DNA from: Astropecten irregularis
Taxonomy: Eukaryota; Echinodermata; Asteroidea; Paxillosida; Astropectinidae
Reading direction: 5' to 3'
Assembly (NCBI GenBank): GCA_963971285.1
Contig: OZ020244.1
Coordinates: forward strand, 22,506,001 to 22,570,000
Length of the DNA: 64,000 bases
Shown: in pieces, positions 1 through 64,000 of the stretch
How positions within the stretch are numbered: position 1 is the stretch's first letter
Layout: every line of letters begins with the position of its first letter
Program-made: the position numbers and the translations under genes
The notes under the pieces: model-generated
What the model was told of the DNA's origin: nothing
Seen by the model: the letters and a program-made list of their open reading frames with translations, nothing else
Databases searched by the model: none

Positions 1-1200
1 GACGAGATGACCATTTCATGTTGTTTATATGCAGGGTCCATTAAAAACAGATCTTATGATTCATATCGCTGTGATATTATGTATGGCAATGTACAAACAG
101 ATTCCTCTTCCTGACGAGTCAATTCAGAACATTTTCTTAGGAAGCAAGAGAACTTAGGAGAAAATGAACGGTACAAAAGTCATATTATGAGAAAATAAAA
201 CCTCATTCTGTGCCTTAAAAATCAGGGAATTAATATGTGGCATTCACATAAACAATACCCATGAATTTCAGGCACTGGAATTGCAGGCAAAGTTTCATAA
301 ACTCCAACCCCTTGAAACCTTCCAGAATCCATCAAAGTCCAACATGGTGCAAGGTGCATGACTGACAAAAGTTGGGATACATTATGTACACACGTGTGTA
401 CATGTACATGTATATATACATGTACACTATCTGACTATGATTCACTACACGCACGCCTACACTTATTTTAACAAATTTGCCAGTCAGCCGGGATCTACAT
501 GTAATGTATGTACATACGTGTACATGTCCACGTATGTAATGTGTAAACTGACATTATGATATTCACACAGACCCAAATACCCATCCCTATGTTCCCTCTT
601 TCTACGCCACACTACTTTTAACATAAAACATGTACATGTACATGTACATATTATGTACATTAAGTACATACAGTCATGACAGTGTACATGTACCATGTTT
701 ACCTGAGTAATAACATACAATCATGTAGATAATGGGTGCGCTTAGTGCTACACACTGGACTGCAAGATCAAGAGCATGAACTACATGTACACACGTGCAA
801 TTTTTTTCTGGCATTTTTATGAGCACATTTCAGAACTTAATCAAACCAGGTTGTGAACAAGTAGCAAGTAGCTTCATGTATATTATTACATGAAACTGAA
901 CATACCAGTACATGCACATATGTAACTAAAGACTGTCATACTGGTACTGTATGTACTGTGTACCAATGTTTTTACAAGGTGCCAAAAAATATTTACAGGG
1001 CTCCTCCTTCATGTTTGGGAAATCATAATTTAACAGAGCAGGATGAATATTAAATGAGGAATAACTCTATAGTAATTTTTACCGAAGGGAAGCAACAACT
1101 ACAGTTCTACACTAACCATGCTTATAACACTAACACTAACAACACATACAGTATGTCCGTCAATAACTGACGCACAGTCAGCTTAGCTTAGTAAATAAAA
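1..1200. other. Spacer without a recognisable gene
   Basis: AT-rich sequence with scattered TACATG runs. Short open frames here come from the simple repeat and carry no recognisable protein. Confidence 0.6.
380..700. repeat. TACATG/ACATGT simple-repeat region
   Basis: Runs of the self-complementary hexamer TACATG/TGTACA recur (for example 397-426, 632-652, 681-693). The sequence is palindromic at many points and could form small hairpins. The short open frame on the minus strand here is produced by this low complexity. Confidence 0.7.
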
Positions 1201-1204
1201 TAAT

Positions 1205-1535
1205 AATTTGGGAGGCTTATCATCCTTACTGGCATTTGGGTTGCTGAATTGCGAAGGACGCGACTTTAACGTGATCGAGTAGCAGGCTTTCATGGGCGCC
1301 CTTGGCTGCCAGCCATATCAACCCATAATGATCACGGAGCACAGCCTGAGATCGAAAGTGTTTGATTTTTGTGGAGGGAGGAAAACCAGGGAAACCTGGA
1401 CAAAAACCCTCGTAGCATAGGAGAGAACCAACGCACAACTCTACTCACGTATGACCCAAGCTGGGATCAAACCCGCGGCACATTGGTGAGAGGCGAGTGC
1501 CTAACGCACTTGCCACCTACAGAGTACAGTATGCC
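1205..1535 (-). mobile_element. tRNA-derived SINE
   Basis: Read on the minus strand from about 1535, the sequence shows a pol III A-box-like TGGCAAGTGCGTTAGGC followed by a B-box-like GGGTTTGATCCC near 1460. After these comes a non-tRNA body including CAGGTTTCCCTGGTTTTCCTC. This is the layout of tRNA-derived SINEs. The 3' end is put near 1205 by eye; no clear target-site duplication was found. Confidence 0.6.
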
Positions 1536-2110
1536 CCCTAATAATTATGACAGTGTTTGAAAATCATAGCAAAATAAATAAGCAGGCTATGAAGACTAAG
1601 ATTGGGATAGTCATTATCATCATGTCTGCACTTTGAGGGGATAAGGCATTAATTATGGTGAGTGAGTACAATACAACCTTTTTTTGCCACTCTGTTTGGC
1701 CTAACAAGGGTTCCTGACTAAACTTCAGTTTAGAGCCCAGGGGAAGAATTTCACTGACGGACATTACAGAAAAAGCGTTGCAAGTACGCTAATCAGCGAC
1801 TCTGAATATTTTGTAAGGCTGTGCCAGCACCAAAATATCAAGATTTTCCCGATTATTTCAATATTTTTATGGGGTGCCCAATTCATTTTTGCAATATCAA
1901 TACACTGATGCACCCATTCATCAATGCTGTGACTGACCACAGGCTTCAGCTTCAATGACGGTAGCCAGCATCAAAATTGAGAGGTAAATGACCCGTCCGC
2001 AATGCACCTTTCCTTCGGGGGTCCTATAGGCGATCTTACAATTGTTGACAGCTACATAAGCGTTTGCTTGTCTCCCTCCATTGCACTGTGACCATATAGC
2101 TCAATGGTAG

Positions 2111-3070
2111 TTGTGATGATCGTAACCCTAGTCCGACATGGGGACTGGGACCTGATGATCGTAACCAACCCGAGTCTGACATGGGAACTGGGACCTGATG
2201 ATCGTAACCCTAGGTCTGACATGGGGACTGGGACCTGATGATCGTAACCAACCCGAGTCTGACATGGGAACTGGGACCTGATGATCGTAACCCTAGGTCT
2301 GACATGGGGACTGGGACCTGATGATCGTAACCAACCCGAGTCTGACATGGGAACTGGGACCTGATGATCGTAACCAACCCGAGTTTGACATGGGGACTGG
2401 GACCTGATGATCGTAACCCTAGGTCTGACATGGGGACTGGGACCTGATGATCGTAACCAACCCGAGTCTGACATGGGAACTGGGACCTGATGATCGTAAC
2501 CAACCCGAGTTTGACATGGGGACTGGGACCTGATGATCGTAACCAACCCGAAGTTGACAAAGTGACATGGGGACTGGGACCTGATGATCGTAACCCCCTA
2601 GGGTCTGACATGGGGACTGGGACCTGATGATCGTAACCAACCCGAGTCTGACATGGGGACTGGGACCTGATGATCGTAACCAACCCGAGTCTGACATGGG
2701 GACTGGGACCTGATGATCGTAACCAACCCGAGTCTGACATGGGGACTGGGACCTGATGATCGTAACCAACCCGAGTCTGACATGGGGACTGGGACCTGAT
2801 GATCGTAACCAACCCGAGTCTGACATGGGGACTGGGACCTGATGATCGTAACCCCCTAGGGTCTGACATGGGGACTGGGACCTGATGATCGTAACCAACC
2901 CGAGTCTGACGTGGGGACTGGGACCTGATGATCATAACCCTAGGTCTGACTGGGACCTGATGATCATAACCCTAGGTCTGACGTGGGGACTGGGACCTGA
3001 TGATCGTAACCCTAGGTCTGACATCGGGACTGGGACCTGATGATCGTAACCCCCTAGGGTCTGACATGGG
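2111..3070. repeat. 40-43 bp minisatellite, about 22 direct units
   Basis: Direct repeats share CTGGGACCTGATGATCGTAA and then TCTGACATGGGGA. Between these halves lies either CCAACCCGAG, CCCTAGG or CCCCCTAGGG, giving units of 43, 40 and 43 bp. The unit types are interspersed (A/B alternation at 2110-2460, six near-identical A units at 2620-2830). Because 43 and 40 are not multiples of 3 and stops are rare, long open frames run through all minus-strand frames; these are artefacts of the repeat. Confidence 0.92.
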
Positions 3071-3073
3071 ATG

Positions 3074-3180
3074 GGGTTACGATCAAGGTCTCAGTCCCCA
3101 TGTCAGACCTAGGGTTACGATCATCGCATCTAAGGACTAAGGTCCCAGTCCCCATGTCAGACCTAGGGTTACGATCATCG
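3074..3180. repeat. Inverted copies at the end of the minisatellite
   Basis: Two further units lie in the opposite orientation (CCCATGTCAGACCTAGGGTT at about 3098 and 3158). The array therefore changes direction near 3070 and could fold on itself. Confidence 0.85.
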
Positions 3181-3394
3181 CAACTAGCTGTAATGGTTGC
3201 ATGTTGACATACAAAAATGTGACTGATTGTGATACTGGCTAGGCCCACTAACTGACTAAAAAATAAAAAACTACGGGTGTGGCAACATATGAAAATTGGC
3301 AGCTTTTAGTTTTAATTAAATGGGGGTGTAGCAAGACATACACAGCCGCTAAAGCAATATGTAGTACAACTTAAAGGCCCTACTAATTGGGCCT

Positions 3395-3580
3395 AAAGCC
3401 ACTTTCACACCGGGCCTTACGACTTACGTACAGTTGCGTAGCGTTGCGTAGCAAGTACGCTGCCCTACGCTGTTCCTACGTCTACGACGATCATCAATGT
3501 TCCTACGCTAGTCTACTCTGGCTTACGTAACAATACATCAAGTACGCAGAAGAAGTAGGCCCGGTGTGAAAGGGGCTTAA
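3395..3580. mobile_element. Short TIR element (MITE)
   Basis: Ends match in inverted orientation: CTTTCACACCGGGCC near 3402 and GGCCCGGTGTGAAAG near 3558. The interior is rich in short TACG/CTACG motifs. No coding capacity. Confidence 0.7.
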
Positions 3581-6000
3581 GCCTACGAAGGACTAGGGCC
3601 TACTCGGACTAACGTTATTCAGCTGCCATGATCAGTGGCATGGTGGCATGGCAATATGCGTATTCTTACGGTAGGCCTAACTTGGGTAAGTTAAAATGTC
3701 CGAAAATTAGGCACGCCTACAAAAATATTACAGGGTCCCGTTTTAGTCAACTCCTCTATAAAACTAGCCCATCAAATAAAGCATCCTAAATAAAAAATAA
3801 AATACTACAGAAATAACAATTACGTAGATTAAAAATTGAAGATATTTTACCCGCTAGGACTTCGTTTTTGGTCCATTTTTTCGCCGGCGCAAATTTCGGA
3901 AAAACAACATGGAGACCTGGGAAAGGGATTTCTCTAATACTTACGGAGTTTCTGAAATAACATCACAAGTAAATTATTCAATATGTTAATTGCCATAACT
4001 TGATGACGCTTTGGGTGCTCTATGTAAATTACTGACATGACTAGCTCATATAAACTGAAATTAAATGTGATCAGTTGAATACAGGAAATTGGACCTGCTT
4101 CTATTAAGTTCTAAGAAAAAAATTATCAACATCATTTCACGAATTACAGTTTATGCGTCATTCATAGACCTCCGTACACATTTATACCGCCATCATCGTG
4201 CTGCGGCGACGCGGTACGCGTACGGGTGCGACTTACCCCCAAGGGGCGTGGTTTTAATCTTCTGACTTCACGCATCATACGGATGAATTGGCTAATTTCT
4301 TCAAAAATAATTTTCTTCAAAAAAACAATTCATGACTACATCCCAGATCTCTCCAAATGATGGAAATTCTGCTTCTTTTTCTTTCGTCAAGATTCTTTTT
4401 GTCGCTGCTTTAATTAAAATGTGCCCTCCTTCATTTTTAAAAAGACAGGTGCGAAAACAATTTCATGCTCTCTGATGGCATACTATGATAATTGACTTAT
4501 TTTCAGTCTCTTTTAATTATACTTAATATGACTGTTGGATGCTGTCACGCCTATTTCTGCTGGCCCATTGAATCTAATGGATGAATACCCGCGGTGTAGG
4601 CCTAAGCTCTTCGTCATTCTTCAGAACTAATTATATAAACTTAACAAACAGAAACCGAACCAGCAAACTGAGCACGCAAGCAGGTATAATGGCACTTTCA
4701 TGAGCCACCACAAAACCAATTTAATAATTTATGAAGATTAATTGGTAATTGTGGACAAGTGGTTCCCAAAACTATAAAGGATCGAAAGGCAAGTTGTTTC
4801 TAAAACACGGTAAAGTTATAGGAAAGGAAATGTAAGCAACTTTTATAGCTTCTTATACTGCTCCCAAACGATATGTTTTACTTTCAGCAAATGTTCCAGA
4901 GTCCTTAATCGTAGATTGAAGAAAATTCTCCAATAATTCAGTATAAGAATACAACTTTCTTACCGTGCTTGTTGCTACAGTTTTATAGGAACCACTGGCC
5001 ACAATTACCAATACGATTTTTAAGAGGCCACAATATTCCTCTCCATGCATGGACCTTCACACGGAGACAGACTTCTGCAAGTTGGGATATCCGAATTGCA
5101 ATGTGAATAATTGTACGCGAGGTTAGCTTTAGTTGTTGCACCCATGGAAGAGATGAAGCGCTAGCGGTGCATGATGAAATTGATGGTGCCATTTTGTTAT
5201 TTATCCGGTATATTTTAGGCTACAGAGACTCCGAAGCTTCCCAGTGGTTTAACCTGTCTGACAATTCTTTCCATCATCCCCAGATAATTGGTGCCCAATT
5301 CCTGTTTTGACAGCTCATTTTATATTAATAAAAAGAATATGTACAATCAGATTTGTGAAATACAAACGAAGGGCACAGAATAACACTGAATTGTAGACAA
5401 ATTTAGATTTATTGACTGTGAAAAAATATCAACACATGAAGGTAAACTGCATTCAAATTGAATGCTAATTGAAAAATTATCACCAAAGGACACAATTTAA
5501 TTTCCAAATTAAAATCGACATCCTCATTAAATGAAAAAAAGCACAAGGATAGTTAAATCTAGGTGGGACTAATATGAAAGACGTAGACAAAATACTTGAT
5601 TGGTACAGTCTTAATGGATGAATTTTAAACATATTTTTTAACAGCTTGGAAGAGATCCTAACACGTTTCGGTCCAGGCTTGAGACATCTCATCATAACAG
5701 TAATTCAGTATAAAGACTAATAAATGACATGAGTGTATAAAAATATATTTCTTTTACGTTACTTGTCTTACAACAACGTAACAGTTTTAACTTTCCATAA
5801 AGGATTAACGATAATTCATTAACAAATGAAAATGACTGAAAAAGCTGGCAAGAGCTAGTAATAATATAAGTACAGTGTACTTTCAAATGTAAGCCCAAAG
5901 TTAAGAGAATCATAAATCCTGATTAGTTTTGTTTCATTTATTTGACTGTTTTGGACAAATTGACGAAAACCCACGTATTATGTATTTCAGACAAATACTG
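3581..6000. other. Spacer with no confident gene
   Basis: AT-rich sequence. A small CpG-rich island at 4190-4260 could mark a promoter of an unseen gene. The only open frame with a decent start context is noted separately (4983-5192). Confidence 0.5.
4983..5192 (-). CDS. Possible small gene or first exon, unknown product
   Basis: The minus strand has ATG at 5192 in a good context (AACAAAATGGCA) and stays open for 69 codons, starting MAPSISSCTASASSLPWVQQ. The overlapping frame (5050-4853) also stays open for 65 codons. The N-terminus is rich in Ser/Ala with later basic residues, which would suit a mitochondrial presequence, but I recognise no family and found no convincing partner exons. It may be chance. 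Confidence 0.18.
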   Translation of the reverse strand: MAPSISSCTASASSLPWVQQLKLTSRTIIHIAIRISQLAEVCLRVKVHAWRGILWPLKNRIGNCGQWFL

Positions 6001-6002
6001 TG

Positions 6003-6190
6003 AGTAATAAACTGCTACAAACTGCTCATCAGCCAAAATAATGACGTGAAATTCATAAAATGCTTGGAGTTAGGAGGGCCTGACGTGTTCCGATCCTAGC
6101 GGGATCTTTATCAAAGCCTTCAAGAGATTCTGATAAATGTCAGGCCCTTCTGAGAGCGGGAAAATAGGTGAGGAGGGGAATTCTCCCAAA
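6003..6190. mobile_element. Family C dispersed repeat copy
   Basis: Carries ACTGCTCATCAGCC and AGGAGGGCCTGACG...GATCCTAGC. The same block recurs at 24018-24200, 27825-27890 and 40968-41090. No coding capacity. Confidence 0.6.
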
Positions 6191-6354
6191 TTACAGGTTT
6201 TACTTGGCCTTCTTTATTCTACACTAGCCTAGTACATATTATAACTTTTGAATATAGACTGTAATATCGCTGTACGCCAGTACAATGAAGAAAGAAGTGG
6301 AATCCTAATAGAAAACAAACAGACAAATTTAACACTATTAGAGTACCGTATTCC

Positions 6355-6392
6355 GAAGGTCACAGGTTCAAATCCTGCTCCAGTCAAAAATC
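6355..6392 (+). repeat. tRNA-like fragment (B box)
   Basis: CACAGGTTCAAATCCTGCTCC has a pol III B box. The same 3' half (GGTTCAAATCC[CT]GCTCCAGTCAA) recurs at 10285-10312, so this is a dispersed tRNA-derived fragment rather than a tRNA gene. Confidence 0.45.
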
Positions 6393-6627
6393 AAAATCCT
6401 AATAAAGGTCTTTCCTAATTTGGGGCCTAATAAACCACTCAGATTATGTATTGCCATGCAGAAGATGGCCTTTCTAACTCCCGATGTTTACTTGGTGTTT
6501 TCATCCAAGCAAACCTTTGGTTGATTTTAAAAAGCTCCAAGATTAATCTAAAATTGTAAATCAATATTAATTGCTATGCAAAGTGTTTAAGTCACAATAC
6601 AAATTACTATCATTAAGCTTAATCTAA

Positions 6628-7105
6628 TACAGGGCGAGGCAAAAAGAACTCAAAATTAACAAATGACACTCAAAAGTTCAGTCATAAAGCATTTTCTCCT
6701 GTGTATTAGAACAAAGTAATGAAACAAAGTGATCTTTCCTTAGAGGAGTTATGCCTATTTAATAAAAGAAGATACTCATTTTGCAAGCTGTCCATGGAAT
6801 ACTTGACAAAACCAATGAAAAGAACATGTTTTAGTTGTGTACATGTAGCTAAAATGACTCTATACCCTTTCAGATGTTAAGATTCAGTCAAGCATTAACA
6901 TTCTATGGACATTTTGCACTTAAAATGAGTACCTTTATTAAAATAGACATAACTCCTCTTAGAAAAGATCAATTTGTTTCATTCTTTTTTTTTTCTAACA
7001 TAAAAGCAGGAGAGAATGCTTGTTAGATATATGCTTTACAGGACTTTTGGGTGTCATTTGTTCCTTTGAAAAGCATCACCAAGTTCTTTTTGACTCACTC
7101 TGTAG
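6628..7105. mobile_element. 480-bp foldback element
   Basis: The left arm (ACAGGGCGAGGCAAAAAGAA at 6629) and right arm (AGTTCTTTTTGACTCACTCT near 7082) are inverted copies, and the match continues inward (AGGAGTTATGCCTATTTAAT against ATAGACATAACTCCTCTTAG). The whole element is one imperfect hairpin. The small plus-strand frame at 7051-7248 overlaps its right end and is not a gene. Confidence 0.75.
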
Positions 7106-7835
7106 TGTTTCCTGAAATCAGCCCCGGGAAAACCACTGAGTATAAAAACATACAAAAAATACTTAAAACGATACTAAAATATATCAAAAAGGTCTTTTTC
7201 CACACTATGAAAAACCATCAGGTTGTACACTGGTCTTATTCATGTTAAAGCGCTCAACCTGTGTTGAAACTAACCCTACTAATCATGCTGTTAACCTGTG
7301 TTGACAATTTCTTTTGACCATTTTAGAATGGTGGTATGGACATCTATTGAGTCGAAGTGGGTTTTGCATTGTGAAGCACACAAGCAGAGCACAACTGACC
7401 CATGCTGAAATTTGGATACGGGTGGACCGATATAAATTTCAAAACTTGTAAAGGGCACCTACAAAACTTCACTGGCTGCCAAATAAATGATATATGATTC
7501 CGGCGAAAAGGTTGATATGCATGAAAAGCTCATGCACTCTACTTTCATATGACACCAAAAAGTCCGAAAATAATTCACACTTGGGTGAGCGCTGCTTACC
7601 TTTGCAAAGGGTATGGAAATTAGGTTGGACAGGAATGGGCCTTACCAGAAACAAAATGTGAGCATGTGCTCACCAAAGCATGAAATATTTTCGAACTTTA
7701 AAGTTTAGTTTAGAAAGTTTAGTCTATGGGCTTTCCATACATCCCCCCCCCCACCAGAATCATATATTTTCTTATTTGGCAGCCATTTCAAAAGTGTAAA
7801 ATTTTTTGAGACACGCTGTTAAGTGTAAAAAGCCT

Positions 7836-8194
7836 TTAAAGGTACCGTACAGAATTGGTAACATACCCAAACAGAAATGTTCATAGATTTAGGTATTATA
7901 ATTTTTGGGATATGAAGATGGTGCCGGTAGAAACATACAGTTAAAATATTTTCACCTGAAATGGTGTATTTATCCAGAAATGGGTAAAACGAAGACCGAA
8001 AACAGTTTTGATCTCGGGGTAAGATCAAAACCATTCTTCATGTTTTATAACAAAAATTCCGCTATTTTCTCTTTACTCAGATGTCCGATTGAGCTCAAAT
8101 GTTCACAGTTTTATCATTTTCATGCACATGCTGGATCAGACAAAGTGTGAGTGCTGTTCTGCAACCTTTACCAATCACGTATTATACCTTTAAA
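7836..8194. mobile_element. Family B element copy
   Basis: Ends in TAAAGGTACC..ATTGGTAA on the left and TTACCAATCACGTATTATAC on the right, with the family core GAAACATAC, TATTTATCCAGAAAT, AAACGAAGACCGAAAACAG and TTTTGATCTCGGGGTAAGAT. It lies just beyond the 3' end of the sulfatase gene and may supply part of its 3' UTR. Confidence 0.7.
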
Positions 8195-8234
8195 CAAACA
8201 ACAACAAAGTGTGTGAGAGAATACCCAGTAATGA

Positions 8235-11200
8235 TCAGTGGCCATTGGATTTGGAGCTGGCGACCCACGGCACCCAGTATCCACCATGAAGTTTAGGATC
8301 TGCTTGAGGGTCAGAATCCTTGTTACGTGCTGGCACCATGCTGGCTCTGTACTCATCCAGACGCTTGGTCATAGATGCCACAATGTCTGTTATCAAAGAG
8401 TAGACAAATAAGAATGAATAAAATAATGAGAACAGGGGAGTAGATCATTTCATATTTTTATATACAGGGTGTCCCCAAAAAACGCAACACTTGTGTCGAG
8501 AACTATCATATAAAAATTAAACTGTTTATCACTTTAAGATTCAGATATTTGTGATACATCTATGTCTTGGCTATCACCATGTAGAATTTGATCAAAATAA
8601 AATTATTTTTGATCTTTTAAAGATAAAAAATAAAAGAGATAAGACTTTAGAAATGCAGTGGCCGATTTTCACTGTTTTTTCAAACTTAGATGTGCACCGT
8701 ATGGGACTGAAAATTTCACAGATGACTGTTACTGTATCTTCCTTGACATTTTTGCCAATGAATCTGTATTTATTTGACAAAAACCAAAGTATGATATTAC
8801 CTTTAAATACCTTTTATTTGCTGTTTTGGACACTCTGCTTCACCCTGCAATTTCCATATCACGGTGAAGATATTTCAAATTCATTACTTAGACAATAGAC
8901 ATTAAGATTTTTGGTGTGAATTTGAACATGACCTTTCCAAAATTACCAGCTTTAAACCTTGTTTGCAACTGCAAATACACGTACCTTGGTTCCAATCTGC
9001 AATATTGTAAAATTCACAAGGGTCCTTGGCAATGTTGAACAGGCAGGTGGCCTTGAACGGATTGCAGTTTGTGGAAGCATTGGAAGGCTTGGGTGCACAC
9101 TGGACGGCAAAGGCCCCCTGGGGTGGAGGAGGGGGGTTATAATCTGTGGAGGGGAAATGAAGTTGACTTGTGATCGAGGCAGGGAGACTATGAATGCCAT
9201 CAGTCCCAACGGCCTCTTCTGACAGCCTTTGTTGTTGATGCCATTGTCTTAGATAGGTCCTCAGACCGGAGGTGAAGATGATCCCCTAGCTAGCCGAGTC
9301 AAAGTTTGGAGATTTAAAAATATGTCATTTTCAAACTGAGGACGATCTCGCGGGGTGGTTTGAATGTTGAATTCTCTGTGTTCAAAACATTTTTTTGACA
9401 TTTTTCAAAACGGAGAGAAGTGCTTTCGGTGGTTGAGGGTACATGCAATTATTCGCGAGTGGGTGTTTGTAACACGTTGTGATCGGTGTATTGTAACTCT
9501 TGAAAGGCTTATTGCATCAATAGCTTGCTTACGTGGGGGTAGTCCCTCGGGCTCGTACCATCCAGCCCATTTTCCCTTATACGTATCTCCACTGATGATC
9601 TTCATATCTCCCATACGAAGGGCGGAGGTGTTAAACACTGTGTCAATGTTCAGCAGGATCTCCGATCGTGGCGATTTCTGCCCCCTTTACAGTTTTGGAA
9701 ACAAAAAGAAGACAAATAAGACTTGAAGGTATGCATGTGGGAAGTACTAAAAAGAAGGTATAGGTTTAATTTGCAGTGATACTGTGTAATCTCTTCTGTG
9801 AGAGTGTGTGGTTCTGAGAAGAACCGTTGGTATTATCTCGACGTTCCAAACAGTGTGCTTTGTTCGTCATCAGGAGAGTGACTGGTTGCCTGACTTTGAT
9901 GATGCTGAAAATATGTACCATATGGTGTTCCAAACCTGCCATCTCGCATCATGAATCTCGTATCTCGCATTACGAATCTCACATTAAGTTTTGAAATCTT
10001 ATTAGCAATAAAATTAATACTATGTGCTGCATCAACTTACCGTGACAAAGTCGGCCACACGTCAAAACCATCAAGGTTTTTCAACGTGCTGACGTCTCCA
10101 CCAGCCAAGCCATAAATCGTTGGCAGCCAATCGCAGACATGGAGCATGTCATGTGATATTCGAGCGGGCTTTTCCAGAAGATTGCTGTGCACAAATCCTT
10201 CAACAAAATACAACACAATATGCAAAGTTACTCCTCTAATAACGTGACAGCTTATGCCTCAACTATTTGTTGGTAGAGGGCCGGGTTGGTGGTTCAAATC
10301 CCGCTCCAGTCAATGTTTTCGTTGTTCACTCTTCAATGACTTAAAATTATAATCCAGTAAGTTTTTTGTGGTTATTTGATGATTATAATAATGCATCCAT
10401 TAGATATCATTTCAAAGATTCATCTGGTTCATTCATATGAAACTGAAAAAGAAGACAAAAATCAGACATACCGGCGCCCCTCACTCCACCTTCCCACAGG
10501 GTATGCTTGACACCTCTTAGTGGGTAGTTGTTGGCGTAGTTCTGGTCAAAGCCATGGGCAGGGCCACCGTTGTCCGTGGAGAAGATAATGACGGAATTGT
10601 CATACAGACCAGCCTGCTTCAAAGCACGAGTGACGTTGCCAACGGACTCATCCATCACTGCAGCTACCGCTGGTGAAGGAAAAAGGTATATAAACCAAGA
10701 TGCTCTTGGTTAGCGAAAGTTTCACAAATTAGCCTTGCTTCCAGCCCTTCAATTCTTGGTTGAATGTATTTGATGCAATAAAGAGAATTTAACAAACATT
10801 ATAATAACACACTTTCCAGGTAATACAGGAAAAATACATGGCTCATAACACATTTAAGCATAAAATACATTCAACCAAGACATGAAGGGCAGGTAACAAC
10901 CTTTTTTCAGGTTTATCAGTTCATCAAGTTCCACTAGTGTGACCCTCCTACAGTACAAGGTTAGCTTAATTCCTTCTCAAAGGAAACTCATTGGCAGAGT
11001 CTAAAGGGCATTGACGAAACAGATGTTCAGGCTCATGCTCAGGCTACGGCTCTGTGATCCATGCTGAAAGTAGGTTGTGGTATAACATTGGAGTTGATCT
11101 GATCATCTTTAACCCATTCTGACCAAGAAGCATCTCTATGTCTATAGCAATTCCTGGTACATGCATGCTGCATTAATGTGATTGCTTAATAAATTTCCAT

Positions 11201-14200
11201 TGAAATACATTAAATGGGGGTATTGTCTAAAAGGAGAGGTTCAAAAGAAACTTTATCATTCCTAAAAATAGGGCTCTGCACTTGTGACATCACACTCAGA
11301 TGTTCGCACAAATAAGTCGTACATCATATACCCAATTTGTCCCGACATCCGGGTAACTTATAGCTGCCAATATAAAGGGCGTATTTTTTAAACAGCTCGA
11401 GGGCGGAGCCCTATTGGCATGCTTACCTGCAAACATTCTACGTTTCTCATCAGTTATGTTGGGAAATCGATCGTAGTACTCTTTAGGAGCTTGCAGAGGA
11501 TCGTTCTTGTTGGCACTGTGTACAGCTTGATGGGCAAAGTACAAGAATAAGGGCTACCGACAGAAAGACAAATGGAATCAAAGCAAAGCATCGGCTGTAT
11601 TAGAAAAGGAATTTTGACAAACCTGCAAAATTAGGCATAATCACAGCCAGGGTAGTTTGTTTTGATTTAATCTATTTGACTCATGATGCTGGTGTAATTA
11701 GTGACACTTTCCATGGAACAATTGACTGGCATAAATTCTGTCCCACACTTAACAGGAATTATGTCAAATCCAGAGACCATTATGCTGTGCTCAGTAATAA
11801 TATTTGTCATATTTTTTAATCAATCCCTTCTTCAGCCTGGGTTTTTTGTTTGCTTTGTTTTTACCAGGGATCAATATCAGCCGTTGGTAAAATAGAGGTC
11901 ATCTGGCCTGGCGTCTTTGAGGAAGTGTGTCTAATGAGAGGTTACTCAGGGAGAGTCAGATGAGACCTATTACCTGCATGATACGTAAGCACCAGATGCG
12001 ATTGTGGGTTAGTGGTTTGGCCTACCTTGGATTTATCATGCTTGGCGATGATGTCTTCAGCTTGCTGGGTGAATAGATTGGTGGAGTACTGGCCAAACAC
12101 CGGCTTAAACCTGCTGCCGTTTTTGTGAAAGTCAATGCCACCATATAACTGGGGACAGAAAAAGACAAAACAAAACAGTGTGATAGAGTTGGGTTGCCTC
12201 CAGCCTGTACCTCAACAATTTCACTGGAACAGAAGGTATTTCACGAGATAGGTGGTAAAAAAGAAAATTGAGGAAAAGGCCCTCACTCAATGAAACTTGG
12301 GTGATAGTGAAATACACTGATCAAGTAGGCTCAACTACCATTGCAATGGCCAAGTGACCGCGCACACATACACATGTGAGGAGAGGAATTTGAACATGTA
12401 TTCTTCATTATATCTTTCCCGTTACACACACAACTTCTCACGATTGCCCACACGCATTGCACACAGTCAACCACACAAAGCACTTCTCTCCATTGGATTT
12501 TGGTTTTGGAAAAGGCCAAAAATGTACATTTCCTCTCTTGCCAGGGTTTGGCGAGTCAGACTACAGTGAAAATATGAACACCTCAGGTTTGTACAAAAAT
12601 TGCCTTGTACACTAGTACGAGTACTAAACAACATTAGTAAAGAATACAATTTAAAACACTATGTCGGACAAAATAGTAGCAATTTTTGTAACCTTAAATC
12701 ACATGTTGTGATTGGTCAATTTGTCAAGGTTTCAAGCCATGCTTCCAAAACATGGCATAAATGTGACCCATCCTCCTTCCCCTTAAGCCCACACTCTTAC
12801 CCCTGCATACCTGGACAAGCGATACCTACCTCTGAATCATAATGTGTCCAGTAGTCCCCCTTGCCATTGTAGTAGCCGTAGTAAGAATCAAAGCCACGAT
12901 TGATGGGTATATGCTCCTCGCTGAAGAAGCCAAGATGCCACTGAAGATAAATCCAGAAGAATGAGCAATCATTCCGGGGTACAATAATACACAACCCGAG
13001 TTTTCTCATGGTAACCCGGATACTCATACCGGAGTACATTAAGGTAAAATAGCTCCAACTTCTTCAAAACCTCCTCATTTCTCCTCCATAAAAGAGGAAC
13101 CATAATCCTCCCATGGTGCACAATATAAACCTGATTGCTTTTGAAACCTGCAAAGCCTCAAGTTTCCAAACACCAAATCAAGAAGCCTTGCCCTCTGTCA
13201 CTTCTGTATCTAACCTGCCATGCATTTAAACCATAAGAACGCCATAATTATACATTCTGCAGAAAGGTCTTGCTTTAGCAACAAAGACAACTCTCCCATG
13301 AAATACGCTAACCGTAAGCAAAAAAGCCTGCTGTCATAAAGCGAAGATATTTTGCTTACGGTAACAGATTACATGAAATTGAGCCCATGTCCAAATTCAT
13401 GTCAATGTTTTTTTCCCATGGGGAATCATTATGTTCCTTCCAAGGGATCAAGCTCTGGGGCCAATTTCATAAAACTATAAAGCACAAAAATTTACTTAGC
13501 ACAAAAATGTCTCGCCCAATAAAACAAACCACCATTGAAAATTCCATTTGATATTCATGGTCAGCGAACAACAGCCAAAGAACAATCACAAGTGATTCAC
13601 AACACGTGGAAATTTGGTTGTTAACCCTGTTTTTATTAAGACAGAAATGTCATGCTAAGCAAATTTTTGTGCTTAACAGTTTTATGAAATTGGCCCCAGG
13701 CCTAGCATACTTACTTTTCCCACCATGTGCGTTTTGTATCCTTCCTCTTTCAGCAACTGTGGTAAGATGACTTCGTCCAAACTGAGTCCCCATGGAGAAG
13801 GGGCGAAGATGACATTATGCCACATGCCTAAAACAAGCAATTCCATAAATTGGAATAATAATAATAATGATGATGATGATCACATTGTGACTTAATACTT
13901 TCTTTCATGGAGAATCCAATGCCCTTCTTTGTTAATGATTTAATATCCACGACCACCATACAAATTAACACTGTGAGTGGCAGTTAATAAGCCATTTGCG
14001 AGTTAAATCTGAATACCGGTAGTATATCTGGTACACAGACTTCTTTCATTGCACATAGGCCTTTTCCCACTTGACCAATCTCGGGGGTGGCCCCGGGGTG
14101 ACGCGGGGTTGAAAATAAGCCACAATTCCCACTTGAAATGTTCACCCCTCTGTCACCCCCGAGCCACCCCTGAGCCACCCCAGAGATTGCCTTATCTCCG

Positions 14201-15990
14201 GGGTTAGTTCAACCCTGCTCGGGACCAGGGTTGAAATTTTTACCCCAAGGTGGCGCCGGGGTGAGTTCGCCCCGGGGATGAGCACTCTAGTGGGAAAAGG
14301 CCTATAGACACCCCAGTTTTAAATTTCCCAGACTAAAGACGCTGTTGCTATATCACATGATATGGGGAAAGCTTTTGCACAGTGATACCCATATCTGGAA
14401 TGGACTGGTTCCTTTGTGCCATTCTATAATCCATTATGACATGTATGAACAGGGCATTAATGAAAGACATCTGTTATGTAACTAAGCAAAATCATGTGAT
14501 AGGCCCTATAGCAACAGAGTCTTTAGTCTGTACAATTCCAAGTGGGGTGTTTATGTGGAATAAAAGAAATCTGTGTACCAGATACTATTCATAATTAACT
14601 CGCAAATGGCTTACTGCTGCTGGTTCCACAAGAAAGAAAAGAAAGAAAGAAATTTCACTCTTATTAAAACAATCTCAACTTCCTGTGTGAGTATGTCATG
14701 CAGCCACAACTGCTCAGCACACAAAAAGCTTGCCAACTGATTCATGTCTGGGTGGCCAGACGCAATAAGTCACAAAGTGTCTTGCTCAAGGATGTCGGCT
14801 CCGAAATCCCCATGGATTGTATTTTAAGGGACGTTTGCTAGAAATTTTCTGGTTCAGGATTCTGGTTCAAAATAGGAGCAATTTCAATTTTGCTCTTCGG
14901 AGATTGTTCATGAGTACATGACAACAAAGCCATGTCTCCACAAGGATACATATTTGGGTATGGATGGATCGGAGTGGGGTGCCTTACCTGTGTGAATAGG
15001 GTATTTGCCTGTCATTAATGAACTACGTGTGGGTGTGCAAATAGGTAGAACGTAATAATTAGATAACAGGACTCCGCTGTATGCCAACTGGTCCAGATTG
15101 GGGGTGGGGATCTGGTAGGAACCATGGAAGCTGACATCATTCCAGCCCTACAGAAAAAAACAATAATAAATTTATAAATAACTTGAAAAATTTATGACAA
15201 GTTATTTCTATTAAGGAAAAAAGGTTATATCAAAGTCACGAGATGTTGTTTTCCTGGTAGTGACGTTTCGGCTGCTGGAACTGCTGGCCTTCATCAGGCA
15301 ACTGAAGAACTGGATGCTGTGGTGTCCGTTATATCCTGTAGGGCGTGATTCGCGTTGACAATGCCGTGAATCCGTGATCAGCGGGCTTTGGATGGGTCAC
15401 TCCAGCGGACATTATATATATGGCTCACTCTGCTGTCAGCTGGGGTGTGTCTTTGGGGTTGCTCAGGCAGTTCACATAGATCTGCGTTCACAATGCCGTG
15501 ATCAGTGGTTGCCTGTTGAAGGCTAGCAGTACCAGCAGCCGTCACTATACAAGCAACACAACATCGTGTGACTTGGATAACCTTTTTTCCTTACACATGT
15601 ATCTGTATCCACCGTGATGAATAAATAACCCTTTCCTTTCTCAGTCATCGCATGCAACACAGAACTGCACGATGTTTGAGTTCAGACCTAATCAAGATGA
15701 CAAGTAAGCCGCTTTGATATTAGACTTAAAGCATAAATGACTGACTCTCCAAAATGCTATGTGGCAGAGTGAGGATTATATTGGTACTTATGAAAACTGA
15801 TGCACATCGAAAAAACACACTTTTAAAGAATATTTACCAGGTCATCTGCTAAGATGAAGATAATGTTGGGCTGGGAAACTGAGCTGGACTTTCCATCCTT
15901 GGAGTTCTTACCAAGGACTGGCTGATTCCCAATAACAATGCCCAGAATGGCTAGCACGGCGAAACTTGTGACACGATTCCAAGACAACAT
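8235..15990 (-). CDS. ARSB: Arylsulfatase B/I/J-like sulfatase, 11 coding exons, 534 aa
   Basis: Coding exons, read on the minus strand: 15990-15838, 15147-14988, 13827-13715, 12940-12830, 12148-12026, 11553-11427, 10669-10472, 10197-10041, 9684-9533, 9143-8985, 8386-8235 (TGA). All junctions are GT-AG and all phases fit. Seen: a hydrophobic N-terminus (residues about 8-22) that looks like a signal peptide; metal-binding FILADDL (D49, D50); the sulfatase signature C88-TPTR, whose Cys is converted to formylglycine in this family; TGKYPIHTG; the GKWHLG block (K142, H144) across the exon 3/4 junction; STDNGG (D295, N296); and a C-terminal CLFNI..DPCE block. Length and motif order match ARSB (about 533 aa) and the related ARSI/ARSJ. 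The family hydrolyses sulfate esters, for example on glycosaminoglycans, in lysosomes or outside the cell. The exact substrate and which of ARSB, ARSI or ARSJ is closest cannot be told here. Exon 9 uses the AG at 9686-9685; the AG eight bases further downstream would break the frame. Confidence 0.95.
8461..8930. repeat. Repeat-derived sequence with a 115-codon open frame
   Basis: Starts with CAGGGTGTCCCCAAAAAACG, a sequence typical of transposon ends, and continues into text shared with family B (TTTCACAGATGACTGTTACTG, shared in part with 22334 and 24985). It lies in the last intron of the sulfatase. The plus-strand open frame 8551-8898 has no recognisable features. Confidence 0.5.
10262..10312 (+). 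repeat. tRNA-like fragment (B box)
   Basis: GGTGGTTCAAATCCCGCTCC with the same following CAGTCAA as at 6355-6392. A tRNA-derived repeat fragment inside a sulfatase intron. Confidence 0.45.
13457..13697. mobile_element. Family A foldback MITE, full copy
   Basis: Ends GGGGCCAATTTCATAAAACT and GTTTTATGAAATTGGCCCC are inverted repeats. The interior has GCTGTTGTTCGCTGACC in reverse and TTAGCACAAAA next to the ends. 241 bp, no coding capacity, inside a sulfatase intron. Confidence 0.85.
13988..14613. mobile_element. Family D TIR element, interrupted by another element
   Basis: Perfect 19-bp inverted ends: TAAGCCATTTGCGAGTTAA at 13988 and its reverse complement ending at 14613. The inner part (ATATCTGGAATGGACTGG, CATCTGTTATGTAA) is shared with 29800-30050. 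It is split by the GC-rich element at 14058-14302. Confidence 0.85.
14058..14302. mobile_element. GC-rich MITE nested in the family D element
   Basis: Inverted ends GGCCTTTTCCCACT and AGTGGGAAAAGGCC, flanked by TA on both sides, which fits a TA target duplication. The interior is GC-rich with repeated GGGGTGA/TCACCCC/GAGCCACCCC motifs and so stands out from its AT-rich host. Confidence 0.82.
15215..15590. mobile_element. TIR element (MITE) in sulfatase intron 1
   Basis: GGAAAAAAGGTTATATCAAA at the left is mirrored by TTGGATAACCTTTTTTCC at the right, continuing through GTCACGAGATGTTGT. About 376 bp, no coding capacity. Confidence 0.8.
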
Positions 15991-16030
15991 TGCTTGTACT
16001 GGATGGTGTAACCTGGCACATCAATGGTTT
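15991..16030 (-). other. 5' untranslated part of the arylsulfatase first coding exon
   Basis: Just upstream of the ATG at 15990 the minus strand shows a pyrimidine-rich stretch ending in CTCACAG at 16031. This is a good 3' splice site and suggests a separate non-coding first exon further right. The position of that exon and its promoter is not visible to me. Confidence 0.45.
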
Positions 16031-16126
16031 CTGTGAGGTGAAATAAACACCAGACAAATTCTATTCAATTAACAGCTTTCAAGTACAGGTAACTCATTCA
16101 CTCATCCCATGACCAGGGTAGTTGTC

Positions 16127-16149
16127 GGGGGGGGGGGGGGGGGGGGGGG
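16127..16149 (+). repeat. Run of 23 G residues
   Basis: Uninterrupted G tract about 100 bp upstream of the probable splice acceptor before the sulfatase start. It could form a G-quadruplex or be a length-variable microsatellite, and it is prone to sequencing error. Confidence 0.9.
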
Positions 16150-16618
16150 TTTCAGGGATGCAACAGTTATTCCTTTCCAAACGTCTCTGTTGGCGGCTGA
16201 CCGGAGGAGTTCCGGCATGGAGAGGGGGAAGTCCAGTCTCTGGTGTTGTCAGAGCAGTGGTCGATTTCACAAAGATTTGCGATTCATCTTTTTTTTTATG
16301 AGTTGTTCATGTTTCCATAGCAGCTAGTATTGTGACAATTTGCTTATCAATTAAGGTTTATACGCATGTTGCAATCTGTCTTAGCCTTTCGTGAAATCGA
16401 GCCCAGGTCTTACGTTGGCGTCCTCTTCTGCGACTACCTTCCAGGGTGCCTTGGAGGATGGTCTTGGCCAGGCCGTTACACGAAGTCACCCATGGTCACC
16501 TTGCAGCAAACCTCAATCAGTCCACCCATGGACGGTGGTACTGGTAGTGACCTAACCTACTTACCTAAGCTCCGCTCCGGTCGTGGTCCTCCCTGCCTGC
16601 TCGCTAAGTCAAGTGTAA

Positions 16619-17080
16619 GGGGCCGTCCATAAAGCACGTACGCACGAAATGCCAACTTTTTTGACCCCCCTCCCCACTGTGTACGCATGGCGTACGAAGT
16701 GGTCCCAACCCCCCCCCCCCCACTGTACGCATACGCATTCCACATTTAGTTTTTCACTTCTCGTGGTCCCTTGCTTTAGCATCATTAAAATGTCACAGTA
16801 ATCCGTGCGGGTACCATTATTGGGACGTCACTTTCAAATTCTGAAATGAATGACTAAAGTTCAACAGGTTTTTATACATGTATTTTACTATTTTTTATTA
16901 TGTTGAATAAGAAAAAAAGGAAAAAACAAAACAATCCCGGTGCTTTTTTCACGTCTTTTACCTCTCTTTTCGCGCGATAATGCTATGCAAATTTATCGTT
17001 TGCATACGGTACGCATTGGCCTGAACCCCCCTCCCCCCCGATTTCCCCCATTCGTGCGTACGTACTTTATGGACGGCCCC
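16619..17080. mobile_element. TIR element with ends GGGGCCGTCCATAAAG
   Basis: About 30-bp inverted ends with one mismatch: GGGGCCGTCCATAAAGCACG at 16619 and TACGTACTTTATGGACGGCC ending near 17078. Flanked by TAA-like sequence. The interior has CGTACGC motifs and C/G runs but no transposase. Confidence 0.82.
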
Positions 17081-17959
17081 TAACTCAACTGCATTTATTT
17101 AGTAAATTATAGATTAGGCCTAACGTTAGGCCTATCAATTATTAATATTCTCTAGTCTATGTAGGCCGACCGGTTTTCGAGGGTGCAACTGTGATGTGTA
17201 TTAAAAGCCTTTAATTCCAAGCATTTATTTAAGCAAGACAAAACTGTAAACTGTTGACAAAACTTAGTTTTGGCTTGCGGTGGAGCATGTACCATGATAA
17301 AACTTACACTGTCAGTCACCGACGATAAGGATTCACAATCAAGAACTTACCCAGTTACGAAAAGGCTGGTAAAATCTGTGGGAATAATGTGATCAACAGC
17401 CTAGCTATTTATCACGAGATTAATCGTTATTTACGGTCAGTGAGTGTACGGCTTTTGTGTAAAGAATTACAGGAAGCTGTAATTAAGGTGAACTTGTCAC
17501 GTCAGTGGATGTCACCATTTCCAAAAACAATGTCATCAAAAGATCGAGCGCCCTCTGTTGTCATCGCCATACCATGTACCAATGGTTACAAGTTTGATCG
17601 TTTTCCTTTCCATCCCCATGTCTCACTTTCCCTTTCGCATCTTTGTTCAAAATGAGTCGAGGTGGTTGTGTGAAATAAACAAAAAGATTGAAACACCAAG
17701 GTTTTGTTCGTAACTTTGTTTGTTTTTTGTGTATGTAATTGTTTCCGTTGTTTTTTACCGAAGGTGTGTAAACAAATCAATGCAATGTCAAGTTCATGTT
17801 ATCCACACAAAAAAATGGTAGCATCTTTGAAAATTAGTAATCATTCAACATGTTTTGTATAATTATGAGCTACGTAGAATCTCTACGGAACAGATTGTTA
17901 CTTCTGAAAAACTGAACTAGTCATTGCGCTGCTGTTAAAGCATGTAACTACGTCACCAC

Positions 17960-18360
17960 AAGGTAGTATCATCATACTTTGGTATCATACCAAAACAGAA
18001 ATCTTCACAGATTTACATAACTTACACAGGGTATAAAGATAATGGTGATGGTAGAAACATACTGTTACAATGTTTCTGCCTGAAATGCTGTATTTATACA
18101 AGAAGGAGTAAAACCAATGACCATTTTTGTGTGTATCTTTTAAAGATATAAAACATGATTGGTAAACTTCACAGTAAACTTCTTACACAAGATCAAAACT
18201 GTTTTCGGTCTTCGTTTTACTCATTTCTGGATAATTACACCATTAGGCAAACAAATTTAGGTAATGTTTCTACCAGCATCATTTTCATATCCTGAAAGTT
18301 ATAGGTAAATCTATGAACATTTCCGATTGGGTATGTTACCAATCCTGTACAGTACCTTTA
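17960..18360. mobile_element. Family B element copy
   Basis: Begins AAGGTAGTATCATCATACTT and ends TACCAATCCTGTACAGTACC. The core is shared with the other copies (GTTTTCGGTCTTCGTTTTAC, TTTCTGGATAA). Confidence 0.75.
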
Positions 18361-18518
18361 TACTTTAGAGGCGATTATAATGGATTGGATTGGATTCTAA
18401 GATCGATTCATAGTTGCAAGGCAAAGTGTGATGTCACGATACAAATTAAATATGGTGATACTGACTACTCACCTTAAGAAAAATCTTAATGTCTGGTATC
18501 TTTTCTTCAATGAAAAGT

Positions 18519-18880
18519 TAAAGGTAAAGTACTGGATTGGCAACATACCAAAACAGAAATGTTGACAGATTAACGTATAATTTTCAGGGTAGTGCTGGTA
18601 GAAGCATACTGTTAAAATATTTGCGCTTGAAATGATGTATTTATCCAGAAATTAGTCAAACAAAGACCGAAAACATTTTTGATCTCGGGCGGTACGATCA
18701 AAATAATTCTTTATGTTTTATAAGAAAAATTGAGTCAGGTTTTCGCTTTTTTCTTGTGACTCGGATGTTCGATTGAGCTAACATTTTCACAGGTTTATTA
18801 TTTCATGTACATGTTTGTTCAGACAAAGCGTGGGTGATGCTGTTCTCTCACCTTTACCAATAATGTATAATATACCTTAA
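18519..18880. mobile_element. Family B element copy
   Basis: Begins TAAAGGTAAAGTACTGGATT and ends TACCAATAATGTATAATATA. It has the family core in the orientation opposite to the copy at 17960-18360 along most of its length. Confidence 0.7.
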
Positions 18881-19518
18881 AGATTAAAGTGTGTGGTGAC
18901 ATGGTACATGTAGCTTTTCTTCAATGTATGTTAAGTTGAGGTGATGATGACAAACACAACATAATACGACTTGCCATTTTATTCTTGACATAATGTCCCT
19001 TTAATTGGGGCTCCATACAATCTAGTTATCAAGTGGAATGTATCACATAAGGCCACATACAGATAAAATAACATTCAAACACAATCAATAATATTTAACC
19101 TTTATCATTGGAGTATAATTATTAAAATACCTCCTTTTAAAAGATAATTATACTGTTCTTCTCCTGTAAATTATTTATTTTGAAAAAGCACCATGAACCA
19201 ATAAAACAGTTAAAAGAAACCAAAATGAGCCTCATTGAGTTGTTATTATAGTTAACCGACAAAATAATAATACATTTCAAATGTATTATAAATGCAAATA
19301 ATTCTAAATAGTTTTATTTGCATCAAATTAAAGTTGAAACTATGGAGGAAAAAACAGTTTGTTTAAATGAAAGTTTAAGTGTAACTTAAGGAACTTTATA
19401 GTGTCTATAAAGAAGGAATTAAAATAAATACTCTCAGTTTATTGTAGTGCATTAATTCATTGATTTTGGAAAGTTCTTCATAATGATTAACACAATTCAC
19501 CTGAGTTGTTTTATATAA

Positions 19519-19893
19519 GGCCATAAAAAAAAATTGTTGTATTGGCGTAACAGAGGTTTGGAAAATAGGGTAGGGCGGGCGGATTTTTTTTTTTTTATTT
19601 AATTTTTCCTGGGGTATTAAATGCTTTTTCTCCTGTATATCACAGTATTTGACGAGTCAAATAAAGACAAGAAATGACATAACATCTTTAACCAGTCTGG
19701 TTTCCATCTTTTGCTCCTTTTAAGCTTTTAATCTGCATACAAATTTGCGATTTTTTTATTTTATTTATTTTTTTCCCCGATTTTTATTTTTATTTTTTTA
19801 TTTTTTTATTTTTTTGGTTTAAAATGTTTACGGTCGGGGCATATTTTTGGGTCGGGCGGGTTACGCCAATACAACAATTTTTTTTTTATGGCC
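19519..19893. mobile_element. TIR element with T-rich interior
   Basis: About 33-bp inverted ends: GGCCATAAAAAAAAATTGTT at 19519 and AACAATTTTTTTTTTATGGC ending near 19892, both continuing into GTATTGGCGTAAC. The interior is mostly T-rich. Confidence 0.85.
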
Positions 19894-20597
19894 TAACTTT
19901 AAGGCACACAGAGTTTGCTTAGCGTGTGGGGAAGTTCCGCTTAATTCCAATTGTACAGATTTCCACAGTGATGAAAACAATCATGTCAAATTTGAAGGTC
20001 TTGAATCAAGTAGGCTAACACTTCAATAATTATCCTTCTAATTTTCGCCACCCCGGCCCCTTCCATCGAAGAGCCTAGAACTTGAGCCAATTTCATAGCG
20101 ATGCTTCGCGGTAAAAGATGCCCTATATACAGCCTATATACACAGCAGGGTCATTCCAAATCATACCAACACATATATGAATTTGTGGTGTTCACATAAG
20201 CGTATCTTGCTGCGAGCGCCCGTTTCCTGAACGAAAACAATTGTCAAACTGCCATTTTTCACCTGTTTTTCACTCATAGTTTGAGAACCGCGCGGGCAAT
20301 TTTCCGGGGGCAAACTGTTTCGGAAAGGGCATTTCCTTGCCCAGAAAATGATGTCAGTTATATTTTTCTATCAATTAAAAATCCACCGTCATTTTGAGTT
20401 TCAAAATTCGAAGTATTGCTGGTTTTCCTATGCGAGCGCGCAGTTTTCGACACCCCAGACATTTTAGATCAAGTGCCGATTCTTACTGGAGTATCGAATT
20501 CTTCCGGGGCAAACAGAATCGAATAGAAGAGATCCTCGCCTTTCTTGTGATATAAAAAGCTTTTTGATTGGTTGAAAAAAACCACCGTCCTTTCTAA

Positions 20598-21645
20598 GAT
20601 GAAAAAAAGGACCAATGACAACCATCGATCGATCTCCCATTGTTCAGCCAACTCCGACCAAGTCCCATTGCTTTACACGTGTTTCCTAATCGCTTGCTCA
20701 TTTTCGTCATCTGATTTCGAGGACAGATTTCATACATTTACAGGACGTGTAAGTATTTGAAAATCTACTCAGTCTTTAAGGAAGATATCAACAAAATATC
20801 TGTTAACTTTTTATTTCGAAAATCGATCTCTAACTAGTGGAAATTTGGATCCTAAAACACTTACTATTTGGGCTACAAAGCCATCGGTCATGTTCATGAC
20901 ATTGTATGTGAGCATGGGGTCATACCATTTTAACCAGGGGGTGGGATGTTACATGTACTTGTTTATTGTAATTAATGATGGGCTTGGGAAACGATTGATT
21001 CTATAGTTCCTACATCATGGTTTGATCATTAATTGGTGTGGGTTTTTGGGGTTATTAGTTTTATGTCTATGTTCAACTTAAAGAACTGTTCCCATTTTAA
21101 ATTGATTATTCCTTTTCGTTTGTGTAGGTTTTCTGAGGCAGAAGCCGGCCAAAGGTGGACTATACCGTGCCATATGCCATCCACAACTGACCAGAGCTTG
21201 ACGTCTGAAAATGGACATGAACGAAGGACTCAAACATACACTTTGGAACTAAAACAGTAATACATGTACATGGATAGATAAAGTTACCACAGAGTACAGA
21301 ACTACGTCCCATGATTTGACTCTATATTATGTACGTCTTTCTTAACATATTACAATCTCCATCAAGCTAAATTTGTGGTAATCTGAGCAGATTTCAGTTC
21401 ACAACAAACGTTGGAGAATATGAATGACATTGACAGAATAACAAAATGGTACTTTCAAGCCACAAATCATAGAAACCTGGAAGTATTAATTCAACTTGCA
21501 AAGAAATGAAATAGGATTGATTATCTTGCAACACCTTTTATGAAAGTAACATACCGTATTGAAGATTCTTTTTTTTTTACATTTTGCATTTTTAGGCCTA
21601 CATGATTGTATACTGAGATGAATGTTGTTGAGAAGAAATAAAAGA
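20598..21645 (+). ncRNA. Possible two-exon transcript, non-coding or very short ORF
   Basis: A strong donor (GGACGT|GTAAGTAT at 20750) and a pyrimidine-rich acceptor (TTTTCGTTTGTGTAG, exon from 21128) flank an intron of about 380 bp. A poly(A) signal AATAAA lies at 21637-21642. Joining the exons in the ATG frame from 20598 gives a stop within three codons of the junction. I therefore suggest a long non-coding RNA at most; the sites could also be chance. Confidence 0.25.
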
Positions 21646-22653
21646 TTGAACTTTATTTGGAAACCAACATCTCTCTGATTGAAATACATGTATTTTGTTT
21701 TTAAGATGTGTGTAAATATAATGAATGATATGCAATGACTTGTATAGTCGCTGCTTCTTATTACCCCTCGTGGTTACATAATGCTTATTGATCCCCTTGC
21801 GTGTAAATGGAACCAGCCATGTCCTATTTCATGGTCAAACGCACAGCTACACAGGGTTTGGGTTAATCCGATTAAGCCACCCTGACTCTCCACTGAAGAC
21901 TGCCCATGCCAGAATTAAACCCCGATCTTAAGTGAACAAAAGTGGGGGTAACAAATTCATATGCGGATTCTGACCTTATAGGTCTTCAAATCTTTACAAT
22001 ATTTGGTATGCATGTAGGTGTGATATCATATCAATGAATAATGAATGCATGCCAATTTTTAGTGGAATGCAATTTTTGTAAACATCGGAAGATGTTTCGG
22101 TCGGAAGGTGCATGCTTTGAACTGACACGAAATGACCCGTATATCACACGTTTGCTTTACATTAGTGTGATTCGCATTGCTACTATAAGTAGACTCTCAG
22201 CAATCGGTGTCTGTGAGTTAAGCAAACACCTTCTCTTTCTGTGCTTTTTGGTAGCATACCGAAATAGAAATCTTTACAGATTTACCTATGACTTACAGGG
22301 TATAAAGATGGTCATGGTAGAAACATACCGTTCACAGATGACTGTTACATGCACTGTATCCGCCTTGATATTTTTGCACATACAAACCAGAAACCAAAGC
22401 ACACTTTATGAAATTGATTGTCAAAGCACGAAATTAAAGGCGCACAAGTTAGCGTTTCTATGAAATTGGCCACAGATTATCCCACCCTTTATGCTCTTAT
22501 AAACACTAGCTACAATGTGATACCAAATACCTTAACTATAATTCAACCATACCTTTCCCCTTAACAACTTTATCTATACAATTATTTGTGTTCCCAGAAA
22601 AAGCAACACTTTTTATACGAACTGCACATCCTTCCTTTCCCGTCCACATGTAC

Positions 22654-25600
22654 CTAAACATTGGTAGGTTTCTCAGTCGTAACTTCCTCCGGCATTGAAC
22701 TACATACCATTTCATAATCCATAGGAGCAACATCTGTAAACATCGGGGCTGTGACGAGTCGCCAACGCTTTCGTTGGATAAAACCAGAAAAGGTAAATAT
22801 TTGTCAGTATACTGTTCGACGATTTTTCGATAGTGGAGTTCAAAGAAGGGATAAATGATATTTCGTAAAGGGCATTTGAAGTTCTCAACTTACTTTATAT
22901 ATCAAAGGTTTTATTTTACATGCTCAACTTGGTATGAGTATTGTAAAAGATTAAAGGTGCAGTATACAGTATTGGTATAACATTATACCCTAACAGAAAT
23001 GTTCACAGATTTACGTATAACTTTCAGGGTATGAAGATGGTGCTAGTAGAAACATAGACCTATTCCAATCAATATTTCCGCCTGAAATGGTGTATTTATC
23101 CACAACGAGTAAAACCAAACTACCAAAACATTTTTGATCTTCGGAAGATAAAAAAAATCTTTACGTTTTAATTGTATAAGGAATTGAGTCGTTCGGCGGT
23201 ATTTCCTCGGGACTCGGCCAATCATGAGCTCAAATTTTCTCAGGCTTGTTATTCCATGCTGCAGTAGACAAAGTTTGAGTGCTGTTTTGTGTTTTGTGAC
23301 CTTTACGTTACCAATTATGTATTATACATTTAAACATTTACCGTAAGTAATTTTTTCCTTATTTTAATTAGTATCAGCGTTACCATTCATTTACTCGTTT
23401 TTCTTAAGAAATAATGTGTCCAAAAAGGGGTTTCCCTGGCCCTCACCTGACATTGCGTATCCCCGGCCATACCAACATTGACACATTGCACATCAGTTGA
23501 CGTTTATGCAGACTATAGCTGCCGAGCTCAGCTGGTCGCCTCAATTGGGGGTCGAATTGGCAGATAAATGAACCCCATGACCTCAACATGAACCACATTA
23601 ATTGTTCACAAGGGCCATGAATTTTGACCCCAAAATTAGGACATTTCTTTATACAAGACTCACCTCCCGTATGGTTCCCTTTGCAGTGGCTAGTTTGTAC
23701 ACAACATACACCGGTATGCAGACCGTGGAATTAAGAGTGAAGAGCCAGCCTATTCCCTCGCCCCATAGTGGAAAGGTGTAGTCATTGTACGATAGTGGTT
23801 GCCAGGAAACAACGTTGAATACCCAGATGGCCTAAATAATACAAACGTTTACACAAAGTATGAACATTAACTTCATGCACTGCCACATGAACACCCGAAC
23901 ATTTTCAAATTCCCTCTTTTTCCCGCCATTATGGTCCCTCCCGTCGTTGACTAATATTTGGTTTTTGGAACATGACCACAAAGAAAAACAGCTACTGTAA
24001 ATAAACAATACAATTAATAAACTGCTGCAAACTGCTCATCAGCCACAAAAAATGACCTGAAATGATTGGAGTTAATAGGAGGGCCTGACGCGATTCGATC
24101 CTAGCAGGATCTTTCTCCTTTTTTAGCCTTTGAGAAAGATACGGCTAGGATCGAAACGCGTCAAGCCCTCCTAACTCCAAGCACTGTAAATTAAAGAAAC
24201 CACAAATTGCAGACTACACAACTTTTGTCAGAGGAATTTCGAAAATTTTGAAACAAAATCTCAATTAACACATTCAAAGAAGAAAAACAGGCAATTGAAG
24301 ATCCCAATAAACAAAAAAGAACAACCAACTATCTTACATACACCAGGCAAAATTTAAAGAAATAAAAAGTAAATTCAATTGATTCAGAAAAACGCATGAA
24401 GTATAACTGCAGTGGATTCCTACCAGTACTATACCCGGAGTGACAAACATCCAACACCACTTGAACCATACAAAAGGTCGATAACCAATCATTCTCTCAA
24501 TGTCCTGATAGAAACGTTCAGCACCTATAAACAATGGGAGTCAAGATCAATCAATGATAAAACATTGAAGTACACTATACATTATGCAACAACTATATGG
24601 TATTGTACTGCAATTCACAAGATATTGTACTCATAAGAGCATTGTTGAAAATTTCATGCAATGGCTTTCAAAGTCACAATTTTGGATACTAGAATTCTCC
24701 TATTAAAAAGGAAGATTGGGACATTGTAATGACTATACACAGGGACCAAATCTCATGGTTTTATATCATTAGCCCTTGCAGTTTATGCTGTATAAAGCTC
24801 CATATATACTTTAACTTCTGTCTCGACATTTTGAGATTGAATGCTTCTTTCTGAGCAATCATGGAAAGCTTAAAGGGAGGCAGTAAAAGATTGGTCTGTG
24901 GACCAATGGCCCCTCCCTCGCCTCCCAAGGAACAGCTTGCTGGGATGGTGGGTAGGGGGGCTTAGCAATCCTGTATAGAATTTCACAGATGACTTTTACT
25001 GTATCTTCCTTGATATTTTTGGCCATGAATCAGCATTTCTTTGTTAAAAACCAAAGTATGATATTACCTTAAAAATCAAATCTAAGCCCTGAGGCTTGGC
25101 CAAAATAATACCAACTCACCGTAAATCCATCCAATTGTTAAGCACTCGAAGAATGCCATGCACAACAAAACCATGCCACTGGCTGAGTAATAGTCATACA
25201 CCTGAAATACATACATTCCGCCCTGGAGGAGATAAAAAAAAAGTAAATAAATAAATACATTTTATGCAAACAATATACATGCATTGCCCTTCAACGACGT
25301 AAATAAGCCATTCATTAAGTGCCTTTTGAGAATCATGCGCTGGCTAAGGTGGGATTCGAACCCACGACCTCCTGCTTACTGGTGCAGATGCCACAATGCC
25401 ATAAGTACATTTAGTTATCCGGTATAGTGCAAACGCTGGGTGCTGACACAGGCCGAGAGTGTACTGACGCTATCTATTTTCATGTCTAAGATGTGAAAAA
25501 GAAACTAGTACACATGCATCATAATGATTTGAAATTGTCCTCGGCACAAAGGCAAAAAGATCAACGAATGGACGAGCAAACAAACGTCCTGACTAACACA

Positions 25601-28600
25601 CAAAACTGGATCCATTGTGTATTTAGAAACCATGCACAAGGAAAGCAGCGGGTACATGGACTTATAGTCTTGTATTGTTGGTTGCACTTTGTATAGGCTA
25701 TAATAACCTAAAGGTTATGTAATCATAAAGATGTCATCATCGGCCCTCCCCTATGCAACCCCCACCCCCCCCCCCCCCCCTAACCCCCCCTCTCCCTCCC
25801 TCCGAGTGCGTTTTGTTATGCCTAGTTCACACCAACGGCGCATGCCGCGCTTTAAATCGGCAAGCAAAGCGCCGTCATTTTTGTTTACTTTTCCAAAAAT
25901 ATCCCGATCTCCTAAGTAATGTTACGCTCTGATACGCTCTGATACGAACTGGTTGCCGCTTTGGGACGAATTATTTCCCGACTTGTTACGATTCCTCACG
26001 CTTTGATCCCGCTTTGATACGCTTTCAATCACGCCCTGATAAGCTTTGATAAGCTTTATTACGCTTTATTTCGCTTTGATGCGATTATGACGCTTTAAAT
26101 CAGGCTCTGATACGATTATCAAGCTCTGTTGTGCATTGTTACGCTCTGTTAAGCTCTGTTACGCATCGGAAAATGTCGAGATCACCGATTTCATGCCGTT
26201 TTTGATCCAGAGCCTATATAAAGTTGCAGCATATCCACACAATCATTGAATCTTTGACTCCAGAACACGATGGCAGAACAACAAGATCCAGAAGTTCCAG
26301 ATGTACCAGAGCAAATCTTGAGACATGTTAACGAAGCGTGTCAAGTGGTGACAGAACATGAAGACTGGGGTCCCCGCTTTGAACCAAGCTCTGTTAAGCT
26401 TTCGTACGCTTTGAGTCAAGCTTTGCTGAGTTTTGTTACGCTTTGTTAAGCTTTGATACGCCCTCTGCGCTTTAATCAATTCGTGACAGAGCGCCCCAAA
26501 TTTTTAAACAGTTTAAAAATTTTTGGCGCTCTTGCCGAATGTCCCGCTTTACTCCAAGCTTTCCCACGATCTATTGCGTTAACCAAGCTTTGTCACGCTT
26601 TGATGCCGCTTTGCACGCCGCTTTAAAGCGCCATCAAAGCGCCATCAAAGCGCCGTTGGTGTGAACCATACATTACTGAACAACTTGCGTACGTTTGTCA
26701 CCATGGTCAACCCCAATGCGAATGAGATGATACAGTAGACCAGTATGAAGAACTCTCTGTTGTAACCCCGACGAAGCCTTGGAAAGAGATCCACCACAGC
26801 CGTGACGAAGCCTTCCACGGCTACAAACTGGAGAAAAAACAAACAAACAAAACAATTAAGTTATCAAATGCAGACTCTTGAGCAAAAATATCAAGAAAGA
26901 TACAACAACAGTCATCTGTGAAATTTACAGTCCCATAACGGTGTCCACTCTTTGAGAAAACAATGAAAAACACCCACGATATATATATTTTTTTTTATCT
27001 TTCACCTTTATTTTTTACCTTTTAAAGATCAAAATTGTTTTTGGGTTTACATCCTTGATTAATACAACATTTCAGGCAGAAAAAGTGAACGATATGTTTC
27101 TACCATCACCATTTTCATACCCTGTAAGTTATAGGTAAATCTGTGAAAGTTTAAGTTTCGGTATGCTACCAAAGTACCTTTGAATGAGCTTGACTCACTG
27201 ATAGAAAGATGCATGATCTAACAACACTGACAAAAAGCTAGTCTTCACGAAATTCTTAGGATTAACCATTAAAACGACGAGTTGTAAACATCAGCATAGT
27301 TTGTTTGCATTGTGACATCGCATTTTGCTTACTACCAATCATTATTGGGATTGATCCGCATCCAAGATCAATATTGGCGGTTGTAGAATTGGACGTTTAT
27401 CGTACAATTTTTACCTGGCTATCTAGACCCATGAGGAGCAACATGAAGAAGAAGATGCAAGACCATAGCGGAGCTGTCGCCGGCATCATAGCAAGGGCCT
27501 TAGGGTAGGCTATGAAGGCAAGTCCCGGACCTTTCATGGATGAAGCCCCGCAACAAAAAATCATCAAGAAAGTCGGTCAGAATTTATTGAGATTTCAACG
27601 GTTTTTTTCTGTAACAATTTAGGCCTACGACCATTTTGAAAATAAAATGCGAACTAAAAAAAGACTTAAAGGGAACAATTATGAGTAGCCTATTTGGTGT
27701 TTTTTTAATAGTTGACTGATAGCTTTTAAGTTAGAATGATTATACTGACGTCAAGAATTGGAAATTTAACTGGGTTTGTTTTCTTTGTTCGTGAAAAATC
27801 ACTGAAAATAGTTTTTAGAGTTTAGGAGGGCCTGACGCGTTTCGATCATAGCATGTTCTTTATCAAAGGCAGAGTGACAGAAACAAACATGTATAAAGAA
27901 GGTCAAACATATAAGTCAAGATGCAAAAATTGTTTTAAATCGTGATTTAAATCGCGACCAGAAATAATCCCACATTGGCGCACTGCTTCGTAGCTCATCC
28001 AAAAAAAGAATGGCCCCCAAAACAAATGATTTTGTCTCTTCGCTCACAAAGTCCAAAATGCAAATCCGAACCAAAGCAAACTTCCCGCAGGCTTCACTTG
28101 ATTGGGAAAAGCCGCTTGATTTTTGAACACTGCTTTACACAGACCATGAAACAATAATCACCACCTTTATCAGGCAACTTCGCAGGGATCGAGGGTTGAG
28201 GTTGTACAGTATATGAATCTTGTTCCACTTACAAAATCAAAGGCTTTTCCACTCTGATCGGGAAAAGCCAACATTCCGAATAAAACCAAAGGCTTTTCCA
28301 CTTCGGTAATGGAAAAAAGCCAAAATTCCCAATAAACCAAAAGGCTTTTCCGTTTCGCTTGAGAAAAGGCAATTATGAACACAGGTCAGCAACTTTTACA
28401 CAGTCCAGACAATAGGAATTATTTACCCACCTTTATCTGCAACTTCGCTGATGTCCATATTCTGTTCCCGGGCCATGAAGCCCAAGATGGAGAAGATGGT
28501 GATCCCCCCGTACAGACTGGTCAAGCTGTTGATGGATACTATGATCAGGGTATCCCTACAGAAAGATAGAAGCATTGATAAGAAGATTTAGCAGATATCC

Positions 28601-31600
28601 CTGGAAAGAATAAATGCATTGGTGATTGTAAACTTCGGGATCATCCTGTGGTTTTATCACACGCCGGAACGACCGTGAATACGTTCGGTTGCGCATGCTG
28701 TGCAATATTATAAATAAAAAAAAACAGGGTTCCGAACTTTACAATCGCCGACACATTGAAAGAACAATATAGCTGGTATGAGCACTGAGCGAGCCACGAT
28801 TTGATTTGTAATACTTTCAAAGTTGCTTGGAGATAGGGGGAGGGCCGGACGCGTTCCCATCTATTTATGAGCCGAGGATTTTTCTCGAAGGCTTATTTTT
28901 GTGCAGTTAAACTGCGAGTTGTTTTGCACATTATGGGCCCTGTCAAGATTTCAGAGGTCAGATTCGGATCGAAAAATTATACTTTGACAGAGGCCGATCA
29001 CTTTCACCGAATTGCAGTGTGATTGACTTACTTGTAACAGTCGTTATTGAATTTGTTGTAACTCCCCAGCGCGATAAGGCATCCAATGCCAACAGCATAG
29101 GAGAAGAAAATTTGGGTTCCTGCATCAATCCAAACCTGTTAAAATTGAAACAAAATTTCAGCCTTGAAAATAAAACTTGAAATCCATGACTTCTATTTTC
29201 TTTCTTCCTTTTAGTTTTTAAATTGGCCTTGACCTAGCCATAGACGTACGTTGTATACATTCTCTTGCACGGTGAACCTTTTTTCCATTATGTTCAAAGA
29301 CATTTTGAAAGGTGAGTACAAAAATGTATTGCCTTGAATGTTTGAAACTTTATGAAAATGAAATCAAAATAAATAAAAACATTCAGAGCAGTTCGAGTCT
29401 GGGGCCAATTTCATAGAGCTGCTTAGCACAAAAATTCGCTAAGCATGACATTTCTGTCACAATAAAAACCGGATTAACAACAACATTTCCACGTGTTGTG
29501 TATCACTTGCAATATTGTTCTTTGGCTGTTGTTCACTGACCATGAATATCAAATCAAATTTTCATTGGTGGTTTGTTTTATTGGGCATGCCATTTTTTGT
29601 GCTAAGCAATCTTTTGTGCTAAGCAGCTCTATGAAATTGGCCCCTGGTCTGTGTTTTCGTAAATAAAGATTGGATTGTAAATTGCTTTTTCAAAGATGTT
29701 TTTCCCTCTTTTTGGAATATGTATAAATCTTGTAAAAAGCTACAGCAATCCAGCTCAACCCCTCCCTATACAATCTGCTATATCTTGAATGTGGGTGATG
29801 GTGAAATCTCCGTCTATAGTTAATAAAAGGTCTATGAGATTTGGGGCAAGTTTTTGTATAGCGATACCCATATATCTCTGGAATGGACTGGTTCCTTTGT
29901 GCCATTCTATCATTAATTATGAACAGTGCATTGGTGCAAGACATCTGTTATGTAAGCAAAAGCTTGCCCCAAACCATTATTTTGATATAGCAACAGTATC
30001 TTTAGTCTATAGATAATTCAGGTCTTGATGTTTACGTATAGTGAACCAGAATTCAGTGTACCAGATTTTGTTCAATTTTAACGAAAGGTCACTTTATCGC
30101 GAAAGCATGAAGTACCTGGCTGTCCGCCAAACGCGTCATATTGGGGCTTAGGTAATACACCAGTCCATCAACAGCTCCGTCCAGGGTAACCCCGCGAATC
30201 ATGAGCACTGTTAGCACAACATAAGGGAAGGTTGCCGTGAAGTATACAACCTAGACGATATAACAAACAAACAAAATCCATGTAATGTGTGTCGGAATGA
30301 TGACATGTTTGCATAGTGAAATGCAAACGTGATATGATATTGGAATGATGATATGCTGAATAGGGGTCTACAATAGGTAGGGCTGAATAGAGCCGCTTAA
30401 AGGTAGTATCATACTTTGTTTTTTTCAAAGAAGTACAGATTCATGGGCAAACATATCAAGGATATCAAGAAGATATACAGTCACAGTCATCTGTGAAAAT
30501 TTCAGTCCCATACGGTGCCCACTTTTCGAGAAAATCGTGAAAAACGGCCACAGTATTTCTTAATTTCTTTCTCAAAATCTTTTTGATCTTTTAAAAGTTC
30601 AAAAAGATTTTCGGTCCTTGTTTGACTAATTTCTGGATAAATACACCATTTGAGGCGGAAAGATTTTAACGGTATGTTTCTACCAGCACCATCTTCATAC
30701 CCTGAAAGTTAAACGTACATCTGTGTGAACATTTCTGTTTTGGTTTCTTACCAAAGCATGATACTACCTTTAAGCACCAATATTTGCTTTAAGCACCAAA
30801 AACCTTTGCAAATAAAACCAAAAACCTTTGCAAATAAAACCAGTATGTCATGTGGATGTTAAGCAGTAAACATCACATAAAAATTTGGTTGGTAATCCTG
30901 TTTGATCATGGAGGTATAAAAAGTCATTTTTATACCTCCGAGTCAAGAGCAGTAAACATCACATAAACATTTGGTTGGTAATCCTGTTTGATCATGGAGG
31001 TATAAAAAGTCCTTTTTATACCTCCATGGTTTGATCAAGGAAGACTGTTCATGCTATAAGCAAATTTGTTGCTTAAGCAAGGACACACAAAACATCCAAG
31101 CATCCAAAAAAAGATCCAAAACACACCGCAAGAAGATACCCATAGTGATACTAACTATCAAACAAACGCGCATAATGATTAATGGAGCCACGGCAAGCTC
31201 TAATGCTAGTAACTGAATACAACAAAATTGAATTCAATAACCAAATGGAAAAATGAGGGGTGTCTGGGGTGATGTATACTTGAAATAATGGAATGGAGGA
31301 TTTAACAATCAGAGGGAAAGGGAATGGAAATATAAGATCCAGTGCTAACACATAAAACGTTTCCAACCAAAAGAAGAAAAATTAATGGTTAAGTACGTAA
31401 ATATAAGTTTCAAACAATCCGCACGTGGTATACCTTGCCGGTTGAGCGTACACCCTTCCAGATACAGAAGTATACCAGGACCCATGCAAGCAGCAGACAT
31501 AGGGCCAACTCCCACTGGACTGTCCCTAGCTCCTCAAGACCAGACGAGATGCCCAGTACCCGCCGCCTGCAATGAACAGCCAACGAGAGGCAATTAAACA

Positions 31601-34600
31601 CTTGTAGTTTGTTCATGGGTGCAAGGAAATGGAAATTCTCTACCGTATTGGTTTACCAAAGTGGCGTAATTGAAAGAAAACTGCACACCGACTGGAACAT
31701 CCTTTTTAAATGAAGCAAAAATTATGAGGCTTAGACTAAGACAAAAAAGTGAATCGACTCTATTCGTTATTTTGAAGTTCAAGTATAAATTTATAATCCA
31801 AGAAAGATTTAAGGCTTTGCAGTTTGCATGGTGACAATAGGTATGTGGATCGGTTTCAGCGAAAACACCACGTAGGAATCGTTCGTACTTTCACACTTCT
31901 TATTTCGTCGTACTTCTCAATAATTAATGTATAATCAGCCTATAATATCCATTTTTGGTACATAACGGTGTTAAGGCAAGTTGAAAATATGCATTAAAAT
32001 TAATAGTTACAATTTTATGCAGTTATTCTGGTTAAATGTTGCAAAAGATTATATAAGATAAATGGCAGCAGTAAAGAATTTAAGGAAAAAGATCTATTTT
32101 CTTCTGGATGGAATGTTGGAAATATATAAGAGATAAAATAAATGACAGTAAGAGGATTTGATCAAAAGAGAAGTAGTCATTAGGTAATACACTTAGTATA
32201 CAGAAGAACGATGGAATATCTTACTCAAAAAATTCTTTAACGGGAGACGAGTTGGTTCCATTGGTACAATTAACATTCTCGTCCAATAGTAGATCATGTG
32301 ATGTGTATGATACTGTTACGCTACTCTCATTAATGAAGGATGTAGACAAAGTATTATTGCTGGACTAGAAAAGAAAATAGATTAATAAAAAAGTTAATAC
32401 CACATGTGAATTAGTAATGTTTAACAAATATAGGTGTATCTATATAACTGGTTTGAGGTTATTATGTACTTTGCAATATTACACACAGGTTTTTGCTTTG
32501 CATTTCAACTTTTTTTATCATTGGGGTCTCAAACTTTCCAGCTATTTCCTGTCCAAGTCGTGGGGAAGAAAACGTCATAGGATTTGATTTTCATGCTTCA
32601 AGTATATCCACATATTTGTTTCAATAAAGTTTCAGCAAAATACAGAAAAATTATAATTATGTAAATACAGTTCACTCGGCATGCAGTATAGTTGCAGTTG
32701 CCGATTGACATTGGTTTGCTCGCTTATAGTGATTGATTGATTGATTCGTTCATTCATTGATTGACAGATTTGGCACTGGGTGTGGCGTCCAATGAGACAC
32801 AAACTGATTGAAGGCCTTGAAAATAATCCATCTTGAACTTGGAATTTGGGATAACTTGAATGCGCTGCCTTAGTGAAATGCAAACGTGATATTGTCGCTG
32901 CTGACAAACTGAAGTGTACAAAACCAATTCAGCTGATATTAACGGTGAATCTGAGAATCTTTCATTGCCCACATTGTTTGCTACAGTGGTATTTCGCAAA
33001 TAACTATTGTTTATATTCTGCTGTTCAGTCACCGTGTCCGCATTTTAAAGGTAAAAATTGTGTCAATTATAAACGAGGCAACACTGACGTTATATGCTAC
33101 ACTGCAACATTCGGTATTCCACTCGTTATCACACGTCGACCATGGAAGTTCCGTGGTGAAAGAGGAGAAGAGAAACATCAGACACCAGGATAAGATGACG
33201 ATGTAATATTGATTCATCCAAAATGTAATCACGGTAGTTGCAAAACCGATTCCTGCAAAATGACAGAGAAGTTGTTAATCTGAATTTAGAATAGCAATCT
33301 TTTAAAGATATAATACAGTTACATACCCAAAATGTTCACAGATTTACGTATATATACAGGTAACTTTCAGGATATAACGATGGTGCTGGTAATAATAATA
33401 ATAATCATTATAAATACTTAAAAAACTCTTTCCATGTCAAAGACATCACAAAGCGCTGTACAGTTAAAACATCTCCAAATTATGAGCAATTATAGTTACA
33501 GAGGTATATATCAAAAAGTCGGTAACAATATTTTTAAATCCAATCCATAGCACACATTTATAAAAAAAAATAACAAATTAAGTTTAGAAACATACCGTTA
33601 ACATATTTTTTCCGCCTGAAATGCTCAGCTGTATTTATTCAGAAATTGGTAAAACAAAGACCGAAAACAGTTTTGATCTCGGGGTAAGATATGACTATCC
33701 TTCATGTTTTAATAAGAAATATTGCGTCGGTTTTTCCCTATTTTCTCGTGCCTCAAAATAATGTCCGATTGAGCTCAAATTTTCACAGATTTGTTATTTC
33801 ATGTACATGCTGGATCAGACAAATTGTGAGTGCTGTTGTGTGACCTTACCAATCATCATCTTTTAAAGGTGAGCCGGCGACAATTTGTCCAAAATATTGA
33901 AATTTAAATGATGTTGGTGGTAACATTGGCTCTTTTATATCAGCCTCTGCCCCGCCGTCTAAATCGTGGTCAACTGAGATGGCATGTAATTTAGACAACT
34001 CCAATCCATGTTGCCACTTCAAATTAAGCAAGGCTGTATTTATGCAGAACATGTTCCTATTTTACTGAAAATCAATGTTTGTGAATTTGTTTTATTTGGT
34101 GTACATATAATATGGACGCGAAATTCAGGTGAGTACTCACACGTCTTTGTGAGAAACTACCCGACACAATTTTTCTTATGAAACATTAAAGAATGAAGTT
34201 GATCTTACCACGAGATCAACTTCAGTTTTCGGTCTTTGTTCTGGATAATACAGCTTTTCTGCCAAAAAAGAAGAAGAAGAATTTAACGGTATGTTTCTAA
34301 CTATCCCGAAAGTTATACGTATAATCTGTGAACATTTCTGTTTGGGTATAATAATTATGTTACCAATCCTGTACTGGGCCGGTATTCACGAAACTACTTA
34401 AGTCACAAAATTATAAGCACCCCACTTAAATACCCAACTTAGACGACTCTCACTGACTAAGTGGTATTCACGAAGCGTTTTCGCTAAGTGCCCCGCTTAC
34501 TTTCGAGTCTTAAATTTAAGACTGGTCCGACCTGACTTAAGTGGGGCACTAGGGTGTCATGGCCGCTTTTTTACGTGCCGCGCACCGCATAATTTCTGCT

Positions 34601-37600
34601 AAATAAACTCTTCATAGGGAGAGAATAGATCATGAAAGGTGCGATCCCTTAGCAGAATGTACGGACGGGGAACTTTACTCAAGAGATAGATGTGATAGGA
34701 ATGGTATTTTGTTCGTAACTTTTGAGCTAATAAATGAACAAATCGAGTCGCCACGGCGGTGCTATTTCTGCGGAGATCAAGGTATAGTGATATAGCGCCG
34801 CAGCGCAGTACATACATTTACATGATGATGTACTAACACGTAAACTATGCTTGCGGAACTTTTTTTCTTCATGAAAGTAGGCCTATCCAAAATCATCATT
34901 ATAAAATATAGTCCTTAGTCGGTACGTCTTTCAAGAACACAAGACTTAGAGAGTTTGTGAGGTGGCCAGCGGTCGCAGACACGTAAATATCCAAAGGGGA
35001 TATTTTCAAAATAATTGCAAGATTTCCAGACGTAACTTCACTGGTTTGATTGACAGCGCACAGTAGGCCTACATACAACCGTATTTCACACCTTCAAAAC
35101 ATGTTGTAAATAGTAATAATTGACCATAACAAAATGTACAATTTGTTGTGGATGACAAAAGTATTTTCACACAAATAAATGCCCACCATGATGATGAAAA
35201 CCTTGTCAGGGATCATGTAGTCCACACGTATTTCCTGTAAGTTTATAACTCCGTTCACAAAAATCACAAGTTCACTCACAACACAAGCCAAAACATTACG
35301 CACTGCATGTACTGTATACTGCATTATGTTTACATTGTACAGTGTATACATTATACAGTGCGTAAACAGAGTCGTCCCGTCCATTCAAAATAGTAGGTCA
35401 AGTTCATGAAACAATTTGCATAAATTTGATACAAATTTAAAACAATTTGATACACAAGAAAGTACTCACGGCGTGCATGTACTGTATATAATGAGAGGTT
35501 GAAATAATTGTCAACAAACAGACTCCTGTCGGGATTTTCACTTGCAAAATTGCTGGCAAAAATTGGTGATTATTATAGAAGGTTAGTAAGCGTTATAGGT
35601 TATTCACAAACATGACTGAAACATAATGATAATGAATATTGTCAACAATATTTAGTAGCTGACAGCCTAAATAAATAATCTGAATTTTGTGTGCAACAAG
35701 TGCACATAAAATTATTTATCAGAGAGAAGTACAAATTGGTTCCAGTGTAAAGCTAATTTGGATACTAGTAAAACGTGCCCAACAAAATCAGTAAAAACAA
35801 GCAGCTAGGAAAACGGTAATGGTAATTAATTGATTAATTGATTGCGCCGATCGTGTAGTCTTGGCAACGATTGTTGACGTTAGACTTTCACACATGCGCA
35901 ACAGAAAAATTTTCACCAACAAACCTAAGTGGGGTACTAAGATAAGTGGGGTACTAAGTTGTTTCGTGAATACGTCCTTAAGCGCCCAACTTAAGTTAGC
36001 GGGGTGCTTGAGACTTAAGTACATAACTTAAGTACCCCACTTAGTAAGTTTCGTGAATTTGATATTCACGGTCAGCGAACAACAGCCAAAGAACAATCAC
36101 AAGTGATACACAACAAGTGGACATTTGGTTGTTAACCCTGTTTTTATTATAAAGACAGAAATGTCATGCTTAGCAAATTGTTGTGCTTAACAGTTTTATG
36201 AAATTGGCCCGAGAGTTTTCAGTGAGCTGTATACTCCGTGGCTGGAAGGAACAATATTTTTTTAGGCTGGCCTTGCCAATTGGTTGTCTCCTGCCCGGAG
36301 GCTTTGCCTTTATAAGCCTTTAGGCTTATAGGCATATGATCATTGTGATGCTCGACAAGGCGATATAATTATTATATTCAACAATTACTGACCTTTAAAT
36401 ATCGGGCATATTTCCCAAGCTTTAATGCCTCCCTGAGACATGAACTGGCCAAGAGCGACCTCCATAAAGAACAGCGGTAGTCCCCCAGCAATGGCGCATA
36501 TGAAGTAAGGAATCAAAAATGCTCCTATAAAAAAGATGATCAAGAAGAAACTGTTATAAAACTGACGAAACTTATAGCACATAAAACCGAAGAATCATAC
36601 ATCAAGATGCTGAGCAAAAAGAAAAATGGTCAAATAAATTAAATGACCTCAATTTGTGTTAAATAAAAAATATAGAACTTGACACGTCTTGCGAAAGGAT
36701 TTTTTGCTTGTCAAATCACTAGGGTTAAATATTAGTTCGAAAGAAACTATAGGCCGCGTGGTTTGTCTTTGGGAAAAAATCAATACTTCAAGTTCAAGTA
36801 CAGTAAAAGAAAAGCAATTAACAACGACCATCATCTACTTTTCCAAATACATTTATCACAATGTATATTATATTATAATTATACAGGCCTAGACTATGGA
36901 CATTTCTTTGAAAGCTGTATTTGACAATATGACCGAGGCCCAGCTAGAAGGGTTGGTGTCCGTCAGGCGCGGTTCTAGAGTCAAAATTTTGGGGGGGCTA
37001 GAAGAGCCATTATTTTTTTTGGGGGGGGCTAGAAGACCCAATATTTTGGGTTCTTCTAACACTCGCTTCTGCTATGTCTTATTAGGGGTCGAAAAACATG
37101 CACATTATAGCCCACATAACGCGTTTTTTTATGTAATTGGCGCTTAATAACTGAAAAAAATCCAGTATTTTCAATTTTTTTTTTCGCTTGCATTTTTTTT
37201 TGGGGGGGGGGGGGCTATATAGACAACATTTTTGGGGGGCTGTAGCCCCCCTGTAGAACCGCGCCTGGTGTCCGTACTGTTGTTGTGCACGTTCCTAATA
37301 AAGTAATATTTCATGGCTGCGAATTGCGATATCATGCAGCACGTCAGCTGGATTAAGGTTTTTGGGAGCAGTTATTTCTATAATTAGTGTAGGCCTATAC
37401 TTACCTCCTCCGTTTTTATAGCAGAGATAAGGAAATCGCCAGATGTTTCCCAAACCAACAGCAAAGCCGATACAAGAGAGAATGAAGTCTAGTCTTCCCG
37501 TCCACTGTTCGCGCTGTTTCGGCTGTTTATCCTCCTCATCACAGATACTAATATTATGTTTCTCTCTATTGCACTGAAGAGGCTGGCCGTGCCCGTGGAC

Positions 37601-37651
37601 TTCATCCGAAAAAACCATAGGAAACTTGCTCGTTGCACTGTCCCCTTCCAT
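22654..37651 (-). CDS. SLC6-family Na+/Cl- coupled transporter (GABA/taurine/betaine/creatine group), 14 coding exons, 634 aa
   Basis: Exons on the minus strand: 37651-37405, 36524-36393, 33252-33101, 32364-32225, 31566-31434, 30250-30116, 29135-29032, 28555-28431, 27530-27415, 26827-26693, 25222-25120, 24524-24424, 23831-23664, 22767-22654 (TAG). Phases agree at every junction and the length is typical of SLC6. Seen: TM1 block [15 protein letters not shown] (about 69-83), with Gly66 where monoamine transporters have Asp; extracellular loop 2 with C167 and C175/C176 and five N-glycosylation sequons (N180, N189, N209, N212, N215); then [38 protein letters not shown]-like [38 protein letters not shown] and MIGYRP. 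These are closest to the SLC6A1/6/8/11-13 branch, and the segment GYNREFF..LGLTMVT is most like the taurine transporter. The protein should sit in the plasma membrane and import an amino-acid-like osmolyte or transmitter. It ends in TNV, which fits a class I PDZ ligand. The substrate is not decidable from sequence. Confidence 0.94.
22951..23331. mobile_element. Family B element copy in the last SLC6 intron
   Basis: Starts TTAAAGGTGCAGTATACAGT and ends ACCAATTATGTATTATACAT, with core TTCAGGGTATGAAGATGGTG. Part of the same family also lies at 22245-22445. Confidence 0.7.
24018..24200. mobile_element. Family C copy forming a hairpin
   Basis: The arms GGAGGGCCTGACGCGATTCG and CGAAACGCGTCAAGCCCTCC, with GATCCTAGC/GCTAGGATC inside, are inverted repeats around a loop near 24117. 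The copy lies in an SLC6 intron. Confidence 0.78.
25338..25405 (-). repeat. Degenerate tRNA-like sequence
   Basis: Minus strand GGTCGTGGGTTCGAATCCCA is a perfect B box with T-arm stem, followed by CCTTAGCCA. Upstream, CTGC...GCAG could be an anticodon stem with an 8-base loop. The 5' half does not pair with the acceptor end, so this is a tRNA pseudogene or SINE head and not a working tRNA. Confidence 0.5.
26215..26223 (+). promoter_or_regulatory. TATA box inside the TIR element
   Basis: TATATAAAG preceded by CC, with the only non-repetitive ATG of the element (26270) about 47 bp downstream. Transcription would be expected to start near 26245. Spacing is right for a pol II core promoter. The function is inferred. 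Confidence 0.45.
26270..26449 (+). CDS. 59-codon open frame inside the TIR element, unknown product
   Basis: ATG at 26270 follows the TATA box and opens [20 protein letters not shown], an acidic stretch that does not look like random translation. From about codon 38 it runs into the GCTTTG repeats and stops at TAA (26447-26449). It is probably the 5' end of a gene, either captured from the host or left over from the transposon's own gene, and truncated by the repeat. I do not recognise the protein. It is antisense to the SLC6 gene. Confidence 0.4.
   Translation: MAEQQDPEVPDVPEQILRHVNEACQVVTEHEDWGPRFEPSSVKLSYALSQALLSFVTLC
26882..27182. mobile_element. Family B element copy in SLC6 intron
   Basis: Carries TCAAGAAAGATACAACAACA, TTTACAGTCCCATAACGG, TCTACCATCACCATTTTCAT and ends GCTACCAAAGTACCTT, all shared with the copies at 30399 and 55771. 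Confidence 0.7.
29401..29644. mobile_element. Family A foldback MITE, full copy
   Basis: GGGGCCAATTTCATAGAGCT at the start and AGCTCTATGAAATTGGCCCC at the end are exact inverted repeats. The 244 bp are nearly the same as at 13457 and 39766. Located in an SLC6 intron. Confidence 0.88.
29800..30050. mobile_element. Family D relative
   Basis: Shares CTGGAATGGACTGGTTCCTT, GTGCCATTCTAT and GACATCTGTTATGTAA with 14390-14480. The arms TGGGGCAAG..TTGTATAGC and CAAAAGCTTGCCCCA form an imperfect foldback. Confidence 0.65.
30399..30772. mobile_element. Family B element, complete copy with TIRs
   Basis: AAAGGTAGTATCATACTTTG at the left is mirrored by CAAAGCATGATACTACCTTT at the right. The interior includes TTTTTGATCTTTTAAAAGTT and TTTCTGGATAAATACACCAT. 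Located in an SLC6 intron; no coding capacity. Confidence 0.85.
30862..31025. repeat. 78-bp tandem duplication with an embedded hairpin
   Basis: Two nearly identical 78-bp copies (30862-30939 and 30948-31025) each end in GGAGGTATAAAAAGTC followed by TTTTTATACCTCC, which is a stem of 13 bp around a short loop. The rest resembles the family A interior (CATCACATAAA, TTTGGTTGGTAA). Confidence 0.85.
33303..33871. mobile_element. Family B copy split by an inserted repeat
   Basis: The family text runs up to GATGGTGCTGGT (33390) and resumes at TAGAAACATACCG (33585). The 194 bp in between (33391-33584) begin with an AAT microsatellite and contain ACATCACAAAGCGCTGTACA, a typical SINE/LINE tail motif of marine invertebrates. 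So a later retroelement fragment landed in the older element. Confidence 0.65.
34384..36058. mobile_element. 1.7-kb TIR element with ends ATTCACGAAAC
   Basis: ATTCACGAAACTACTTAAGT at the left is mirrored by ACTTAGTAAGTTTCGTGAAT at the right. Subterminal AAGTGGGGTACTAAG motifs repeat in both orientations. The length and a possible transposase fragment (34599-34817) set it apart from the short MITEs nearby. It lies in SLC6 intron 2, directly abutting a truncated family A copy on its right. Confidence 0.7.
34599..34817 (-). pseudogene. Possible Harbinger/PIF transposase N-terminal remnant
   Basis: A 72-codon minus-strand frame within the 1.7-kb TIR element ends [20 protein letters not shown] before a stop. 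The pattern RPY.LRDR, then an acidic/aromatic 'Y.EEF' reminds me of the N-terminal region of Harbinger (HARBI1-like) transposases. I see no DDE catalytic residues and no continuation, so at best this is a decayed piece; it could be chance. Confidence 0.25.
36059..36210. mobile_element. Truncated family A copy
   Basis: Begins in mid-element at TTGATATTCACGGTCAGCGA and ends TTTTATGAAATTGGCCC. Its left part is missing where it meets the 1.7-kb TIR element. Confidence 0.75.
36960..37270. repeat. G/T-rich inverted repeat in SLC6 intron 1
   Basis: GGTTCTAGAGTCAAAATTTTGGGG at 36971 and CAACATTTTTGGGG...GTAGAACCGCGCC at 37213-37266 frame a region with G runs and T runs. The outer words GGTGTCCGTCAGGCGCGGTTCTA and TAGAACCGCGCCTGGTGTCCG are inverted in part. 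Confidence 0.5.
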
Positions 37652-38397
37652 AGTAAAAGGCCCTATACAAAATCCAGTGCAATTATTGTGCTGTATACAA
37701 TGTACACCGGCACCTTGAACTTCGTGTTAATAACTTTAATACACCACGTCCACACAGAGGCAAGGCTACATCTACTCAGCGGTGTATGACGTTCGGCCAG
37801 CCCTATACAGCATCATTTAGCCTATAAATATAATCTGCCGGCGCTGAGTGGTGATAGGCCTATAGTAAATCAAACAATCCTTCGTCGTCTCACGTGAACG
37901 AGTCGCCCTCGGTCAGAGTCAGAGGACCTGCAAGTCAGTATAGTGGATTGTAGTGGCTACATTACCGTGACATACTGCACATGTAGGGCCTGCGTATTCC
38001 ACCTTGACTTCACGTTGGTTCTGACGATACACTGCTGTCAACATTAGTCGCGAAATAGTTGTACTTTAATCCCGAAAGGTCCTCCGGGGCCAGATAATTC
38101 CACTAGACCACTAGATGATGGCGCTAGACCGTAAAAACAACAAATCGTGGGCCAAAGTACAAGTACATGTAGTACCAAAGTGCTAGGCGCGAGACGCGCG
38201 CGCTAAACCCGTTATCGTTATTGCACATAATTTCATATCTTGTGTGAACGCGCGCGTGGAGCTCAACCGCAGAGCTGATAGGTTTACGCACATGCTAAAG
38301 AGACAGACTGATGATCAATGATCGCACGTGGCCGACACACCCCGGCACTTTTTTCTCACCCATAAACAATGACTGACACAAAAGAAACCCATATAGA

Positions 38398-38576
38398 TTT
38401 ACAACCAAATGTCCATTATGTTGTTGTGTATCACTAACTTGTGATTGTTCTTTGGCTGTTGTTCGCTGACCATGAATATCAAAATGGAATTGTAAATTGC
38501 GATTTGTTTTAGTAGGGCAAGACATTTTTATGCTAAGCAATTTTTTTGTACTTAGCAGCTCCATGAAATTGGTCCC
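38398..38576. mobile_element. Family A partial copy
   Basis: From TTTACAACCAAATGTCCATT to CAGCTCCATGAAATTGGTCCC, with GGCTGTTGTTCGCTGACCAT inside. The left end is missing. Confidence 0.72.
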
Positions 38577-38927
38577 AGATATCGAGTTAACAAATATTTT
38601 TTTAAGGAATTACCATGCATGCACGCCTAGCCTATACAGGAACTTTTGTTATAACGAGCATGCCAGCCAGCCGTAAAACCGACAACCAAAATAACTAAGG
38701 CCTACACAAACATGACTTCAGGCACACAAGAAACAAACAAGGCAACAACATTTTGTTTTCCGGTAGAGTGCGATTTAATCGGTAAAATCAATCATTACAA
38801 TTGCACAGCTCAATTTTAAAATATAAATACATGTATAAACACATTATGGTTCATGACCACTTTGACGGCATTGTGATCCAACTTGTGTATCCCAATATCG
38901 GACCGCTAACAATCAATATCACACAAA

Positions 38928-39136
38928 TCTGCTAACCATGAAATTTCTGTCTCATTAAAAACACAACCAAATTTCCACGTAGGCCTATTGTGTATCACAC
39001 TTGTGATTGTTCTTTGCCGGTTGTTCGCTGACCATATCAAATGGAATTTTGAATGGTGATTTGCCTTATTGGGCAAGACATTTTTGTGCTAAACAATTAT
39101 TCTTTGTGCTTAGCAGTTCCATAAAATTGGCCCCCG
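38928..39136. mobile_element. Family A partial copy
   Basis: Contains ATTTCTGTCTCATTAAAAAC, TTGTTCGCTGACCATATCAA and ends CAGTTCCATAAAATTGGCCCC. It is followed directly by another foldback (39140-39290) whose arms are TCGATTTCACAAACGC and GCGTTAGTCAAATCGG. Confidence 0.72.
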
Positions 39137-39765
39137 GTCGGGTCGATTTCACAAACGCCTTGCGATCATTGCTTAGCCCAAAACCATCGCTTAACGGAAA
39201 ATTGCTACGCAAAGGAGCGATCGATTTTCCGTTTCGCAATGGATTTGGGTTTTAGCGATGATCACAAAGCGTTAGTCAAATCGGCCCGGGCTTGAGGCTA
39301 TTATTTGAGACGTATTTTGCTACCGCCACATGAGACCCATAAAACGAAATCAAGGGATTAAACCGTATATGACGAAGCCGAAGAAAGGCTCCAGCTTCGC
39401 CATGCATCTCACACCCTTCAATTCATATAGTACAATGGCGGTAGCAAAATAAATCCCAAGCCTAGCCTCATTCTGGAAAGATTGTATGTCACATTGGCGA
39501 AAACTAAAACGAGCAATAATACTGAGTAATCTATGACATACTGAGGTAATGCACTGGCACATGACATTGGATTTATGTACACTTATATGGACAATATCCG
39601 ACACATTAAAACATCTTTTCATGTATTTTGTTTTTTTACCCTAAAGGGGGATCCATGTGCCAGGGCAATCCTAAACACAATTACAAACTTTCTATAATTA
39701 AACCGTTTAATTAAACCGATAATTAAACTTCACAGGCACTAAACTGCACGACACCACGATAAACA

Positions 39766-40007
39766 GGGGCCAATTTCATAGAGCTGCTTAGTACAAAAAT
39801 TCGCTAAGCATGACATTTCTGTCTTAGTAAAAACAGGATTAACAACCAAATTTCCGTGTGTTGTGTATCACTTGCAATTGTTCTTTGGTTGTTGTTCGCT
39901 GACCATGAATATCAAATTGAATTTTCAATGGTGGTTTGTTTTATTGGACAAGCTATTTTTGTGCTAAGCATTTTTTTTGTGCTAAGCAGCTCTATGAAAT
40001 TGGCCCC
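39766..40007. mobile_element. Family A foldback MITE, full copy
   Basis: GGGGCCAATTTCATAGAGCT and AGCTCTATGAAATTGGCCCC frame 242 bp, almost the same as the copy at 29401-29644. Confidence 0.88.
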
Positions 40008-40967
40008 TGGTCGTATGCTATTCTTTCTACCAGCCTGTTTGTGAATCTTGATGCACTGTATTCAAATTAAGTTTTTAAGCCAATCATCAATGCAAATTTC
40101 ATGGGGTAGCAGCTTAGCTAAAAATATAGCTTATTTCTATATGTATATGCATAATATCGCTGGCAACAGATATTATAGCATCTTGGCTGGTAACCTGAAC
40201 CGTGTCAGCTTCCTAGTTAAACAGGTTTTTATTCTGAATTTATTTTTATTCTGAAAACGGTTCATACTATAGTGGACCACTGCCTTAGGCTGAGCAACTG
40301 TCTGCTAACTTGAAAGAAAGGTGCAGCAATATGACCTTACTTATATATTAAATTCATAAATAAATATCATTCTTAATTCTACTTCCAAAGTGCAGGCTAG
40401 GTAACGCCATAAAAAAGATGGAATTTGTGCATATTGTATGTAGGGTATACTGTTCTAGCTATGAGATTCATTCTCAAATTGGAGCGTATTCCTTTTGTAT
40501 TTTGAAACAATCTTTGACAATACTGTGAGCTTTGAATACCCCCTTTTTCAGATTTTTCATTTTTGGAATAGCATTCCTCATAGGTTTTTCTTCAAACTGT
40601 AGGCCTATTAAATGAAAACAATGTGACATTACCTGTATTTCAAATTCAAATATCATTTTTGATTCCATTTTCAAAAAGCAGGTAAAGCAATAAAAAAAAA
40701 ATGTAATTTTTTGCATTTTGTGAGACTGTGGGTTATATGTAATATTCACGTGCATTCTAAACACAAGATTCCTGTCTACTCAAATTATGTTAAAATTGGA
40801 GTTCTTGAACAATGCTGCCACATTTTATAGTCTTCCTTGTTCAACTTTTTGCAACTCATGAAAAACATTCCTCAACCCACCCCCCCCCCCCAAAAAAAAA
40901 AAACACCATGACATTTCCTGTATATAAAATTAAAATTCTTCTTGATTCAATTTCAATAAAAGTAATA

Positions 40968-41090
40968 AACTGCTGCAAACTGCTCATCAGCCAAAATGAC
41001 CTGAAATATATCAATCACGTGGAGTTAGGAGGACCTGACGCGTTTCGATCCTAGCAGGATCTTTCTCAAAGGCTAAATGATGAAGGACGA
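40968..41090. mobile_element. Family C copy
   Basis: CTGCTGCAAACTGCTCATCA followed by GGAGGACCTGACGCGTTTCG and ATCCTAGCAGGATC, as at 24018. Confidence 0.7.
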
Positions 41091-42019
41091 GAACATGCAA
41101 GTGAAAGAAACACACATTAATGCATGGGAGGATCGGGACAAAAGGAGGGGGAGGGTGTTGGAGGGTGGGGCTTGGTAAGATTGGTCAGACAAAGAGGGGT
41201 CAAATAAACAAGATCAAAGGTACCAGACTGCCAAAGGCTAGAGAAGAGTGGGGCTGGGGGAATAGGAATTATAAACAAAGGAGGTAATTAGAGGATTAGA
41301 GATCAAGATGGAGAAGTAAAGTACAAAAAGTTGATTCAATTTCAACAGAGCGTGTAGGGGCCATTTAGAAAAAATATTTTAAAAAAAGATGGAATTTTTG
41401 CCAACTGATAAAGTTGTTCAAACATTACCAAGTGTGTTTGGTTGTAATTTGTACACAACAAACATGCACACTCAGTTTGGACTGCAAACTGCACTGCTAA
41501 CAGTACATCAGTTCATCAAATTCTGTAAAAGAAAATTATCAAATGCTCTTTAAAACATCCCCAGTTAATATAACACGCTAAAATCTGTTTGCTGAGTCCC
41601 CGTGATATTTAACTAAAAATATCACAACTTCAAAAATTTGAGAACACAAATTTTTCAAACTCACATACGTGTATTCACGCACACCAGAGTTTGTATCCAT
41701 GTGGAGACATGGCTTTCTAGCGACTTTGCGACAGATAAGTATACCTTGGAAATTCCTCCCTTTTGAGTTAATGCAAAATATCAGTTTCGTGAAAACCTTG
41801 TGTAGCCCTATACACATTTAGAATATCCCGGTGGAGACTAGTATTCAACCTATTGTGCTCAGTCTCCACAAGGCACCATACATGCCCTCACCCCAAGTTC
41901 AATGGCATTATACTTAAAACTGGCCTCACAAGAAAATGTATCCCTGAGCTTCACGGCTGATTGTTTTTCGTTGATGATTATTTTGCTGTATACAACCATC
42001 TGGTTTCCACATAAGAACA

Positions 42020-42314
42020 GGGCCCAATTTCATGGAATCCGTTACCGTTAGCAAAAATTCTTCGCTTACGGTAGCAGAATTTGTTTTGGTTACGGTTAGC
42101 GTATTTCACAGAAGAATTTCCTTTTTGGTAATGGTAAGCAAGGAATTTGTGCAGAATGCATACGACAGCCCGTTAGCAGAAAATGATCACGGTTACCCTA
42201 GAAATTCTTCGCTAACCGAGAGTCTTGCTAACGGATTCCATGAAATAGATTTCACGTGTAGCAGTGCCCGTAAGCACAAAAATAGGCCGTAACAGATTCC
42301 ATGAAATTGGGCCC
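42020..42314. mobile_element. 295-bp foldback with GTTACGGTTAGC motifs
   Basis: GGGCCCAATTTCATGGAATC at the left and GATTCCATGAAATTGGGCCC at the right are inverted repeats (about 26 bp, one mismatch). The interior repeats CTTACGGTAGC, GGTTACGGTTAGC and GTTAGCAGAA in both directions. The ends resemble family A ends, so it may be a related family. Confidence 0.85.
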
Positions 42315-43238
42315 AGGCCTCTAAATGTGGGCCATCTGCTGAGTCATCAAGTTATACTTAATCCAAATAACACAGCAAAAACTGGCTACAATTTCAGGCA
42401 TTATGGCATTACCAACTATCACATTTCAATGTTTTCTTCTCGGGTTGCCCATCTCTAGCTTAAATGACATGTTCTGGGTTGAGACATTTTCTATCCATTA
42501 ATACAATATAATTATTTATCAATTGAATTCACTATTTAACATATTCCACATTCAGAATTTCTTTAAAAGCAGGAATAGCTGTGAACGGTGACCTCTAGTG
42601 TAGTAAGTGTACTACCAGCCCAGACAACTGTCTGCGCAACACCATAATGTTCTGAAGCTATAAAATTAAACTGTTCACTCATGATTGACCCTGACCGTAA
42701 TTTATGTGAGGAATTTGTGCATATTTAGGCCTTTATGCGTGCAGGAGAAAAATGAGGGAAAAATAATGCATGCCTTGAACAGGATGCTGTTTATTCTTCA
42801 GCATCTTTCCATCAATCCAATGACACGATGTGGGTTGAGATCTTTTCTATCCATAATACAATACATTTAATAGCAATTCTCTATTTTACATATTTCACAT
42901 TAAAAAATTCTTGAAAAGCAGAAATAGCACATCGTGACTGGTGCATCTGCGTAACATGTTCTGAAGCCATAAAACTCCACCGAATGCTTTGTTGTGATCA
43001 ACCCCGGCTCAACATGTATACATGTAGGTTTTCCCGGTCTTTTTCGGCAAATGAGCAGCCAATTTCATCTCCACGCATTCGTGTTGACGTTGACTTTGAT
43101 CCATAAGTATCTATATAGCATTGCATTCAATCAAATTCAACAGTCATGCTAAATCGGCATTCAATTTAGCACGCTGCCAAAAGCAGTTGTGAATTTGAAT
43201 GCTGTTCGAATGGAATTTTAAATTGAACGGCGATTATT

Positions 43239-43244
43239 TTTATT
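43239..43244 (-). terminator. Candidate poly(A) signal of the ABCD gene
   Basis: AATAAA on the minus strand about 570 bp beyond the ABCD stop codon. It is the first canonical hexamer I noticed, but others could be used. Confidence 0.3.
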
Positions 43245-43812
43245 CTCCTGATGCTTGTTTACATTATGCTTGCACATGAAGGGAAATCGAAAGACGATTT
43301 TGAGGTGCCTTGCAGTTGCATGTGAAATGAAATGACGCAGGGTTTAAATTGTCCGCTCATTTGCTGAAAATGAGCGGAAAAACCATATTAAAAACCAAAA
43401 GGCCAATAATCACCTTCCTCATCATTTACATTTTTTTCAATCTTGCCATAACGATAAATGTTTTTTTTTCACAATGCGTGTATTTTTGCAAGGCTGGAAC
43501 AAGCAGCGTGGTTCTGGAGAAAATGAAGGCTTCATTGAAGCCCATGTATGATGTGTGTGGGGATTAAAGGGAGGGTGTCAGTCTGTAAGCCGAACAATGG
43601 ACCCTTCCGGCCTGTCAATCAAACTGTGAGCATTGACCAATTGGAAGACGCCTTTTAATCAGGTGACCACGAAAGCCTCAGTCAAACTCGGTCACATGCA
43701 GTATGTACATGTAAAACACACATGCGGAACGGTCCATTGGCTCCCTCCCCCAACAAAAAAATGTTGAGAATCATAAGTGTCAAACAAAAGAGGGGTATTA
43801 CCAATCCAGTAT

Positions 43813-46800
43813 CTACTGATCGCTCTCCGTCCCATGTTTATCCGGATCTTGGTCCTCCGAGCCGATGCTGGACTGCCCCGATGCCTTGCGCGTCCTGTGA
43901 ACCGAGTCCTCTCCGAGGATCTCGCATAGTTCATCCAGTCTGTCCTGCATCCCTGGAACACCTGCCAGCTGGGTCTCTAGGCGTTGTTTCTCCTCATTCA
44001 GGGACAGGCGCTTTGTGATGTTGAGTTCATCCAGACGCCAGCCTCCCTCCCCGTCAAACTGTAACAGGTGGGTGTGGAACTTCCTAAACATTAAAAAAGA
44101 AATACAAGTACCGGTATTAAGTCCACCCCAATGAACAAGGTAATTGATTAAAAGAACAGCCTTACAAATTTCATTAAAATACACCTATAATACAAACCTG
44201 CTGCTGGCTTATCCTGATTGGATAAAAGAGGGTCACATGGGCTTTCCTGATACGAGACAATGTTGGACATTTGTGTTTCGTACTTACTTTGAAATCAGTT
44301 AACACTATACTACAGTGCGTATCAAAAAAAACGCAACAAGATTTCATTTCAAATTTGTGAAGATTGTGTTAGCTTTACAGCAAAGTGATATCTTATTCAT
44401 TCATGCATGGTCATGGATAGCCGAGTAATCATTGTTTTTGGACATTAGGACTTGGGGCCAAGTTTTACACACACATGAGCATCAAACTCATCAATAATTC
44501 TTTGTCAGAGAGTTGCAATGTCAGGTGGAGGGGTAATAAACACTTTGCTCTTGAGATAACCCCCCCCCCCAAAAAAAAAGTCAGATTAGGGACCTATTTC
44601 ACTAAAGTCGTATTTTGCGATCATCGCTATCACACTTGATATGAGATGGATACTTTACGATCAATTCTCCATTTAGTGATGGGTTTGGCCTTCAGCAATG
44701 ATCATAAAACGTAACTGTGTGCGTTAGTGAAATCCACCCCTGGTCCACATCATGATACATGTACAAGGCCGAATTACTCGATGTCCAAAAACCTCAGCCA
44801 ATCTGTTTCTTGCTGCAACTAGTCGACAGGCTGGTGTGCATCCTGTGCCCTCCATAGGCATCTGAACACACATTCAGGAATCACATTTTCATTTAAAATC
44901 TGTAAGTATCCATTTCCGGATCTGACCTTGTTGTGACTTTTTTCTTTGGCAGTGTGTGGAGGAGTGCGCGTGTGCATCATTGCTTGGCCATTGCTAAGGT
45001 GGCAGTGGCCTACTGGATAGGTGTATTAATGTAAAGTCATGACGATGACGTACCATAGAGATGGCCTGTGTGTGATGGTCAGCATGATGATACCAGCATC
45101 CTTGGCCCTCTGGAATATCTTCCCTTCCACATCGATACTGACGGCACTCGTGCACTCATCCAGAAGAGCAAACTTGGGCCTGGTGATATACAGAACATGA
45201 AAGGAGTGGTAATTCTCATATAAAGCTAGAGAAAAAGGGAACAAATGCTAACATTTTAGATTTACATGCACGACTACCTATCAACGTACAATGTACAGTA
45301 TAAAGCACAAAGATCTCTAAAAGACACCACAAGCACTGCTATAGTGTGATTTCACATTAGCGCCGTCTGCTCATATCCACATCAGAACCGAGACTCTCTT
45401 TGCTGAACTTTGGCCGCACCGCCATGGCCATTTGATACACTACTGCCTGCATGCGATACACGAACATCATACTCTCAGCTCAGGTATGAGCTACATGGTA
45501 CCATGAGTTTTGGCTGCCATACTGATTTTATTACCAAGGTTTTTGGTGCTTGGGAAAATTTAACTGCTTACCAGTTGGCCCCAGATAAAGAGACTGTGCG
45601 TACTTACTGTTGATAGAAGAGTCTGGCCATTCCCATTCTCTGTTTCTCACCACCTGATAATACATCCTTCCAGTCTCTTGTTGCATCCCAACCTGAGTGG
45701 ATAAACACCAAACCGTGCTTGTCAACCAAAAGCAATTTCTTTTTTTCTGTCTAAACCCTCTTGAATCCATGATTGGTAAAGGTCACAGAACAGCACTCAC
45801 ACTTTGTCTGATCCAATATGTGCGTGAAATGATAAACCTATGAACATTTGAGCTCTATCACTCATCTGAGTCATGAGAAAACAGCAAAACCCAATTTAAT
45901 TTTTCTTACAAAAGAATGGTTTTGATCTTACCCCGAGATCAAAACTGTTTTCTTTCTTTGTTTGACTAATTTCTGGATAAATACACCATTCAAGTTGGAA
46001 ATATTTTAACGGTATGTTTCTACCAGCACCATCTTCATACCCTGAAAGTACGTAAATCTGTGAATATTTCTGTTTGGGTATGTTACCAATGCTGTACTTT
46101 GCCTTCAATGACAATGATCATATTCCTTTCTAGAAAAATGACAATAAACTGGTGAGCAGGGAAACTTTTATAATAACCCGTCTAGAAGTGGTTATTAATA
46201 ATGTTTAGAGGTTGTTGATAATATTTTACTTTATATTTTATTTTGCATTACAGCAAAAACCGCTAATTCACAATGAAAACTTGGCAGGGGTGCTGGCCCA
46301 ATAAGATCCAAATACTACAAGTCTTTGGACAGAAAGAATTCGAAACTGAACCCCCTAAAAAAAGGAGAAATTTCAGAAAATGGCTCACCTCCTTCCCTGT
46401 TGACTATTTGTTGGAGGTTGACGATATCAAGGATACGTTCCAAGTCACTGTCATTCATACCCTTCTTCAGCATGTCAGAATGCCTGTCTGGATAGATCAC
46501 TTGGTCCCTCAGCGTACCCAGTGACATGTAGGGTCTGGAACCAGACATAAAGCAAGGCCATGACATCTTCTAGATGCAACTGTTTTCTCTCTTGTGTCTT
46601 GGTCCTTTTGAGCCATATGTTAATAGCGCTGCGCACTTGCGCTAAAAATAGCACCGAACCTCAGACAAACATTGCAACGTGGCCATGCAAACGTGTGTTG
46701 AGTGGAAGTATGTGTGCGCGTCGCGCGTGGTGTGACGTCATTAGTGCGGAACGCTTTTCTCTAGTGTTTAGTAAGCCACCAAAAACTATTAATTCATGCT

Positions 46801-49800
46801 TTTCAACAAATGTCAAAACCCGGTTTACAGAATGAAGGCTCAGGTTCAGGTTCAGGCTCAAGTTCTGGCACTGTCATTCATATACTGAAAATAATAGGTT
46901 GTAGTTTTTCATTAAAGCTGAAGCTTTAGTCTTCAGATAATCTTCTTCCGAACCGAAGCCAAAAGCCTCTATTTTGATACCCATTATTTTAGAATGGATT
47001 CACAAAATGCAGCCTGAGCCTGAGCCTCAGCATCCTCAGGATTTACTCACCTCTGTGGAATGAAAAGCATTTCCTTTGGATTGGGTTTAACCAGCTGTCC
47101 ATCATAGGCCGGCCATAACCCACATAAGATCCTGAAGAGGGAGCTTTTACCACACCCATTGGGCCCAGTGATCAACAGGTGCATGCCCTCTGTCACCTTA
47201 ATTAACATAAAAGTACAAAGTGGGTGTTTGATTAATTCATCAATCTATTACCGGTACATTTCTTGTGTGCAACTTTATCAGGGGTAGTCTTGGATCACGA
47301 CTATGTTATTGCTCGAAAATACGAACCGATTACCTGCACTGACCTGCGTTGCATGTACGTCAATTTACGTAAATGCCTCTCTGAAACATAGTCTTGGGAA
47401 TCCTGTAATAGGGCCGTGAGTTGCATGCACACCTCATAATGTAGCATGCTTCGTTGTCTCCATGACACGCTGTGGATTACCCGCACTGGCCTGCACACAC
47501 GTACATGTACCTGTATGTTAATAGGCTGCGCCTGATTCAAAAGTAACGCATACACAGTGTGTTTTCCCCGTTTTCGGGGGGAGATTTCACAGGATTCCCA
47601 AGACTGTTTCAGAGAGGCCTTTACGTACATGTACGTACATGCGTGCTGGTAATCGGTTCGTACATTCACTTAATAACATAGTCTATGTAATAATATAGAC
47701 TTTGTTCGAGGGTGCTCTTAAGTCCTGCCCAACTTAGCAATGCCACATGTTTTACATACCGCATGTGACCAAGTTCATGTGACCAACGACTCCAATAGCG
47801 CTCTACACTAGCGCTAAAAATAGCAACGGATCTCAGACAAACATTGCAACCATGCAAACGTGTGTGCGTGTGCGCGTCCATACACTACGTGTGTGAGACA
47901 GTGTTTGTCTGACATCTGAGGATTTTGTGACGTCATTAGTGCGGAGCGCTATTAGTCAAAATTGTTGTGTAATACAATGAGCAGAAGGCAGTATTTTCAA
48001 TCCACAACTCATAAAAAAGGCATCTGCCAATAGTGCGCTGTTGACTTGAAGACCAGTTCTCCAAAGTCACCCATTCATGCATACCTTTAAGGACAGCGAG
48101 CTGACCACGACATCCCTGTTTGGAGTGATGATTGGCAATTCTTTGGCAATGATAAGTGAAGAATCTGTCTCCGTGACCTCTCCTGCAAGAATCAGTATTA
48201 GTGTGAAAGGAGACAGTGTAATCACTTCCTCCAGTTTACAACATTTTATAACATTTTCCTCCAGTTTACAACATCGTGCGCTGTTCCAGCGCACGATGCC
48301 TTACTCCGTCACAAAATTAATATAGTAAACATGTGGGGTGCTGTGGCCTAGTGGTCTGGCGTGTCGAACTCAAAGTCTTGTGGTCAATCTACAGATTGTG
48401 GGTTCAAATCCAGCCATGGGTTAATGGTGCTTGCGTCCTTGGGCAAGACGCTTTGCCATGTATTGTTCCTCTTCACCCAGGTGTAAATGGGCACCTGAGA
48501 GGGTAGAGATGGCTTTGTGGTTTGATAGCCTCTGTGCGCTGAATACGGCAGCCAGGGCTGTATACTCCCCAGGGAGCTGAGATGGTTTCGGGAATGTAAA
48601 TTATGGCCCGATGACCAGGGGTAATAATACATTTGTAATGTGCAGAGGATATATTCATATACTAAATGTAGCTGCGCAATATAAATGTCCTATATAGAAA
48701 CATGACTGCAGATGCACAAACCCATCTTTGAAGTGATGAATGGATACATACCTCCAACAACTAATGGACCTTGGACCTGCGCTATGCTCTTTGTAGTTTT
48801 ATGGCTGCCTCCTTTGATGACCCTCGCTCTCACATAGTGGCCACTGCTGACATCTTCAAAGACCTCTAGGAGGTCTGAGACACGAGAAGTGTAACCAGCA
48901 AGAGCCGTCACCTGCCAAATGAAGAAAGGGATTGCCAGTCAACTGACCACTGATGGCTTTCTGATATGGGTCATTCCAGCAGGTTGGGGCATGATTTGTA
49001 GCGGTGTCAAATGTTACAAGTATGTCTGCACACATCCATTAACTGCACTATGACTCGTAATCTTCAGTTTCATTTACCGGCTGATTTCATTTGAAGGTCA
49101 GCTGCAAATTTGTGTTAGTTAAATCAATGGATATTGTCCATTATGAATGTGCAATTGTGCAGATGTAACATCTGACACCGTCACAAATCAATCATGCCCA
49201 ACCCTGTAGAATTACCCATACATGTATACAATTATACATTATGACTCTATGGGCCTGTTTGTTTAACGCACAAAATCACGAATCCTGCGGATCCGGATCC
49301 CATTTTAGCGTACCCTGCATAGGATGTGGATCCCCAAATCTGGGATGCCGTGCATTAAACAAACAGGCCCTGTGACTAGTATGATTTACAGTAGCATACC
49401 ATGACCCACTACATCCCCAACAGTTACACTTCCTCAGATAGGTGGGCATTCGGATCAGTCACTCTGCTTGCAAAGTTAAGACTGAGTTTGATATAAAGAC
49501 AGCTTCAAAATGGTCACAGCCGTCAAAATTATCTCGGATGCGTTGTAGTCATATGAAATATGGCAGTTTCTTCCTGACTCTTCCGATGATGGGGTGACCT
49601 CTGTCTTTCTTGAGTTGATGGGATTCAACCTACAATACAAAACCTTCATCAGGTTCTAATTCAATTCCAAACTTCTCACCTCTTTGTAAGATGACATGAC
49701 TCTCTCCATGGCATCAGCCAGGCTAAGGAGTAAACTCTTGGCAGTGATGAAGTTCTGGGTACGTTGACTTATGGACTGGCTCTCGGTGATCGGTTCTCCA

Positions 49801-51614
49801 TCTGGCAAGGGGAATATTCGGTGGAAATATCAAGTAATTAAGAAGGAGTGCCACACAAATATATTTGGAATACCCCGTCAATTTCCCTTGTGGTTATTTG
49901 ATGATTATCTTCTTTTTTTTTCACATAAAAATCTCTATAACTTAACATGCTTAATGAAGAATGAAGTGTATCAGTCTAAAGATCAAGTAGACCTCTGGGT
50001 GATCACCGATGCATCCCCAAACAGAATTTTAATTCTCAATCTAGAACTAACTCTAGGAAGTATGCATCACTCAGAATCTCCTACTTACCAGGACCGACTT
50101 TAGGTGTTCTGGATGTGATGATTGGGATAGCAACCATGGCTAGACCGTTAGCACTCCAAGTGTATTTCAGTAGGAACTGCTCCAACATGACGTACCAAAG
50201 ACGTTGACGGTATATCAGGCTCATCTGTCTCTTCAGCATCTCATAACTGCGTCTTAGTTGTGCATGCTCAACCTGCGATGATTCACACAAAAAAGGTACC
50301 AGGCTCAAAATTTATATGGTATTACTAGAGAACCAGCAAAGAAGTGAATTCAGTGAAAGCAATTGTGAAGCGCATGCTCACAATTGCGTGCACGTGCGCT
50401 GCTGACTTGAAGACCGATTCTCAAAAGTCTCCCATTGACAAAATGTTCAGACATGACAAAGATGGGAATGCTTATACATGTAGAAACAGATTGCAAGCAA
50501 ATGGCAGCATCCCTGTGGTCTCTTCATACAACAGATTTAGCTTCTAGTCAATATTAAGTATTGGCTACTGGTACTCATAAAATTTGATAAAAATAATTTT
50601 TTTTACAACACCAAGGAAGAATGTAACAACTCTTATTACCTCATGTCCCTCATAGAAGGCTATCTCCTCAGCATTAGCAATTATCCTGGAATGCACAAAA
50701 CGAAGGTTCCCTTTCTTATCAGCCTCATCCGCCACCAGCCGGCCAAATCTGGGAGAGGCTGCCCTCAAGATCTTCGCTGTAGCGATGAATGTCAGGCTAC
50801 CGATAAACGTGGAGAAGCTCGTCCCCGAGTTGTTCTTGCTTGCCAGCCCGACGAGGGTGTAACACATCAGTAGGATGTCCAACATGGGCTTACTCAGTTG
50901 TGAGTACAGGTGAGCGACCGATTCGCAGAAGGTGCTGACGTCTTCGGTCAGGTTCTGGTCGGGGTTGACGAGTCGGGTATCCATGTTGCCAACCCTATAA
51001 TAAGTCTGATTCTTGAAGTAGAGCTTGTAGCAATGGGTGACCAGCCTGGAGCGGAAGGCTAGGGACAGGGTGCTCTCGAGGAACCGGATGGCGCTGTTGA
51101 CAAATGTTGCCGGAACGGCAATCAGGAGCCACTTGAGAATGTGCAGGAGGAACTGCATCATGTTCTTGTTGACAATAGCCTTGACCATGTTCCCTTCAAG
51201 GTGAGCGACATAGATGGAGAGGAATGTTCTGCAGATGAGTGACATCGTGTGGAGACAGAGGAGTCCAAATTCCTTAGTTAAAATCCCTGGCATGATGATC
51301 TTAATGAGACGGATCAATTTCCGGTTGAATTCGGAATTGACCATGTGAGAGGAACCCTCCGGCCCACCTCTGACGGTGTCCATGATGACAACGCTGCTCT
51401 TCTTCTTGGCAGCCGCATGCTGGGATCCTTGATTGTGTTTGGCTGTGACATCCTCGACGATGCTCTTCAACACCGAGAAAGCATACTGCACGTGGTCTTT
51501 GGAACCGTAGGCAACGACAGCGCCGATGGCCACACCCGCCAAGATCTTTGGGTGTTTGAAATTTGTTGATTTCAGGTGCCGGAGGCTTCTTTTCAGACGC
51601 AAGAGTTGAGACAT
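43813..51614 (-). CDS. ABCD1/2: Peroxisomal ABC half-transporter, ABCD1/ABCD2 (ALD) type, 10 coding exons, 770 aa
   Basis: Exons on the minus strand: 51614-50640 (one long exon, 325 codons), 50272-50089, 49801-49680, 48911-48752, 48182-48085, 47196-47051, 46534-46389, 45692-45608, 45179-45054, 44083-43813 (TAG). All phases fit. Domain order: transmembrane domain with the ABCD loop [10 protein letters not shown] (217-226) and the block FYEGHE at the end of exon 1; then one nucleotide-binding domain with Walker [10 protein letters not shown] (524-532), ABC signature LSGGEKQR (622-629), Walker B FALLDE (642-647) and H-loop His676. The segments [32 protein letters not shown] and [16 protein letters not shown] match ABCD1/ABCD2 far better than ABCD3 or ABCD4. 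The family dimerises in the peroxisomal membrane and imports very-long-chain acyl-CoA for beta-oxidation. The large first exon is also a feature of the vertebrate genes. It starts about 1.7 kb from the divergent REDIC1-like gene. Confidence 0.96.
45773..46105. mobile_element. Family B element copy in ABCD intron 7
   Basis: ATTGGTAAAGGTCACAGAAC at the left, TGTTACCAATGCTGTACTTT at the right, with GATCTTACCCCGAGATCAAA and TTTCTACCAGCACCATCTTC inside. Confidence 0.75.
46625..46760 (+). repeat. Dispersed repeat with a CRE palindrome, copy 1
   Basis: Shares AGACAAACATTGCAAC, CCATGCAAACGTGTGT and GTGACGTCATTAGTGCGGA with 47795-47955. TGACGTCA at 46733-46740 is a full cAMP-response-element palindrome. 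Lies in ABCD intron 6. Confidence 0.7.
47301..47681. mobile_element. 380-bp long imperfect palindrome in ABCD intron 5
   Basis: CTATGTTATT..ACGAACCGATTACC at the left is mirrored by GGTAATCGGTTCG..AATAACATAG at the right. The match continues inward through GGCATTTACG, CTCTCTGAAACA and CAAGACTATG-like text to the centre near 47490. The short 122-codon frame across it is a by-product. Confidence 0.8.
47795..47955 (+). repeat. Dispersed repeat with a CRE palindrome, copy 2
   Basis: Same words and same orientation as copy 1, with TGACGTCA at 47928-47935. Lies in ABCD intron 5. Confidence 0.7.
48333..48665 (+). mobile_element. tRNA-derived SINE with A and B boxes
   Basis: TGGCCTAGTGGTCTGGCG (A box) and GTGGGTTCAAATCCAGCC (B box) are about 50 bp apart, as in a tRNA. 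They are followed by a long non-tRNA body with CGTCCTTGGGCAAGACGCTT and CACCCAGGTGTAAATGGGCA, words that I recall as a widely shared central domain of metazoan SINEs. It ends in an AT-rich tail. Located in ABCD intron 4. Confidence 0.8.
49251..49370. mobile_element. 120-bp MITE
   Basis: GGGCCTGTTTGTTTAA and TTAAACAAACAGGCCC are exact inverted ends, followed inside by CGCAC/GTGCA. The interior has GGATCCGGATCC-type palindromes. Located in ABCD intron 3. Confidence 0.85.
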
Positions 51615-53342
51615 CTTGGCTGATGTGTCAAGACTTGGACAGACTTATCAAATCAGGATTTGGCAACATTCCACTTCACAACTATGTTCAACCTAATACC
51701 ACAAAAATATAAGAGGGGAAATAATCAGAAATTTACACAAGCCACTGGTGCCAGTCACAAAGCTGAAATCTTCCAAAACTAATTTTTCATGTTAATGGTT
51801 TTAAAAGCACTCGAATGAAAGAATTCCACTGATGACCATTACAGAAAAGAGGTTATTATTATATCCTCTTAGAGTTACCTTACTGAATACAAATTGTGAT
51901 GAACTTCAATCTCAGCAGAGCCTGTGTAACACTGGGGTAGCATATCTAAAAAAGTGAGATTTACAGGTTTGTTTTTTACGTACAATGAATGATACACTTC
52001 GAATACAGCAGCAGCTATTTATCTCAAAACGCCAGACTGCTGGTGCCATACAGTTGTGCAAAAGCGATTTTGATGGTCGTCAGTGGAATTCTTGCCAAAA
52101 AAAGGGAGTAGGCCCTAGCCTATGGCTACAGTACCTCTGTGACTGTTGCGTCTATATTTTGCTGACTAAAAAAGTAAACAAAATAGTAAAATAAAACTGA
52201 TGTGATCATTCATAGTCACAGGTCTTGTCACTCTTGAGACTTGTCACTTGATTTCAATTTAACATTTCTAAAAACAGAAATGCATTATGATTAGATTCCT
52301 CGGCCTAGCAATGTTTGGTGGGCGATTGTAAAGTTCGCGTTCGGGACCTGTGATTTTATCATCACAGCAACATACACTAAATACAGGTACAGGCACAGCA
52401 CAGGCAGACAGAACGCAAGCTCAGTGTGCGAAATCATATTCACAATCACACTCACACAAGTCACTTAGGCCTAAGTCGTTAATTTAATTAACTAACGTTA
52501 CTCGTTAGTACTAGTAGGCCTATGATCATTTCTACCTCCATGGTATGATAAAAATGTTTTATCATAAAACACAGGGCCAGGGGGTCTCAAACTTTACAAT
52601 CGCTATACCAAATACATCTTACGTGCATGTACTTACGATCCCTCCCCCAGTTTCAAGATAGTCATCAATGATCAAGATAATTAATTAAATGTAAAATAAT
52701 AAAAATAGGTCTTCAAGTTCAGCACTGTACTTTGTTGCGACCTTGCAACTCACAAAATTAACTTATGCACCCCAGACGTCTTAGGTAATAAGCCAGTGCA
52801 ATATCAAATGCTTGATTTGGGGAACCTGTCTTTTTCATCAACAGCGCCACCATTGTCGAAGCACGTAGTATAAGACTTGGCTACGGCTTGAATACACGCA
52901 CGTCTCTATGGCAAAGCCGTAACCACGTAATTTTTTTGACAGCGGCTAATTAGCATGAACAAGTCTGGCTTCCAGACGTCCGTACGTCGACTGTGTACAG
53001 ATACAAATTTGAGAGCCTGTCGTTTTTTGCACCTAACTTTTGACGAATGGCAACACGTCCACGAAGTTGTAGAAAATAGCAATCGTCTGCTCTAAAAAGT
53101 GAGGCGCTGGTTTATGACCTTTCCCACTTTGGCACGTTTATTTATCTTTTGGAAACTTGAGGAGTCACATATATTGCTGTGAAATTATCAGCAGTTTTTT
53201 TATGTTTTGAAAACTTTGGAAATAATTTCCAATCACTGAAGCTGAATCATCAGAACTTCAGAAGGAGTGAGGTGCGCCTCAACATTTTACAATCATTGTC
53301 AATGTCATTTTGCATTCATTGAACTGTCAAAGCAGAGTCAGA
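51615..53342. promoter_or_regulatory. Shared upstream region between the divergent ABCD and REDIC1-like genes
   Basis: About 1.7 kb separates the two start codons, which point away from each other. I see no open frame of substance and no TATA box at a clear distance from either ATG. The region must hold the 5' UTRs and promoters of both genes, so it may act as a bidirectional promoter. Part of it (52310-52600) looks like a dispersed foldback: cgattgtaaagttcg near 52325 is roughly mirrored by aactttacaatcgc near 52592. The inference rests on spacing and orientation only. Confidence 0.5.
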
Positions 53343-56300
53343 ATGAACTGGGTTGGTGGAGCGAGGTAGGCAATCACCGTGATCTTTAAGCTAGTGTAAC
53401 ATTAGGACCCAGTGGCCCTACTTGTACTGGTACTAGAGTAAGCCCTAGTGATGGTTGTAGTTTATCCTACCACTTGTACCCGTACCCAGTTATTTTATGA
53501 CCAAAATCGTAGGGTAAAAAATTAGATAATTTATAATTTAGGCCTAATAGTCATACTAATAGGGCCTAGGCCTACTACTATAATTAGGCCTAGGGGGGCC
53601 TATAGTATTAAGCCTATAGGCCTAACGTTACTAACTAGTTGTTTGGTTGTGTTGGGACCATTTACTTTTACTTTTTAGCCCGAAAAAAAAAACACACACA
53701 CAAGCAATATCACTTTGACTTGAGATTTTGTTTTATTTGTTTTCCAGAAATAGAATCAGAACAAAAGATGAGAAGCAGCGACAGAAGGTGAGGACTTGGC
53801 TTTTTTTATCTGGCCTTACAGGGCTCGAAATAGTACTAGGCCTACTAGCCTTCTACTACTACTATACTAGGGCCTACTACTACTAGCCTAACCTGGAGTA
53901 ACGTTAGGCTATTACTAGGCTAGGCCCATAGGTCTATCAAAAACTACTCTGGGCTAGCTAGACTCGCTTCCTTGGTTGCCAAGTTGGCTAGTAAAAAAAA
54001 AATTTAGAACATGCATGTTGAGGCATGGATCAACATATGTACGGGTTTAATAGTAAAAATCTAAACAGGCTTGTAAAAATAATCTGAAGTAAGCAGGCCC
54101 GGTTGGCTAGCCAGGAAAAAACGTTAGCGCAAGGCCTGCCTTAATTTCTGGTGTTTACGAAACGGAGGCTCAGCTCAGGCTCTAGCTCTGACATCCATAT
54201 GCTGAAAGTGAAAATATAGGTTTAGGCTTTTCATTGAAGCTGAAGCTCTGTTTCCCTTTTCAAACAAGAGAATCTACTTCCGAACCGCAGCCAAAAACCT
54301 CTATTTTGATGATTGTGACAATCTGTATCACCCATACAGGCGTGAGAGGAGCAAGGGCTTTTCTTTAAAGTCATGCTGGTTAATACAGTGGTTTTAACTT
54401 ACAATGTATCTATTGTATGGTTTGGTTAAGTCTACTCTATTATTTTGTTTTGTTTTTCTTACCAATGGCCCAATATCTAATAACAATGAAATCTTTCCAT
54501 TATCACAAGAAATTTTCTGAGATGCAAAAATATGATTTGACATATTGTTATATTTAAATTATAGCCAATGGCCAAATGAATAATTTTTAACACTAAATTC
54601 TTTCCTTTGATGCAGGAGTTTTTTGAGAAGAAGAAATATGGAAGCAAAATGAAACGTCTGAATTATAAACAAAATTCTCCAAAGAAGACAAGCATTCCAC
54701 CAAGCTTGGACCTGTTATCATTGCAAGCTGCAGATTTTACTGCGAAGCAGTTTAGGAAAAACGGTTTGTACCTAGTACCTTGTAGTATTCTCTCCTGAAA
54801 GGTCCTCCAGGGACTATACTGCAATTTGACAATACACGGGTTTACACTTCGAAAAAAGCGCATGCGTGATAGTGCCTCGCTTTGAAGTCGCAATCAAAAC
54901 CGCCGAAGTGTAAATCCGTGTATTGTCTTCGACAATGGACGGGCTTACACTTCGAAAAGTGCGCATGCATGGAAGTGCCTCGTTTTGAAGTTGCGATCAA
55001 AATCTAAGATGGCCGCCATGGTGTAAACCCGTGTATAGTAGATCAGGATCTAAATCTACTGAATGTATTATGGTGGAAGTAAAACAGGTTTGATAGAGCT
55101 TCTGAAGGCTGAGGTTGAAGTTATATTGACAGTTGACTGGGGTAATTTATTTCAAAGTTGGGTGGTTTCAGGGAAGAAGAATTGAGAGTATGGAGTTGAT
55201 GAGTGGTGCTGAATTTTAAGTTGTTGGTTTGTGTTGAATAAGAATACAGATCTGCAATTAGAAACCTGCAAAATAATCATCCATATGAGTATTGGTCAAA
55301 GAGATTGATATTTCATATATAGGTTATAATTTGTTAGTAGGTACAACTCAGACAGTGTATACTTTAGAACTAGAAGCAACTTAAACAATTAAACTGGACA
55401 TGAATTTATGACTGAATTCAGGACAAATTAATGTTTGGTGCAGTTGATCCTAGCTATTGTTTCAAAAATTTAAAATCGAATCTCAAGAGTGCATGATAGT
55501 GGTTTATGCTTTGATTGTCTTTGATCCAACCTAGATGCTGAGAATAGCTCCAAGGGTAAAGTGAAAAGGGTCGAGTTGGACCGAAGCAAAGGCCTTTTCC
55601 CTTCCCATCATCCCCATGAGGATTTGGAACTACCAATGTCGCCCGGTTCTCCATCTAAACTACAGTTACAAGAATCAGAGGAAAGGTATCTAGGCAATCC
55701 TGCCCATATTAAAATGACTCTGAGTAAAAAGGTATTGAAATAATTATCTAATTAAAATAGCAAATACTAAGAAGTAATATCATACTTTGGTTTTTGTCAA
55801 AGAAATACAGATTCATGGGCAAAAATATCAAGGAAGATACAGCAACAGTCACCTGTGAAAATGTCAGTCCTATACTGTGCCCACTTTTTGAGAAAACAGT
55901 GAAAACGGCCACAGTATTTCTTAAGTCTTTTCTACTTTATTTTTGATCTTTAAAAATATGTTTGGTCACTGGTTTTACTCTTTTCTGGATAAATACAGCA
56001 TTTCAGCCAAAAAATATTGTAAAGGAATGTTTATACCATCACCATCTTTATAAAAACAGAAATCTTCACAGATTTACCGACAACTTACAGGGGTAAGTTG
56101 TCGTTAAATCTGTGAAGATTTCTGTTTCGGGATGCTACCAAAGTATGATACTACCTTTAAAATATTGAACAATATTGTGTGCAAGATTCAAGACTCATAG
56201 AAAAAATTAATTCATTTGCCAAAATGGATTTAGACATTTTCTTGTCTCTTTCATGCTGTCATGTGTAGTCCTGTTGAGTACACGATGCATAATGGAACCA

Positions 56301-59300
56301 TTTTCTGTTTCTGATTGGGTTTCATTAGTGTTTCTACCTTCAGTTCCAGCCCAATCTAGCTAGACAAATTTTTTATTTCAGATATTTCAAGTGAGCATAT
56401 ATGGCCTTAGGAAATTCAAGCATGCGTGATAATGGTGGGGAAAATGCTGCAGCAACTTAAATTCCACTTCATTCATTTAGGCCACTGACCACAGATTATC
56501 TTTTTTCCTCATGTTTTGAATGTACATCACAGCAATTCCAATTGCTTGCAATCTGGAGACATCTTACGAAGAGACATCAACAGACCATCAATGGAGAACA
56601 TGGATCATGCTCTGCTCTGTGACACAACTCAAGATGATCTGCAGGTATTGTAAACACATTCATTTGAATTCATTCCACCCATGAGACTGTAATTTCTAAA
56701 ACTTAACATTTATTATGAACCTTAAAGAAACATTGTGTCAACAAATTGTTGACCGATATGAATTATAAAACATTGTTTAGGAAACTAAATGCCTTGTTTA
56801 AAAACATCACACTCAATAATCCTTGTTTTGATCTCAAGCAACACCACCACCAATTTAACAGAGCTGCTTAAACACAAAATTTGCTTGAGAATGAAAAGTC
56901 TTCCTTGATCAAACAGGGTTACCAACCAAATTTACATCTGATGTTTACCACTTGTGACTTGTATTTATTTCGGCCATTGTTTGCTGAGCAATAACGTTAA
57001 AGAGGAGTTTTGGCTGGCATACTGATTTTATTTACCAAGATTTTTGGTGCTTAAGCAAATTTTGTTGCTTAATAAGAAGGTCTATGAAATTGGCCCCAGA
57101 TGAGCTGCACTGAATATTCTTGTCATCTTTGAGGGGATTTGCTTCATTACATGCACATGAAAATATGACACTTTCAATAGCATGTTCTTCATGAAAGTGC
57201 TATAAAAGACCATATGAACTGTACATTGCTACACATACATGATACATGTACCATGGAGAAATAAGTGTGTCTTATTTCTCCATGCATGTACTGATGTAGC
57301 TTATTGCCTGGGCCTTATATCCAAGCTATAATATGATGCATAACCCAATATATCTCGATGTGTTTGGGCTGAAAGTATCAATGATCATCACTAATTAGTA
57401 TGGAGTTAAAATTTCAGCAAACCTTAACTTGTTTCAGAAAAAGAATTTGTGCCAGTCATCATAACAAGTGTACAGTTAATTTGATATAAACTTTGAATTA
57501 CTGTAATATAGGACATAGGAGCCTTTGTAATTTAGTGTTTCTCTACAACATTACTTTAATTTACACTATTACTAATTTGCAGGCACTTACATGTACATGT
57601 GATGATCTTCAACCTTTTGAATATGGTAATCTATACTTTAAATCATTGTAATCTAAGACATCAGGGGCTTTGTAATTTAGTTTTTCTCATCCAAATTATT
57701 TAATCTACACAAACTAATTTGCAGGTACTTGGTTGCAGTGATCCTCGTAGCCTTATTGATCAAGCCAGTCATTTTCACAGCACACCCATGCCAGAGTCCA
57801 TGCCTTATCAAGCACAGCCAGTCACCCTCAAACACCAAGGGAAACATTTTGAGGACCTTTTCTTCAGTTTTGCGCATGGTAATAATGAGGTTTTGACACA
57901 GGAGGAGGATATTTCCCATGTTCCATCAGCAGCCAGCAGTGATGGAAGCGAAGATCAGTGAGTAGCAATTACATTTTGTTGACATTTTGCTGGTTAAAGG
58001 TATAATACAATGATTGGTAAAGTTCACAGAGCAGCACTCGCACTTTGTCTGATGAAATGATAAACCTGTGAAAACTTGAGCTCAATCAGTCAAGAAAATA
58101 GTGAAAAACTGGCTTAATTTTTCTTATAAAACATACAGAATGGTTTTGATCTTACCCCGAGATCAAAACTGTTTTCGTAAATACACCATTTCAGGCGGAA
58201 ATATTTTAACGGTGTGTTTCTACCAGCACCATCTTCATATCCTGAAAGTTATACGTAAATCTGTGAACATTTCTGTTTCAGTATGTTACCAGTCCTGTAC
58301 TTACCTTTAAATAAAGAGCTTTTCGGCTACAGGATGCTTATGACTCAAGTTGGCATGAAGTTGATCAACCGTTGTTCAAGAGAGACACATATTAATTTTT
58401 CAAATAAAGAAGTTGTATTTTTGTTTAATAATTCAAATGCTCATTAGTATTTGCATTAATTTGACAGGGATGTGACTTTTCAGATTTTTAATCTGAATTT
58501 TGATTATTGGGTTTAGATTTTAACTCAGAATTTCAGCTTTTGTGTACACCTGCTCTACACAAATGTATACAGAACTTTGAAATTTCAGCTTTTTCCTTGG
58601 TGTTTTCATATGTTTTGTGTGTGGCCATTTACATCCCTGATTTGAATAATCAGTGACAGCTAGTATTGACTTTTTGCTGCAAAGAAAGCCAAGAACATAA
58701 TAAAATCACATAAAATTATATTATAGAAAATTATCACATCAAAATATCATCTATCATTAGTATCATAAGAATAATATTAGAATAGCAGGAACTGATTTCA
58801 AACTATTATTTTCAGATATCTTTCTGACAGCTGTGACTACAGTCCTTTGTCCTCAATTCCATCTGTTTCCAGCGTAGCTTCTTCTGTGCCCTGTCATAGT
58901 CAAGATACTCAACAATGTTTGCAGGCATGTATATCTTTCAATTCAATCAGTCAGAATCACACTAACATTTTAATTAGCATTACAAAAACCAAACGCTGGT
59001 TCTCCAGATTTTTGGCATTTTTGTTAATAGCTGTTTATTCTCTTTTAAAATTGTTTTACATGATAAAGCTATTTGAATGTATTTTTCTTGCTGAATTAGT
59101 CATATGGGACTTTTTGGTGCAGCTTGAATGTTTTTTTTTTTCATTTGCTTAATCCATTTCCATTTTGTTTTAATTTCATTCAAAAGATAAAGTGAATTAT
59201 TCCAAACTCATGATGAAATGTTCTTTATTCTATTCAGGAGGCAGATTCATCAATGAATGAATCACATCAAACACAGAAACTACCAAAAAGAGTTCTTACT

Positions 59301-61874
59301 GCAAGCCCTGTATACCTCACACAAACCACCAGTCCCCCATTTCCCAACACCTGCAAACACCTACCCGAGAGATTTCATTCTGATGGCAGCATTGTCTCTT
59401 ATGGGGAAAGCCGTGTGGAGATGAAAAATCCTCCCAAGACCAAAGAGAAGTTTGGATCAACACCGAGGCCAGTTGATCTCACGTGCAAAGAGGAAGACGA
59501 ATTCCTGTCACCTTTTTGTAAACGAGCTCGATCAGCCGCCACTTGTGTCCAAGAATCGAGACCAAAGACACACCAGCAGGTGCATTTACCAGATCTACTA
59601 AGTTCTGAGAAACCCACAGGTGTCTCTGAGATGGCGTCAACTGGAAGGCGGACTCCAGTAAACAAGAAGAGCGGTTTCAAGAAGGAAAGCGCAGAGGGAG
59701 GCTCATCCATTTCATGTTCTTCCGATGGACAAGTAAACTCGGTCAAGCAGAAAGCAAACTCATTCAAGTGGAAAGCCTTTGTATCTGGTAATCAGATATT
59801 CATTTTGATATTTTCAATTGAATTCACACGTCATGACATTTATTCAGATTGGTTCTCCGATTGACATTTAATTCCTTGCATATTTTCACTTTCCACAGGT
59901 CAAAGTATCACAGACAACACCAATCACAATGAAAAAGAAAGGTAGATATTTAAAGCCAAACTAATTTACGACATACTCAATATTATGGTTTTTGTGAATG
60001 CATATCAAAATTGATAACTTTATGATATTCAAGTTAGGCATTTCTGTAGACTTGAGATCTTCTGTACGACTTTGTAAAAAAAATGACTGTATTTTGCTTA
60101 CCATCCTACCCTCAGTAACAAAAAGACAACAACCAAGACCATGAGTGAAGTCTGTGAGAGAATCCTGAAGGAGGTTAGTCATTTTATATCATTGTTATAA
60201 CCCACACACATTCACATTTAATCATAACTGATCAATGATACAATATGAGGTTTAAAGGGGCTTATCTTTAAGTAGGTACGTATACCCATTTGAAAAATAA
60301 TCTTTTGATCAATTCTGTAATTTAATATGTTTTGATTCAAGGTATTAGATCTGGACAGTGAAATGGGTCAACTTCTTCCAAGTTCAACTTCAAGTCCAGG
60401 TAAAATAAACACAAATTATATAACTGAATATAAGTGGTGATGAAGGGTTCACAAAAAACCACTTGAACATAGGCTAATCTATTAAGTGTGGACAGAGGAT
60501 CAATTTTAATCTGGTAAAAAACAACAGTCAAATCGCATTCCAAAAGTGTAAACTTGATTTTCAAAAAGATATTGCAGACTTTGGCTTATGAGTATTTAAT
60601 GGGCAGAAATTCAAACAATTTGCTTGCTATTAAACTTTTGAACCCAGCTATTACCAGGCCATGCAAGTACGGCCAGCTTCTACATAGTATGCCCAATTCC
60701 TCAACAATGCTGACTTAATAGGACATAACCTGGTGTTATTGTTTGTTTTTCCACTGATAGGATCACTGCCAAATACAGCAGACATTATAACTAATCCAAA
60801 GGTTGAAACGATGGAATTCAGTGACCTATTAACGGATGAGGTAAAGAGTTTGTATACACTTGCTGGTCATTTAATTGCTACCTGTCGAGATCATATTTGC
60901 AGACATTCAACTCTTTTAAATCAAGGATGAGATGACAGATATTTCTTGGGTTTTCAACATTCTGTTTTAGACAGTACATGTAATTGACAGTCTTCAAGTT
61001 ATCAAACTGAAGAAAGAACGAATTCAAATTATCATATCCACTAAAATTATATAAAAAATATTTTAAAACAAATCTATGTCACAAATTTTTTTTTCACTAC
61101 CTGGCCCAAAGCAAAGTTCATCCTAGGAATAAATTTGTTATCATGGCAAAAGACCTATTAATTATGATCTTTATACAACATTTATATTATTTCACACAGG
61201 AACAGACAAAGGACCCACAGAAGCGGGACAGGAAAGAGCTGGATAAGTTTATTAACCAGTCACCATGTCAGAGCCAATTGTTCACAGATAAAACACACTG
61301 CATATCAGACACATCTGAGCTGCAACGTAGTCATCCACAATGTGTTAACCAGGCCATCAAACTGGATGAGAGAGAATCACCTACATGTAGAGCTGATAAA
61401 CCACAAACTGTCAAAAGTCTAGAAAGTCAAGTGAATGTAGCGGAGGACCGGGTCCTTTTGGACTCAAGTGATGATCAGAAGACCGACTTTGTACCAGCCT
61501 CTGGCACTGCGATCAAGACGCATGATGAGTTGGCTGTGGGCGACACGCATCATTATTGCCTAGATCTTACAGCAAGGAACCTCCCCACAACCCCTGACTC
61601 AGACACCTCATCCCAAACACCACATCAAAAAGAGGAACTTGTGCTCATCACATGCGAAACACCGCAGACTGCAGGTGGATGTGCTGAGAAGGCATCACAG
61701 TGCATGATCCCCGAGACTGAAAGCAAAGAAACCCAGTGCAGAGCGGATGAATTTGCAGATGCAACATCATCTTCTGCATGTCTGTTGAGTAAAACAGAGC
61801 CTACAGCTGGAACCTGTGACACCAAATCACCAGGAACTTACATTGATGCCTATGATGCTTGCATACTTTCCTAA
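53343..61874 (+). CDS. REDIC1: REDIC1 (C12orf40)-like meiotic crossover factor, 13 coding exons, 759 aa
   Basis: Exons: 53343-53365, 53748-53787, 54616-54763, 55535-55685, 56533-56644, 57725-57957, 58816-58924, 59238-59787, 59899-59941, 60116-60173, 60342-60399, 60761-60840, 61200-61874 (TAA). Phases close at every junction. The first three small exons join to start MNWVGGAR and continue KEFFEKKKYGSKMKRL, then SLDLLSLQAADF. This is the pattern I recall for the N-terminus of vertebrate REDIC1 (MNWVGG, then KEYFEKHRLKSKMKSL and SLDILNL). The rest is low-complexity, Ser/Thr/Gln-rich and probably disordered, as in mammals, and shows no domain I can name. The mammalian protein (about 650 aa) is reported to act on meiotic recombination intermediates and to be needed for crossovers and male fertility. 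Exon 7 appears to end with a GC donor (CAG|GCATGT), the only exception to GT-AG. The N-terminal identity is strong; exon choices in the middle rest on phase and splice sites. The divergent ABCD neighbour supports orthology. Confidence 0.85.
54165..54320 (+). repeat. Dispersed repeat shared with ABCD intron 6
   Basis: GGCTCAGCTCAGGCTC, TTCATTGAAGCTGAAGCT and CTTCCGAACCG.AGCCAAAA recur at 46835-47040, and part of it recurs near 11014-11090. The copy at 46835 ends in GCCTGAGCCTGAGCC, the inverse of its start, so it is a foldback. Confidence 0.7.
54828..55036. repeat. Two adjacent hairpins with TTTACACTTCGAAA ends
   Basis: CACGGGTTTACACTTCGAAA at 54835 is mirrored by CGAAGTGTAAATCCGTGTAT at 54904. 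A second, similar unit follows (GGGCTTACACTTCGAAAAGT at 54942 to GGTGTAAACCCGTGTATA at 55020). Both contain GCATGC and a GTGCCTCG.TTTGAAGT block. In REDIC1 intron 3. Confidence 0.75.
55771..56160. mobile_element. Family B element, complete copy in REDIC1 intron 4
   Basis: The inverted ends are TATCATACTTTGG and CCAAAGTATGATACTACC. The interior contains a second, perfect-looking inner palindrome around 56093 (CTTCACAGATTTA...TAAATCTGTGAAG). Confidence 0.85.
56846..57095. mobile_element. Degenerate family A copy in REDIC1 intron 5
   Basis: CCAATTTAACAGAGCTGCTT at the left and AAGGTCTATGAAATTGGCCCC at the right, with ATTTCGGCCATTGTTTGCTG inside. More diverged than the other copies. Confidence 0.65.
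57995..58310. mobile_element. Family B element copy in REDIC1 intron 6
   Basis: TAAAGGTATAATACAATGAT at the left and CCAGTCCTGTACTTACCTTTA at the right, with GATCTTACCCCGAGATCAAA inside. Confidence 0.78.
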
Positions 61875-63681
61875 AAAGTCAACCTGACAGCTGCAGTAGA
61901 TGCAAACTGCTTTTCAGAGGTGCAAGACTTTCACACTTTTAGAAAAGTATTTCAAACCTTAGGAATTCTGTTCTGTTTGCAAATTCCCCTCAAGTCATTT
62001 TTGAAGAGGCAGTGTTCATGGTCGTCCTGTAGGACAGTAGGACACTGCCTGCAGATGTTAGTGATGAGTCGAATAACTTTGGATGTAAATTCATAAGCCA
62101 ACTTTCTGTGCCTCATGAAAAAAGTTTCAAAGTTTTCAGTCTACCTTTAAAACATCATCATGGCATTATATCTTCATATTGAGGCTATTCTTCTGTCAGT
62201 ATTTTCTTGGGGGAAAACCTGCACTTGTGCATGATCTAAAATAATAACCCATTAAACTTATTGACAAATTGATTATTGAAGAAAGCTCAAGAAAATGGTT
62301 ATAGCTATCTATATATTCCAGCATTATTTATGTCAATAGTTAAAAGATTATTCTGAAGCCTTTAATTGCACATTTTTAAAATGTTACATAGTTAAATTAT
62401 TGAAGAGTTCATTTAGTAAATTTTAAAAAGTTCAAATTCCTTGTATTTCTTGTAAATGTTGTAATCATGGTCTTTTGTCTCACTATATGCAGGTATTAGG
62501 CAAAACTCCAAAGAAAATTAAAGAAGGAACAATTGTCAGGATATCAATTGGACTTAAATGTATTTTTATTGCCAGTTCTTGACTGATCTTACTGTTTAAA
62601 GAGGATGTTCAACACTCACCAAACCTCGCTTTATTTGTTAAAACTATAATAATTAAATTACTTGACACGAAAAAAAATATTAATTTCACACTGAACACAG
62701 AAAGAGTCTTTTTGATGATTTTTCTCTCAACATCATCTTGGCCTTTTTTATGTCGTTGACTCGATCTCAACCTGTGTAGAACCACAACTGTAATTTGCTG
62801 CCTAAGCTATCATACAAATCAGCTGCTGCGGCCTGGTGAAGCCCACTGTGCCCATTGATAAGAGCTCTGTTGTGGGTATCAGTGGCAGAACAATTATCAC
62901 CCGACTGAGGCAGAGACATGATCTCTGTACACCTATACACGTGGGCCCAGATTATTAGGGTACACCACATTATATGTCAAAATGTGCCGAGCTGATCATA
63001 TAATTATTTTGTGGCCTCAAATGTTTTTAAAATGTATTGGGGGTCATGCAATTAATATATTGTGTAATGTTGACGGGTTATCACAACCTGGGGGTTATAA
63101 TTAGTGCTTCAGCCTGTTGAGCTGAGGAAACTTATGGGACATTTAGGCTTAAAATCTTGCCCTTCATTGTTTTGAACGCACGTGGAGAGTTGCTTCATGG
63201 AAACCGGTTGCAAGTTGGTTTGGGAAAATGTACATTTTGGAGCCGGGTGTTCACTTTCTTGAGGCAATTAGCAAAAAATCTTATGGCTAACAAACCAACA
63301 ATTGAAAAGAATCATGTAGATGAGGGTTCAAACTTTCTTTTGCATTATTGCACCAAACACTGAGAGACTCCTGGATAAGATTGTTTTTAACTGTGAAGTT
63401 GAAGTATTTTACCCTAAGGTCTACCGGTAATCAGATTTGTTATACCGCCCTCTATTATTTACCAAGCTCTTGTATATGGCAGCGCGCGCGCGCGTCCGAC
63501 GGTCTGTACGTACGACAGGTGGGTAGGTGCCGGACAGGTGCATACAAGATATGGTCTCTGCTTTGTTTGACCATGGAGCTATAAAACCTAAGTGTTTGAA
63601 TTCCTATAATGATCTTGAGGTGGGGTGCAATTTATTGTAATTTATATGATCGAATGTTAGGCCTCATCAAGATATACAAGA
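61875..63681. other. 3' flank of REDIC1-like gene and spacer to the MFS gene
   Basis: Begins with the REDIC1-like 3' UTR. I found no canonical AATAAA close by; ATTAAA near 62252 is a weaker candidate. Small frames at 62767-62970 and 63157-63584 show no recognisable protein. CG-rich sequence at 63480-63540 precedes the MFS exon. Confidence 0.5.
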
Positions 63682-63777
63682 ATGAGTGGACGATATCAGA
63701 TTAATGATGTTGTCAGTAGTAAAATTGCCTGCCTTCTCCTGTTGTACTTCGTGCAAGGAATACCTTATGGCTTTCAG
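63682..63777 (+). CDS. First coding exon of an MFS transporter, MFSD3-like (gene continues past the window)
   Basis: An ATG at 63682 opens 32 codons that end exactly at a good donor (CAG|GTGAGT at 63778). The peptide is a short polar N-terminus followed by the start of a membrane helix, KIACLLLLYFVQGIPYGFQ. The pattern LYxVQGxPYGxQ is what I recall from the first transmembrane segment of MFSD3 and related AmpG/acetyl-CoA-transporter-like MFS proteins. The rest of the gene lies to the right of 64000, so the family assignment rests on one helix. The upstream 200 bp contain a short CpG-rich stretch (63480-63540) that could belong to its promoter. Confidence 0.6.
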
Positions 63778-64000
63778 GTGAGTTGGCCTTTTGGGGGATT
63801 TACCGTATGAACTAGGGCGTCCCTCGTCAGGTAGTGGGATTAGGTTTTTAACATTCATACAGATTACAGGTCATTGGTGTAAACATTAACAGTAAACACT
63901 CACTCATCACGACACCGTGTGCTGAAGGAATGTGGCAGAAGGCATGTTTCCAATTCCATTTCCTCCAATATCAACACTACCTGACCAAATGCAAACAAGC

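Follow-up and report, generated by a model that had tools for sequence, protein, structure and literature searches.

The window analysed here, 64,000 nt of the starfish Astropecten irregularis genome (contig OZ020244.1, positions 22,506,001 to 22,570,000), contains two genes arranged head to head. On the reverse strand lies a gene for an ABCD1/2-type peroxisomal ABC half-transporter (43813..51614), and on the forward strand follows an orthologue of REDIC1, also called C12orf40 (53343..61874). Their start codons are separated by 1,728 bp (51615..53342), a region that presumably holds the 5′ ends and the promoter or promoters of both genes. An earlier note had described the two genes as divergent and 1.7 kb apart, and our gene models confirm this arrangement with its coordinates.

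The ABCD gene was modeled with ten coding exons on the reverse strand (51614-50640, 50272-50089, 49801-49680, 48911-48752, 48182-48085, 47196-47051, 46534-46389, 45692-45608, 45179-45054 and 44083-43813). Together they form an unbroken open frame of 770 amino acids, and all nine introns follow the GT-AG rule. In a Pfam scan, the first exon matched PF06472 (ABC_membrane_2; E 1.2e-78) and a different exon of the same open model matched PF00005 (ABC ATPase). The domain pair of a half-transporter is thus present, and the best 120 of 1,514 ABCD proteins carry both domains as well. Compared with solved structures, exon 1 is most similar to human ABCD1 (E 5e-86), at 292 bits versus 141 for ABCD3 and 64 for ABCD4, which assigns the gene to the ABCD1/2 group. 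The protein is 85% identical to its counterparts in Acanthaster planci, Asterias amurensis and Patiria miniata (in Patiria with 81% of the query covered). Judging from the family (PMC7829553), the starfish protein would be a peroxisomal fatty-acid transporter.

The REDIC1 gene was modeled with 13 exons, with the ATG at 53343, the stop codon ending at 61874 and an open frame of 787 amino acids. Exons 1 to 7 are located at 53343-53365, 53748-53787, 54616-54763, 55535-55731, 56495-56644, 57725-57957 and 58816-58924, exons 8 to 13 at 59238-59787, 59899-59941, 60116-60173, 60342-60399, 60761-60840 and 61200-61874. Exon 5 has an uncertain 5′ boundary, whose position is a guess because the first residues of this exon have no clear counterpart in Acanthaster. 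Eleven of the twelve introns are GT-AG and one is GC-AG; the apparent GC donor, that of intron 7, follows exon 7 at 58925. Over its full length, the protein matches Acanthaster LOC110973599 (E 1e-76, 34% identity), and the top three matches come from Acanthaster, Patiria and Asterias, the same genera as for ABCD. The N-terminus also matches vertebrate proteins named C12orf40 or REDIC1, with E values down to 1e-10. Local alignment of the N-terminal 136 amino acids scored 186 with turtle, 167 with mouse, 149 with the sea anemone Nematostella and 140 with the sponge Oscarella, whereas the best scores in a shuffle control (n=300) were 65, 63, 60 and 58, respectively.

Looking beyond the pair, ABCD is followed on its 3′ side, as far as genes were found, by one on the reverse strand (23664..37651) for an SLC6 family member from the creatine/taurine/betaine/GABA clade, for which 13 exons were found; the search of the window did not recover the last coding exon. 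On the 3′ side of REDIC1, the next gene seen belongs to the major facilitators and is represented by what looks to be its first exon on the forward strand (63683..63778). It is MFSD3-like by a weak match of 22 residues with 50% identity (E 0.01). Farther away, the window also contains sulfatase-like open frames on the reverse strand (8902-13063), which we take, from their resemblance, to be probably an arylsulfatase gene, and a tandem array in which a 43-bp unit is repeated about 22 times (2124-3070).

Conserved N-terminal block of REDIC1

Exons 1 to 4 of the starfish REDIC1 gene (53343..55731, forward strand) encode an N-terminal block that is recognizable throughout the animals by the motifs MNWVGGxRxR, QKEFFE, SLDLL and ELPMSP..PSKL. 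Among the 108 REDIC1 proteins listed, 101 carry MNWVGGxRxR within the first 60 residues, and 100 of the 108 additionally carry Q[KR]xxFE; the window protein has the same MNWVGGxRxR...Q[KR]xxFE block. The seven proteins without MNWVGGxRxR are all vertebrate models with different starting residues. We found the block in two sponges (Oscarella and Amphimedon), in a sea anemone and in several molluscs, and one mollusc protein is already named “C12orf40-like” in the databases. Judged by this block, REDIC1 is an animal-wide gene, present from sponges to mammals.

The Pfam family PF15089 (Redic1-like) yielded no match in the window protein or in the seven invertebrate REDIC1 proteins scanned, and no Pfam domain was present in three proteins from fish that bear the name redic1 (P0022, P0037 and P0041). 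The scan of the 136-amino-acid N-terminus of the window protein likewise returned 0 families. Among the proteins scanned, PF15089 was confined to mouse (residues 226-650) and turtle (248-673). Because it covers just the C-terminal part in tetrapods, the invertebrate and some of the fish REDIC1 proteins are missed by it. For this reason, and because it is absent from the named fish proteins, we did not take PF15089 as defining REDIC1.

In mouse and human, REDIC1 was described to bind branched recombination intermediates and to be required for class I crossovers (PMC10447524). In the same source, D-loop binding by the human protein maps to residues 1-228, and a disease truncation of ~78 residues binds little. 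The conserved block would therefore lie inside the DNA-binding part, with the first 78 residues alone being insufficient. A second letter from 2023 refers, in a figure legend, to mRNAs bound by mouse REDIC1 (PMC10442395), so the molecular role is unsettled even in mammals.

A structure predicted for the Acanthaster protein from a 38-row alignment was mostly of low confidence (mean pLDDT 51) and contained helices only at residues 16-38, 51-71 and 461-484, the first two of them within the N-terminal block. Separately, we noticed a second short and apparently helical motif (~xxALxEVMxLD) encoded at 60116-60399, near MSEVCERILKEVLDLD, in alignment columns about 850-870. It seems to be common to starfish, urchin, cnidarian, mollusc and sponge proteins, is hard to recognize in the rows from vertebrates, and would correspond to the predicted helix 461-484 in Acanthaster.

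The gene pair in other species

A published table (PMC6114488) gives the human gene order as ABCD2 - C12orf40 - SLC2A13. Human ABCD2 thus adjoins REDIC1, as the earlier note had stated, and published tables assign both genes to 12q12. Published data from two further mammals support closeness, not adjacency: SNPs in the pig were listed for ABCD2 at 71.16, for C12orf40 at 71.20 and for SLC2A13 at 71.30 and 71.33 Mb, and a cattle window of about 1.1 Mb was listed with SLC2A13, C12orf40, ABCD2 and LRRK2. Hence, the same two genes are neighbors at human 12q12 and in the starfish window. We take the human genes to be in divergent orientation too, with a gap that is presumably several kb long. The flanks differ, as SLC2A13 lies beyond REDIC1 in human and the weakly matching MFSD3-like exon occupies this place in the starfish. 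A tblastn search with human queries detected neither SLC2A13 nor BCAP31 in the window at E<=1. The conserved unit thus looks to be the pair itself and not a wider block.

We also compared the contigs on which REDIC1 and ABCD proteins were encoded, using the best 120 of 1,514 ABCD proteins. In all five species that occurred in both listings, the two genes were on the same contig, as judged by identical contig sizes, which indicates linkage and not adjacency. These were the starfish Acanthaster planci (3,137,503 nt), Patiria miniata (19,347,424 nt) and Asterias amurensis (30,813,796 nt), the sea urchin Diadema setosum (49,285,881 nt) and the pipefish Festucalex cinctus (25,802,290 nt). Five such matches would be very unlikely to arise by chance. 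The REDIC1 contigs of Nematostella, molluscs and sponges are known as well, and these species are absent from the best 120 of 1,514 ABCD proteins. Adjacency itself was seen in the window and in the human table, while the other species provide closeness or contig identity.

The matches listed for REDIC1 included none from a hemichordate, lancelet, tunicate, crinoid or brittle star, and a search with Nematostella residues 1-120 gave 12 matches, among them no hemichordate or lancelet. Because the search is restricted to candidates that resemble the query in length and have exact words in common with it, a lineage missing from the REDIC1 listing is no proof of absence. ABCD proteins of hemichordates, crinoids and brittle stars were present among the best 120 of 1,514.

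Since the starfish window and human share the same adjacency, it should be older than the split between echinoderms and vertebrates. Together with the common contig in five of five species, this upholds the earlier proposal that the pair has stayed together since before this split, and we regard the greater age of the adjacency as well supported. If the two genes had instead become paired independently in starfish and in vertebrates, one might expect what is seen so far in the intermediate lineages, namely no adjacency and, among the matches listed, no hemichordate or lancelet REDIC1. Yet it would be very unlikely for two given genes among some 20,000 to meet twice, and in the sea urchin, too, a single contig carries the two genes. 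A secondary joining that happened twice is unlikely, and we consider such a coincidence highly improbable.

Ancient conserved gene pairs are well known as a kind. Published work on conserved divergent pairs and on ancient animal microsynteny (PMC3815023, PMC8851819) describes unrelated genes that were kept together for long times, and the genes considered here are likewise head to head.

Relationship to the human ABCD1 and ABCD2 loci

Human has two copies, ABCD1 and ABCD2, and we performed a phylogenetic analysis that placed the starfish gene relative to them. The unrooted tree comprised 21 rows, consisting of 19 of the 120 listed proteins, the window protein and human ABCD1. A branch with 100/100 support separated human ABCD1 and six vertebrate ABCD2 proteins from 14 rows of echinoderms, hemichordates, molluscs and nemerteans, and the window protein fell within the starfish (Asteroidea) group, again with 100/100. 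The tree departs from the accepted animal phylogeny in that hemichordates group with protostomes and vertebrates instead of echinoderms, and its sole ABCD1 row, the human protein, sits on a long branch. A similar reading comes from a lamprey study, in which a sea-squirt “ABCD2” is basal to both ABCD1 and ABCD2 (PMC4458048). From the fully supported branch and this parallel, it is very likely that the starfish gene predates the vertebrate duplication, and vertebrate ABCD1 and ABCD2 would both be its co-orthologues.

The history that explains these data best would start from a common ancestor of echinoderms and vertebrates in which a single ABCD1/2 gene lay head to head with a single REDIC1 gene. 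Starfish would have retained this arrangement. In the vertebrate line, the ABCD gene would have been duplicated, with ABCD2 staying by REDIC1 (12q12) and ABCD1 ending up elsewhere (Xq28). We assign a probability of roughly 85% to this reading, in which the adjacency was present in the echinoderm-vertebrate ancestor and the ABCD2 copy stayed beside REDIC1.

The SLC6 gene that flanks the starfish ABCD gene opposite REDIC1 raises the question of what the ABCD1 locus may have kept. In human Xq28, the order is SLC6A8-BCAP31-ABCD1-PLXNB3, with SLC6A8 one gene away from ABCD1, and deletions of 58 and 64 kb jointly remove SLC6A8, BCAP31 and ABCD1, according to a report on these deletions (PMC10494507). 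In both places, a member of the same SLC6 clade is thus near ABCD; the Xq28 locus differs from the window in the intervening BCAP31 and in the lack of REDIC1 among its listed genes. We further take SLC6A8 to be located on the 5′ side of human ABCD1, whereas in the window it is the 3′ end of ABCD that faces the SLC6 gene.

Among solved structures, the window SLC6 protein scored highest with the human creatine transporter SLC6A8 (719 bits), followed by the betaine transporter (709), GAT3 (707), the taurine transporter (682) and GAT1 (676), and its identity was highest to GAT3 (59%). A tree with seven rows separated the window gene from SLC6A1 (GAT1) with 96/94 support and left it loose at the base of SLC6A8 and SLC6A6/A11/A12. 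In the best tree, SLC6A8 grouped with A6/A11/A12 and the window gene was outside (69/67). AU tests rejected neither the grouping of the window gene with SLC6A8 (p-AU 0.32) nor that with A6/A11/A12 (p-AU 0.128).

These observations bear on a more elaborate history that is compatible with the ancestral adjacency of ABCD and REDIC1. The ancestor may have had the order SLC6(A8-like)-ABCD-REDIC1, and following the vertebrate genome duplications, Xq28 would have kept SLC6A8 and ABCD1, and 12q12 REDIC1 and ABCD2. The position of the SLC6 gene as the next one found beyond ABCD, its top structural match, the joint human deletions and the AU result for SLC6A8 are in line with such a reciprocal retention. 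The branching of the best tree, the top identity to GAT3, the different side of ABCD, and BCAP31, intervening in human and absent from the window in our search, speak against it, and since SLC6 is a large family, an SLC6 gene beside ABCD could be a neighbor by chance. On balance, we regard this division between the two loci as a tentative possibility with the odds rather against it; the SLC6 gene is possibly a relic of the ABCD1-side neighborhood. If it were true, starfish would show the undivided state, and neither human locus alone would be the ancestral one.

Consequently, the earlier suggestion that the ABCD2 locus, and not ABCD1, keeps the ancestral neighborhood holds in its first part, as ABCD2 retains REDIC1. 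Its second part is too strong, given an SLC6 gene beside the window ABCD gene and SLC6A8 near ABCD1. As the tree allows orthology with SLC6A8 without favoring it and the side differs, the ABCD1 locus could have kept the other half or lost it.

The intergenic region and retention of the pair

The earlier note had further suggested that a shared promoter may have held the two genes together. A bidirectional promoter or enhancer needed by both genes would agree with the retained divergent orientation and with a gap of 1.7 kb that presumably includes both promoters here. Within this gap, the CpG observed/expected ratio peaks at 52800-53199 (1.26 and 0.92), nearer to REDIC1, and is lowest beside the ABCD start, with 0.0 and 0.36 over 51600-51999. 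The CpG-rich segment could serve both genes if ABCD had an untranslated first exon; as a peak it is unexceptional, because the ratio rises to 1.36 within an intron at 54800. The gap contains no copy of any of eight repeat families of 60 nt or longer, and one 30-nt match to 1744-1773. All three genes, SLC6, ABCD and REDIC1, carry dispersed repeat copies in their introns (27132-27192, 30596-30774, 45936-46109, 55803-55874, 56101-56161 and 58136-58312).

The distance itself may speak against a shared promoter. Studies of divergent pairs usually require less than 1 kb between transcription start sites (PMC3815023), and the start codons of the window pair are 1.7 kb apart. The expression reported for mammals is discordant as well: REDIC1 is described as a gene of spermatocytes and fetal ovary (PMC10447524, PMC10442395), whereas the tissues given for ABCD2 are adrenal, brain, heart, liver, lung and muscle, with testis assigned to ABCD1, not ABCD2 (PMC7829553). 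Among the papers found on ABCD2 and bidirectional promoters, none deals with this pair, judged by title. CpG content, repeats and literature are indecisive, and the distance and the expression patterns do not bear the suggestion out; we consider a shared regulatory element as the reason for the retention to be doubtful.

Most likely, the long association of ABCD and REDIC1 reflects passive retention across a small gap. With less than 2 kb between the genes, the target for a breakpoint would be small, and because both promoters presumably lie inside the gap, a break there would cost one of the genes its promoter.

Neither a report of this pair outside of mammals nor one of an invertebrate REDIC1 appears in the accessible parts of the open literature on the pair, ABCD synteny, microsynteny and REDIC1. 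Our results would date the human ABCD2-REDIC1 adjacency before the split of echinoderms and vertebrates, more than half a billion years ago, at a time when REDIC1 already neighbored an unduplicated ABCD gene. REDIC1 itself, introduced in 2023 as a crossover factor of mammals and as a vertebrate-testis protein, appears from its N-terminal block to extend across the animals. This short ancient block is the part to study for binding of DNA or partners, and starfish gonads could be used to test whether the role of REDIC1 in crossover formation is ancestral.
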